From the NCBI GenBank assembly GCA_950295325.1, contig OX485806.1, positions 24,800,001-24,864,000 of the forward strand: DNA of 64,000 bases, written 5' to 3'. The translations under genes were made by a program, and so were the position numbers. Source of the stretch: Polytrichum commune (Eukaryota; Streptophyta; Polytrichopsida; Polytrichales; Polytrichaceae). This document shows positions 1 through 64,000 of the stretch, one piece after another (the first letter of the stretch is position 1; each line of letters begins with the position of its first letter). The notes beneath the pieces are model-generated. The model was given only the letters and a program-made list of their open reading frames with translations, was not told where the DNA came from and made no database searches.

Positions 1-480
1 TTATCAAAATATTCTGAAATCTTCTTCACTGTAAGATTTTGAAATCTACTTTTTAGAAGATTTATGAAAACTGCATTACTAGAAGATTCATGAAATCTAG
101 TGTTGATATTCTTGAATTCTACTTATACAAAGATTCTAAAATCCCCTCTCTTCGAAGCTTTCGAAACCTCTTTCCCTAGAACATTATGGAATCTACACTT
201 TTTTAATATTCTAGAATACACTTGTCTACAAGATCCTAAAAACTCCTCACATACATAGTTTCTAGAACCTATGGAGCTAGAATTGAAGTGCTTAAAACTT
301 ATAGAACACATATATGAAATAGGTTTTGAATTTATGTATCATGAAATTTTTAGAGTTGACCAATATGAAATCCCCTATATAATTGAGAGTCCAACCATAA
401 AACAATTCAAAATTTACCACTCTTTTTATATTTCGTTTACTTTTTCCTTAGCACCATTTTTACCTTCTTTTACCAACTAA
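1..480. repeat. Degenerate AT-rich short repeat region
   Basis: The first ~280 bases are loose iterations of a motif like 'agaagattcatgaaatcta', about 35-40 bases apart and strongly diverged. No ORF here resembles a known family. I see no gene. Confidence 0.4.
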
Positions 481-509
481 GGACGTTGTCCTGTCAAAGA
501 GCATTCACA

Positions 510-775
510 TAGGCCTTTGTAACACGAGGGGACAACGCGACAATCATGACAATTATGACAACGTTGACAACGTCACGCTTGCAAGCACGTGGTTTGAATT
601 CTTTGGTGGGTTATTTAAATGTCAAAATCCGTGATTTATGAGAGGGAAATGTTACAACAAGGAGGGAGATTAAACTGAGCACATCCGTTCCTTAATTTTT
701 TGGAATATAAGAGAGGGAGTACATAATAGAAGGTGACATTATGGAGGTCAGGGTGTATGATGTCAAGTGGGTCAA
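510..775 (+). repeat. Dispersed repeat family R1, copy a
   Basis: This shares long diverged stretches with 13020-13340 and 36700-37040. Common blocks include 'gacaacgt', 'gtttgaattctttggtgg', 'aaggagggagat' and 'ggaggtcagggtgtat'. All three copies are in the same orientation. No coding potential or terminal repeat is obvious. It is probably a decayed non-autonomous transposon or part of one. Confidence 0.6.
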
Positions 776-794
776 CCAAATATTGGAAATACTT

Positions 795-796
<2 letters not shown>

Positions 797-828
<32 letters not shown>
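797..828. repeat. (GA)n microsatellite
   Basis: About 15-16 uninterrupted GA units. Confidence 0.95.
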
Positions 829-830
<2 letters not shown>

Positions 831-839
831 CGAATGATG

Positions 840-1040
840 ATTTTGGGCACAATTGGTCTAGATCCAAGTCTTTCCAAGTTCGACCAGTTACACATTGATA
901 TCTTTTTGGGTTTATCTTTATCAATTTTAAAGGTGTATTCTATAGATTCTTCTTAAATGATTGGCAATTTGCCCATAGTTTTCAACTTGAACCAGTCATT
1001 TCTCAAACTCAACCGAGCTCACCATAATTAATGGTTGGAT
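840..1040 (+). repeat. Dispersed repeat family R3 (AACCGGTT family), copy a
   Basis: Its order is: a 'ttcgaccagttacacattgatat' block, a 'gtattctatagattcttct' block, then 'catttctcaaactcaaccg'. The same order recurs at 8540-8760, 31100-31400 and 34430-34920, and in reverse near 13.5-14.0 and 16.0 kb. Confidence 0.6.
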
Positions 1041-1149
1041 CTCCCCATTTGTAGTTGTATACTAAGGTTGAGGTCAATTATACTTGGGATGAAAAAGTTA
1101 TGGATGAGACCTTCAAGCCTTGGACCAATGACTATGAACATGGCTTGGA

Positions 1150-1330
1150 CCTTGACCTATCTTCATCCTAAGGGCCCATTCACAGGGGGGTCCCAACTCC
1201 CAACTCCCACCCATGTCAACAAATCCCAACTTGGAAGCAAAGTCCCAACATTTGAGCCTAAAGATGCCATTAAAATATGATTTACATGGGACTTGGGACT
1301 TGCCCATGTGAATTGCAAAGTCACACGAAC
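1150..1330. repeat. MITE-like inverted repeat
   Basis: 'ttcacaggggggtcccaactccc' on the left is roughly the reverse complement of 'gggacttgggacttgcccatgtgaa' on the right. The ends resemble the TTCACA-type ends of the MITEs at 15.7, 32.5 and 33.3 kb. I found no clear target duplication. Confidence 0.4.
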
Positions 1331-2364
1331 AAGCTGGCAAGTCCCATCTCCAATGCAAAAGTCTTGAGGGATTGCTTGAGTACTTCTATCATCATGGAAG
1401 CATGTGTTAACTCTCTTTTCAAATTTTATAGTCATGGATGAAAGAAGACAACGCATTTTGGTTGTCTTTTCTAAGTCTCTTCGTGGTTATAAAACACGTG
1501 ATTATCACCTTTGTGGCAATCCAACATAATTTGTTATGTATGAAGAACATGATGAAATGATGTTGGTGGCTGCACGGGTAGATCACTCTTAGGCATTTTT
1601 GTGCACCACGTGCGGCTGGGGGTTATTTGTTTTGGGGCTATTTACCTTCAAGGGTTGAATTAAAGCCTCCCTATAATTACTTAAATTTCAAAAATGGCCC
1701 ATTTGTTTGCACTCTTTCATTACTTATATTGTCCAAGTCACTGCAATTGTTTGTACTCTATATTCCTTTTAAGTAATAAACGGGCGTGGGGAAGACGACC
1801 CCAACGACGGCGTGTTCCCTTTTCATTCATTTTTGGAGAGACGGAAATCCCAATAATCATCCATCCCCGTGAGTCCTAAACCCATTTACACACCATACTA
1901 AACATACCTTCTAGGATCCTTATCTTCAGCCCCTATATTAATTTTACAAAAAAATAATGGCCCACATTTTATGTCCATCTAACTTACTTATAATGGGATT
2001 GTCTACATTTAATGGCCCCTTCATTATTTGGAATTCCTTTATAATTTTTATTTCATATGATTTTAATCCTCTCTATATTATGCCGCACGTTGTTTTTAAA
2101 ATGCACTAAGTGACCTACCCGTGGGTGGCCGTTTTCATTCTTGAAGGAGGTCGAATGAACACTTGAACGCTTTTATGAAAATATGAGAATGGTGGGTGGA
2201 TATGTAGAGTATGATCTTTAGAGTTTGTGTTTCTAAAGTTGCTTTGACATTAGCACCTATGGGAACTAGAAATACTTTGATATGTTTACTAAATTCTATG
2301 GGATAGCACATACGTAACATTATTCATATGTATAGTTGTGTTTCATTTTATATCTAGCATTTGA

Positions 2365-2630
2365 CATGGGCCTCCATTATCTTACCTTCATGGAAGAAAC
2401 GTAGAAAATAGGACGGAAATCGACACCGGTACGAATAATGAATAGTGTTGATATGAACAGTAAATAATTGTGAATAGTGGCGGTATTTTTACTGATGTTG
2501 TTGCTATGAATAGGACCAATATGAATAGTGTTCTTTGTGAATATTATCAAGATGAACAATATTTCATGTGAATAGTGTCGGGAATATAACTCCACTCAAA
2601 TTTCCAAATGTCAAACTGAAACATTGAAGA
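2365..2630 (-). repeat. Dispersed repeat family R5, copy a
   Basis: This is the reverse complement of a diverged copy at 18985-19230. Shared landmarks are 'tatcttaccttcatgga', repeated 'gaatagtg' words and 'ccaaatttccaaatgtc'. It is non-coding. Confidence 0.55.
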
Positions 2631-2744
2631 ATAAATAAATAATCTTACTTTGTTGGGGGTCCACATAATATACTTAGCATATTCTAAAGTCACGTAACCG
2701 ACCCACATGGCTAAATAATGTTATGTAGTGCCCATTCAATATTT

Positions 2745-3045
2745 GTAAGAGAATGTTGTGAAGCTATTATAAATCATGTGAGGCCTTCAGTTTTTGAGAA
2801 TCCAACATTAACTTGTATTAAGAAATTGCCTTTGAATTTGAAGGCCTTCGTGGCAGTCCATATGTTTTGGGAGCAATTGATGGGAGTGACATTCCCATCA
2901 TTATACCTACTTGGGATCCGACTTCATATTATTTAAAGAAGTGATTCGAGGGGTTGTCAATGCACAATGCAACTTTATGGGACATGTAGATGGGCTCAAA
3001 TAGTAGGAATGTGTCAATTGGAAGGTATTGTTCATGTTGTTTAGG
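2745..3045 (+). pseudogene. PIF/Harbinger transposase fragment (DDE_Tnp_4-like)
   Basis: Reading across frames gives 'GSPYVLGAIDGSDIPI', a close match to the GAIDGTHIPI block around the first catalytic Asp of PIF/Harbinger transposases. Upstream is a helical stretch (CEAIINHVRPSVFENP). Downstream come 'YYLKK' and then 'VVNAQCNFMGH', which fit the later YxNRKG and VVDxxxxF blocks. There are several stops and frameshifts, and the N- and C-terminal parts are missing. It is a relic. It could have supplied related MITEs with TTA duplications (21998, 33342), but that link is inference. Confidence 0.6.
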
Positions 3046-3610
3046 ATGTCGAGTGGGAGGGGGTGATAGTTTTGGATGATAGGGGTGGTAGTTGGGGGCT
3101 CATTTAGCTATTTTTTTAATGTAACAATTCATTAGTGGAAGGATTTATGTGGCAAATTCATGTGTTTGTGGTGAGAGGGTAAGTGTGTCAGTGGTTATGT
3201 GGGTGGAAAAAAAAATCCCATAGCCATGTGGGTTTTCCAAGCAAGATGGTTGTTTGATAGTTGCCTTAGTGATCGTGAAGTTGCACAAAAGGAGGGTGAA
3301 TTTGCATTGAGGGTTTGGTGGTAGTGATGTCTTTGTTTGGGTTGCATTCTTGTGTGTATAGGCTGAGGTGCGGTATGAAGAGGTTGGGTTGAACATAGCG
3401 TTGGTTGTGATGTTGTGTATTTTTTAATGCTTCAAGTAGCTTGGTGTTAATGGCACGTTGTTTTGTGTTTTGGGCTAGTTTGGTCACAAGTAGTAGATTA
3501 GGGTCGTAGAGGACATTATCGGGGTTTACAGTGTGGGTTTGGGAGATCCATTTTGTGTGAAACTTTAGTGTTGGTTACAATGGCATTTGAAGTTCCATGT
3601 GCACTTTGTG

Positions 3611-3627
3611 CCCCCCCCCCCCCCCCC
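3611..3627. repeat. Poly-C tract (17 nt)
   Basis: An uninterrupted run of C. It is one of about fifteen G or C homopolymers of 10-17 nt in this window (others near 4922, 6865, 12778, 20463, 25803, 28315, 35388, 35582, 37326, 43255, 58363, 61604). Confidence 0.9.
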
Positions 3628-6335
3628 ATTTATCTGTTCTATGTGTTGGTTTAAAGACAATTACACTTGTGATTGGGGTACCTATTGGAATATTGGGTGT
3701 GATTTGTCTTATTTGTGGGTTTGGGATGGTGATTGAAGGTAAGGGTTGGTTTGGTGCTAGGTTGTGTGTGTGTATGTGATAGGGTTTGGGTTGTAGTAGG
3801 TGACATACCCGAAGATGGTTGTGGCTTGTAGAAGTGCATTTTTAATTATCTTAGATTTCATATGGTATTTATGTTGGAATTCCTGGAATGTGATAGGGCA
3901 CTTATATTGAATTTGGCGAGTTCTTTATGGAATTCTTATGCATTTAGGAGTAAGGTTGGTGTAAGAAAAATGTTTTTACCCATATGTGTGTACTAATGAT
4001 TGCGTGCATGGAATATGGTATCTATGGAGTTGATATGGATCTTAAAGTCTTGTTTTAGTATAAAGAGAGTACGTGCGATGGCTGATATGGTGTATGCTTG
4101 GTATTTGAGGAGCCGGAGGAATTCAAAGCCTCCGTATTTGGTAGCAATGAACTTGACTAGTCCTTGGTATATTTGTCAAAGTGGTCATGGGAACATTAAA
4201 TGTTTGTATTAGTTGTTCATTGAGTGTTGTGGCGTATCTTGGGAGGACAAAGTAGGTTTCCATTCCAAATGTGTCTCTAGGTACTTGAGTGAAGATATGG
4301 GGGGTCCTCATGGGGAGGTTGTAGATGGATTTTGTCAACTTGATGAAGAGTCTATCCATTTTGTGGATGTTTAATATTGAGAAAGAATGCATAGAATGTG
4401 TTGAGTCTTTTTATTTTTCTATTGGAGTGAGGCTAGTAAGAGTAGAAGTGTGGTTTTATTATTACTATTTATTACTTTTTTTACTTTTTTGCCATGCTGA
4501 TGGTTTTTTGAATGGTTCATTTGAGGGACGGGACTGGTTTTATTCCCATGTAGGTGTAGGGTTCATTTTGTGACAGGATAGGGAGTTGTTGTCTTTTTTA
4601 GTTGATGTTTTGGGTTTTAAGGTATGTTGTCATTGCTAGTATATTATTAATTTGAAATTCTTTGGGCATTATGACCGCACATTTTTCTATGCACATGTCC
4701 ATATTTGCCCAATCCAAGTATTGTTTGAGTTTGTCTAGTTGGGGTTGTATGTGTTTGATGTTATCCATGAGTACGGCCAAGTTGTTTGCATATGTTGTGA
4801 GGTTATTGTGTTTGGGGATGTGTTAAAGTGGTAATCTAGGTAATCTTTTTCTAGCCATCTTAAGTATACAAATATACAAACAATGTATGGGCTCAAGGTG
4901 TCCCCTTGATTTGTATGGGGTGGGGGGGGGGGTTGTGTTGAAGTGGGCCTCTATGAAGGAGCTGAACAATTTTGAGTATATCTTTTCTATAGGTGCTATG
5001 GCATCTTATGGGTATCCAAGGTCCTCCGTTATGGCTAGTAATCTAGGGTGGTCAATGAAGCCAACTGTATTTTGTAAAATCTACTATATATAGGTGAGGT
5101 ATATGTCTTTGTTTGTATATTTGGCGCTTTTGAGAATGGTAATGATGGCTTGGACTTGTTGAGCTATGTTTTTCATTGGTCTAAAGCCTTCTTGGCCATG
5201 ATATAATATTTTGTGACATTTTTGAAATATGGTGAGTACGGATGGTAGTGTTGCAGAAAGTTTGTATGAGCTCATGCTAGAGCTATAAGTTTGTAGTTTG
5301 TGGTTATACTGGGGTTGTCTTTCTTGTATAGGAGAATAATGGTACTATGTATCCATTTCTTTGTTGTAGATTTTTGGTAGTAGCATTGTAGGAAAAATGG
5401 GAACATCATGTCATGAAAGTCTCGAAGGAGGGCTTTGAGGATTTTGTTGAGGATTTCGTCAAGGCACAGTGTCTTTCCTTTTGAGAGGTTTTTATGTATG
5501 TGTCAAAAGTGATTCATGTGAATAGTGTTGCTAGTTGCGCATGTGGTATTGTGCATTTCTCAAAGGTGAATCCTTATTGTGTGTACCATGGGTATTGACA
5601 GATTGCACACATACAATCATTAGGGTGGTATGTCAGCCTGGGGTGGACTCTTCATGCCATGTATGAACCAACGTGAGTCTAATAAGGGGTACTATTTGAG
5701 GCATAAGTGTACATAGGTCACATAGGGGAGAGGTATCAGTTTTTCTCTAGTGTGTACATCCAGAAAGATTATTAATTTTTTGAAGGAAAAGGTAGATGCT
5801 CAATAGGGGGCCCTCATGTTTGGAGAAACAATTGATAATTAATTAGTGACAATAACTAGTTTGAGTGACTTGCCAAATATGGCATGGGTGGTCACCCTGC
5901 TAGTGGTGTATCCACCCTGTGTTAGGTGGTACTAATCGGGTGAACACCCAATTTGAGTAATTAACATATAATTGTATTGTCTAAGGTTGATATGTATATT
6001 TATTTTTGTAGTTGTGTGCACATTGATGGGTAGTGATTTTGCAAGCTTCACATCAAGTGGTTTTTGCTATTTTTGCAATGTCGTCTAGCCATTGTTGGAT
6101 CTATTGGGGATTGGTCGATTATGGAGGTGAGGAGGTGTGAGAGATGTTTTGTTGTGTGTACCAGTTGGGTGGTGAGGGTAAGGTAGTGGTTCTTATGATT
6201 TGTTTGACAAGGTGGTATGTGTTTAGGTGTTTTTCCATTGTTTTTGTAGTTTGCATGGTAAGAAATTGCCTTGATTTTTTGTTTGTTTGATTAGGTCTAG
6301 AGGGAGAGGGGTTGCACATGTTTGTGTTGCACATT

Positions 6336-6683
6336 CACTACACTAAATAGGTAGATTAGTGTTAGATGAAGATTAGTGTTAGATGCAATAGTTACCTAAA
6401 ACACTAATTTTCAACTGATATTACAATTAGTGTTTGAATAGGGTTTGAACAAATTATACCTTTTACGAGGTTCTCATATTCTTCTTCCTTCAATTCTTCA
6501 TTCCAAGATTTACAAAATATCATCTAACACTAAATGCGCTCATGTAAATATTTAAAGTTACTACTTGGAACAAATAGTGTTAGAGTTGACATTTAGTGTT
6601 CTAACACTATAGAGACAATTTACATTTAGCGTTTTCGTCAACTATTAGTGTTTCCAACACTAATCTACCTATTTAGTGTAGTG
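6336..6683 (+). mobile_element. 348-bp MITE, copy a
   Basis: Terminal inverted repeats read CACTACACTAAATAGGTAGA at the left and its complement at the right. Both copies are flanked by TA if the ends are placed at CACTAAATAGG, which would suit a Tc1/mariner-type MITE. If the ends are CACTACA the element looks CACTA-like, but then no matching 3-bp duplication is seen. It is nearly identical, in reverse, to 8170-8515. The interior is AT-rich and repeats 'tagtgtt'. Confidence 0.85.
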
Positions 6684-8132
6684 GATTGTATTATGTGATT
6701 GATTTGTTTTTGTGTTTGGATCCATTTGTTGTGAGGGAGGGGTGTGTTTTCTTTGAGTTGGTTTTTGAGTTAGAGTATATTCATAAGTTTTAGTTCATTG
6801 AATTTGGTCATAAATTTCTTCATGTTTGTCTTGGGTATGGATTGTATGTATTGAGTGTGTGTGTGGGGGGGGGGGGGATTTGTCTTTTAAGTGGATGTCT
6901 GGCTAGGAAGTGTTGGGGGCGGGGGGATTGGAGAGTAATTGAAAAGTGGTCCAAATTAAGTGGGAGTTGGATGTTTGTGTGGCATTCGTGTTGGTTGTGG
7001 TGTGTTTCAAAGATGTAGAATCCATCTATGAGGTTGGTGTGCATGTAATTGGGGCCTCTTCGTCTACTGTAATTGGATATGTTGGGTATTGGTGTTAGTT
7101 GCAAGCTTTCCATGAATGTGTGCCATTCTTTGTCTTCTTGTGTGTGTGTGTGTTGGGGAAGGGGTGATGACTTGTTGGATTTGTTGACCAATGAGGAAGA
7201 CATCTTGATCAAAAATTTCTATAAAAAATGAGGTGTGTGCGGGGTATGTATTAAGTGTTTGATCTATTGTTATTTGTATAATACATATTAATGGTGTGTC
7301 TTCTTCATGTGATGGCATGTAGATGTGGATGAAGAGGATTGGGATGAGGGGTTTGTTAGAGATTGTGATGATATGTATGTGCAAAGTTAGTTCCAGCATG
7401 GTTGCGATTCTCAAGGTATTTTTGGAGAAGGCTATCGATTTGTGTATCATTATCGTGATGAGGCTTCCCCTATTGAATATAAGGTCTTCTTAGAAATGTT
7501 TGGGCGTCTAGGGTATTGTTGTATATGATTTTGTATCCTAGAAATTGTGCATCTATGAATCTTGTGGATTTGTCTTTGGGAAGTTCAATTTCTTGTATGC
7601 ATATGATTTGCGGGGGGATGTTGTTGTTGGTGGTGAGTTGTTGGATAACTTGGAGACTTTACCCCCTTTGAATCACTCTTGCTAATTTTGAATCAACCAA
7701 ATAAGCTTGACTGATTATTTTGATAATTCAGCATAAAATAGTGTGGAGTGGGAATTTTCTCAAAGGCCAATGTGGCATCGTTTGTTTGCAAGTGAATATA
7801 CATTTATAATAATTTAAGCGAAAGACTTCATACTCAAATCTTATCCATAAAGCGCAACTAGCTAGACACTCCCGCGGTCGCTCAATAACCCATGATCACA
7901 TGTTTCTCAAGGGACCTGTGATCGAGCTCCGGAGACCCTTCAAAGGACATGGAGGGTCAAATAGGTCAAATATTTAAAGAGGGGATTTGTTTTGGACCCG
8001 GGTTTCTTGGACACGTACCCTAATGTAAACCCTAAAACCATGGTCCAAAAACCAGTTATGTGAAACATTGTTACAAAAGTCCCTTTGGGTTTGACCACGA
8101 TCACACTCAGAACTCTGAAATTCAAGCACAAA

Positions 8133-8156
8133 GGTATATATATATATATATATACT
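8133..8156. repeat. (TA)n microsatellite
   Basis: About 11 TA units directly before the inverted MITE copy. Confidence 0.9.
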
Positions 8157-8169
8157 ATGAATTGGGAAT

Positions 8170-8515
8170 CACTACACTACATAGGTAGATTAGTGTTGGA
8201 AACACTAATCGTCGACGAAAACGCTAAATGTAAATTGTCTCTATAGTGTTAGAACACTAAATGTCAACTCTAACACTATTTGTACCAAGTAGTAACTTTA
8301 AATATTTACATGAGCGCATTTAGTGGTAGATGATATTTTGTAAATCTTGGAATGAAGAATTGAAGGAAGAAGAATATGAGAACCTCGTAAAAGGTATAAT
8401 TTGTTCAAACCCTATTCAAACACTAATTGTAATATCAGTTGAAAATTAGTGTTTTAGGTAACTATTGCATCTAACACTAATCTTCATCTAACACTAATCT
8501 ACCTATTTAGTGTAG
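8170..8515 (-). mobile_element. 348-bp MITE, copy b (inverted)
   Basis: This is the reverse complement of 6336-6683 along its full length with few differences. The two copies face each other 1.5 kb apart, so read-through RNA could form a long duplex. Confidence 0.85.
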
Positions 8516-8539
8516 CTATCCGGGAAGATTTTGGACGCA

Positions 8540-8760
8540 TAATCAGTCAAAATCCTAGTGTTTGCAAGTCCAACCGGTTACATGTTGACATCGTTCGGGT
8601 TTTTCTATATTAATTTGAAGTATATTCTATAGATTCTTCTAAGTGATGGGTAGTCTTCCTGCAGTCTGGAACTTCTTCAACCGGTTATTCCTCAAGCTTA
8701 ACCGGTTATTTCATCTGCAACTACAGTAAGTCTGTTGGTTCTCCTCGTTCATTGAGTTGG
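8540..8760 (+). repeat. Dispersed repeat family R3, copy b
   Basis: It carries 'aaccggttacatgttgaca', 'gtatattctatagattcttct' and two tandem 'aaccggttatt' words. This is the shortest version of the minisatellite that is expanded at 31.25 and 34.56 kb. Confidence 0.65.
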
Positions 8761-9044
8761 GAATCTTCCCAAAGGCCAATGTGACATCATTTGATTGCAA
8801 ACGAATATACTCAAGCAGGAGACGTCATAGTTAATTGTACCCATTATTAAAAGCACCAACAATAGGACCACGTGACCACATGTTTCTCAAGGAACCTGCA
8901 GTGATGGAGCTGTGAGGGGAGGGACAGCGTCAAGGACGTGTCAAAGAAGGGTCAAATAACTGAGGAATTGCCTGGCGTTTTCAATCTCTCGCACGCAGCA
9001 GTAACAATTAATCATCACTACATGAAAACCTAGTTTTTAACGGT

Positions 9045-9960
9045 GTCGTATGGTATTTCATGTCACTGTTGTGGTTAATTTTTCCAATGATACTTCTTGT
9101 GAACAAGTTTACAAATAATGCATATATACCTCGGACAACTGTCAAAATAACTAAAGTTAACTAGGCTTTTTTCAATACATGTTAGGGAACAACTCAAATT
9201 AAATAGAAAAATTTCAAACCGATTTGAAGAACAACTATAGTTAACTAGAAATTTTCAAGTATTATCATATACTAAAAGAAGTTCACCTCTTGATTTGCTT
9301 CAATTGAGGGTCTTTAATATGCTCAGGCCACCAAGGATCATCAAGAAATGTCTTTATATGATCATTTAGAGTGTTGGGTTCTAGAACAACCTCCATGTAC
9401 ACCACCAACACAAATAACATGCTAATGACACTACAACACTATAACACTACAACAGAATCCCGTGAACGAGTTGCGCTCAACTTTGGTTAACCGGATATAA
9501 CTATAGGTAACTAGATTTTTTTGGAGGACCAAATTTAGAACAACTATAATTATCTACATTTTTTGACAAGTCAAATCGCGAACAACTATAGTTACAAAAG
9601 GTGACTAGTTAACTAATAGTTGAATTAGTTGGTCAGTTGTCCAAGGTTTGAAAATAATGTCATCCCAACTCCCTTTTTGTTCACCTACTTTGGGCGTGTT
9701 CTACATCTTCACGTTTCTGTAACGAGATGCTTTCATGGATGGTTGAAATTTAGATGGAGAATCATTTCGTAAGTGATGGTAATCGCAACATTGTAGATCT
9801 TTAATGCCTGATGTTTCTACAAGGAATGACCAATGGTGTTGGGGATACATTTAGTGTTGGTGTGACACTACACTAGTTGGTTTGCAATTGATATTGAGCA
9901 AGAGAATTACAATTGGTGACATTGACATACAATATCTAGTGTATTTTCTCGTGAGCCAAG
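9045..9960 (+). repeat. Dispersed repeat family R6, copy a, with internal insertion
   Basis: The segments 9045-9130 and 9715-9960 align with 36025-36400 ('catatggtatttcatgtcact'; 'tttagttttggtgacactaca'). The ~580 bases between have no counterpart there and contain diverged iterations of 'gaacaactatagttaactag'. That suggests an insertion in this copy. Confidence 0.5.
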
Positions 9961-10419
9961 TAGGGCCAAACGGGCTCATATTCATGTCGGATTGCCCAAC
10001 ATTGGTTTTTCTTTGATTTTTTTTCCATGAGACACCGACACTTATGTATTTCAGAGAAAGAATAACTTAATGATTTTAGCTACCAACATGTTCTCTTATG
10101 CATAAAGTAGCTTATAAGCCTGTGTTATATAAATTAAGAACATCGTTGAAAATAGGTCCTTACTTAAGAACCAAGTTACACTAAAATTGCACATTGCAAA
10201 TTAACTATGGTCACCAAACAAACACATTCATTTATGGAGATGTAGGATTCCATGTCACTTTCTCATATGTGGTATTGACATAGTCAGTATCATTTTTGGG
10301 ACCTTGTGTAAGGCAAAGTGAGACTGTTGTTCATTTCTTGGCCAATGAGGGAATTTAGAAAGCAGTGGTTATGATTCATGACCACTAGTGTAATCAACTC
10401 CTTCACCATGCACCCATCT

Positions 10420-10700
10420 TCTAGATGCTTTATGCTTTGGTGTGGACTTGAGAAAATAAAACAAAACAAAATAAAATAAATCCACATGTTTGAAAGTGAT
10501 TGGACTACATTCTCAAATTTCTTAACCACTCGACACTAAATAGTCAACGCAACTTGGGGGCGCCTCTATATATTAATTAAGGAATCAAAACACATGTACT
10601 TCCATGAAAGATATTTAAATCATGAGAGGTCCGACTTTGTATTGATGATACATCATGGGTGTGCTCATGTAACACAAATTTCGAGATGTAAATATGATCT
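10420..10700 (+). repeat. Dispersed repeat family R2, copy a
   Basis: It shares 'cacatgtttgaaagagattg', 'ttgttaaccactc' and 'aaggaatcaa' with 18010-18330. More distant copies are at about 12360-12500, 22690-22960 and 37190-37480. It is non-coding. Confidence 0.5.
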
Positions 10701-11989
10701 ATAGAAGATGAGAAGGAAAAAACAAACGAATAACACCCACGTACCTTAACGATGGTAAAACAACTTCCAACTAACTTAGTTCACTTAGAGGTTTTTCAAT
10801 AAGCTTTGTATGGGTTGTGCACAAAGTTTGTATAGGCATGTACGGAATGTTTACAAGTGTGCATGGGGTCATTTTGCTCTATTGTTCATACACCGACTTC
10901 ACCAAATGTGTAAGCATGTGGACACTACTACAAACATGGGAATTTTGTCAACTCTAAACAAGCCCCGAATATACGAAAACATAAGCATGTCATTGTATGA
11001 TTCCTTGGTTGTCACTAAGCTTGTCTACCACAAGGCTTATATGCAAAGGCCTAACGGATATTGTACACTATTGACATTGACATGTGCGTAAAGAAATTGA
11101 CATTGTAGTACACAAACAACCATGTACCCCAAGTGCCTAGATTGCATAGGAAGGGATGTCAACTAACAATGAGGTGACCGATCATGGAGGTTTATATATA
11201 TATATATAGCAAATCATGTATGCAAGAGACTGTGTGGTGTATGTACACTACAAGAGTGTTTCAATTGTAAAATGGCCATGCGACATCATACATAAGATTA
11301 CTAATCTTTAGAAGTCCTCAGGGGTTGGGAAGTGCTCTTGTTGAAAGGCACATATTATAAAGAAAGAGGATTGTTGAGTTGACCACACACTGTTTAAAAC
11401 GACCACAAAGACATGTTGCACAGTCGCATTTCTAGTTGTAAGCAAAAACAATAATGAAAGAGGAAGCAAAGTTGATACCTTGTTCCTCTTCATGTGTGCA
11501 ATGAAAAATCAAATTTTGATCGGTCATGTGACCCCATGACATGTCTTTGTGGTCGTCTCCACAAACTACATGGTCAGCTCAATGATCCCGAAAATGAAAA
11601 CATCATGAACAAAGGATAGTTGAAGACACATAAAAAAAATGCTTGAAACCATGTTGACTTGGGACATCCCACAAAACAAGAGCACAAACCCTCCAACATC
11701 CCAAAGCGACCTCCACAGGGTTCCTTAGGATGTTGATCGGGTGCTTGTCAAAAATTACCAAGGCATCTTCACACATGCCTAAAATTAGTCACCACACACT
11801 GTTGAGAAATGTTGCTTAAGGGAAGTGTTTATGTTAATTATAGCCGCCATAGATGACATAAAGAAAACCGTCCATGAATTATAGAAATGACATGGATGAA
11901 TAGCATTGGGCTAACACTGCATTTTGAATAGGGTGTTGTACCTGAACGATATAGACAATTGGGATGGTGTATGTGAACATTCCACGAGC
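10701..11989. other. Non-coding interval
   Basis: Only short ORFs without recognisable motifs are present, plus a short (TA)n at about 11203-11213. I see no gene, RNA or clear element boundary. Confidence 0.4.
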
Positions 11990-12260
11990 TGCTAAAATTA
12001 CTAGGGCAGAGGAAGGAGTGAAAAATTAAAGAGCTTCCGATAAGAAAGAAGCCTTCAGTTATAAAGTGCCAAAGAGAATCTTCACTTTGCAAATCAATAT
12101 GTTCACTTTGCAACTCAACTCCGATTTTGTAACTTGAAACGACAAACTTTATGGTATACAATTGCTTAAGATGATATCACTTATATATATGATCCAATCC
12201 AACAACCAAAACCTATGTGGAGTTAGGGGCACTCACAATAGGGCCACATACATTAATGAC
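11990..12260 (+). repeat. Dispersed repeat family R7, copy a
   Basis: This aligns with 24490-24710 through 'ctcaactctgattacaaaacttgaaa', 'atacgcaatt' and 'agtagggccacat'. Both copies are diverged and non-coding. Confidence 0.5.
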
Positions 12261-13019
12261 ATATGTTCGGGGGCTGTGGAGTTCAATGATTCATGCATGT
12301 TTCAAGGTACTTGGAGCTAAATGTTGGCTCCTTCTTCAAGTCTATAGGTTGGCGACAAGATAAGCATGCTTAAATTAGCCACTTGTCTTAAACGGACACC
12401 TAAATTTGAGTGGTGCATGGTTGAGTGCGAATCTCAAGAATGGCACCAAAATAAACTAACATTTAAGTATATTTGGAAAAACCAATTGTTCCAAAATCAT
12501 AGGGAATGTGCAACACTTGTGGGGACAAAAACATCAAACACCAACATCAAAACCAACAACACAACAACCACAACTTTGAATGCTCGTATTCCATGTTCAC
12601 CAACCACCGTATTTGTGTAGAATTATGACCTAGTCATAATTACGGTTGGAATTGTCCAAAATTCATGCACATATCCTGATAGACTTAGATCCGAGTTTAA
12701 CATGTGTTTCAAGAAACCAGACGACGCATTCAAAAATTGTTAAACATTCTAAGCTCCATAACCAACATTATTGGGGTGGGGGGGGGGGGGAGCTATATGA
12801 TCATTCAATAAGAAGAGAGAATCTTCACTTTTACAATGAAAGATAGTCATACAAACTCTGAAAAGAATGAAGAAAACAACTACAGGCACAATTTGGATTT
12901 GGATTGAAGCTATATTTAGCACACCTTCTTATAAAGAGGAAGTGAAACCAATGTCATAGGTGTCAATGGTGATCAATTGTACAAGGTACGTACACTCCCC
13001 CCGCGTGGCAACCAAAGTG

Positions 13020-13340
13020 CATGTGATAGTAGTAAGGTTTACAATGTTAACATGGGTGTGTGATAATAGAGTTTAATGTAACTTGTGACATTACAGAATA
13101 TCACAAAGTCAACATAGCAACAATGACAACACAATGCATGCAAACATGTGGTTTGAATTCTTTGAATTCTTTGGTGGATTATCCTAATGTTAAAAACCTA
13201 TGATATGTGGGAGAGGAATGTGAGAACAAGGAGGGAGATTTGAACAGTGCACACCCATTCTCTAGGGTTTCGGGATATAAGAGAGGGGTGACATTACAAA
13301 GGTTATATTACGGAGGTTAGGGTGTATTCGAGTCTAGGAC
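13020..13340 (+). repeat. Dispersed repeat family R1, copy b
   Basis: See copy a at 510-775. The upstream part ('gtggcaaccaaagtgcatgtgat') also matches the third copy at 36700, so the family unit is at least 330 bp. Confidence 0.6.
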
Positions 13341-13529
13341 AATTACACAAGTTCAATTTTTCTATGGTTCATTCTAACCAAATTTATGCTTTGATTCATG
13401 CAATGAATGTGCCATTTATGGAGAGGGGTCACTTTTGACACTTCTAGCTACATTTGTTAGAAAATATTTATAGACCCCTTTGAATGACATCTCAAGACCT
13501 ATAATAGGCCTCTTGGCCTTTTAAGGGTT

Positions 13530-14010
13530 AAGAGCCAATGAACAAGGAGAACGGATTGCTAGTTACAGATGAACCAATTGAGTTTGACAAATAACCGGAT
13601 GAAACTCAAAACTTCAAGAAAATCACCGATCATTTGATGGCAATATGGTTTTTTTTTAATATATTTTTTGGCACAAATTGAAAGCGAATTCAATTGCAAA
13701 AGGAAAAGTACAATAACCTTGAGCAAAACAAAGCAAATGAGGGGAGTTTAGAAATAATGCCCATCCAGGGCCTAACTTTCCAAGTGACCACTAAATTATG
13801 GCTAGTAACAATAAGACCTTTGACAGACCACACACTGTCAAACTCTTTAAGAACGTACTCATAAGCAACATTTGGTGTTTTTCCCCCAAATCCGGGAGAT
13901 TATTTTGGAGGAATCTAGAGAATACACCTCAAATTAAGGAAAGGAAAAAATGTGGAAGATGTCAACGTGTTGGACTTGGAAACACTAGGATCTTGACCGA
14001 ATATGCTTCA
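13530..14010 (-). repeat. Dispersed repeat family R3, inverted copy, interrupted
   Basis: 13530-13640 contains the reverse of the AACCGGTT block, and 13890-14010 the reverse of the adjacent 'ttggaaacactaggatcttgacc' block. The ~250 bp between looks like an insertion. Confidence 0.5.
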
Positions 14011-14039
14011 AAATCTTCCTAGACACTATTAAGGGCTAC

Positions 14040-14925
14040 GTGACGCAAGTAAATGATGCAAAGTCAAGGCGGGGATCAAGGAGTTGACCTTAAAAGGAAA
14101 CTAAACTAGATTTGCGCAAAGGAATTTTGGTACCAACGTTGCCATACAGTGTTTGGAGGTGCGTGGAAAGTAGTGCACATACTCTATTTGTATTTAGAAG
14201 TGGCGGTAATTGCTGTAGCATCTTGGATATTGCTTGCACAATTGCTTTTTGCACCCGTCGCAACCCTTTTGACAGTTGGTCATTGGCACTTGCTCAGCTT
14301 GACATGTCAAAAGACCGAGGGCCAAGACCTTTCACTTGACATATCATTCTTAAAGTGTTCGTCACTTGACATATGAAAGTTGAGGATGCTTGTCAACAAC
14401 CTATTGCTAGGGATTGTCAGAAATTTGGAGGGAGTGTGGGAGGATCTTTCCATTTTTAAGCAAGATTTGGTGCACTCCCTCTAAATTTTGAAAATGTGGT
14501 GTTTTCAATGAGGGATTTCACCTACGTCAAATTTTTACAATTCTTTTTTCTTGAGAAATATCTCACGTTTATTTAGGTGTGCTTCTAATGATGGTAATTT
14601 CAGTTTCTAATTTTAGGTCAGTCAAAAGATAGGTTTTGGTTTGCAGTGAGCTTTACCTAGATCCACTGGCGATGCCCTTAGTAAAAAAAGAAGTCATGAG
14701 TAACACATTATTCTGCTGCTTTTATATATATATATATATATATGTAACTCCCCATATAGAGTAGCACGAGCAAATAAATACTGTATTCCTGCATCTGCCA
14801 ACCGACAAGTAAATGACGCAGAGTCAAGGAGTTGAAAAACTAACTAGATTTCCGCAAAGGAATTTCAATTTCCACTTTGCAATAAACTAAGCCGCTGTGG
14901 ATGTGCATGCATGGAAAGTGCTCTC

Positions 14926-14956
<31 letters not shown>

Positions 14957-14995
14957 TCGAAAGTGGCGGTACTTGCTGCAACGTCCTAGATGCTG
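14040..14995 (+). repeat. Direct duplication of a ~190-bp segment, 0.75 kb apart
   Basis: 14040-14230 and 14800-14995 share 'agtaaatgatgcaaagtcaagg', 'ctagatttgcgcaaaggaattt', 'gtgcgtggaaagtagtgc' and 'gaagtggcggta' in the same order. In the second copy a (CT)n microsatellite (14921-14956) has grown inside the duplicated unit. A (TA)n tract lies between at about 14720-14742. Confidence 0.65.
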
Positions 14996-15027
14996 CTTAG
15001 GAGAATAGAATCAACCTTCAAACATAC

Positions 15028-15029
<2 letters not shown>

Positions 15030-15096
<67 letters not shown>

Positions 15097-15136
15097 GTGT
15101 GTGTGTGTGTATGTATGTATATATATATATATATAA
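15030..15136. repeat. Compound (TA)n-(TG)n-(TA)n microsatellite
   Basis: About 105 bp of alternating purine/pyrimidine: short TA, long TG with a few TATG interruptions, then TA. Apparent ORFs across it (Cys/Val or His/Thr runs) are artefacts of the repeat. Confidence 0.95.
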
Positions 15137-15691
15137 TTCCGACTCCAACGGTGGTGACTGGGTCAAGAAGATTCGGCTCGTTTCATTTGTTTCGAAAACA
15201 AGACAAAAAGAAACGGGAAAGGTGATTGGACTGTAGGGAATAAGCTTTTTGGACCCCACGTTGATGTACAGAGGGTGAGGTTCCATGTAGGTTGTTTGTT
15301 CCACGAGATGCTAGTGGGAATGAGGACAAGCCTGGTCTAAAATGTAGATGGAATATGGTGGAGTAGGGTTGGTAGTTTCGTACGTGCCAACTGGTTGTGA
15401 CTACTCTCATCTTTCTCAAATTTGGGCGCACTAACTAACCTTCTTTTCCTCCTCCTCCTCCTCTTAAACCCTGGTCTTTGATCCTTCAGTGACCCGCACT
15501 TGCAGGTGGAAAAGGTGTTTTTAGTGGGCGCATGGGAGTCTAGCGGCTCGTGTTTAGGGCCCTCCACATTCTAGTAGGCCACGAGAATGCGGTTGGGTGG
15601 GTGGCTTGTGCTTATTTACGTGTGAATACCTCCAATCAATTATTATCATGAATCTAGTAGGCGAGTGGCCTTCCATGGAACTTCACCCTTA

Positions 15692-15947
15692 GGACCACTT
15701 CACACACACGCCAAGGGTGGTGATCATGTGATCGTGAGGGCCCTTGACTCTCATCCAATGGCAGTAGTGGTTGTTTACCTAAGAAGAACTGCCATGTTGG
15801 AATCCATGTAGATTTTTCATCCATGGCCATTCTTTGGGTCCTTAGGCCTTCATCTTCTAGTGTGAAGTGAACTCGGAGGTGCTCGGCCTTTTCTTTCGAC
15901 CAATGAAAGATTTTTGGAATTCAATGGTCTCATGTGTGAAGTGGCCC
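15692..15947. mobile_element. MITE with GG(A/G)CCACTTCACACA ends
   Basis: The left end GGACCACTTCACACA and right end TGTGTGAAGTGGCCC are inverted repeats. The flanks are TTA and TTT, close to the TTA duplication of PIF/Harbinger MITEs. A diverged relative lies at 32460-32598. It is non-coding. Confidence 0.65.
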
Positions 15948-15959
15948 TTTAGTCTTATC

Positions 15960-16140
15960 ATGTGAATGGGATAGACTGACCGTCAGTTACAAATGAATCG
16001 GTTGAGTTTGACCAATAACCAGTTGACGTTCATTTTGGAGGAATATAGAGAATACACCTGAAGCTATTGAAGAAAAACCAAGAGATGTCAACATGTGACT
16101 GAAAACACTAGGATTTTGACCGATTATGCCCAAGAATCTC
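15960..16140 (-). repeat. Dispersed repeat family R3, inverted copy
   Basis: It reads 'aatcggttgagtttgacca' and then 'acactaggattttgaccgatt', the reverse order of the forward copies at 8.5 and 31.1 kb. Confidence 0.55.
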
Positions 16141-16409
16141 CCCACACATGGGTCCCATTAGTTTTTTTGGCTTCCTAGATTATATATATTCATGTTATTG
16201 GAGTGAAGGAAACGATTTAGTTTTTTTACCCCGCCGCCCTTCCTCTTTCTCTCTCTCCTTAAGGTACTGAGGCCTTAAAGCAACACTTTCTTCTCGCGCG
16301 ACACCTATTTTCAATCTTAAGTTGTTAACAAGTGAGTGCAACAGTGGCATCAAGTAAGTCATTGTTGAAAGCAATTTATCATATGCGGCATTAAGTACAA
16401 AATAATACC

Positions 16410-16530
16410 ACTCTGGCCATTCATAATAACGGTGTAAGAAGTATACGAAAATGCTTTTAGAAGAGCACTAGCTTTGGCTTTTCATAATAGCAGTGTAAGG
16501 AGGCTGCAAAAATGCTTTTAGAAGAGCATC
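16410..16530 (+). repeat. Tandem repeat, ~61-bp unit, two copies
   Basis: 'ttcataataacggtgtaag' and 'aaaatgcttttagaagagca' each recur about 61 bases apart. Confidence 0.6.
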
Positions 16531-16713
16531 TACTTTTTAATTTTTTGTGTGGACTTTTGTATAGGTTTGCTAATCTATGGAATTTCTTTTGAAAGCTATT
16601 TAGCCTTCTTGAAATAGGAAAAGTTTCTTAAAGGGTCACTTCAAGGCTTTAGTACCTTATATGTAGGGACAGTTTTCTCAAATGACGTCATCCCAAGAGA
16701 CCACCCAAGCAAT

Positions 16714-17925
16714 CAGGGTTGTTTTTTCACAAAGTTTTTACCCGTCCACGTCCCAAAACCTCAAATTGAAAGGCAAAAAAAATTGCAACCCGTCCCAAAA
16801 CCGGTAATTTCAAAACCAACCCGTCCATGGAAAGGTTGAAGAAAAAACAACCCGTCCCAAAACCGGTAATTTTTAAACCAACCCGTCCATGAAAAGGTTA
16901 AAGGAAAAAACAAATCAATAAAGATAACCCGAAAGATGTCGGCATGTGATTGGTGCACTTGCCACTTGGAAACAATAGTATCTTACTATCTTCGTTCATT
17001 TCTGCTTTTTCTATTATAATTACCAATTTGCCAGCTTGCCACTGCCCCATTTTGTCTGTTTGTCCACAGACTAGTTCAGAGAAACTGAACTAGACTCAGT
17101 CACTCAAACTCAACCGGTTCATTTGAAACTAACTCAAATTCAAGAAGTCGGAGAGTGCTGCTGGAACAATCTCCTCCTACAATCTTGAACTTCAACAGGT
17201 GTTTTCTCAAACTCAACCGGTTCATTTGAAACTAACTCGAATTCAAGAAGTTGAAGAGTGTTGCTGGAACAATCTTCTCCTGCAATCTTGAACTTCAACA
17301 GGTGTTTTCTCAAACTCAACCGGTTCATTTGACGACTGCAATCAAGTTATCTCTCACCGGTCTCTCAGTTGCTTTAGCTTTCAGTTGCATATGTTCGATT
17401 CATTAGCATCCTAAATCTTGAGAGTCTTATTCCTCTCTTTTGTTGTGGGTTGAGTGCACATTCGAGGGCTGTGTAGGAAATTTCTGTCAATTCGAGTTAA
17501 ACCCTAGCAAATTGCAGGGTTGAGCTTGTAAGTTGTTGGGTCAATGTATGAGTAGATATTTGAGCCTTACATGTGCCTAAGATGGTGGAAGCGTTGTCTT
17601 TGACATTATGTTAAAAAGATTCTAAATTTTGTGGTTGATGAATTAATGTATGCAGGTGAATCAAGCACTTCAAGATTGATAGTTTGATTGGGTATTAGTG
17701 GTTTGATTGCATTATGCTTATATTCACATATCATATATGACATAACGTAATTGATATTTGTACCATTTTTTTAATTGAAAAAAATGTTATTTTTAGAACC
17801 CGTCCAAAGTGAATTTGACACGTCCCAAAACCGGTTCATTTTCTAAGAACCCGTGCACTGGAAATGTTTTTTTTTTATGAACATGTCCCTAGACATGTTA
17901 GGGACCTTGTGAAAAAACACCCCTG
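16714..17925. mobile_element. Non-autonomous hAT element, 1212 bp
   Basis: The left end CAGGGTTGTTTTTTCACAA and the right end (reverse complement CAGGGGTGTTTTTTCACAA) are terminal inverted repeats with the CAGGG start typical of hAT elements. Both sides carry the same 8-bp target duplication, CAAGCAAT (16706-16713 and 17926-17933). The interior has no transposase. It holds two ~64-bp tandem units with 'cccgtcccaaaaccgg' (16785-16915), a related unit near the right end (17795-17850), and a 103-bp tandem repeat (17104-17330). Exact duplications and clean ends suggest a fairly young insertion. Confidence 0.9.
17104..17330 (+). repeat. 103-bp tandem repeat inside the hAT element (2.2 units)
   Basis: 'tcaaactcaaccggttcatt' starts at 17104, 17207 and 17310. 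The unit contains the same AACCGGTT core as family R3, so the hAT element may have captured an R3 sequence. Confidence 0.9.
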
Positions 17926-18009
17926 CAAGCAATCGTTGGATCTTTGGAACAAGACTCCATACACAAATAAGGTATGCGGGGTTTTAAGTAGTCATTTTTT
18001 TTTAGTCAA

Positions 18010-18330
18010 ACACCTATATATTTGATTGGAGTGTAGTTTGGTGAGACTCAAAGAACAAACACCATGAAGACACATGTTTGAAAGAGATTGATTACGTCTT
18101 TAAATTTTGTTAACTACTCCACACTCAATATTGGACACAATTGGGAGGACCTATGTACTTGGTAAGGAATCAACAATATGCATCTCTAATAACGGTACCT
18201 AAAATCATGGAGGTCTGGTTTTTGTTGATGCTCCATTGTATATTTGTAAATGCAGCAAGAATCAATAAGAAGTTGGAGAACATGAAAAACGAACTGCATA
18301 ACACTTACATACCTTACCTAATAGAATTGA
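18010..18330 (+). repeat. Dispersed repeat family R2, copy b
   Basis: Diverged counterpart of 10420-10700. Confidence 0.5.
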
Positions 18331-18984
18331 GTGCACCTATCATGAACTGAGACCTATAATGGGTTCTAGCCTATAAGTGCATATATAATGTGCATATGTG
18401 AAGAAGAAAAACCATCATACGTCATTTATGACTTCTAAATCCTCAATTCAAAAGATATTCTTATTAACTTTAAAAAAAAAGAAAGATCAACTCTCATGTT
18501 CCTCACTTGCATTTTGCTAATGTGCTCATCGGATGTTTACCTTGTTACCAAACTTCTACTTATCAAATCCAAAAAGTGTCCATGATAGTTTCACTCACCT
18601 CAACTCAAATGAAGAAGTGAGTCGTAAAGCTTTCGGAGATGAGATGGACATGGTGCGATCACTCATCAAGTTCCACCCTTCCTTTGGAAAGCAACAACAA
18701 CATTATATTTAAAGTTTCAATCCTTATTAATTTCACTCAATGCAACAGACGATGAGTCCCGTTGGCTATAGCTCCCAAAGACCTATCCAATGAGCTATCA
18801 ATCACCCGAATCCACTTGTTTTATTGCAATGAGCTCTTAAAAATCTTAATCATTTCATTGACTCAAAAATTTCATAATATTATTTAGCCATGTGGATCAG
18901 CACCATATATGGCCTATGATTATGTCAATTATATTTTGCGTCCTCCCAAACAAACAAAGAGTATTCATTTGCTATTCATACATT

Positions 18985-19230
18985 CAGAGCGACATTTGGA
19001 AATTTGGGTGGAATTATACTACCGGCACTCCTTATAGGGATCGTTGTTCATCTCGGTATAATACACTAAAACTACTACTAATAGCAACAATATCATTGGA
19101 AATACCAATTCTATTCACAATATTCTTACCATTCATATTCGCACTATTTGTTATTCATATTGGAGGTAGTTTCTTCCTATTCTCAAAGTTTATTTCCATG
19201 AAGGTAAGATAGTGGAGGCGCACATTAGAT
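18985..19230 (+). repeat. Dispersed repeat family R5, copy b
   Basis: The reverse complement matches 2365-2630. The overlapping 106-codon ORF has no family signature and is probably incidental. Confidence 0.5.
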
Positions 19231-20690
19231 GCTAAATATGCAATGGAACACAACCATGCAGCTAAATAATGCTATGTTAGTGAGAGTGATTCAATTGGAT
19301 ACCAAACCCTAAATGCATTTGGGGTCCCATATTTTCCCAAGTCTCATATGGCCCCAAGTTTCAAAATGTTGGTGTAAAGTTAGATATGGTCATGAAGCAT
19401 CTCAACCTAAAAAACATAATCTTAAAAAGAAAATCAACGAGTAGGCTAGGAACTATTTTATTTGGGAAGGTGGCTACACTGTCCGCTCACACCATGTGTC
19501 TGGACTTGCACCAATCAAAACACATGCATTCATTTAGCGACACGTCACTAAACCAACCAACAACTCAAGGATTTGTGTGGCAACACCTCACCAAACTAGT
19601 GGCAAACTAAGTCCCATTTATCATAATGTGATTCAACATAACAAACCTTGTATGATTGCGTTGAAATTACATATGATAGTACTAATTGGCATTTGGAGAA
19701 CATCCGATGTGGGGAATTTCCCAAATGTTTTATTCGGAGTGTCCATCCATTGAGTTTAAGTTATGTGCTCATAAATCACTGGAAGCAAACATATGAAATC
19801 TTGTAAACACGCACACACACATACAAATGAATCATTTGTGAATCTTTTGGATTGCATCGAGGTAGTGATGGAAGAGACTCCCGAATTAAAGCTTCTTCTT
19901 TTTCACGAAATACGGTAAAAGGATAGGAAAGTCGTCACTTGTTTTCACTTCAGAGTAAACGTTGCTAATGTTGCCACCTCGTATGAAAGTGTTTCAAGAA
20001 ATTTTGTATTGAGAAGTCAGCCCTTATGACATCATGGCACTCACATCATGATACAATAGTCATCCCCCCTCCTTATTGTAGGCGGAGATATAGATACTCT
20101 AGGTATTGAATTGTACACTTATCTTATTAGTAATACTAATAAGTCTGTTGTGCTGTATTTCCGCTCAATTTCCCTCTCTGCGAAATTCAGTTGGATGTAA
20201 GTTGTATGCTTTTGAAGAAGTTTCAGTGTCTACTACTCAAGGAATATGCATAAAGTTTCGAAGTCTATTTGTGCTATGGATTCTCAATTTGTCAACATCC
20301 TAAAAATACGTTGCGTCTGGCTAGTAGCTAGGATGAAACCTCTAAAGTCCAGCTTCAAATTTCAGCCTTGTGCCACACATGGCTTCTATTAATACTGCAC
20401 AAAACAATGTTGACTTTATTCCCAAAGGTTGACTTTGGTCCATTTTACCCCTAAAGGCCGGAGGGGGGGGGGACTAAGTCAAACTCTCGTAATTCTTAAT
20501 ATAATCAACACCGTAGAGGAATTGGCAATAAGTCATCACAAATCATAAATTGTGCAAGACAATGATTTGAGTAAGCTACTTTTTGATGAGGAAAGATTGT
20601 CTCTCTCGTATTGATATATACATGAAAGTTATAGTCAATTGAAACTATGTTCCTTGACTCATTATTATGTCCTCTATCACAAGAACGACT
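19231..20690. other. Non-coding interval
   Basis: I see only short ORFs and no element boundary. A poly-G tract lies at 20463-20472. Confidence 0.4.
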
Positions 20691-20699
20691 TAGTATTTT

Positions 20700-21650
20700 G
20701 TCCACCTACCTTTACCAGTTAAAACGTCTTGCGTTTGCTTTGGCATGCTCTCATATCATGGTCTACACACTCCTCTAGTGATGTGGAAGCCCAACATTCC
20801 TCAATATGCTATCCCACAACTCGAAAATTTGTGTTGGAGCACTTTGTTATCGATGGAGATGTCGTTTTAGCCTTGCCCAAAGATGCTCAGCTGGATTTAG
20901 ATCAAGGGACCATGCATGACACTCAAGAACATTAAACTTTTGTGATTTCAGCCATTGGCAGACATTTTTTGTTATATGTTTACATCATTAACCTGCTAAA
21001 AAATCAAATGGGAAGGATCAAGATCATACGCCATCACAGTGTATAGTAAATCTCTTTACATGATCTCCTTGTATTGATGTTGATCCATTCTTCCTTCGAC
21101 TCTACAAATGATGCCATGGCCCTGGAACGTCATGCAACCCCACACCAACATTGGACCACCACCAAACTTTGCTGTGTGTTGGAACTATCTTGAATCACAA
21201 GATTGTCCACCACAAATCCAACACAAGTGCAACCATCTAAGCAAAACCAATTTACCTTTGTCTCATTGAGAAGATGACGTGCTCCTAGTCACAAATGGTC
21301 CAATGTTCATGGCATCTAGCAACTCCAAGCCTCTCCTTGATGTGATTTTGGTTCATTTATGGTTTCTTCTCCTTCATTTTCGATTTGAGCCCTGCAACAC
21401 ACAAAACCCTTCTCATTGTATCAACACTTACAATAACTTAGCATTCTCTACATACATAGTTTGGGCCAATTGTGTCCCAAGATCAATACATCCTCACGTG
21501 ACAAGTTTGTCAAAATGCACACTTTTGTGCATTGGCAAGTACTAATGGTCTACCACCACTACTGGCTCAAAGATTGCACAATATCTTCTTTCTAATTCGT
21601 GTGACATAACTTTGAGCCACCTGCAACTCATTTGTTAAATCCCTCATAGA
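20700..21650 (-). pseudogene. Tc1/mariner-family (Tc1-type) transposase pseudogene
   Basis: On the minus strand, conceptual translation with stops and shifts gives 'NETKVNWFCLDG' near 21250, then 'KFGGGPMLVWGCMTFQGHG' near 21160, 'RVEGRMDQHQYKEI', 'DLDPSHLIF' near 21010, and 'LDLNPAEHLWARLKRHL' near 20890. The order and wording match the catalytic core of Tc1-type DDE transposases: the GGG(S)xMVWGC block around the second Asp region, the GRMD block, and SPDLNPIEHLW before the last acidic residue. The C-terminal 'MRACQSKRK' lies near 20730. The N-terminal helix-turn-helix region towards 21.6 kb is only faintly visible. I did not find the terminal inverted repeats. It looks more like animal or fungal Tc1 than the usual plant mariner-like proteins, but that impression needs a tree. 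Confidence 0.8.
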
Positions 21651-21997
21651 ACTACCAACTTGCGACTTCATAAAAATAGAGTTATCAAGGTCTATTCTAA
21701 CACTAGCAGAAAGCCTCTCACACTTTACAACATGATTATTGCATAAGGTTTACAGATAGAAATCATGTAGAGAGCTTTGAGCTGAAGCATAGTCCAAATG
21801 TATACGAGAACTTGACTTTTGCAATATTGAATTCCTCAAGTGCAACCTCATTGTGTTTGATGCGGGGAGACATGCAAATTTAAGTCATGCCATGTGTTAG
21901 AGATGAAACAAAAAAAATCTAATCACAGCTCCTGTGTTTGTCTGAGTACTATCTTTTGACAATGATTATGTTAGAAAATTCAGGTACCGAGCTGTTA

Positions 21998-22404
21998 GAG
22001 CGTCCCCACCAGACCGGGCATGGGGCATGCCAACACCAAAAATGGGGCATCCTAGGTTCTTAGGTGCCGGTGCCGGCATAAATTGAGCCCCACCAATGTC
22101 TGGTCCCCCATAATTTAGAACCGGGCTGGGTATAGTAAAGACCTTCCCCTGTCATAAATGGTTCATATAACGGCCCGCCAAGAGATTACTTTAATATCAA
22201 ATACTCCGATATCCTACTTTATCCCATGTCAGATAATAGGTGTCATTGTCTTATTGATTGCTTCCTAATTATACTGGGGGTATGCCTAGGCTTTGGTGGG
22301 CTTTGACTCAAGATGAGCTGCCCCGCCCAAGATGGAGGGCTCTCCAAAGGTAAAAAAATATTATATACTCTATTTGGCGTGTACCCGATCTGGTGGGGAT
22401 GCTC
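21998..22404. mobile_element. PIF/Harbinger-type MITE, 407 bp
   Basis: The ends GAGCGTCCCCACCAGACCGGG and (reverse complement) GAGCATCCCCACCAGATCGGG are inverted repeats. They are flanked by TTA on both sides (21995-21997, 22405-22407), the duplication made by PIF/Harbinger transposases. The interior is GC-rich and non-coding. Confidence 0.85.
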
Positions 22405-22689
22405 TTAGCAAGTGAGCCTCAATTTTTTTATTTTTTTTTGATGCCTAACATGGTTTTGTTGCACACTGCACATTTACATTATAATCTTATGATGTTGAAC
22501 ATGTGGACAACTGAACATTCTTAACTTTATAGAACAACCTTAACTATATAGAATTTTCCATTCATATGGTCAAATTGTTTTGTTAATGAGCTTCAAAATT
22601 GGGTTGAATTGTCTTAAACCATTTTGGAGCAATTTTGCTTTGAACTTTAGGGATTAACTCATAAAGGGTCTGAGGGGTCAATAAGTTTA

Positions 22690-22960
22690 AGGTAAGTGGC
22701 CATAATTCACTTGCTTATCCTAAATGGGCACCTATATGTTGAGTGGGTGTGTGGTTAATTGTGGGTATAAGAATGGACACCAAAGAGAAGTATGTATTTA
22801 CAAGAGATTGGACTATATGCTCAAAATTTGTTAACCTTGGTAGGTTCAACATGCAACTTCATTCGGGGAACTTCTATGATCCTTTATTATTATGTGGAGT
22901 ATTCACTTTGACAATGGATAAGATATTCACATGAGCTCTCTATATTATGAGGAAATTGGG
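22690..22960 (+). repeat. Dispersed repeat family R2, diverged copy
   Basis: It shares 'aagaatggacaccaa', 'agagattggacta' and 'ttgttaacc' with 12360-12500 and 37190-37480. Confidence 0.4.
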
Positions 22961-25310
22961 CACCGTTTGAATTTGCTAATCACCTTACACTAAATGTGTG
23001 GTTTGCGTCCTACGAGAGCTAGCCGGATCAAAGCTGAAAGTGTCCATTGAAGGCATACTACAACCTAGCTACATCATTCCTACAAGTCCTCATCAACTCT
23101 TATAATATAATATTTTGGTTTCTAACAAAATTATTTTAAGCATATCTATATACAATGAAAGACATGATGTTGGTGGTGGTGTTGGCCTCACCATGCTATT
23201 CTCACCCGTTCTTGCCTACAATACCAAAAAAGAAAACAAAGAAAAAAGACCACGTGTCAAAGATTCCTCCCAAATTGAACATGATAGTTTGGTACAGTCA
23301 ATTATCGAGGAGTCTTCAAGGTTGAATCACCAAAGAGCCTTCAAACTTGGTCAAATTCAATGCTAGACATGTGAAGACATCACAAACTTTCATTGATCCT
23401 TGCTTAAATCCCAACATTCACCATAAATTATTGGATGATCAACTAAGACTGCACTTTGAACTACACCAACGTAACAACTGGTTTACACCATGGACTATTA
23501 AGTCAGACTAAGAAGATGACCTTTTTCCATGATCCAACTTGATGGTCCAACTTTCATGGTTTGGTTTCTCAAAAAATCAATTTACAAAGCCTTTGGGCCC
23601 CTCACTAGGTGTAAACCGAATGTGGACCAAGAGGAATGATCATGCACCAAAAAGTGAATGTGATGATTTTTTTTTAATATATGTCCAAAAAGGGCAATTT
23701 TGAAAGAAATTTCAAGTTTGACCATTCTCTTGTCTTCTGTTGTCTTCATGTTCTCTTCCCCCAAAAAATTTCATTAGTTATCTAACTAGTCTCAAGTCTC
23801 AGGTCCAAGTCCTTGATTATAGAATTGGAGAGGGTTTCGTTCCTTAAAAGTAATTAGTTAGTGAAGGACAAGTGCTCTTAATATATCTTAGAGTACTTAT
23901 ATCTATTCATGTAACCGTTATCATCCAAGTCTTGATGCATAATTGGAATTCGAAAGTATGAAGCTTGAAATATATCAAGGCCATTTAAACATTATGTTAA
24001 TCTAGGCCAAAATTTTGTGGAATTGGGGATAGACACATGGGGTAGAAGTTGGGTCTAAAGAAAATGGATATTCTTGGGAAACCAATCAATTCGTAATGTA
24101 TGACTTGATCCTCTAAGAAAAGAAACAAATGAAGCCGTTTTCATGGCAATTCTTGAAGGGCATGATATGCACATCATGTTGTATATTCAATGACTTTGTA
24201 TGTAAATGAATTTATAGCCCCACTCCCTTTGTAACTACTGAACTTGCTATATTAAGCTTCAATGCATTATCCAACCATACAGATGTGTGCTTTGGCATTT
24301 TCCTCGCAACTTTTTTGGAAAGTTTTCTCCTTTACATGAATCAACCCTCATTACTTACCTTACTATTTTCAGCACACACACTCCTCCAATGCTAAGGGAT
24401 TCATAAAAAATATATGTATGCGAGTGGTATATGGAAAGGTTTGTAGTGAAGAACTAGAAAGACATGTCTTACGATGACATTGAGTTTTATGGTCAAGATA
24501 TATTAATCATTCTAGATTTAGTTGATAACACAACTAGGAGAGCTTATGTTGTCACTTGAAGAAAAAAAAAGCTTTTTTATCTTCTGCATCTCAACTCTGA
24601 TTACAAAACTTGAAATGGCAACCTTCATGATACGCAATTGGTGAACATGTGACACGAAGGTAAACGGAAAAGTACCCATAGTAGGGCCACATTCCTTCCA
24701 AAACACATGCACTTACAAAGCGGAGAGGAGATCCAAGGTCCAGTGTTTTCCAAGTCATTTAACCCCTAAACGTCCAAGAGGCTCATTTCATACCTCTTCA
24801 TGCACTAGATCGTGTACAATTGAATCACAATTCTCCCCCACTTTTTAGCACTTTTTAGTCAATTGTGTAAAAAAACATTATATAATCAACCCTTTCAACA
24901 ATGTAGTACGTTTTTTTTTTTAAATTGTCAAGATTCTTAATGAAATTGAACATCTGGGTTCAAATAACCACACGGATTTGATAATCGCGTGCATGCATAC
25001 CTTCAATCCATCCAACACAAAAACTTGACCCCCTATAGAATTACGACATTATTATCTTGTATGACCTAAAGTAGACTAGTTCTAGTGACAAATCAACTAA
25101 AAGAAGGAACTCAAAACTGCATATTATTTCATGTTGAAAAATGAGAGGTTCCCTCATATACCAAAGTCCTATTTTTGCTCAAATACACAACTTAGTTGCC
25201 CGTGGATTCAAATACAAAACTAATATATATTCACCATCAATGACTACAATTTTATCATTTGAGCATTATAGAACGTTACTTAAATATAAACATCTCATAA
25301 ATATAATACA
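22961..25310. other. Non-coding interval with two short dispersed repeats
   Basis: 23160-23300 aligns with 39615-39750 ('cctccattcttgcctataa', 'cctcccaaattgaacat'). 24490-24710 aligns with 11990-12260. I see no gene elsewhere in this stretch. Confidence 0.45.
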
Positions 25311-25319
25311 TGCCTTTTT

Positions 25320-26225
25320 CAATATAAAATTTCATCATCATTTTGCTATAACATGTCAAGACTAACATATGCTAAGATTTAGATTTTGTCATTTGCGTCA
25401 TTATCTTTTGTTATTGACTACACTCTGCTACACTACAAAAGTGTGATGTGCCCAATTTATGAAAAAAACCATTGTCAATAAACAAGTGGCCTCATTGGGT
25501 GGGGTTTGGCTCCACTAAGCCTCAAACCTTCACCCTACCCTACAAAAATAAACACAGAAACACATCAAAGTTGCCTTGGAATCCGCAACCGGCTTGCGAA
25601 GGTGAAAGAGAAACCCTTGTTTTTATCACAATTTTGCTATACATAGGAATAACATATGTCAAGACTAATGTATGCTAAGATTTAATTTCCGTCATTTGCG
25701 TCATTATCTTTTGTTATTGACTACACTCCTGCTACACTACAAAAATGTGGTGTGCCCAATCAAAAAAACCCATTGTTAATAAACTAGTGACCTCGTTAGG
25801 TTGGGGGGGGGGGGCGCTCCACTAATCCTCAAACCTTCACCCTACCCTACAAAAATAAACACACAAACACATCGAAGCTGCCTTGGAATCCGCAACTAGC
25901 TTGCGAAGGTGAAAGAGAAACCCTTGTTTTTATCACAATTTTGCTATACATAGGAATAACATGTCAAGACTAACGTTTGCTTAGATTTAGATTCCGTCAT
26001 TTGCGTCATTATCTTTTGTTATTGACTACACTCCTGTTACACTAGAAAAATGTGGTGTGCCCAATAAAAAAAAACCCATTATTAATAAACAAGTGACCTC
26101 GTTGGGTGGGGGTGGGCTCCACTAAACCTCAAACCTTCACCCGGCCCTACAAAAATAAACACACAAGCACATCGAAGCTGCCTTGGAATCCGCGACCGGC
26201 TTGGGAAGGTGAAAGAGAAACCCAA
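25320..26225 (+). repeat. ~300-bp tandem repeat, three units
   Basis: The segment ending in 'gaaggtgaaagagaaaccc' ends near 25616, 25923 and 26223, giving periods of about 307 and 300 bp. Each unit carries 'tgtcaagactaa', 'gtcatttgcgtcattatctt', 'aatgtggtgtgcccaat' and 'caaaccttcaccct'. In the middle unit a G-run has grown to 12 (25803-25814). It is non-coding. Confidence 0.85.
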
Positions 26226-26229
26226 GACA

Positions 26230-29200
26230 ATCTTGATTGTGGGAGTTGTGTGGTACATTGGAGGGCCCCCTTGCCTTGCACATGCTAAGGCTAATTGCTC
26301 ACGTGCATGGGAGAGTATCATGAGTTATGACGCACGGGCTCCGTCACAAGGGTGTCATTATTCTCTCATAATACATACGGTACTCCGTCCAATTTCCTTG
26401 GCTATATGTGTACGAACCTCAAGCAACGCACCTTCACCAAGGCTTGTCGATGCTTTTGGGAGCATGCATCGCTCAAAAGTTCATGGTCTCACCAATGGTT
26501 GAAACTTCAAGTCATTGAGTTGGTCATGGGTAGGTTGGCACACGATTGGCATCCAAAATGTTCTTGCCAAATTGCACGGGACGTCTTTCGCCATGATTTA
26601 TACGAAAACTTCATGTCGGCGGGGAACTAAGTCCTTGTAAGTTGTGACCATTTCCATGCGTAAGCAAGGCCACTCGTAGTATTCCTATACGACGTTAAAC
26701 ATATGGTGCAAGAAGTTAATCCTTAATAAAGTGTCAGCGAACTCAACAGTGGTCGTCACGCTTCATATTTTGTGTTGTGTGGTCTATGGCTTTTGTGTGC
26801 AATAGCTCGACAAAGGACAATTTTGGACACAAGTGCAAGGTATCTGGTCATATTTTTTTGGGAAAAAATGTATGAAAATATGCACATGTATGTATGTTAC
26901 AAGAGTGATTCATGTATTCGTAATTGTTGTTGGGGGTGGCACTCTTCTGCATGTATTGCACTCAATGTCTACATAATCATTGCAATGTATTAAAGACGCT
27001 AGACGTTGCTGGTTCAATCGGTCAGAAGGATGGATCTTAGACTAAGAGGAAATTGGACCCCAACAACTTTCCCTCTTATTGGTGGAGGCCAAATGTTAAT
27101 ACCATTCAACAAGTCGGTCATGTTGCAATGTGATTGCTTGATTTGGATTACTCCTCATTGTCATGTACATGGCTCAATCTTCTTGTGCCTTGGATGTAGC
27201 TTTCAGTAGGAGAACACATTCACATTTGCTCTCACATACTTGGGGAGCAATGGTATTGGACTAAAGTTAGCGGCGTGCCCTAATCCCAAACATGTAGAAC
27301 CATGTGCAACTCCTAGACACCATAACCCCACTAAATCATCAATCATATGCGGAAGTCCAAAAATAGTCGTTGAAAAAAAAGACACAATTGAATTAGCACT
27401 TTGGAAGGACCCCAAGGATTACTTGTATATCAAGCCACATACTATATAAGAATCACACAAAAAAAATTACGTGCATCCATGCGTTTAAATTTAAGATATT
27501 TCCCCCTCAATTTTGGAGTGTCGTTGGACTTCCCAATGTGGTGTTTTTCTCAACAACAAAATAAAGAGTTGTCTATGTATAACACTAGTAGGATATAAGG
27601 AACAAATGACTCTCAACGGGACTAGGCCCACATATTGATTGCATGAACTCACAACATACAATTACAGAGGAGTATATGCCATTATCTCCACTTTGCTTCA
27701 AGGTGATGGAGAAGTTGATGGAGGGTTTCAATATTTTTTGGTGGCCATTATTGTCCAACAATTGGTGATGATTTGAATCCTTGCATAAACATGTGCTTAT
27801 TATATGATGCCAACTATAAAGGAGTGATGTGTATTTGTACTTTGCAGCACAAATTGTTGATAGAAGCAAAAGGGGTGTTGACACAAGTAGAAACAAGGTG
27901 TCGAGTGACACCAATGCAGTCAATCTAGTCACTTTGTGTTAGATTGATACGCAAGGTACAAATTATGGATTTGAAACACGTTTTTTTGGAGTTATTGTAA
28001 ATCGTCTTAATCATCATTTGTGCCACTAGAGTGCGAGACATGGATTTTGCGTTGGCGTCCAGCATGTCGCATCACATCATGAGACTGATATGTGATGCCA
28101 ACACTTAAAATGCAAAAACAAACTGATGTGGTCAACCCCTACCATCCATGCAACATTTTGTTGAACTCTTAAGTCCACCGCTACTTTGCAATCGGCATGG
28201 TGGTTGACCTCCAAATACTGCCGACTACAAAAGAGAGAAAATAGGAACTTCCAAGAATTAAAAATGGACCACTAGATCTAAAGGTCCAAAGATTTTTTGG
28301 ATTTAATTTTTTTTGGGGGGGGGGGTGGGTTTAGCAGTTGATTGCTCTAGGACTATTGCTTTAGTCAACCTGGCATAGTTAGTTGGTCAGGTGCTACTAG
28401 TAGTCAACTTCATGGCAAACCTAAACATTCCAAAGATATTGTATGAAATGTTAAATCTTGCTTCCCACAAAATCTAATGGTCCATATATTTTTGGGAATT
28501 TCCTAAAAAAAATCAGTTTTAGTTCTAGAAACTAATTGCTAGCAGCAGTCGACTAGAGTGATCCACCGATAAATATTCACAATTTTTTTTGCTAGAATCA
28601 TTTCTACATTTAAAAAACATTACATGCTCGAGGACGTCACGTCCCAATGTGACAACATCATGGCCATTCACACATCCTTGTTCCCAATCACCTTGATGAC
28701 AAAAAAAATCCAAAAATCCAAAAAAAGTCCCTAAATTCCATCAATTCAATGTTTTGACCAAACCTTTTTTTTGACAATTTAGTTGGGGTATGCTTCAATC
28801 TATTGATTCAAAGTTTGGATGTGCTTCACAAACTTCCAAAGGATGATGTGTAATGTAATTACAACCACAGGTAGTGTTGATTAACCCATGGTATATATAT
28901 GAATTTTATGTAACAACATAATGTGCACAATCAAAATAAAGAACACAATGTAAATATGATGACATTAGCTGAAAGTTATGAAGTTAATTCAAACTTAATG
29001 ATTTTTCGGAAGTTTGTGAGTTAAGACATATACACTACATGTTCATATAGGCATTTAAAGAGGCTTAGAGACCACATTGAATCAACACGAACCCTTCTCT
29101 ATAGTACCCATGGAGAAGTATCATAGGACATCCTCTATAAAGACAACAATAGGTAGTAATGCCTTGACAATGCCAACCACTTTTTTTTTTCTTTTTTTTT

Positions 29201-29580
29201 TTGTCGCACAAATTGAATGCCAACCACTTTTGAGTTGGTTCTCACATTCAACATGAGAGATTGGAAAAAATAAGCCATATCTACCTTATTCATACAAATG
29301 GGACCATAGAGATCATGATATACTTTCTAACAAGTTGTTTGTAGACAACTTCCACCTTGTAGTAAAGTCTTTAGAGGAGACACCTTCTTTGGTTCGATCT
29401 ACTATACATTTTGGAAGTGTTGAATAGTGGGCACCTGACCTCCTTATTCAAGTTTGTACTATTTTAAGGCACGCTTCCAAAAGTAATTCCAAAAAAGGTG
29501 CGATTAGAAAACAACACATCATCTTACACATGTATAAGGTCTAGTATTGAGCGAAAACAATTACATCTGGGTTTTTTGAA
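26230..29580. other. Non-coding interval
   Basis: Several 60-115 codon ORFs occur on both strands, but none shows a motif or compositional signal I can defend. There is a poly-G tract at 28315-28325 and a T-rich interrupted tract near 29180-29205. No gene called. Confidence 0.4.
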
Positions 29581-29593
29581 ACTTGTTAAGTAC

Positions 29594-30420
29594 GGCGGAC
29601 GTTAAACCTCCCTTGATGAGCTTTCAGGAGGAGGTGGATAGGGGCCATGGCCCGTGATCCGGCACCTGTGGGCAACCCCCACAAAACAAATCTTAAATTT
29701 TCAGACCCCAACCGAAAATTATAGCCCGCTCCGTCCGACTTTGAAAAAGAAAATTGCCCTTGCATTCTTGCAGGCCGCTTGTCCATATAAATCAAATTGT
29801 GTACACTCCATCTTCAAGGTCCAAAATCCAATACATATGTTCACTTTCATTGAGTAAATAACCAATTGATTGGGATTTCATTTTTGAAGTAAAACCGTCA
29901 ATAAAGCATGTAAGTAACCTGGAAGTCAAAGATATTACAAAACCCTCAATAGCGCTAAGGTTATAATTTTTTTTGACTTACCATTGCAAGGGTCTTTGTC
30001 ATTTTAAAATAAAACTAAAATTAATTTTTTTATTTTCATATATTTATTTAAGAATATTTTAGTTTAGGTAATGCCTTCTACTTTCAGAAAGTATTCATAC
30101 ACATTCAAACTAATAAAGTGTGATTAAATAACATTCAATCACACTTTATTAGTTTGAATGTGTTTGAATGCTTGTGGAAATAGAAGGCATTAACTAAATA
30201 AAAATATTTTAAAATAAAAATACTCAAAATAAAGCACTAATTTTAGTTCCATTTTAGAATAACAAAGACCCTTTCAATGGTAAGTCACAAAAATATAACC
30301 TCAGTGTTAATGAGGGCTTTGTAATATTTTTGACTTCCAAGTTAATTACATGCTTTATTGACAGTTTCACTTCGAAAATGAAATCCCAATCAATTGCTTA
30401 TTTACTCAATCGAAGTGAAC

Positions 30421-30460
<40 letters not shown>

Positions 30461-30697
30461 ATTTGTACCTTGAAGATGAAGTGCAGTCAATATGGGTTAT
30501 TTCTATGGACAAACAACCTCCAAGAATGCAAGGGCAATTTTATTTTTTAAATACGGATGGAGCGAGCAACAATTTTCGGTTGGGATAAAACAAAGATCGA
30601 TTTGTTTTGTGGAGGTTACCTGGAGGTGCCGGATCATGGGCCCCGGCTCCTATCCACCTCCCCCTGAAAGCTCCTGAGGGGAGGTCTAGCATCCGCC
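29594..30697. mobile_element. MULE-type foldback element, 1.1 kb
   Basis: The two halves are reverse complements over about 500 bases each. The left arm starts GGCGGACGTTAAACCTCCC and the right arm (reverse complement) GGCGGATGCTAGACCTCCC. The fold point is near 30132, where 'aataaagtgtgattaaataa' meets its complement. The flanks gttaagtac (29585-29593) and ataaagtac (30698-30706) agree at 7 of 9 bases, fitting the 9-bp duplication of Mutator-like elements. An (AT)n tract at 30424-30456 sits in the right arm only. A single arm of the same family is at 41484-41866. Confidence 0.85.
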
Positions 30698-31099
30698 ATA
30701 AAGTACCACTCATGTTGCAAGCTTCTAAGTGGAATATTAAAACAGACAACTTATTTAAGAATACAACGTAACTTTGGCAGCAAGCAGAAACACGTGTACA
30801 TGATTATAAAATTAAGGAAGCACTTAAATAATTTGTTGACAAATAAATTCAAGAGCTAATTAAGTTGCAGGCGATACTAATAAGAGTATCTCCCCAAACT
30901 GTCTGAAAATGTGAACCCACTCCCAAACTCCAAATGTTTTGCGATGAAGTCAAAGTTGCCGACGTTTCCGCCATTACACTTCACTTGCCTCACAATCTTC
31001 TCATGCATATATGAATGCCTCTGTGTGTGTGCTTCTTCCAAAACCCAAAGTTGTGTGAAGCCTTGTTATTATGATTGAACCAGTGCCCAGGAAAGGTTT

Positions 31100-31400
31100 A
31101 GGGCATAGTCGCTCGGTGAAGATCCATGTCATTCTAAATCCAGCCGGTTACATGTTGATGTCATCTTCCGGTGTTGCTGCTTCCATTTATTGGAGGTATA
31201 TTCTTCCATAGATCCCTCTAAAACGATCGCTCATTCTGCTGAAGTCTCCACTTCAACCGGTTAGTTATCGAACTCAACCAGTCATTTATTAAACTCAGCC
31301 GGTTATTTATCAAACTCAACCAGTTATTTATCAAACTCAACTGGTTATTTATCGAACTCAACCGGTTCATCTGTAACTAACCGCCGGTTCTTCCCGGACA
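31100..31400 (+). repeat. Dispersed repeat family R3 with a 21-bp minisatellite
   Basis: The family block is followed by about five units of 'aactcaaccggttatttatca' (31254-31370), then 'aaccgccggttctt'. Confidence 0.8.
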
Positions 31401-31564
31401 CATGATTGACCAACATCTGTACTCTGACAAAAATAATAAATAATAAATAAAGCAACAATCGCAGGTCCATTCACTAAAGGCTCTGCTAGATTCTTGAAGT
31501 TGGGTCAATATCCATGCTCAAACGACTCGTCACCCACATCTGTGTTGAAGTTCCAAGGAAAATA

Positions 31565-31900
31565 CACTACAGTAGTAGAAAACATGGTAAAAAAGAACCG
31601 CAGTCGTTTTCCCATTGCGGTTCTTTTGACCACCCTGATCTGCAGTCACCAAACAACAGCGGATTTGTTTTTTGTTTTATGACTGTAATTTTGAAATTTT
31701 GGGGGCTTATAATATACCGCTAGATAGGTCTTGAAAATACCTTTCCAACGGTGTATTACATGCCCCCATAATTTCAAAATTGTAGTCATAAAACCAAAAA
31801 AACAAATGTGCAGTCGTTTGGTGGCTGCAGATCAGGGTGGTCAAAAGAACCGCAATGGGAAAACGACTGTGGTTCTTTTTTACCATGTTTTCTACTAGTG
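31565..31900. mobile_element. CACTA-type foldback MITE, 336 bp
   Basis: The element starts CACTA and ends TAGTG and is flanked by the same 3-bp duplication, ATA (31562-31564, 31901-31903), the signature of CACTA transposition. The two halves are near-perfect inverted repeats of about 155 bp ('gtagaaaacatggtaaaaaa', 'gaccaccctgatctgcag') around a short loop near 31735. A transcript would form a long hairpin. No coding potential. Confidence 0.9.
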
Positions 31901-32084
31901 ATAGCTCTAGCTACACTTCTTCCATGGTTTGGAGAGTTGAGAGAACAATCGTTGCTTGAGCACGGGCATCTCACAACAACACCTCAAGCAAAAAAAAGCA
32001 GCGCGGTCAATCAAGAAACAAAAATTTGGTACAAGAAATGGACTTCAAAGTTTGAAGAACGCACACTGCACTGAACACTTGTTG

Positions 32085-32600
32085 CAGACAGACTCAGGAT
32101 GACTTCACACACGAGCCAAGAGCCGTGACCGTGAGAATGTGAGAGCCCAAAAGAAAGTGTCCAAAGGCCGTCCCAACACACCTCCAAACTCATGTAGTGT
32201 GGTCACGCACTCTCAAGTGTAGTGTGAAGTCATATGTACCCAGGCCCTCAACCAAATGTTGTTGCAATGAAATTCTATTCATGCGGGTCCTCACACATGA
32301 TAAAATAGAATAAATCAACGGTGGTGAGCGTTCGGAGTGCCATGGTCTACCGGTTTTGTGGTAGGCCTACCTCCAAGAGGTGGTTTTTGAAAATAGTCCA
32401 AGTGACCATGAAACATGATCCATTGGATGCCATGTAGGAATCCATGTCGACTCTACATCCATCTTGCATTCACGTACTCTGTTGGTCCCTTGAGAGTAGT
32501 GTTAAGTGAACTTGGACCGGCTCTGCCTTTCCCACCAATGAGAGTCCTTGAAGTGTAATGGTCACGGGCTCTTAGTCTCATGTGTGAAGTGGCCCTTAGA
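32085..32600. repeat. Cluster of decayed MITEs with CTTCACAC-type ends
   Basis: 32090-32245 has weak inverted ends ('gatgacttcacacac' and 'agtgtgaagtcat'). 32460-32598 matches the right half of the MITE at 15692-15947 and ends TGTGTGAAGTGGCCC followed by TTA. Confidence 0.5.
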
Positions 32601-33341
32601 TTCATCAATGGGGTGGGTTGCAAAGAGTTTTCAAACACAACCGTTGCATTATTGCTCATGTTGTAGTTGTGCTTGTTGTGCATGGGCTCGTCACATCTCT
32701 CACGAAAACATTCTAAAGAATATATTGTCATGTTGTGTACGCATATTTTGGAGAATCTCACACCCCATGCTATACTTTCACATGACAAAACCTAATATAA
32801 TTGGGTTATGAGCCGATACACACATATTATTGGCTTTTTGAAGGAAGACTCAAGAAGCTTAAAACGTATGTGGGCTCAAGTTCAAAATTTCGTTTGTGAG
32901 TTCAATCAAATTCCGTCAACATACTTGCATAGAACCAAGTAGATCCACAGATGACATTTAATTAGTTTCTTTGGTTACACTCTCCACTAGGGACTCGGGC
33001 TTGCAGTGTTCAATTAAAAAGAAAGTTGTCGGAAACCAAGAGCACAACCAGCAGAGCCAATAATAGTTCCCGAGTTGCAGACAACGTGTCTCACCTTTCC
33101 CAAAACGGGCCAACTAGGCTCTTGTCACTTGTCGGAAAGTAAAATTCCCGGGCACATAAAGTTTTTCTCCCACTTGCCCGACCAATGAGAAAAGCCCTCT
33201 CCTCGGAACATTGAGCACATGTACAGCTTAGGTTATGGGTTAGTCTAATAAGACAATAATTAGTATAAATATGGTAGCATTAGGCTAAACACAACAATTA
33301 GGGTGTTAATTATACACTTAAGACAAAAATGGAACACTTAG

Positions 33342-33580
33342 GGCCGGTTCACACTATGCCCAAGTCGAGAGGAGAAGCGTCACCAAACTTGGCTCGAGAG
33401 GCCGAACTCTTGGCGCCATATCTTCCTAAAAGTGCCGCCACCTAGGCTCTTTTGGAGGCGACGTCCTTTGGACTTCGGCCTCTAGTGTGAAGGCCGAGAG
33501 GACGGACTTTGGACATTTCTGCATTTTCATTGGTCGAAACGCTTCTCCTCTCGAAGTTTGGCCATAGTGTGAACCGGCCC
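33342..33580. mobile_element. Tourist-like PIF/Harbinger MITE, 239 bp
   Basis: The ends GGGCCGGTTCACACTATG and CATAGTGTGAACCGGCCC are perfect inverted repeats, extended by 'tcgagaggagaagcg' and its complement. Both flanks are TTA (33339-33341, 33581-33583). It is GC-rich and non-coding. Confidence 0.9.
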
Positions 33581-34429
33581 TTAAGCCATTAATCAAGAAT
33601 ATGGTGTGCCTCCTAAACCACACCCATCGGTTAATTCATTGAACATGGTAGATAAATTTATAGGAGCATTTTGACGCTGGAATAGATTCAAAGGCCCCAA
33701 TTTAGTCTAGTGGGACCCAATTTCAATTCACTAACCTCAACCTTATACATGTCATTCCCCGTAGTATTAAGTGTCGTGAAACTTGGTTGTCGAGAACACC
33801 GGGCATTGACCACGGTAAGTTTTATGAAACTTAACCTTCAAGACCATCGGACCCTAGAATCGGGCCTCACCACTTTACATGTGACAAGGTTGGACCCCAA
33901 AAAAGTTCATAAAGTGGTGCCGGATTGAGGGCTTAATCGGGCCGGTGCTCCGGCTAGCCCCGGGCCGTGTATAAAGCCGTCCTTAGTCGGGACAGCTAAT
34001 GCTCACCTCAACACACTACTTATTCTTCACATTTCGTCCAATCTGTTAAAAAACGAGCACCTCTCGATGACCGAGTGTGGAATGGGTGATGCGGAGAATC
34101 GGAGAATCAGGGGTGGCTTGAGAGATTAAAGCCTAACCCACACCTGCTGGTGGGGAGGCCAGTCACATGCTCCCACCAGTAGGGGCATTCTTTTGAACCA
34201 CTTTTGGGCAGTGGCAGCGACTGGTCGCAACAGTCGCGCCGCTCGCGCGTTCGATGTACATATCATATTTTACCAACAAATGTTACATTGATAGTGAAGG
34301 GTTTAGGGAAACATTGACAACTTTACTTGGTAAATGATCAGGTGCATAGTAAGGATCTAGCACCGTGTAAATACAAATAGTATGTCACACTAAATATCAT
34401 ATTTCACTAATTGTCCACAAAGATATATG

Positions 34430-34920
34430 GCAAGATCAGTTTAGGGTTTATTCTTTCCAAGTCCGATTGGTTACATGTTGTGTGAACTTTCTTTTTCTTT
34501 ATTAATTTGAGGTATATTCTCTATATTCCTCTAGAATGATTGATAGGTTTTGTGAGGTCTTGTTCACCTGGGTTATTTCTCAGATTCACCTATTCATATT
34601 TATAACTTAAGGTACAAAATTATCATGAAGTCTCGAACTTGAACTATGTTATTTCTCAAACTCGCCAATTCATATTTGTAACTTGAAGTACTAGATTATC
34701 GTGAAGTCTCGAACTTCAACTGGGTTATTTCTCAAACTCACCGGTTCATCTTTGTAACTTAAGGTACCAAGTTATCGCGAAGTCTCAAACTTCAACCGGG
34801 TTATTTCTCAAAATCAACCAGTGCATCTTTGTAACTTTAGGTACCAAATTCTCTTGAAGCCTTGAACTGCAACCAGGTAATTTCTCAAAACCAACCAATT
34901 CATATGGACTAACCGCCAGC
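34430..34920 (+). repeat. Dispersed repeat family R3 with a 76-bp minisatellite
   Basis: After the family block, 'gttatttctca' recurs at 34572, 34648, 34724, 34800 and 34877, giving four units of 76-77 bp. Each unit holds 'aactcaccggttcat', 'tgtaacttaaggtacc' and 'gaagtctcgaacttcaac'. The unit differs from the 21-bp unit at 31.25 kb although both grew from the same core. Confidence 0.85.
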
Positions 34921-34934
34921 TCTCCCCGGTTCTC

Positions 34935-35004
34935 GCCCACACTTACTGGTGGCAGTGAACGGAGTTCGCCCGTTCACTGCTACCCACCACCAGTATGTGT
35001 GGGC
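34935..35004. repeat. 70-nt hairpin with ~28-bp arms
   Basis: GCCCACACTTACTGGTGG with AGTGAACGG pairs with CCGTTCACT and CCACCAGTATGTGTGGGC. A looser relative, 'cccacacctgctggtgggga', is at 34140-34190. It could be a minimal MITE or a small-RNA precursor. It abuts the R3 minisatellite. Confidence 0.6.
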
Positions 35005-35387
35005 GGCCTATGAGTCATATGCACATGTGCAACACATACCCCTACCAGTCTGTATATGTTTAAAGTGGAAATGCTTGATGTTGTATGCCATGTGTAAGTC
35101 CTTGGAACATATTGAATTTCATAGAGTTGCAATGGTTTCTTCTATGGGTATGTTGGGTGAAAAATATGCAAGGAAAAGATAAAAGATCTCGTTCCTTTCG
35201 AAAAGCAAGATATTGGATTTTGATGTTGATGCATACGCTGCAAGATTTAACATCTTGGTAGTACGAACTTTACATTTAGCTAATGTTTCTCTCAATATTG
35301 TTTTGGCCATCTAGTTGGAGGGGGGCCTTAGGTCACTCCATTCTAGAGATGTGAACCACCTAAGAACAAATGGTCTTTTGGAGGGAA

Positions 35388-35404
35388 GGGGGGGGGGGGG
35401 GGGG
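35388..35404. repeat. Poly-G tract (17 nt)
   Basis: An uninterrupted run of G. An 11-nt C run follows at 35582-35592. Confidence 0.9.
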
Positions 35405-36024
35405 AGGGGCTATGAAGTAATACACACATATTGTTGAATATGACTAGAATATACCTTCATGTTATCAATAGATTTCCAATAACCCTGAAATTTTTGATTT
35501 TTTTTTAAATTTTACTTTTAAGCATCAAATGGGACCCTTTCTTTTTATCAAATTCCATTTTCTAGTGAAACTCCCCATAAACCCCCCCCCCCTCCCCCAA
35601 CGAGGAGATACCTCATACCCATCATTTTAGATTTGCAACTACAATGTAGAAGGAAACAATCATAAATGAATTTAATGCAATCTTATGTTTAGTAGGTGTC
35701 CCTTCAATGTCATAATCTGTGTTTGAAATTAATAGTGGCACATGAATCTAGATGTTAGTGATGCCCCTCTAACAATAAAAATGATATTAATAACACTATT
35801 CAATGTTTTAGCAATGTATGTGAGGAATATCCGGGAATACTACGTGGAATATTGTCAGTCCCACAAAATATTGTTATGAATGTGAATAGTGTTATGAATG
35901 AACGAACCCACCCTCCTTATTCTTGTGCATGGCTTGGGCGGCACAGTAATATTGTCGGGGTGAAACGCTTTTTTTTTTTTTCAATATTTGTGAACTTTAA
36001 AAGATAGCACTATACCATGTATTG

Positions 36025-36400
36025 TATTCAATGTCATATGGTATTTTATGTCACTGTGGGCAACTTTCTCTAATGACACTTCTTATGAACACGTTTACGA
36101 AATTTGTCATGGATGATTGACATGTGGATGAAGTCCATGTCAATCATTGAAACAAAGTTTGGTCTATTCCGCATACTTTAAATTTTGTAATGAAATATTG
36201 AGATGGATGACTGAGATATGGATGAAAAACCACTTAGTAAGTGATAGTACTTACAACATTGCAAATCCACAGTGCCCAAATATTTTAACAAGGAATGACA
36301 AATACTAATAGGTTCACATTTAGTTTTGGTGACACTACATGGGCGGTTTACAATTAGTATTGAGCTAGAGAAAATAGAATGGGTGACACTTATTTATATA
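36025..36400 (+). repeat. Dispersed repeat family R6, copy b
   Basis: This is the uninterrupted counterpart of 9045-9960. Confidence 0.5.
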
Positions 36401-36699
36401 TATATAGTGCGCTTAGTCCACAGTCGAAAAAAACGGTCTTCCTTCATGAATGCTTCTTTAGGAAGCCAACATGAAAATCTATTTAGCTATTGACAAGAAA
36501 TATTTTATAACATGATGGGTTCACACCTGTGTGCCATTTGTTACCAACTATGTTGGCATAAATTTCTTTGCATTCGCATGGGTCCTCGTGACAAGTGACC
36601 TAGAATTTCATGGTCAAAGCTATTCCCCAACTTACTCGTGGATTCGTCGACCACGCAAGAAATTCATGTATACACTCTAACCTTTTTAATACCACGCAT

Positions 36700-37040
36700 G
36701 TGGCAACCAAAGCTCATGTGATATTAAGGAGGTATGTAGTGTTAACATGGACGCATGGTAACAGAGAATTAGTGCAACGTGTGACATTATGGATTAACAC
36801 AAAGTCAACATTGCAATGATGACAATGATGACAACGTGATGCGTGGCACGTGTGAGCTTGAGGTTTGAACTCTTTGGTGGATTACTTAAATGTCCAAACC
36901 CATGATATATGGAAGGGAAATGTGACAGCAAGGATGGAGGTCTAAGCTGAGAACATCCATTGCCTAGCGTTTCAAGATATAAGCGAAGGAGTGACATTGA
37001 GGAGGGTGATATTACGGAGGTTAGGGTGTATGTTCATCCT
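36700..37040 (+). repeat. Dispersed repeat family R1, copy c
   Basis: See 510-775. A diverged R2 copy follows at 37190-37480, including a 10-nt G run at 37326. Confidence 0.55.
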
Positions 37041-37480
37041 AAGATCTATGACTTTACAAAATTTGTCTAAAGTAGGAAATCGTTTTTCCAAGAAAATCCT
37101 CTCCTTTAGAGACCGTCCACTCTTGGTAGGGTAGCAACTGGCAAGTTAGTATTTACCTAGACCATGGTGGAGATGTGAATGTGAATCAACATTGACTCAT
37201 GTTTTAGTGGTGTGTGCTTAGGTGTGGCTCCAAGAATGGAGACCATAAATACATGTGTTTAAAAGAGATTGGACTGTATGGTTAAATTATGATAATCATT
37301 CTAAGCTTGACAGTCATCATAAATAGGGGGGGGGGGTGTATGACCATTTAATGAGCATGAGAACTTTCATCTTGACAACAAACATGATATTCAATTGAGC
37401 TCCAAAAATTGTGAGAAAAACATTCCAAGCCTCAATTTGGATTTGCTAAACATCTCATGGTCTTCATGTGTTTCGTATCC

Positions 37481-38374
37481 TAGGAGAAGTTGGCTAATCG
37501 GAGAAAAAGTAAACCATTTACTTTAACGTTGACATTGCTAAGGTGGGTGGTATGTGTCATCAATATGCTAATATTTCAATGATCTTAAAATGGTTCCTAA
37601 CAACCATGTAAGGATATTTACAACTGGCAATTCAACAATTTAAACTCTATCACCTTGGCCACAAGATTAGCAGGTTCAACTCTCGTGTTATTCATTTTTG
37701 TTTCTTCACAAGCACATGTTAACATCTTCAAGAGCATATTAATAAGAAGTTCATTGAAATGTAAGGTAGAGGGGTGCTAATCCCAACATTTTCCTAAAAG
37801 TGTCCTTTATGCATGCCTCCTAATCATGTAGTTGAAGCACACCTTAAACCATCCAAATACCCCTAGCGCAAACTGGGGGTGGGCATTTGGGTGAAAATTG
37901 GGGTGGTTCCAAGAGATTGCAAAGTTGATTTTGGGCGAAAGCGGGATTGGATTTTAGCAAGCCTCATAACGTATATAGAGGTCCGTCACTAATACGTTTT
38001 TCTTAAGAGCATGTGTGCAGAAGTTACAAAAGCTCAAACTTTCTTTATGGGTGGGACTGTTGGCTTTAGTGCAGGGTGATTTGGGCAAGAGGTGGTGATG
38101 GTTTTGGGTGAAAAATAGAGATGACTTTGGGCGAGTGTCAAGATGAATTTGGAAACCATTTGCAATGGAAAAAATGTGGGTCTAGAAGGGATTTAGGGAT
38201 TTAGGAAGCAAAGGTAACTAACTTCCAAGATTTGCAATATAAGTATATGATGTGTAATTTATTTATTTTGTTCCTACTATGTCTAAGCCAATTTGCTAAG
38301 CCAATCGTGCTTACCACTAATCCAAATTGCATAAAAATAGACTAAATCAGTCAAAGGGTTGGTTTCAACACCCT
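37481..38374. other. Non-coding interval
   Basis: No ORF with a recognisable motif and no element ends seen. Confidence 0.4.
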
Positions 38375-38385
38375 CCACCTTAGAC

Positions 38386-38674
38386 GGATTTGCCTAAATA
38401 CCCCCGACGAGCGTGGCTCGGAGGCTAGGTTCGGGAGGGGGTGGCAGGGTTGGCATAAAACATGCCCCCTATTTTTTTAATTGGGTGGGGCCTTATTTGA
38501 TCTCATAAGGGGCTCCCTAGGGTAATTTGGGGCTGCAAGACCCAAATTTAGCAAAAAAAAAACCAAAAAAAGTCACCAAGTGGCTAAAACGGGGAGGGCC
38601 AGAAAAATAAACCCCACCGAACCTGGCCTTCGAACCTGACACCTGCAATGCTCGTCGGGGGTATTTAGGGAGCC
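38386..38674. mobile_element. MULE-like MITE, 289 bp
   Basis: Inverted repeats 'cctaaatacccccgacgagc' and 'gctcgtcgggggtatttagg' lie at the ends. Both sides carry the same 11-bp sequence CCACCTTAGAC (38375-38385, 38675-38685). A 9-11 bp duplication fits Mutator-like elements. Confidence 0.75.
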
Positions 38675-39184
38675 CCACCTTAGACCACTATCGAGGAGAT
38701 TAAGATGAGGCCACAATAATATATTGGGAAGGTGGTTCGCATTAATAGATAAGAAACAGGGCTCCCAATATAAATTGGATGTTCCCCAAACTAGGCAAAC
38801 GTAATGCATTCCTACTATCCATTCAATAACAAGTGAGAATAATGCTTATCAATGCAAATGGCTTGAGTATTTCTCTCATAAACATGAGCACGTTCACTTG
38901 TGTACGCTAGTATTGCTGCCCAGAGAATAGCATCTGCCTTAACCTTTAGGGGTTAAAAAGTTTCTTTTGCCACCCTTCACTATGAAGAGAGAGGGATTTA
39001 TGGTAGACGAGCAAACCCCTCATCCATTCAACACAAAAGCCATGAAATAGTATGCAACCCGAAGTACGTTTTTTAGTTGATTTGGCATTGGAATGAGCTT
39101 TAAAGATCCCGAAGTAGTCTACTCAGGGTCATTTGAGATGAATTAGCAACAAAGTTATATGGGGTCAAGTTTCTATATTGGATA

Positions 39185-39575
39185 GATGAGAGGTACGCTC
39201 AAACCAACGATAATTCCCTCTCCTTTGTGCTTTGATATGTTTGTGAACCATGTCGTGGGTTCTATTCCCCATGCCGGCGTGGTGCTTACCACCTTAGTCC
39301 ACCCAACTATGGTGGGGGGTCCTTGGACCTTGTTGTATGAGTACCTCAAAGCCCTTTGGGGGGGTACCATGTCCGGTATCTTCAAGGCACTAGTGGCTAG
39401 CTAGGAACTTGTATAGTGTGTCACTATAGTGTCCATCCTCGAAAGGGGGAGAGTAGTATTTGTCCCAATGTCCCCTTGTCCAGTGGGCATCGGGTCATTG
39501 GCATTACGAACGGACACTTTATTCACGCCGGCCCCTTGCTTGAAAGGGGTTGGAGTTTCTATCTATCTGAACCAT
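39185..39575 (+). mobile_element. Short element with a retrotransposon-like 3' tail (possible SINE)
   Basis: 39398-39575 aligns with the 3' UTR of the 45405-57025 element: 'ctcgaaagggggagagtagt', 'cccttgtccagtgggcat', 'cgaacggacacttta', 'tttctatctatct'. The upstream part (39185-39397) does not match that element and has a near B-box, GGTTCTATTCC at 39254-39265. A tRNA-derived SINE borrowing a LINE tail would look like this, but I could not find an A box or a target duplication. It could equally be a 5'-truncated retrotransposon copy with unrelated DNA upstream. A 10-bp stem at 39528-39553 replaces the stem seen in the long element. Confidence 0.45.
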
Positions 39576-39619
39576 GTCTTAGCGTAGGTGCCACACATGA
39601 TTTGTATACAACAGAAGAG

Positions 39620-41480
39620 ATGAGTGGTGTTGAGGTTGTTGGCATGTCGTTCCCCTCCATTCTTGCCTATAACATTTGAGAACAAAAATCCCAAAGAAAA
39701 TGAGATACATGCCAACAAACCCTCCCAAAATGAACATGCGACAAATGAAAAAGGAAACAAATGTGAAATGGTGAGGGGATTACAAGTGGAAAAGGTGGGT
39801 ATGTGGGGGGTTACCCTGGGGAGTGGCATGCATGGTGCCAAGTGGGTGGCGACATGACATAAGCCCCGGGGGGGAGGGGGGGCATCATGACATGTCATAG
39901 GGGAAGCTTATGAACATGAACATGGACATACATGCGTATGGCAGGTATGCACATGCACGGATATGGGCATGGGTGTATGATCACATTGGTGTATGGGGTT
40001 GGGTGGTCTGGGATACTAATTCAAATGCATGGGTGCACTGGACCAGGAGGGCGCAAGTCCAAGCTACTTGCTTTACAATCATTGGAGTTCTTATTTGAAA
40101 TGGATTATATACTTTATTTTTCATCAAGGTTGCTTAATTTGCATCCACATTCAAATATCATATTCCGTGTAGCGCGTAAGAGCGAAGTTACCATGGATGT
40201 GACGGCGACAATTCCCATGAACTTGGCAAGAAGAACTTGCCCGCACGCCACCGACTTAACGCAAGAGAAACGGAATTGAGAACCTCAAATCCATGGTGCA
40301 CAATGTATCCCCGCATTTTGGGTTTGCAAACGTATTTGAATATAAATCAAGGGAACTACAAACACCCTATAAGTCCAAGTGTGAAGACTTCACAACACAC
40401 ATGAGATTTCGTGATGCTTTTGAGAAGTAGAAGTTTGTCAAAACCTCATGCTACACAATCCCTTGAAGTAGCTCAAGATATACATGTGTACCCAAGAGAA
40501 TGTTCAAGTTATCTCGTGGACTCGAAGGTGTTATTTAAAATTTATTTTATTTTATTGAAAAAAAAACCCCGTTTATTACGCTTACTCCAAAATTGTGAGT
40601 AAGTCCATCTCACGAGGAGCCACGATCCAGATAACTATGATTTCTTGTAGTCGAGAGTCGTGAGCTTCTTTGTAGTAGTCGAGTAACTCACCAGCTAGTT
40701 GACCTTTATAGAGCATTTGTTTTTGGGTGGGGATAATGTGCATGGCATCCTTCCCATGAATTTGAGAAAGAACGTGACCTAGGGTCTCAAAAGTTGGGAT
40801 ATTATACTATCCTCACCTACACATTCCCAAGAGTACGGGAAGAATCGGCACCTAGTTACAAGCAAAGCTGTTGAAATGGCACCCACGGGAAGAAAAAATT
40901 CAACTCTCAAGCCTAGGGAAAAACCCGACCATTTAGGGGGCATGATTGAATGTCCCCTTATACATATTTTATAGAGGCATAACATATGGTAGTAATAAAA
41001 TGACAAAGAAAAAAACATGGGATGTTGACCGGTTGTTTTGAAATTCTCCTCGTCGGTTGAAGAGAAATCCATCGTCACGCAAGGAGAGTGGAATATTGTG
41101 TGTGTAAAAGTGTGATTATTAGATTCATGTACATTGTGGTGTACGGAGATGGAAGCTAGGACATGATGGCGAGTGATGAGCGGTGAGGGTTGGGGATTCG
41201 TGGCACTCATGTATTTTCAGTGTTGAGAGTTCATTCATCTTTGCAGATGAGATGAACCACTTTAGACACTACCTTACGTCATGGCTCCTTGTCTCAAGGG
41301 TTTCAAAAATACCAAGTTTTAGTAGTTCTAAATAATCCTAGTGTAATCTAATACTCGAGGCAATAATACAAAGGGGGTTAGACATTAAAAAATAAAGCAA
41401 ATGCCTCATATAAAAGCAAGTGTGTGCATCATGCGTTGCCAACCTATCATTACTAGTCTCGTTGTTTGTAAGAAATTAAT
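39620..41480. other. Non-coding interval
   Basis: 39620-39750 is a short dispersed repeat shared with 23160-23300. Interrupted G runs occur near 39865-39880. ORFs of 60-140 codons have no recognisable motif. Confidence 0.4.
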
Positions 41481-41483
41481 ATG

Positions 41484-41866
41484 GGTGGACGTTAAATACC
41501 CCCTCACGAATTTTCGGGGTGACAAATCCGGGTTGGGAAAACCCTCTAAAGAAAATTTTGAACCCGACCAAAAAATGTTGCCCATCCCGCCCAACTTCGA
41601 AAAAAACATTGCCCTTGCATTCTTGATGGCCGCTTGACTACAAATCCCATATTGACTGCACTTCACCTTCAAGGTCTAAAATTCAATATATATATGTGCA
41701 CTTCCAATTAGTAAATAAGCAATTGATTGGGATTTCATTCCGCAAGTGAAACCATCAATGAAGAACATAATTAACTTGGAGGTCAAAAACATTACAAAAT
41801 CCTCATTAACATTGAAATTATAATTTTGTGACTTACCATTTAAAATTATCTTTGTCATTCTAATGA
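41484..41866 (+). mobile_element. Single arm of the MULE foldback family
   Basis: It starts GGTGGACGTTAAATACC and follows the left arm of 29594-30697 through 'attgcccttgcattcttg', 'gattgggatttcatt' and 'ttgtgacttaccatt'. No matching second arm is seen, so the element is truncated or its other half has decayed in the AT-rich DNA that follows. Confidence 0.75.
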
Positions 41867-43060
41867 TAGATTAGTGCAAGTGATCATAAGATAACCAAAA
41901 TGAAACAATGAAGATATAATATAAAACATATAACAAAGATACTACATAAAAATCAATTTTATTTTTTAGGTAATATACTACGAGGTATAAATAAATGGTA
42001 TGTTGTTTGGAATTAAACTTGTGAGACAATGTTATGGATGGGATATACTCAGACAATCATAAGTTTCTAACTATAGCCTATATGAATTATTGTAATATTT
42101 TATCCTTATCATATATTGTATTATCTTTAAAATTACATGGTGTATATTAATTATTTTCAGATTAAAATTTATTATATAATAATAATAATATTGAATTAAT
42201 TTGTTGAGTTCACCAATTTATCATAAGGTGATATATATTTATTATTTTGACATATTACAAATATTTTAATAATCACATCCGTGCAAAATAAATGAATTAT
42301 GAACAAAAAAATGTCTATGACAACACGTCATAATTATATGTTGCACACGTTAAGATCTTGCGATATTTATCAAGATAACCATGTGGAAGTCAAAGCCACA
42401 TTATGGCTTTGGAAACAACTCATGGGAGGTTAAAAAATAGGCTTAGAGCATCCAGGGTGCATCATTGCCCCTTGCCAACTAATTGATGTTTACAAAATAG
42501 CTAGTAGTTCACAATAGCTATGAGGGAGAAAATAAGTCTTACATGCCAACTCGGAGTAAGTAAGCTCCATCCAAGCTTCTTGATGGACTCATATGATTTT
42601 TGTTACCAGATTACTTTACTTGAGTGCCACGAATCCCCGGCCAACGGTGAGCTTCGAATATGAGATTTATTCTTACGAGTATAGGGTGTTATATTGTAGA
42701 GTTTACACTTGGTTTGGTGATTTTGACATATGTTGTGGTTCTTACAATTTCATTTTCAGCTCAAAAAGTCACATGGCTTCGTTGTAGGTGTCGGTGAGGC
42801 ATGATGAATTTGTCATTGTTGAAGACCACCTTTGCATAGAAACATGGACACACAATAAAAAGCGTTTGCAACCTTCCCATCTCCCCCAATGTTCCCCCTT
42901 TAGCACTTCTTTGGAAATGTGTCAAACTAGAGAGAGTTGGTACATGAATCAACGTACTGCATGCAAGAATAACTTTGTGAGTTGAAAATTTTGTGCAAGA
43001 GATATGAATGAACTTCAACAAGCATTTTCAAGAAGTGAGGAGGTTTTGAGGAGAAGATGT
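41867..43060. other. AT-rich non-coding interval
   Basis: 41870-42330 is very AT-rich. At 42450 'cttagagcatccagggtgca' resembles one end of a TTA-type MITE without a partner. No gene seen. Confidence 0.4.
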
Positions 43061-43061
43061 C

Positions 43062-45404
43062 TGATGAATAAATAAAATAAAATAAAATAAAATAAATAAA
43101 AGCAACGTCTGGGTTTCTTTTACCCTGACATGAATGGGAGCCCGTTCCTCTCCACCGTGATCATGTTTGACCAAGCGTCACCGTAAAGGGTACTTCCTCC
43201 CTCTCGGGAGGTGGGCTCCTTTAGTTTACTCAACGGTTCAATCCCTAGCCTCTAGGGGGGGGGGGGTCAACGGGGGGTTGTTTGTTATCTAGTTTTCTTT
43301 TGTTTAATATCAACTATGTGAGGTATTTAATGGCAATTTGGTGTAATTGTTTCATAAGCTTTTTGATATCTCTTTTAGGTATTTTAAGGTTTTCTAGTTC
43401 CTTAATTGGTTGTTCATGGATATCCCCTCTAACTCCGGCTATGATAGTGATGAGAGGGTTGACTTGCCACCCAACCGTTCTGAGTGTTTGGATGAGTGGG
43501 TTGTATTTCTCGGTTTTTTCCTTGTGTGCGGTATTTGGGAATCTGTCATGACAGTATGTGAATTCAATGAATTGTATGACGTTTGGTGGGGTTGGCGTTA
43601 GGGGAGGTTTGCTTTCGGAAGGGGCAACTAGTATGCATATATAGTATGTCTGGCATGAGCCTGGCTAGACATGTGCATGGTGTGGTATGGCATGAACATT
43701 GAAGTAACCATGTTGGGACTGTGTTGTCTTGTGGTCTGAGATTTTGGTTACTTGGATTTATAAGGGTGTAATATCTTGTATGTTTGCTTGATTGTAATGT
43801 ATGTACGATTTGGTGTATTGCGTTATTGTGTCGTGCTATACGCAATCCCTTTAAGTGTTGGTTTGAGCATATAGAGAGTAGGCGTGGCCATGTGTCTAAG
43901 GCATTATTAGGGCATAGTGTACAGTTTGGGTTTGGGTATATATTGGGCCAAAATATATGTTTACGGCGGTTACCCATGTATTGGGCGTATCGGAATTTTA
44001 GGGTTTGTGTAATTTGGGCGTCTGTTATTCGAGGGTTTTTACAGAATTGGTTGGAAAGTTTAGGATTGATTTGGTTGTTGGATGTCCATTTATCTATGTA
44101 TGTGAATTTGGATTGGGCCCACTTTAATTATTGATTTTTGTGTTCTTTGTTAACATATGTTTGTAGGTTCCGTATGGCACCCGTGTGTGTACCAATTGGG
44201 ACCCCGTTGAGCCAATATGGCGTAGTATGGGCCGTATGTATCCTAGGGGTGTTGGTGGGTTTGTCTAGGAGGGCTCCATTGTTTGTTAGCTAGTCCGCAA
44301 TTTCATTGCCTATTATTCATGTGTGTGCCCTGACTTTTTGAATTGTGATTTTGTGTTTGGACCATGTTATGTGGTTGACTATGGCGGAGATGAGTAGTTT
44401 ATCTGGGTGGTTATGTTGGGATGATGGATGTCTTATATGGTTATGTATTAGATATATACTGTTAAGGTTGTCTGTAAAGATGTGTGTTGTTGTGTTTCTT
44501 GAACTGCTATGAGGATGGTGTTTAGTTAAGCTCTAAGGATATTTTGTAGGCCTGGGAGTCTTTGTGCGATTCAAAGGTTGTTGGCGGGGCAATATACACC
44601 CGAGTTAGCTGTGTTCCCGACGTCGTTCTTGTCTGGGGGGATAAATGATCCGTCGGTGTATATGCATTGTTGGGGTTTGAATTTAAGGGGGTGGGTGTGG
44701 TATAGTTCTATTGGTAGTTGTTGTGTTGAGTGGGTGCTTTCCTGGTGTTCGTATATTGGGGCTTTATGCCATGCGTGGGATAGTTTCACTATTTTCTTAG
44801 AGGGGGTATTTTGTTGTGGGTGTATTTTGGCTTGGGTGTTATAAAGCTCAAGTATGGTGGTTGTGAGTGTGTTGGGTATTCTAGTTTTGCCTAGGGAGGG
44901 GTTTTGGTTCTGTATGCTAATTATGGTGGTGTATTGGTTTTCTAGTTGGATATTTTGGCCATTCCGTTGTAGGGTTGCATTGTATGGTGTTGGGCGGTAT
45001 GGTTGCTATTATGTGTACTTCTGCATGCGTCACTGGGAGGGGGTTTTCTTTATGATTGATTATGATGATGGTTGTGATATTGCGGTCTTCTCGGGTGGCC
45101 ATGCGGGCCCAATGGATGGATGTCATGGTAGTTTTGAGGTATGGAGGGTGGGCTAGGCCGCTACCTATCCATTTTGATGAGTGTGCGAGTCCTGTCGAGC
45201 CAAATAATACATCTCGGTTGTGTGGGGAGTTGTATTAGGTAAGTGTTATTGGGCATGTAAGGGGTGAGGAGTAGTATGAGTGTGTAATATTATATGTTTC
45301 TATTAGGACTTGTAGGGTGGAATGGTGGAGGGTTTGATGGCTATTATTTGGATTGTGTTTTTTTGGTCTTCTTTTTGGGAGGATTGTAATATATCTTTGG
45401 GTTA
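43062..45404 (-). pseudogene. Older Dualen-like retrotransposon, 3' half (piece 1 of the split element)
   Basis: Read on the minus strand from 45404 down, this is the C-terminal half of ORF2. A methyltransferase-like segment contains 'YYSSPLTCP' and 'LAHPPYLKTTMTSIHWAR' (45130-45290). RNase H follows with 'QQCIYTDGSFIPP' near 44660, then a CCHC module 'CTLCPNNALDTW' with 'RIARHN', and 'ARLMPDILY' of the restriction-like endonuclease (43564-43977). The 3' UTR follows, then a TTTTA-type tail. Frameshifts and stops are common, but the domain order equals that of 45405-57025. The piece stops exactly at the target duplication of that element and resumes at 57026. Confidence 0.9.
43066..43101 (-). 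repeat. 3' tail of the older retrotransposon, (TTTTA)n
   Basis: On the minus strand the 3' UTR ends 'gacgttgctttta' and runs into TTTTA repeats. Short simple tails are usual for non-LTR elements that prime on a nicked target. A GGGT-ACCC stem lies just before it. Confidence 0.7.
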
Positions 45405-46189
45405 AAGCTCTCTCTTCTCTCTCTTGTGGGATTCGGGATGAGGTGTTGCTAAGGGGCTCCGAAACCCTGGGGAGGTGAGTGACTGTGGAGTAGCCGCTGA
45501 GATCGGTGTGTGTGCTGCTAGGAGCTGGACTTGCAGTTACCCCGCACGCATTTGAGAACAGTTGGTCAGGGTGTTTGAAGAGGTGCTTAGAAGTGTTGGA
45601 GGGGTACGTGTGAATGCTCAGTATTAGATCCAAAAACTCAATCAGGTAGGAATGGCAGTTAGATTTCATGATTAGAGAATTCTGAAGAGCTGGGGCTCGG
45701 TTGGTAGCATTGTGATTGAAAACTCCATCCTCCTGTCTTGAATTCTCTAGATCTGAGATTAGAAGCACCACATTTGGGTGGAAGCGAAGCACCGAGGACA
45801 TAGACACACTGACACTCCCGGCCACTGCTCCGAACCAGGAACACATTGTCTAGAAAATAGATCATACATCACACAGAAGGAGCCTCCGGCTCCTTCTTTC
45901 TCTCATATACATCGCAAGCACATTCTCCCTCTTTCTTCAACCCAGCACAGACACATCCCCTATAGATCCAGTCTTTAACCTTAGTAGGTCACACAGCAAG
46001 TTAGATTTACTTGCAAGCAGGAGCAGCGATCCAAGAGCAGCGGGAGCAGAGGTCTACAACATCGATCTACACCGAGCGATAAGCGGCCCACCCCAAGTTG
46101 ACAAGACTGACCCTCACAACTCCCGGCGACATCATCAACAACTCCGAAATCAAAGATCTGACAGAGGAGAAACAACAGATCCGATCCCA
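45405..46189 (+). promoter_or_regulatory. 5' UTR / internal promoter region of the retrotransposon
   Basis: This 785-base leader is richer in G and C than the rest of the element. It starts with CT-rich DNA and contains a perfect hairpin 'aaggagcctccggctcctt' near 45880-45898. Full-length non-LTR elements must carry their promoter inside this leader. No TATA box is evident. The long minus-strand ORF across 45235-45846 is a junction artefact: only its last third is old retrotransposon sequence. Confidence 0.6.
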
Positions 46190-47932
46190 ATGGCCTTGTC
46201 GAAAGCCTTCGAAGTGGACGAAGACGTCATGGAGGTAGACTCTCCCTCTCAGAGTCTGAAAAAACTCCTAGCTGATAAGGCTAAGAACCAGCCCAAAGGA
46301 GCCGCAAGCGGGAAGAGGACCAGAGATCGTGTCGGGACATCCCCCTCCTCAACTTCCCAGCAGAGACAGTCGCCCCGAACAACAGCTCAAGGGCCGGAAC
46401 TCATCTCCAAACAGAAGCTCAAACTTTGGCTTGGGTTCGAGGCTATGGAAAAGCTTGCAGCAGAGCAAGGACTAGACGAGCTGTTCACTGACGAAACCAT
46501 CGCTGATAGAGTCACCAGAGGCATCCCCCGCAAAGAAGCAGAAGAACTAGAAAACGTAAGCATTTCCTACCCCAGAGTGCCGCAGATACTTTATCCCGGT
46601 GAGAGAAATGATGGACCCCCTGGGCAGCACCTTAACCTTACTCAACTCCCATCTGAGATTGAAACTGACCCTATCTCTTGCATGTCTTTGGACTTCCAAA
46701 TTGCCATTCATTTTCAGCTCCCTAACAACCCCCTCTTCCATAATCATGTAAAGGAGCTTGTTAAGAAAAGATTGAATACTATGCAAATTCCATTAGGCAC
46801 CAACCTTATTGAACCCATTTCAGTTTTATGCATGAGTATTAAGAGGGGTGGGGAAAAGGGAGTATGGGCTGGAATAGTCAAACTTCACCTCCTTCATCCC
46901 GAAACTGATGGAGTTGCCCTACTCACAGGCCTTAGACCCTTCATTCTCCACCTTGAGCCCCACTCAAATATTGGAAGCCTTGGTAAGGTGTGTAAATCAT
47001 ATCACTCAATTGCTCGAAACAACAACCTCTCCATCAAAATCTCTAATGACACATTGATTGGAGTGTCATCCCATGCCCTCTTTCTTGATATACTAGAAAG
47101 TAGTTTTAGAAGAGGCCATGATTTTGAGATAGTAGAGGTGCAAAAGAGCACCCCTAATAACCATGCTTACATTGTTGCTCCCTCCCCCCACCAAGCCAAG
47201 AAAATCCAAACCCTCCAAGTATCAACACATCAACTAATCCTTGAAGGCCAAGTGAAGAAAGGCCCCTCTCTCACCTTAGAGCAAAAGGTAAAGAAAGAAG
47301 CTCTTACCCTCACCTTCTACAACCTCCCCATCTTGATGAATATTGATGATACTTCTCTTGAAATTTGCAAAATTTTGGGAACCAAAAATGTTGTATCTAT
47401 TTGGTTCCACAAACAAGATGGCTTGAGACATAATGGAAGTGCAAATGTGGAATGCCTTAACCCCATTGTGTATAGGAAATTCGTAGGGAAAGAAGCAAAA
47501 ATCGGAGCTTACCATGTGGAAATTACCCCACACCGTCGAAGTCTTGAAGGTAATGAAAAACCCTCCAAAGAATTACTGGTCAAATTTGGTTTTGAAGATA
47601 CTAACATTTGTTTGGTAAACACAATTGAAGCAATCCAAAACCAAAGCCAAGGGGAAGCAAGTGCAACAAAGGGAGATGTTTTTATCATCATGAAGGAGGC
47701 AATTGAAGAAGGTAACAAAAAACTCAAAACCGAATTACACAAAGACATGAAGGATTTGAAAGATGATATAGTAAAAGAGGCCCACATCTACGCGGATGAA
47801 ATCAATGATAAATTGAAAAAGCAAATGAGGGACATCCAAAGCACTTTGACCTTGGCACTTACAGGAATGCAACAAATTACTGGCTTGGTAAGCCCGAACC
47901 TTATGCTAAACGACCAGCCAAATGTGGATTGA
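46190..47932 (+). CDS. ORF1 protein: RRM-like RNA-binding and coiled-coil protein
   Basis: 580 codons, intact. ORF1 proteins of non-LTR elements bind the element RNA and form the ribonucleoprotein that is reverse-transcribed. The first ~75 residues are basic and disordered ('GKRTRDRVGTSPSS'). Residues about 365-450 read like an RRM: 'LTFYNLP' as RNP2-like strand, a helix 'DDTSLEICKILG', and 'GSANVECL' as RNP1-like strand. An earlier segment (about 160-265) may be a second, diverged RRM. Residues about 500-560 are a charged heptad-rich coiled coil ('KDMKDLKDDIVKEAHIYADE') likely to oligomerise. No CCHC knuckle is seen. The ATG at 46190 follows a long leader and is the first in this frame with coding character. 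The stop overlaps the start of ORF2. Unlike ORF2 it is not G-poor at its 5' end. Confidence 0.85.
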   Translation: MALSKAFEVDEDVMEVDSPSQSLKKLLADKAKNQPKGAASGKRTRDRVGTSPSSTSQQRQSPRTTAQGPELISKQKLKLWLGFEAMEKLAAEQGLDELFTDETIADRVTRGIPRKEAEELENVSISYPRVPQILYPGERNDGPPGQHLNLTQLPSEIETDPISCMSLDFQIAIHFQLPNNPLFHNHVKELVKKRLNTMQIPLGTNLIEPISVLCMSIKRGGEKGVWAGIVKLHLLHPETDGVALLTGLRPFILHLEPHSNIGSLGKVCKSYHSIARNNNLSIKISNDTLIGVSSHALFLDILESSFRRGHDFEIVEVQKSTPNNHAYIVAPSPHQAKKIQTLQVSTHQLILEGQVKKGPSLTLEQKVKKEALTLTFYNLPILMNIDDTSLEICKILGTKNVVSIWFHKQDGLRHNGSANVECLNPIVYRKFVGKEAKIGAYHVEITPHRRSLEGNEKPSKELLVKFGFEDTNICLVNTIEAIQNQSQGEASATKGDVFIIMKEAIEEGNKKLKTELHKDMKDLKDDIVKEAHIYADEINDKLKKQMRDIQSTLTLALTGMQQITGLVSPNLMLNDQPNVD

Positions 47933-47933
47933 C
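47927..47933 (+). promoter_or_regulatory. ORF1/ORF2 overlap, possible reinitiation site
   Basis: ORF1 ends GAT TGA, and the next open frame begins within the same bases (ATTGAC), shifted by one base. No ATG starts the downstream frame here. TTG at 47929 is the first possible near-cognate codon. Some non-LTR elements translate ORF2 by termination-reinitiation at overlapping stop/start codons. A -1 slip is the alternative. Confidence 0.4.
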
Positions 47934-49539
47934 CACAAATCGCCGAGGCAAAAAGTATTTATTGCAATACTCCACTGTATACATACACGTATACAGATAT
48001 AATATTATACACAGAATACATACTAGAATAAATACTAAATACCACAATACTACACATGGTATTCTTCAATGTCCAAAATACTATTTGAAAAACAAATACA
48101 AATTCTGTACCTCATACCTGTACAAACTCCATCAAAAAAAGACCCAACCAAAATACAGTACCCATCCAAAATACAATATCTACTCAAAATACAGTTTCCA
48201 TCCAAAATACAGTTTCCATCCAAAATACAGTTCCCATTCAAAATACAGTACCCATCCAAAATACAATACCCACCCAAAACATAGTACTAACCCAAAATAT
48301 AATACCTACCGGCCTCGCCACATAACTAATTACAAACACCACTTCACAAACAATTGGAAACCTAACTCAATACCAAATCAAATACCTAAAAACTATGCAA
48401 AACCACACCCCTTACCCAAACAACAAGAAAACATAATACCCACCCTACCCAACATTTTCTCTACAACAAAACTTGCACTCATTAAATATCAAAAACTAAA
48501 TAAGAAAAAACCAAAAATACGTCACTTATATGGATACTACTTCACTACATCAAGCACATCAAGTATGTATCAAAAATCTACCCACAAACCAAATTACACT
48601 AATCACCCATACAATAACAACTACCCAAAATACACTTTCCGAACAAAATACAACACCCTCCCAAAATATACCTCTCATCCAAAACACAAAACACAAAGGC
48701 CTCACCCAAAATACAGATATTACCCAAGAAATGAATGCCACCCAAAATACAAAGCATACCCAAAACATAGCTTATATCCAAAACAAAGACCACATCCAAA
48801 ACTCAAACTCCATCATAAACACCCCCCCCATCCAAACCTTAACCTCCATCCAAAAATTTGCTTCCAAGCAAAACTCTACTTCCACTCAAAATATAAGATT
48901 CATCAAATAAACAAAATGGCCTCGGCCTACCAACCTCGCCACAAAACAAAGTACCGATATAACTCCACAAGCAAGAGGAAGCCTCACATAACACACACCC
49001 TACCCAACCATTCTACCACAACTAAAAACGAACACATAAAATACCAAAAAACAAACAAAAAGCCACAAATAATCAACTCCCACCCAAACCTCAAACCCTA
49101 TCCAACACTCCACTGCAAAGTAAAACTCAACTTTCACTCAGAACACAAAATCTGCCCCAAAAACCAACCAACCTCAGCCTACCAGCCTCACCACAAAACT
49201 ATTAATAAATACCACCCCACAAACAAATGGAAACCTAACAAAACAACAAACCACACACCTAAAGACAACACATACACACACTTTTCATCCATACATTTAG
49301 GAAACATAATAGCCAATCCCTCTACCGTACCCAAACTCGTACCCATAAAACACCAAAAAGCAAATAAAAATAAATCAAAAACACTCAACCCATACCCATA
49401 CCAAAACCTCAAACCACACCCAAAACTTTGCCTCACAGCACAACCTCACTTCCACACAAAACACAAAATTTCACCCAAAAGCAAATGGCCTCGGCCTACC
49501 GGCCTCGCCATAAAACTAATAACAAATACCACTTCATAA
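47929..49539 (+). CDS. ORF2 N-terminal repetitive region (upstream of the 2A motif)
   Basis: 536 codons without a stop, extremely rich in Lys, His, Tyr, Pro, Asn and Thr and poor in Gly, Asp and Glu. Two repeat levels are visible. (1) Hexapeptides of the type 'HPKYSF', encoded by 18-bp units, in two blocks (about 48140-48300 and 48600-48900). (2) A module beginning 'SAYQPRHKT...NKWKP' and ending 'IKYQKTNKKKPKI', seen at about 48301, 48916, 49168 and, in the next frame, 49486. No known domain is recognised. It lies before the ribosome-skipping motif, so it would be released as a separate basic protein, possibly nucleic-acid binding. The frame is lost near 49480, where the fourth module continues in another frame. 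Confidence 0.7.
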   Translation: MTTNRRGKKYLLQYSTVYIHVYRYNIIHRIHTRINTKYHNTTHGILQCPKYYLKNKYKFCTSYLYKLHQKKTQPKYSTHPKYNIYSKYSFHPKYSFHPKYSSHSKYSTHPKYNTHPKHSTNPKYNTYRPRHITNYKHHFTNNWKPNSIPNQIPKNYAKPHPLPKQQENIIPTLPNIFSTTKLALIKYQKLNKKKPKIRHLYGYYFTTSSTSSMYQKSTHKPNYTNHPYNNNYPKYTFRTKYNTLPKYTSHPKHKTQRPHPKYRYYPRNECHPKYKAYPKHSLYPKQRPHPKLKLHHKHPPHPNLNLHPKICFQAKLYFHSKYKIHQINKMASAYQPRHKTKYRYNSTSKRKPHITHTLPNHSTTTKNEHIKYQKTNKKPQIINSHPNLKPYPTLHCKVKLNFHSEHKICPKNQPTSAYQPHHKTINKYHPTNKWKPNKTTNHTPKDNTYTHFSSIHLGNIIANPSTVPKLVPIKHQKANKNKSKTLNPYPYQNLKPHPKLCLTAQPHFHTKHKISPKSKWPRPTGLAIKLITNTTS

Positions 49540-50495
49540 ACAAATGGAAACCTAATGCAATAACAAATCACATAACTAAAGACAACACACATACACACTT
49601 CTTACCCAAACAATTAGAAAACATAACACCCGCCCTACCCAACCTCTTTACCACAGCCAAATTCATAACAATAAAATACGAAAAAACAAATAAGAAAAAA
49701 CCAAAAATACTTCACTTCCGTGGATACTACTTCATCAACAAGTTAACTCTACTACAATGTGGAGACATAGAACCCAACCCCGGACCAATGCCTAATGTTC
49801 TCCGGACACACCCCGCTACACACAAAAAGCGAGCTAAACTATATTTCATCCCAAACACAATAAAATTACAACCCGAATACCAACACATAGCAAACACATT
49901 TGCCCCCATATTCAAGCACACACACCCCCTACACCACCACACAATCACTACATACCCACACCTACACCAATACATCATAACACAAAGTCATTCCCCGCTA
50001 ACCCATATGTTATATGCTCTTACCATTACTATACACCCCTCAATAAACACATGCAACAATATACTAGCCCAACCCCATATTTATCACTTTAACAACATAT
50101 GGACAAACACATTACTCATCAGACTAGCCAACCTTTCCAACCCCCCCGAGCGACACATTCTAACACCACACCCATACACAACATTTACAAACAATAACCA
50201 AGATATAATACACCCCAAAAATTCAATACATAAAGAATTATATAAATTTATCCACAACCAAGAGATCACGCTTACACCCACCACTCTTCAAAGCAAATTC
50301 CCTTTTATCCCAAATCAATTAATAACTGAATCACTCCGTTGCCTAGAAAATATTAACGAATACTCACACCCGCCCCCACCCCCAGTCACCCCCACACCAG
50401 AGCCTAGAACCAACACTAACACCAATCACGAAACAAATATAATAACTTGGAATGCCTCCTCACTCAACACCGCACTACCAAAACCTAATCAATAA
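49428..50495 (+). CDS. ORF2 segment: fourth N-terminal module, 2A motif, linker, start of AP endonuclease
   Basis: The real sequence in this frame begins near 49480 with 'MASAYRPRHKTNNKYHF', the fourth copy of the N-terminal module. It reaches 'INKLTLLQCGDIEPNPGP' (2A motif, ending 49787). The following ~215 residues are His/Thr-rich with no domain I recognise. At 50436 the AP-type endonuclease starts with 'NIITWNASSLN', the usual first strand and Asn. The frame ends at 50495 because of a one-base shift near 50485. The endonuclease continues in the ORF at 50452. Confidence 0.8.
   Translation: MPHSTTSLPHKTQNFTQKQMASAYRPRHKTNNKYHFINKWKPNAITNHITKDNTHTHFLPKQLENITPALPNLFTTAKFITIKYEKTNKKKPKILHFRGYYFINKLTLLQCGDIEPNPGPMPNVLRTHPATHKKRAKLYFIPNTIKLQPEYQHIANTFAPIFKHTHPLHHHTITTYPHLHQYIITQSHSPLTHMLYALTITIHPSINTCNNILAQPHIYHFNNIWTNTLLIRLANLSNPPERHILTPHPYTTFTNNNQDIIHPKNSIHKELYKFIHNQEITLTPTTLQSKFPFIPNQLITESLRCLENINEYSHPPPPPVTPTPEPRTNTNTNHETNIITWNASSLNTALPKPNQ
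49743..49787 (+). other. 2A-type ribosome-skipping (StopGo) peptide motif
   Basis: Codons spell LTLLQCGDIEPNPGP, matching the D(V/I)ExNPGP consensus with the usual hydrophobic run and Gly before it. In known 2A peptides the ribosome fails to join the last Gly and Pro, so two proteins arise from one frame. The predicted break is between 49784 and 49785. It sits between the repetitive N-terminal region and the enzymatic polyprotein. A decayed relic of the sequence just before it ('KIRHLYGYYF') is visible at 48514-48543. Confidence 0.85.
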
Positions 50496-51084
50496 CTCTC
50501 TAAACAATACAACACTCATACATATCCAAGAAACCAAACTTACAGCAAACAAATCCACAAAATACATACAGAACCTATTCCCTGAGTTCAAACTCATTTT
50601 TAACAACACACATGCTCTCACAAGATGCATACAACAAAGATTGCCCTACACCCCTGGAAGAGGCGGCCTACTTACACTTATCCATAACAAGTATGCATTC
50701 CCTGGAAATGTCATCAAAATTCCCACGCCAGCAAACATCTCCCCGTATTTACAAATAATCAAAATAAATAACCATCCCTCAATACCATGGCTAATCGTAC
50801 ACATGTATATGCCCACACACTTAGAAAACACAGGCCTTATTCCATTTCTCAAAACCGAAATCACTAACCAAATCACTACAAATCCAAACCACATATACAT
50901 ACTATGTGGTGACTTCAACACAGACATTACACTCCAAGGAAGACATACTAACAACACTTATACCCCTCCCCAAGAAGAGGATCTACAATGGAAACACTTT
51001 ACCACATCTCTCAACCTTGAATACATACCAACTAACACCAGTTTTTCCCGACAAGGGGCTATAATTACACATCAACAAGTCTAA
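50452..51084 (+). CDS. ORF2 segment: AP-type endonuclease
   Basis: Exonuclease-endonuclease-phosphatase fold of non-LTR elements, which nicks target DNA to prime reverse transcription. Visible motifs: 'IHIQETKL' with the metal-binding Glu (50530), 'WLIVHMYMP', and 'ILCGDFNTDI' with the catalytic Asp-x-Asn pair (50905-50928). The last motif, 'SDHYPV', lies in the next frame at about 51159. The homologous region of the older copy at 7.1-7.6 kb confirms the joined reading. The frame is lost near 51060 by a one-base change. Confidence 0.85.
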   Translation: MPPHSTPHYQNLINNSLNNTTLIHIQETKLTANKSTKYIQNLFPEFKLIFNNTHALTRCIQQRLPYTPGRGGLLTLIHNKYAFPGNVIKIPTPANISPYLQIIKINNHPSIPWLIVHMYMPTHLENTGLIPFLKTEITNQITTNPNHIYILCGDFNTDITLQGRHTNNTYTPPQEEDLQWKHFTTSLNLEYIPTNTSFSRQGAIITHQQV

Positions 51085-51146
51085 TAGACGGTTTCTACAT
51101 CCAATCTCCAGACAATAGCAAATTTACTTCCACTACAAACACAACC

Positions 51147-52052
51147 ATGAACCTAAACTCAGACCACTACCCAGTCACCTTACACATCCCACACAACACA
51201 CTTATAGCCAGACCCCCACCCCCCACAAACATACCACCAAATAGAATACTAAATCCGATACCACCAGAAAACATAGAAAAATTTAACATAACATTCTTCG
51301 AAGAAAACTCTACACAACTAAAAGAACTTACCACACTACTAGAAAATCATCAATACTTAACCCCTGATCAATGGCAAGAAGCCTGCACTTCATTAGATAA
51401 CATTATTAACAAAATTTCAGAAACTATTGAAAAAACCTGTAAAGCCGCCCCACTACCCAACCTCACGTACAGAACATCACAACAAGGAGGGTTTCTACCA
51501 CAAAAACTAGCTAAAGAGTGGAAAAAACACCTTACCACATACCACCTCATTAGGAAAACTATATACATTACAGAACACGACCCACACTGGCTAACCCACC
51601 CCATCCTAAACGAAATCCGAAACCACCAATATGTAAGTATCCCACACCCACCCACAACAACCACATCTACTAATGAATGGATTAATGTCATAGCTGTCAT
51701 TGCAAAAACTGCCAACAAAGAAGCCAGAAAAATCACCACCAAATACACTAAAGACTGTATACTAAAAGCTGTATCAAAATACCGTCAGATGTATGAAAAG
51801 AGTCCCAAAAAAATAAACAGAAAAGTCTTCAAAAACTCCGAAACCTCACTTCTGGACTCCATCATGGACAGACACAACAATACACTAACTAACCCTAAAG
51901 ACATCGCATCAGAAATATACACACAACAATCCATTAGTAACCGCCCAACAGTCCCCACATGCCACATGCCACTACCAAAATACCCACCCACCACATTGCA
52001 CATGCGGAGTAAGGCAATATCCATGGCACGACTTAGACGGATACATAATTGA
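51147..52052 (+). CDS. ORF2 segment: end of AP endonuclease and linker to reverse transcriptase
   Basis: The meaningful frame starts near 51060 ('SLIDGFYI') and runs into 'MNLNSDHYPVTLHI', whose Ser-Asp-His is the final catalytic motif of the endonuclease. A ~250-residue linker follows. It includes 'KEWKKHLTTYHLIRKTIY', also recognisable in the old copy at 6.2 kb. The frame becomes wrong after 51962 because of a 7-bp tandem duplication (CACATGC twice, 51956-51969). The true continuation reads 'HCTCGVRQYPWHDLDGY' in the frame of the reverse transcriptase, so the last ~30 codons here are out of frame. Confidence 0.8.
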   Translation: MNLNSDHYPVTLHIPHNTLIARPPPPTNIPPNRILNPIPPENIEKFNITFFEENSTQLKELTTLLENHQYLTPDQWQEACTSLDNIINKISETIEKTCKAAPLPNLTYRTSQQGGFLPQKLAKEWKKHLTTYHLIRKTIYITEHDPHWLTHPILNEIRNHQYVSIPHPPTTTTSTNEWINVIAVIAKTANKEARKITTKYTKDCILKAVSKYRQMYEKSPKKINRKVFKNSETSLLDSIMDRHNNTLTNPKDIASEIYTQQSISNRPTVPTCHMPLPKYPPTTLHMRSKAISMARLRRIHN

Positions 52053-53658
52053 CAAACGAGGAGAACCCCAAACTCCCCTACATACATACTTTGACCAAGA
52101 AACCTACGACTTTTGTCTCAAAAATCTAGGAAATAACAAAGCCCCAGGCCCTGATAAAATTCCCAATTCAATTCTAAAAAATATGCCCCCACGTTTCCAC
52201 AAACTACTCTTCCTATTCTTTAAACAATGCTACAAACAAAAACAAATTCCCGCATCATGGAAAACTAGCCTAACAGTTTTATTATACAAAAAATGAAATC
52301 CATCAAATCTTACAAACCACAGGCCTATTGCACTAGCTAACACCATATATAAACTTTATACAAGCACATTAACTTCTATACTATCCGCATACGGTGAAAG
52401 ACACCAAATACTACATGATAGTCAAGAAGAATTCAGAGCAGAAAGAAGTACCTCTAGACAAATTCAATTACTTATCGCAGCACTAGAAGACGCAAGATTC
52501 ACGAATCAAGACATATACATACTCTATATCGACTTCAAAAATGCCTTCGGCTCCATTGACCATGCCAAACTCTTAGCCATAATGAAAGATCTAGGATATC
52601 CCACTGACTCCATACACCTCATAGGAAACATATACGCACAATCCTCCACCATATATATCGGGGAACACTTCGACAAAACCTTACCGATCCCCATCCAAAG
52701 AGGTACAATACAGGGAGACACTCTCAGCCCATACTTATTTATAATATTTTTAGAACCCCTCCTTAGATGGTTACAACAAGGGGACAATGGATATACTTTT
52801 GGTACATCCAAAACCAAAATCTCATCAGCAGCATATACAGATGACCTAGCGGCAATTGCCAACAAACTAGAATCACTACAAACACAACTAAATAAATTAG
52901 ACAAATTCTGTGAATGGGCAGGAATGGATCTCGGAATACCCAAGTGTGCAGTGACTGGATGTCCAAACAAATCCAAACTGAATCCCATAACTTTCAAAGC
53001 CCTAATCCAAGCCACTAACATAAATTATCGAAACCAACCTATACCAACCCTACATCAACACGAACCATACACCTATCTAGGAATAAACCTTGCACCCTCA
53101 CTCAAATGGAAAACACAAATAAATACCACTATAGCTAAAGTAATCAAACAATGTCAAGCTCTCATTATATGCCCAGCAACTATGAAACAAAAAATCAATA
53201 TGGCAGATACAGTCATACGTGCTGGAATAGCATACAGCTTCTACGCAGTACCATATTCCATACCGGCTATCAAAAAACTTGACAAAAGAATTATAGCACT
53301 CCATAAAACGATATGCGGAATACCCAAATGTACATCTAACATTGCTACACAACTCCCGCATAACCTATTCGGCATCGAAGCATTCTCACTACAAAATGCC
53401 TATTTAAGATGTATAGGAGAACAACTACAAAATGCCCTAAATGATAAAGGAAGAATTGGCAAAATCTATGCCGGCCTAATACAACACATACTTGCCAAAT
53501 ATGGAGGATCTAAGGATTTAACCCGCATTAAATACCACCACTGTGTCAGATCACCTATCACTAGAACACTATTCTTGCTCAAGCATAAAGCCGGAGTCCA
53601 CCTAAAAAGTACTATAAACAACTTCCTACTAAATCCATCCTCACTCGAAATTGCGTAG
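51970..53658 (+). pseudogene. ORF2 segment: reverse transcriptase with two stops
   Basis: One frame carries the whole RT: 'GNNKAPGPDKIPN' (52131), 'HRPIALANTIYKLY' (52321), 'EFRAERSTSRQIQLL', motif A 'ILYIDFKNAFGSIDH' (about 52522), motif B 'QGDTLSPYLFIIFLEPLL' (52711), motif C 'AAYTDDLAAIA' with YTDD instead of the usual YADD (52834-52845), motif D 'CEWAGMDLGIPKCAV', and 'YTYLGINL' before the thumb. A TGA at 52294-52296 interrupts 'YKK-NPSN', where relatives usually have Gly. A TAG ends the open stretch at 53656-53658, but homology continues past it. It copies the element RNA into DNA at the nicked target. The related older piece at 62258-62593 has YADH. Confidence 0.9.
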
Positions 53659-54276
53659 ACTCAAGAAGCACAAGAACTACACGGCCTAAGCCCAAACACT
53701 TCACTTAAATTACTACACAAATTGCTAGAACATAATATAATAAAACTAGACCAAATAACCATGCCTAATGGCACCACTCTAATGAACTCAGACGAATTTA
53801 AAATCTACCATTCCAACCCTTCTAAAGTCATCAAAAGTGCACTAAACATTGCTAACCAACTATTTTGTCACCCACCCTGTGACCAGGAATGCCCCCTAAC
53901 ATGTCAACACCACCATCCACCACGATCCCTCAAAACCAAATACACAATAAGACACCAAAACATCCTACCTCATTTACCGACTCCCCCTATACACCCTCCA
54001 AACCCTTCCATCCCCCATCTACCCCCTCCTTCCAACAACATGATTAAAAACCCCCGACAATTTCCCATACACAAAATACTCGATCACAAACAACGACAAT
54101 CCAACGACCCTAACGGAATAAAAAGAACAGTCACATCATACTTATGCCAATGGACTACAACAAATAACAATACATATAATAAATGGCAAACCCAAAGAGA
54201 CTTATATCCCTATTGTGATGCCAATACAAACAACCACAACACCGACCTACTCTCCCAATACTACACAGGAAAATAA
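53659..54276 (+). pseudogene. ORF2 segment: post-RT region with Cys/His cluster
   Basis: Same frame as the RT, between the TAG at 53656 and a TAA at 54274. After an RT-proximal helical part there is a dense cluster, 'CHPPCDQECPLTCQHHHPP' (53866-53922), which looks metal-binding but fits no standard zinc-finger spacing I know. A Pro-rich stretch follows. No enzyme motif is seen. Confidence 0.6.
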
Positions 54277-55350
54277 CACAAACATTTCCTAAACATTATT
54301 AATGCCTACTTCTCCATAGAACAACAAAGAGACACAAGACACGTCACACCTACCACAATTATTCCACTGGCACACATTTCTATTAATGAATGCAATCCAG
54401 AAAATGACATCGAAACAAATTCTGACACTATCCAAATACAATTTGACGTCGCTCACATATACGAAGATAGTGGCCGACACCTCATCACCATCCCAAAAAC
54501 TAGATTAATATGGTTATGGCAACAATATCAACAAACAGAACATTCCACTCACAGACTAGAACCACCTACCCAATCATTCGAAACTGAAATTGTATGGCTA
54601 TACCAAAGATACAAATACCGCATTCCGAAAAATGACCCACTCAAACGAGCCCAATACACAATTCCAATCCCAATATTAGATCTCTTAATAACCACATTTA
54701 ATATCAACCACTCATATTTTTCATCTCCAGTTACATGCCCCACACAATTCACCCAATTCTACTCACCATTCGCACGAGACATAATATTTGGATCCCTCGG
54801 GAAAGCATTTGACCATAAATGGCAAGGAATTGGCTACGCCCACCCCCACAACGCAACGGAATTACAACAAGCTATCCACTGGGCTCGCCTGACAGCCAAA
54901 AACGACCCATATACAATCACTATACTCATATCACCGGATACTGATTGGTACAAAAACTTCAACCCATACATAGGTCCATTCCAAGACACGCACGTTATCG
55001 CCCACTTTGCCGCCGATACGATCACATATGAGGAACCCACAATACCCCCAGAACTCAATACTACAAGGAAAGAACCATCTACTATACAAATATTCTGCAT
55101 CCACCATCAAACCAACAACATTGGTACTTACGAACAAATGAAGCAACTCAAGGACCTAGCAAATAATCTCCAAATAACACAAAGTCACACCCAAATTGCA
55201 CCACCCACCCCTTCAAATACCACTGTTAACCCCAGTAAAAAATGGTCTAAATTAAACTACCCACAAATAGTCGCACATAAACACCACACTTGCCCCACAA
55301 CTCCCAAATTACCAGACAAATCTACCTCTAAAATTCCACCCACAATTTAG
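54277..55350 (+). pseudogene. ORF2 segment: methyltransferase-like domain (inferred)
   Basis: Still in the RT frame, with no stop until 55348. A conserved block runs 'HSYFSSPVTCP' (about 54709), 'RDIIFGSLGKAF' (54775), 'KWQGIGYAHPH' (54817-54849), 'IHWARLTAK', 'YTITILISPDTDWYKNF' and 'VIAHFAADTITYEEP'. The older copy at 45.1-45.3 kb reads 'YYSSPLTCP', 'RDVLFGSTGLA' and 'LAHPPYLK'. The plan (ASP-like motif, D/F-GS, W, [N]PP[YF]-like motif, then a W-terminated strand) resembles Dam-like and PCIF1-like adenine methyltransferases, with HPPY in place of NPPY. In this copy the motif is AHPH, so activity is doubtful. It could also be an unrelated domain. Position between RT and RNase H is unusual. 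Confidence 0.45.
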
Positions 55351-56812
55351 CTACTACACTGACGGTTCCTTTATAAAACCCAAAGAAATTGCCCCTGGAG
55401 TATGGAGAAGAGAAAGAGCTGGATATGGTATTTATAGCCCCAAAGGTTTAAATATTACCAAAAGACTACATGGACATCAAAACATATTACGCGTAGAAAT
55501 GATAGCTATACACAAAACACTAAGAATAATCAATACACAATATCCTAACGAACCCGCATTCATATTCACAGACAGTCTAAATGTATTATACCTACTCAAC
55601 ACACAAATTAAACACCCCACCCTTCATAATAGCCACCCAGACCAAACCACACTTGCCTCCATGGTACAAATACTTCAACACCGGACACAACCAATCACAT
55701 TACACAAAGTTAGAGCACACGTCAACATTGACGGCAACGAAAAAGCCGATAAACTAGCAAAAGAAGGATTAGAATTAGAACACAGAGTTGCCACCCACCC
55801 ATATGAACATGCCCACGCCACCCCATACTATTACCAAAAGGATGTCTGGGCCTCGATGATAGACGTTCCAGACAAAGGTCCAGTCAAATTCTTAGAGAAA
55901 CAAATTAAAAAATATGACAGGGAAAATAACCTAGCAATCATGGCCACACACACCCCCAACATTTGTAAATGGACAGAAAATGTAGATATAGACAAAGAGC
56001 TGTCGAACGAATTTTGGGAAAATCCTTCAATCACCGACAAACAAAAATCATGCCTCATTAAATTCCGCACAGGAACTTACATGGGTAATGCTAGGAAACA
56101 ACTGTTTTTCGGCTGCCAAAGATATCCCTCTATTACGTGCCCCATATGTAACTCAAATGAACTAGATACATGGCTACATGTACTACTTACATGTAAACAT
56201 CAACATATACACTCACTTCGAGTTAAAAGACATAACAAAGCAGTGGGGGAAATTAGGAAACTCTTAATCTCATCCGAAAAATCCCGATGCTTTATTCTCA
56301 TGAATGTTGGCACCTTCAATAACAATCCTCAAGAAAACACAGTTCCCAATTGGCTACTCCCCTGCACATGTGGTACACAAAGATGCCACTGTAACGCAAG
56401 ATTTAGACCTGATATCCTTTGTGTTAGGGGACTACCATATCAAAACGTCCCTCCCGTAGACATTGACCCTAACCTCACCATACAATTTATTGAATTTACA
56501 TACTGCAATGACAGATTCTCCCCAGAGGCAGTTGAAGCAAAAAATAACAAATACAGACCACTAATTGCTAGTATCGCCTCCAGAGGATGGAAAATCGAAC
56601 CACTTATTGTCATCACTGCTGGTGCCAAAGCTACTGCTCACATCCCATCTATGAAATTACTCGAGACTAACTTCAAAATGCCTATGCCTACCATCAAAAA
56701 TACATTTAAAAATATTAATACCATCGCAATACAATATGCCATGTCTATCCTCCTCCACAAAAGGAGAATAGAAAACCACCAACCGCTTCCCCTCACTCTA
56801 GACCCCCTATAA
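55329..56812 (+). CDS. ORF2 segment: RNase H, CCHC module and restriction-like endonuclease
   Basis: Open to a TAA at 56810-56812, entered by a shift near 55330. RNase H: 'YYTDGSF' (first Asp, 55361), 'RVEMIAIHK' (Glu, about 55493), 'FIFTDSLN' (Asp, about 55570) and 'KVRAHVNIDGNEKADKLA' (His and last Asp, about 55708-55760), so all catalytic residues are present. A CCHC module follows: 'CPICNSNELDTWLHVLLTC' (56138-56194) plus 'RVKRHN', very like the module before the R2-type endonuclease. Then 'RFRPDIL' (56399), 'IEFTYCNDRF' (about 56490) and 'KNNKYRPLI' give a PD-(D/E)-XK-type restriction-like endonuclease. In the domain family this enzyme nicks target DNA. It coexists here with the AP endonuclease. 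Confidence 0.85.
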
Positions 56813-57025
56813 CTCAAAACTTAAAAGTTACAGGTAAGGGTCACTGGGTATAATATAAGGTGTGGTTCCGTGTTACTGGTTTCTTGTGTCTAAAGTGTCT
56901 ACTCTCGAAAGGGGGGAGTAGATCTTTTCCTCCATACCCTTGTCCTGTGGGCATGGGATTGGAGGTGGATCGAACAGACACTTAACTCACGTCGGTCTCC
57001 TCCGGAGACCGAAGTTGTTTCTCTC
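56813..57025 (+). promoter_or_regulatory. 3' UTR of the retrotransposon with terminal hairpin
   Basis: 213 bases. 'ctctcgaaaggggggagtag' and 'cccttgtcctgtgggcatgg' are shared with the short element at 39.4 kb. A perfect 8-bp stem with a 3-nt loop (CGGTCTCC-tcc-GGAGACCG, 56993-57011) lies 14 bases before the end. 3' stems are recognition sites for the reverse transcriptase in several non-LTR groups. The tail is CT-rich, with no poly-A. Confidence 0.65.
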
Positions 57026-57295
57026 TATCTTTGGGTTAGCCATAGTATTTTGGTGGCAAAGTCTTGTGGTGGGGGGTTTAGAAAGTGGGTCATAGGGTGC
57101 ATTTGGTTTTTGTAACGTAGTTGGAAGTAGAATTTGCAGCAATAAAAGGATAAAATCATATTTATACTTCGAGTCCATTGTCTTGTGGTTGTGTATTGTT
57201 GTATCTTGTAAGTCTGATTGTGGATTGTGACATTGCCAATTGTAGAATTTACTGTGTTAATGTGACTATGGGTAAATAACAAATGCAGGGATTAC
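57026..57295 (-). pseudogene. Older Dualen-like retrotransposon, piece 2
   Basis: The minus strand continues the element interrupted at 45404: 'NPPPQDFATKILWLTQRY' matches 'EPPTQSFETEIVWLYQRY' of the 11.6-kb element. Homology fades beyond about 57200-57290. Confidence 0.8.
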
Positions 57296-59247
57296 TCTAA
57301 GTTGTTTGTGTCTAACTTTGATTTGCTGGTCTTGCCTCATTCTAATTGCAACCTTTTAAGTCTATTCGTGCATTATTTATCGGGTAAGGCAAGGACCATA
57401 GGCAATCGAATATGCAGTAATTACCAAGTTAGGAATAAACTTGTTTGTTATTGCCTCACCGAATTAATTATAGGGAATGTAATAGCAAGGTGAGAGGTTT
57501 CGAGGCCATTGTCTGCGAGAGATATGGTTCGAGAGAATAGCCTTAGGTTCTGCTGATCATTACAGATAACGATGTCGGGTAGAGAGGGGTCCGCTTTGGG
57601 AAAGCACTGGGCTTTTGGCTGCAACTAGATTTGCTTGCCGGACCGTCAAATCTTCTTGTCTTCAAAAGTCTCGGTCTTCAATTTCTTCAAAAATTTAACC
57701 TCTTTCCCATTGGCCTATCATGTTGCGGCTCTAAACGGGTTAAGGGTAAGGGTAGGGTAATAAGAAAACACAGGCCTCGGACAGGTAAAACAGGATGTCA
57801 AAACACGAGCTAACGTCCGACAAATTGGCTCCTAAACTTTCAAACCCACGGTGACCAGCAATCGCGCCTCACCAATGGGAACAATAGAATACAACCTTGT
57901 GGGTCATCAATCCCACTTCGTTGTCACAAACACGAAATGAGGTTTTTATGGTTTCCCACAAAAAAACCCGCAACAGTTTTACGATGCAAAGAAATTCAAG
58001 TACAACTAGCCTCCAAATCCGGCTGGGAATCACAAACCACAACACACTTGAATCAGGGTTGTCTATCCCGACGTCATGACGGTGTCGTGCCGTCATGACG
58101 TGTCGTGTCGTGACAGAGGGGTCCGTCACGACACAATAAGGTCCACGTAGGGTCAACCTAGGGGGCAGCTAGTAGGGTGGGTAAAATACTTACCTTCTTG
58201 CCAAGGTGGCGTCGTATGTGGCAGAAAAGGCCGACGTGGACGTGGATATGCCTAGCGCCAGGTAAACCATTTTGCCATTCTGTTATCATTCTGTTAAAAT
58301 CAAAGTAGTAAAATATGACTAAGGAGTGTGTGGAGCGGACGGGGGACGAGGGTGGGGCGGACGGGGGGGGGGGGGGTGGGAATGGGGAAGGAGTCACCCT
58401 TACTGACCGATTCCTTCGCCCTCGTCCATCAATTTTCTTGCCTCCTTGTGAGACCAATGTTCCAGATTCATCCCCTGACAATGCGGCAACAATGGCATGC
58501 CTAAGATTGGATTCAGAATTGAAAACAACACCCAGCTTGCTGAAGTTGATGGCCTCGAGGATGAGGCAGCCACGGCCACATTCTGTTGGTGTTTGATCCA
58601 ATACGCCAAATTCCTCCCTTCCCTGTTCACTTCTCGCCCCAAATGCTAGTTCCTTGCTGAATTGTGTTCGGCATCCTACGTCCCGCATCAGATCCATTTC
58701 CTAGCCTCCTAAAGGTGGATGCACCGGCAGGCTCCAGCCCCCTGTACCCCTTGCCTCTCGGCTGCCATCTCTCCTTCAGGTCATCCTCCTGATATTCCTC
58801 AAAATAGCAGAGAGAGAGCTCTCCCCTAGAGGCCGGCCTCCTTCCTCCGCCCTCGAGGCACACACCCCTGTTTTCGAACCACACAGAGAGTCTCTCTCTC
58901 TCGCCCTCGAGATCCAGGTCCTCCTCCTTTGCACAGAATCCGGGGTTTATATTCAAAACCCCGGGACCCATCCCTAAATGGACTGAGAGGGTCCCAATTC
59001 GAACTCTAAAACCCTGAATTGCAATCCTCGTCTTGAGCTTACCTGCTTCTCATACCCCCTAAATCAATTAAGCTAACCTTCTAATTCTCTAATCACTCGA
59101 AAACCTAGCCTTAACCTAACTTTGGTCTACCCTACCAAACATCACTCTTTTTATGTTTTGAATAAATAAACTAAGATCAAAATCAAATATCAAAAAATCC
59201 CTAAGGGTTAATGACACATGTGGGCACCGTTTTTTGGCTCACACTTT
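57296..59247 (-). mobile_element. Probable LTR (minus orientation), boundaries uncertain
   Basis: At 59247, read on the minus strand, the sequence starts TGTGAGCC...GGTGCCCACATGTG. It closely resembles the starts of the LTRs at 60077 and 62994, including the short palindrome. On the minus strand a TATA-like GAATATAAAC lies near 58946-58955, followed by CT/GA-rich leader sequence. The other end is not certain; TGTCTAAC at 57314 would make a ~1.93-kb unit. ORFs of 114 and 179 codons (58158-58971, minus) are Pro-, Arg- and Gly-rich without a motif. A poly-G run lies at 58363-58376. Confidence 0.45.
58071..58101. repeat. Perfect 12-bp inverted repeat ACGTCATGACGG
   Basis: The arms 58071-58082 and 58090-58101 flank the 7-nt loop tgtcgtg, itself repeated downstream. 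The arms contain TGACG/CGTCA words like plant bZIP (TGA-type) sites. It lies in the putative LTR. Confidence 0.7.
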
Positions 59248-59529
59248 GGTATCAAGACAAAAATGGGTTACTCCTACAAGACTATTGACTATGGTTGTGC
59301 CTATGCTTGCGCACCGCACTTGGTCCAATTAAAATGATCTCACTGCCAGTCTATTGACCGGGTAAACAAAGTGAGGTGAGTGACTGTCATAAATGCATGT
59401 ATATTTTGGAGCGCTTCAAAGTTTTTCCCCATCTCTTTGACCTAATAATCAATCTTAATCCGAAATGGAGTGAAATAGCTTTGTACTTCCTTCAACAAAA
59501 CTTATCTGAGACACCTAGATGATATATAG
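59248..59529. other. Unassigned interval between LTR-like block and retrotransposon piece
   Basis: It contains TTTGGTATCAAGAC at 59249-59262, similar to a plant LTR primer-binding site, but on the wrong side for the minus-strand LTR start. Nothing else is recognised. Confidence 0.3.
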
Positions 59530-60076
59530 GCCACCTTTTAAGTCTTCCCTGATTGTTACCCTGGTTGTTGTTGAAGCCAAAAACTACACCACAGTGATAT
59601 ACTACATGCTTGATATTTTAGGCGGGGGAGGTGGTAGGACCCTCCATATTTTGTTGTGATATATTTGGTTAGGCCTTGGTAGATTTGGCCTAGTTGGCCT
59701 TGGTTGTTAAGGGCATTTAGTAATTGTTCACTAATATAGTTGATGTATTCAAGGAGGAGGGATGTGGTATAAATGCCAAAATCCTCGTTGGGAAGGTGGG
59801 TGAGTATGTTCGCTGTGCTTTGGGGTAGGTTGCATATTTCTTTGGTTAGCTTACTAAGGATTTTGTCAGATTTTTTGATGTCTGGTTTGGAAAATGGGGC
59901 TGCATAGTAGGCGTAGGCTATTCTTGGTTTTAACACTGTGTTGAGGATGTGTATTTTTTGCTTAATCGTGGCTAGGGATATCATTAATAGTTTGCTTTGT
60001 TTTTTGGCTTTTTCAAGGGTATTATTTTTTTGGATGTTCCACTTTAGGGAGGGGACAAGATGGATGCCAAGGTATG
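59530..60076 (-). pseudogene. Older Dualen-like retrotransposon, piece 3 (RT thumb region)
   Basis: The minus-strand ORF of 59556-60101 reads 'HTYLGIHLVPSLKWNIQ', 'KPRIAYAYYAAPFSKPDIKK', 'EICNLPQSTANILTHLP' and 'KYGGSYHLPRLKYQ'. These match residues just after RT motif D of the 11.6-kb element. It is cut at 60076 by the solo LTR and resumes at 62099 ('EPYT'). It is collinear with the pieces at 43-45 and 57 kb, so probably part of the same old element. Confidence 0.85.
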
Positions 60077-60393
60077 TGTGAGCCCAATATTGTGCCCACA
60101 TTTGAAGTTAACTTTAAGAAAACAACAAAACCTTAGGATTAGTAATTGTTTTGAGTTAATTGAGAGTAGACAAGGATTTAAGCTTCAGAAGTTACATAGA
60201 GTTAAGTTAAGGGACAATTCTAGGACACCTAGTTGAAAAACCAAAAAGAAATTAAGTTGTTAATTATGTATTAGGAGAGTCTTAGGCTAATAGTGCAAAA
60301 GGTCAAGGAAGGCTTCCGGAAGGAGCCAACCGGAATTAAGAATGTCAGCTGAATTGTAGTTAGGTTTTCATAGGGCTCCCGGGAGTCGGAGGC

Positions 60394-60424
<31 letters not shown>

Positions 60425-62098
60425 GACGCAGTGCTGCTGGTTGCCGGAGCCAGGCGGAAGCGCTTGCGAAATTGGGACCTGGTTGAGAGCTGGGAATGCG
60501 AGAAACAGGAGGGAGCAGGCAGTGGCAGAGCGCCACTAGGCAGGGAATTCGGCAGCAACCACATCTTGTGGACAGATTGGGAGCCTTCCCAAGGTCCGAC
60601 TAGGGAGTAATCTGGAGGTGGCCACTGCCTCGAAGCATAAACCAACATCGTCGACGAACCAGGCCAGGTGGGAGCGGCAGCTTGTCAATGCGAGGTCAAC
60701 GGTGATCTCGAGCTCATGAGGGTGGGTTGTCGGTGAAGAAGTCAGCTCGGGGACAGTTCACGAATGCCATACTTGTGAGGGGCGGCCACTTAACAGTTGA
60801 GAGGAATCACCGCTAAAGTGGGCGGTTTAAGCTCCCGAGGGAGACAGACGGTCCTGGAAGGTTCACTGATGGTCCTTCCGATGTGGATGGTGGTTTGGTT
60901 GCGGTTCCTGTTTTATTTTCTTAGTTGTTGCTGTTGTGAGTTCTTGGGGTGAGCGCTGCTAATCGGAATAGAGGAGGCTTGCGGTGGAGGGGTAAACTAA
61001 TGCCGTTTTGAGGTGGCCAACTTCTTGAGAGAAACTTGGCAGAGTTTGGAAAGGAAGTTGGGTGTGAGCTACGGCTGCCAGGAGGGAGCTGGCTACAAGC
61101 GAGTGGCGACTGTGCTGGGGATGAGCCGAAGCTACAAAACCAACACCTCTGTAGCAAGCCATAGTATTCCGTGGGGATTACGCCCAGTTGTTGCTACTGC
61201 AGAAGGTCAGCAGGACGAGGAGAGGCTGCATAGGGCATTCACAACCACTATACTCACCTGCACTCGGGTCCAGGAAAAATTCACATGGCTGCCAGCATTG
61301 AATCACAGGTGGCAGCGCATGGATTTTTGGCACTAAACCCAAATTGATTTATGCAGTGCCCACTCACGAGTGCAGCGGTAGTTGGTTTCCTCTTTATCGG
61401 ACAATGGCAGAGGCAGGTGTAGCCTTCAATGCCGCAGCTAGGCAGGGCTCTAAAAGTGAGGGAGTGATAGGTTCATCTGGGCAGGAGGAGAGCAAGGTGG
61501 TAGCGAGCTGGCCCAAGACAGAGCAGAGGTGATCAGAGGCCAACACTAGAGTGGGTTGGCTGCAGGAACGAGGAGAAGTGTTGTTGGAACAGGGGCTATG
61601 ACTCCCCCCCCCCCCCATCACAACTCGGTACACTGGGGAGCTGTGGAGCTCAAACCAGGTGGCGAGAGGGATTATGGGCACAGGGGAGGAGACCAACAAT
61701 TAGTAATAGGAAAATAATCCGGGCAGTTAGGGTGTTAAGTAGGACATAGGGGGTGTGATTAGGTGGGAATTAGTTGATTTGAATTGTGAGCACGAGAGAG
61801 TTGTGTGTTACCTCAGCTTGACCTTTAGGCTACTAGGAATTAGATTGTGTGACTAGACGAATGCTTAAGTGTGGAAGTTGGATTTGATGAGTAACAGTGT
61901 TTTGTAACACTCATAAAAGGTGAACATTAATGAATGTTGGCCACTCATTTTTGGTTGAATAACATTGCATGAGCTGTATTCATATCATTGACACAAGGGG
62001 AGTAAGTTCCAATGGTGTAACGAGGATACTTAACTTTGTGTGAGTCATAAGCCTTCACCCGGATTACGACGCATAAGAGTGGAGATTTAGGGTTGACA
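60077..62098 (+). mobile_element. Solo LTR, 2022 bp
   Basis: It begins TGTGAGCCCAATATTG and ends GATTTAGGGTTGACA (TG...CA). It is flanked by identical 5-bp duplications GTATG (60072-60076, 62099-62103), and the host reading frame (retrotransposon RT) resumes across it. No second copy of the start is present inside and there are no gag or pol motifs, so it is a solo LTR or an extreme deletion derivative. It contains a (TC)n tract at 60393-60424 and a 13-nt C run at 61604-61616. ORFs of 60-125 codons inside are not recognised. Confidence 0.85.
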
Positions 62099-62993
62099 GT
62101 ATGTGTATGGTTCGTTTTGTGTGAGGATAGGGAGGGGTTGGTTTTTTAAGTAGATATGTTGTGCTTGTATCTATGCTTTGAAGAGGGTGGGCTTTAATTT
62201 TGATTTGTTTGGGCATCCTGTGATTGCACACTTAGAGAGGTTGAGGTCTACCTGTGCTCATTCTAAGAATTTTTGGAGTTTGTGGATTTGTGGTTGGATG
62301 TGTGTTATGTTATCTGTGAGGATGGCAAGGTGGTCGGCATAAGCTATAGTGTTACATGTGGTTGTTGATGTCTTGAGGTGATATCCTAGGTTGTCTTTCT
62401 CTAGCCACCTGAGGAGTGGATCTAAGAAAATGATAAAGAGATAGGGGCTTAGGGTATCGCCTTGGATGGTGTCTTTATTGATCTGGACGGGTGGAGTTGT
62501 TCCAAAGTGGTTGTTATAGAAGGAGGTGATTGAATTTGTATATATGTTGCCTATTAGTTCAAGGGCGTCTCGGGGATATTCTAAGTCCTCCATTAGTGTA
62601 AGGAGTCTTGCATGATCTATGGATCCAAAGTTGTTTCTAAAGTCTATGTAGGTAATATAGATATCCTTGTTAGTTAAGTGAGCGTCTTCTAGTGTTGTTA
62701 TTATCGTTTGGATTTGCCAGGTTGTTTTCCTTTGTGGTGTGAAACCCTCTTGGCTAAAGTGTTTTATTTTGTATTTTTTGCCGTAACTTGTAAGGAGCGC
62801 AGTGAGTGTGCTGGTGTATAGTTATAAATGGTGTTGGCCAGAGCGATCGGTCTATAGTTGGTAAGTGATAATGGGTCTTTTTCTGTGGAGGAGTATGGTT
62901 TTGTTGTGTTTCCAATATTGGGGTATGTTTTTTTGGTGATAGCATTGACGAAAGAAGAGAGAAAACATGTTATGAAAGGTTGGATGAAGGGTT
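62099..62993 (-). pseudogene. Older Dualen-like retrotransposon, piece 4 (RT palm)
   Basis: The minus strand reads 'NYRPIALANTIY' near 62850, 'MEDLEYPRDALELIGNIYTNS' near 62560, 'QGDTLSPYLFIIFLDPLLRWL' near 62430 and 'IAYADHLAILTDN' near 62330 (YADH in place of YxDD). It ends at the LTR start at 62994. Frameshifts are frequent. Confidence 0.85.
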
Positions 62994-63363
62994 TGTGAGC
63001 CCAAAATGGTGCTCACATGTGTTCTTAATTCTTCGAGACCATTAGAAGTTATGTTTTAATGTTTATTGATTATTCACAAAAATATAAGAAGAGTGAAGCT
63101 TGAAAGAAGTTATGTTTAAGCATTAGGCTTGTGTGGAGTGGATTGATTAGAAGATTAGTAGTGTGAGGAAGTTTCTTAGTCGGTGAGCGTAGTAGGTGGA
63201 GAACCAAAGGTAGTTCCTTAAGTTAAATGTTTGAATTAAGATCTATGTTGTTCGTTTGAGGGACAAAGACTTAGAAGATAAGATGAGAGCCTACAAAGTA
63301 GAAGAGGATTACAAAGGGATTATCTTGAGCCTTGGGGTGCTCACCTACTCCCTCTCAACTCAC

Positions 63364-63370
63364 TATATAA
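63364..63370 (+). promoter_or_regulatory. TATA box of the LTR
   Basis: CACTATATAAGCC followed by a CT-rich leader ('cttccctctctcttcttc') has the form of a plant core promoter. Transcription would start about 30 bases downstream. Confidence 0.55.
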
Positions 63371-63879
63371 GCCCTCATTCTTCCCTCTCTCTTCTTCTTT
63401 TCTTCGTGCTCCTTGGCACCCCACGTGTTATAAGTGTGGGTGTGTAGGAAGCAAGATAGGAGCACGTGTGTGTGCATGATTTTAGGGTGAAGATCCAAGA
63501 CTAGTTAGCCTTGAGGTGGGCTTGACTTCTTGTTAGGAGTAGTTTGGGTTGGAAGAATTTAGAGTGTGATTTATAGTCTTCAAATTGTAGTACTTGGATT
63601 CATGATATCCATACTTATAATTATTTAGACTTACAAGGTTATGATTATGAAATATTGGAGCATTTAGTTTTGTTGTATTTAGAAATTATATTTATGAAGT
63701 ATTGGTGCATCTAGTATTGTTGGGAATTGCAAGTTTACATTTACATTTAAGAGTGATTGTTGGGATGTAGCATTTGACTTAATGCACTTAGAGATAAGTG
63801 TTTAGCTCATAGTGTTCAATCTATAGTATTTAGATTTATAACATTTAGATTTCTAATGTTTAGATTTATAGTGTTTAAG

Positions 63880-64000
63880 TTTGTTGGGTTAGTGGTTATG
63901 CCATAAGCTGGGTTTATATAGGCTGGGTTAGTAATTAGGCCATAAGTTGGGTTTATATAGGATTGGGTTAGTGGTTAGGCCATAAGATGGGTTTATATAA
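63880..64000 (+). repeat. 39-40 bp tandem repeat, three units, continuing past the edge
   Basis: 'gggtttatata' occurs at 63910, 63949 and 63989, each preceded by 'ttaggccataag'-like sequence. Upstream (63780-63890) are shorter 'atttagatttatag' iterations. Confidence 0.85.

Follow-up and report, generated by a model that had tools for sequence, protein, structure and literature searches.

A probable Dualen/RandI-type retrotransposon with a PCIF1-like domain in a land plant

To our knowledge, LINEs with two kinds of endonuclease are known only from green algae (Chlamydomonas and others), and the Chlamydomonas element Dualen was reportedly described by Kojima and Fujiwara in 2005. A cysteine protease is part of Chlamydomonas Dualen, and is treated here as accessory. 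R2 elements are not known to have an AP endonuclease or RNase H. LINEs of trypanosomes (L1Tc) and sea urchin that carry a 2A peptide are said to be APE-type, going by the title of Odon et al. 2013.

We analysed a window of 64,000 nucleotides from Polytrichum commune. It contains what is very probably a non-LTR retrotransposon of the Dualen/RandI type, whose numerous copies fall into several subfamilies. The host is a land plant, as a plastid contig and miR166 show, and most likely a bryophyte, to judge by plastid features. This putative assignment draws on the architecture of the element, on unnamed relatives and on one Haematococcus protein. Like R2, the element has a reverse transcriptase (RT), a zinc knuckle and a restriction-like endonuclease, as judged by sequence and predicted fold. 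It differs from Dualen/RandI in its land-plant host, in its 2A peptide, in a domain resembling PCIF1 that is not known to be part of the 2005 Dualen description, and in the cysteine protease, since Pfam searches of window pieces and of an intact sister protein (P0001) found no protease match. OTU or Ulp1 domains do occur in relatives P0002, P0003 and P0005, with OTU below the cut-off there. Excerpts of published accounts state that Dualen/RandI elements combine both endonuclease kinds with an RT (PMC3636483, PMC4640811) and also have RNase H (PMC4640811), as does the present element. Green-algal RandI tails, given in part of another paper as (ATT)n and (CTATTT)n (PMC3747384), are short repeats, as is the (TATC)n of sister copies described below. 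R2 inserts in 28S rDNA (PMC4117753), whereas copies of this element have varied flanks. R2 has a single endonuclease, and this element has a second one. Neither the name Dualen nor RandI is found for mosses among the literature matches listed. The suggestion in a preliminary description of this DNA that such an element in a land plant would widen the host range of the group is supported.

Boundaries, copies and open reading frames

The element is 11,621 bp long (Table 1). An exact 13-bp target duplication had been noted around it, and its boundaries are right because, when the flanks are joined without the element, tblastn aligns an older relative on the minus strand across the junction without a break. 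ORF2 motifs of the window copy occur in the expected order, although they are spread over three frames and interrupted by stops and frameshifts. Its RT motif is YTDD, where other copies examined have YADD and, in one, YVDD. The predicted folding of the element's 3' end in this copy does not differ significantly from that of shuffled sequences (z -0.91).

Table 1. Features of the element and of the older relative that it interrupts (positions in the window).
Feature	Position	Strand	Basis
Complete element	45405..57025	+	target duplication, empty site, comparison with other copies
Target-site duplication, 5' copy (TATCTTTGGGTTA)	45392..45404	.	13/13 bp identical to 57026-57038; joined flanks restore older relative
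Target-site duplication, 3' copy	57026..57038	.	exact 13-bp match to 45392-45404
5' untranslated region (approximate)	45405..46189	+	precedes first long ATG frame
ORF1, 580 aa, open frame	46190..47932	+	ATG frame
Start of ORF2 region, repeat-rich, A/C-rich	47933..49721	+	sequence
18-bp tandem repeats in start of ORF2 region	48142-48299	+	sequence
2A peptide, putative (GYYFINKLTLLQCGDIEPNPGP)	49722..49787	+	consensus D(V/I)ExNPGP
AP (exonuclease III-like) endonuclease, two frames	50441..51190	+	motifs QETKL, CGDFN, LNSDHYP
Reverse transcriptase, R2-like	52129..53091	+	RVT_1 1.7e-28
RT C-terminal extension	53092..53655	+	comparison with sister subfamily
Chromodomain-like stretch, weak	54067..54204	+	PF00385, E 0.078 and 0.023, below cut-off
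PCIF1/CAPAM-like domain (family of cap m6Am methyltransferases), with its catalytic motif replaced	54277..55200	+	
HPHN at the PCIF1 NPPF position	54841..54852	+	alignment, translation
RNase H	55349..55771	+	PF00075 1e-13
CCHC zinc knuckle	56138..56194	+	three C and H invariant in 10/10 rows
Restriction-like endonuclease, RPD...E...K	56405..56809	+	motif; profile match to R2
3' UTR, GC hairpin (56993-57011), then short pyrimidine tail	56813..57025	+	sequence inspection
Insertion target: older relative, 3' half with PCIF1-like domain, RNase H and endonuclease	43278..45404	-	tblastn 39-51%
Older relative, further part, itself interrupted	57039..62995	-	tblastn 45-55%
Older relative, start of PCIF1-like domain	57126-57039	-	tblastn
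Older relative, RT C-terminus	60092-59604	-	tblastn
Older relative, RT	62995-62099	-	tblastn

The host genome holds hundreds of candidate places for the element. A search for intact copies had been proposed as a check. Among ten sister-subfamily copies retrieved in full, three have both frames open; two partly read and broken copies (L014, L017) lie outside this count, and L018 and L022, two labels for one copy, were counted once. The three intact copies differ by 0.38-0.66% and have uninterrupted ORF1 and ORF2 frames of 747 and 2,625 aa, with all domains in a single frame. Because sister copies carry this uninterrupted 2,625-codon ORF2, the domain layout is real. Purifying selection was detected between subfamilies in all nine segments tested (dN/dS 0.05-0.18). 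In sister copies the 3' end consists of another GC stretch, also hairpin-like, followed by (TATC)n. This tail is accompanied by a candidate duplication of 11-13 bp in nine of the ten (15 including tail letters in one), the duplication being taken as the longest exact match that precedes the tail, of which L028 has two equally long. The duplication adjoins the start of inter-copy similarity in four copies (L026, L032, L036 and L038), and the others are candidates. Flanks vary between copies, and 5'-truncated copies also occur in the sister subfamily.

A Pfam search with ORF1 found no family, the best match being at chance level (0.082); ORF1 is 38% identical to that of the sister subfamily over 548 aligned positions. 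At the start of the ORF2 region, the module preceding the 2A motif is partially duplicated.

Two endonucleases and the placement of the reverse transcriptase

AP endonuclease, RT, RNase H, CCHC and RPD...E...K motifs had been reported in one reading order, with both endonuclease types, and the same order recurs in the intact sister ORF2. Against PDB entries, the RT matches R2 at 3.6e-22 and L1 at 6.1e-11, and its dN/dS between subfamilies is 0.05; the last 151 codons of its C-terminal extension have 94% amino acid identity to the sister subfamily (dN/dS 0.06). RNase H (dN/dS 0.08) appears, by reading of the sequence, to have the residues D-E-D-H-D, with the histidine in KVRAHVN. The restriction-like endonuclease segment alone had no match in a Pfam search. 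A PDB search with a profile of this segment and nine related rows returned R2 proteins only (4.6e-12), which agrees with the restriction-like domain noted earlier, and the predicted fold also matches the R2 endonuclease. Pfam Chromo matches in relatives P0002 (5.1e-5) and P0003 (0.0071) are, as in the window, below the cut-off, and there was none in the pieces of P0004 and P0005 examined.

Eight long, unnamed metagenomic relatives have an RT and a C-terminal RPD...E pattern. An AP endonuclease is above the Pfam cut-off in four of these (P0003, P0005, P0007 and P0009) as well as in P0006 and P0012, and its N-terminal part is missing in P0004 and P0008. In two RT trees, which have only three R2 and two L1 reference rows, the RT falls outside both the R2-type and L1-type references. 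The two L1 rows stand apart (99/97 in the first tree, 99/95 in the second). R2 rows are not one clade in the first tree and are weakly one (78/52) in the second, and a fork of twelve rows is supported at 93/95 in the first. Haematococcus lacustris P0012, a chimeric gene model absent from the first tree, lies inside the group at 91/98 in the second, on a long branch. The second tree omits P0015, which forms a long branch, and no RT segment was obtained from P0016 and P0017. P0006 and P0011 have RT and AP endonuclease without a C-terminus, though labelled 'dual' in the tree.

These data bear on three other readings. It is extremely improbable that the element is a plant L1 with picked-up domains or a chimera of nested insertions. 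Plant L1s also have RNase H, as an excerpt of PMC4640811 states, and nested relatives are present in the window. However, the RT is closer to R2 than to L1 structures, and RNase H has the histidine where, in the same excerpt, the archaeal-like plant L1 enzyme has arginine. A plain L1 is rejected by the RT trees, and a spurious reading across nested insertions by the empty site and by the intact sister copies. An R2/NeSL/Utopia-type element, in which the restriction-like endonuclease works alone and the AP endonuclease is a relic, is somewhat less remote, yet still very unlikely. The AP endonuclease scores weakly with Pfam in the window (4.2e-3 and 5.1e-3, both below cut-offs), and the P0001 protein gave no match at E up to 1. 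Against a relic are its three motifs, found together in 12 of the 15 distinct copies examined that reach this region, its dN/dS of 0.11 between subfamilies, and the relatives above the cut-off. Dualen/RandI-type architecture with two endonucleases is the reading that we prefer.

Finally, the 2A motif could be ornamental and ORF2 made as one protein. The motif is read from sequence alone, and a 2A peptide needs a suitable upstream context (excerpt of PMC4981915), but the motif, which had been recognized earlier and ends at 49787, is intact in 11 of the 14 distinct copies examined that cover it, and the surrounding segment has a dN/dS of 0.11 between subfamilies, so we consider this improbable. 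The consensus D(V/I)ExNPGP is present in retrotransposon polyproteins, including LINEs of trypanosomes (L1Tc) and sea urchin (PMC4981915, in part). Those LINEs are said to be APE-type, and the present element adds a second endonuclease.

A PCIF1-like domain and its possible role

An extra methyltransferase-like domain had been proposed between RT and RNase H. A domain is indeed present there (PCIF1_WW 1.3e-10), but it is PCIF1-like and is shared with relatives. Surveys of adenine methyltransferases may report such a domain. By sequence and prediction it is a PCIF1/CAPAM fold: the predicted structure matches PCIF1 with 14-17% identity to PCIF1/CAPAM in structural comparison, in a model with pLDDT 61 overall, whose blocks within residues 61-110 and 131-220 reach 70-85. 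PF12237 is matched in seven of the eight metagenomic relatives, and in the eighth (P0008) the PCIF1-like domain aligns; the domain also appears in precomputed database domain lists. Because all eight have RT, PCIF1-like domain and restriction-type motif, the domain, judged from these sequences, belongs to the group and not to the Polytrichum host alone. No report of PCIF1 in retrotransposons is among the literature matches listed, and reports may exist outside the literature searched; a paper on m6A and human LINE-1 mentions PCIF1 (PMC8324889).

The catalytic motif of the PCIF1/CAPAM methyltransferase is NPPF (PMC8868631, excerpt). In the element, where the domain sits in a retrotransposon polyprotein, this motif is replaced. 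NPPF was found at its aligned position in 0 of the 126 homologous rows with letters there; these come from the best 120 of 235 homologs plus ten alignment rows, four rows being blank, in a motif table that omits letters inserted relative to the reference. Host-type rows mostly have AHPHN, and other host loci AHPPN or AHPPY. When 138 proteins were searched directly for the pattern, NPPF was absent from all of them. The domain could be an active methyltransferase, acting on caps or on RNA adenosines and marking the RNA of its own element. We think this unlikely, and it was set aside as first choice with the loss of NPPF. The fold is kept, dN/dS is 0.11 between subfamilies, and four relatives have NPEY, which keeps the N and P of NPPF and might still be catalytic; NPPY, in 5 of the 138 proteins, lies past the domain and not at the motif position.

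We favour, with modest confidence, a domain that no longer methylates and holds RNA. The RNA held could conceivably be the element's own capped 5' end, although we regard this as doubtful. In the mechanism that we envisage, element RNA would be translated into ORF1 protein and ORF2, and the 2A peptide would separate an N-terminal leader from the ORF2 enzyme, which would bind the RNA 3' end. One endonuclease would nick a weakly specified target, and the nick would serve the RT as the starting point for copying the RNA, by target-primed reverse transcription. The second strand would be cut 11-13 bp away by the other endonuclease, and RNase H would remove the RNA template. More speculatively still, an ancient LINE lineage spanning algae to land plants, and recently active in a bryophyte, may have captured a PCIF1 fold that lost catalysis and became a capped-RNA reader in the integration machine. 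If this is true, such a reader would verify that the template is full-length, or protect it, and would help to coordinate both endonucleases.

The PCIF1-like domain points to a tie between these elements and mRNA-cap biology. Dual-endonuclease LINEs are taken as evidence for an origin of AP-endonuclease LINEs from the restriction-like kind, as argued in an excerpt of PMC4640811. With their occurrence in a land plant, in near-identical intact copies and at hundreds of candidate places, it becomes possible to test how the two endonucleases share the work.

Element boundaries and coding regions

The preliminary description bounded a non-LTR retrotransposon by an exact 13-bp target duplication, and these bounds are confirmed by the exact match and by an empty site, which is stronger proof of the boundary than the duplication. 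When the element is removed, tblastn aligns the PCIF1-like region continuously across the junction. The element is inserted into an older cousin, because its flanks belong to one relative and this alignment crosses the junction.

ORF1 (580 aa) shares 38% identity with the ORF1 of a sister subfamily over 548 aligned positions, and a Pfam search with it found no family. ORF2 is fragmented, with pieces in three frames, and its parts occur in this order: 2A motif, AP endonuclease motifs, RT, PCIF1-like domain, RNase H, CCHC and RPD...E...K.

Coordinates of the element, its relatives and other repeats in the window
Feature	Position	Strand	Remarks
Non-LTR retrotransposon	45405-57025	plus	
ORF2 strand	47933-56812		G only 6-12%, rich in A and C; ORF1 differs
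Older relative at the insertion site	43278-45404 and parts of 57039-62995	minus	39-55% protein identity
Apparent further interruptions of the older relative	59604-62099 and 57126-59604		One about 2 kb and GC-rich
Second, more diverged relative	2970-7658	minus	31-50% identity; AP endonuclease, RT and PCIF1-like pieces; agrees with strong opposite base skew in this region
Inverted repeat	6338-6683 and 8170-8515		346 bp, 98.6% identity
MITE-like long self-complementary stretches	29591-30700 and 31570-31900		Relatives of the former at 41553-41863
Tandem array	25348-26223		307-bp unit, 2.9 copies

Intact copies of a sister subfamily

An RT DNA search yielded 649 candidates, and 40 places were scored: the window element, four at 94-98% and 35 at 86-88%. 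The four closer copies, which belong to the window's own subfamily, are broken in the parts examined. Intact copies, which the preliminary description had proposed to seek genome-wide, are found in the sister subfamily. Three of the ten 86-88% copies retrieved whole (L022, L024 and L028) keep open frames of 747 aa for ORF1 and 2,625 aa for ORF2, with every domain in one single frame; two additional copies of this class, examined over part of their length, are broken. Decay does not account for the domain layout. Over 7.4 kb, one intact copy and the window element share 84.6% DNA identity. The intact copies differ from each other by 0.38-0.66% over 7.9 kb, and these differences are spread about equally over the three codon positions, the pattern expected when the products of a recent burst drift once inserted. 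Between subfamilies, dN/dS is 0.05-0.18 in every segment tested; for the window element against the sister subfamily it is 0.11 for the AP endonuclease, 0.05 for RT, 0.11 for the PCIF1-like domain, and 0.08 both for RNase H and for CCHC plus endonuclease.

The 3' end was located in nine of ten sister copies: behind a GC-rich stretch comes (TATC)n, whose unit number varies. In those nine, the 11-13 bp after the tail are found again upstream (15 bp including tail letters in one). The upstream repeat adjoins the start of similarity to other copies in L026, L032, L036 and L038, the last three of which are 5'-truncated; the duplications of the other sister copies are candidates only, L028 having two equally long competing matches. 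Varied flanks, truncated 5' ends and duplications are hallmarks of target-primed reverse transcription in LINEs. Sequence upstream of ORF1 varies among L022-L041 despite about 99% identity elsewhere, which would fit an exchange of 5' modules.

Protein relatives and RT phylogeny

Among 5.8 billion proteins searched, 17 matched a query of residues 930-1900 from the intact sister ORF2 product; of these we examined eight long unnamed relatives (P0002-P0005 and P0007-P0010). All eight carry the C-terminal RPD-type motif. Pfam RNase H is found in seven (P0007 has no match), and AP endonuclease passes the Pfam cut-off in four (P0003, P0005, P0007 and P0009). AP endonuclease motifs are also present in P0002 and P0010, and P0004 and P0008 start too late to show the whole domain. 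The extra methyltransferase-like domain of the preliminary description is present and is PCIF1-like, but it is common to environmental relatives: it can be aligned in all eight, with PF12237 in seven (slightly below cut-off in P0007; P0008 has no match). Further domains include OTU in P0002 and P0003 (below cut-off), Ulp1 in P0003 and P0005, and PHD in P0004. The named relative P0012, from Haematococcus lacustris, has additional Josephin and chromodomain regions within a chimeric gene model.

Close kin are widespread, because the RNase H-endonuclease and PCIF1-like segments of the window have relatives of up to 90% and 89% identity, respectively, mainly in unnamed environmental sets. P0039, assigned by its name to an archaeal MAG (Candidatus Nitrosocosmicus sp.), has 55% identity to the PCIF1-like segment and is probably plant DNA in an archaeal bin.

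The RT tree has 20 rows, with three R2 and two L1 sequences as references; in it the window and sister RTs fall with rows labelled dual (twelve-row fork, 93/95), separate from R2 and from both L1 rows; references are sparse, some branches are long, and the second endonuclease is seen in 10 of the 12 labelled rows. P0012 lies inside the dual group once added (91/98). R2 is weakly resolved, forming no single clade in the first tree and receiving 78/52 in the second.

Host, proposed working and classification

The genome comprises 407.8 Mb in 64 contigs, of which seven of 42-78 Mb total 406 Mb. Its plastid contig is 146,561 bp long; the 20 kb inspected, at 28-30% GC, contains rbcL without interruption and then accD, as well as a run of psaB-psaA, ycf3, rps4 and ndh genes (gene names by our own reading). 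Judged by plastid features, the host is probably a bryophyte. A locus for miR166, a land-plant microRNA, scores 61 bits, barely above the Rfam cut-off of 60.

Beyond the demonstrated parts, order, conservation and insertion marks, we propose that 2A would free an N-terminal leader from the ORF2 product, that each of the two endonucleases would make one nick, and that RNase H would clear the RNA template. The PCIF1-like domain would act as a non-catalytic RNA binder, a role we consider somewhat favoured; binding of the cap is a more doubtful possibility.

In the literature, Dualen/RandI elements are described as LINEs carrying both endonucleases (PMC3636483, PMC4640811), with RNase H listed (PMC4640811); Dualen occurs in Chlamydomonas relatives (PMC8226300), short-repeat tails are listed for green-algal RandI, and L1 and RTE for flowering plants (PMC3747384). 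None of the matches listed reported the group in mosses or a PCIF1-like domain in retrotransposons. Likeness to Dualen/RandI was judged by published descriptions, the rows compared with the window and sister RTs in the tree being R2, L1 and unnamed or Haematococcus relatives. Although our confidence is slightly lowered because only half of the long relatives pass the AP endonuclease cut-off, this is very probably a land-plant element of the Dualen/RandI type that has an ORF1, a 2A motif and a PCIF1-like domain, the last of these shared with environmental relatives.
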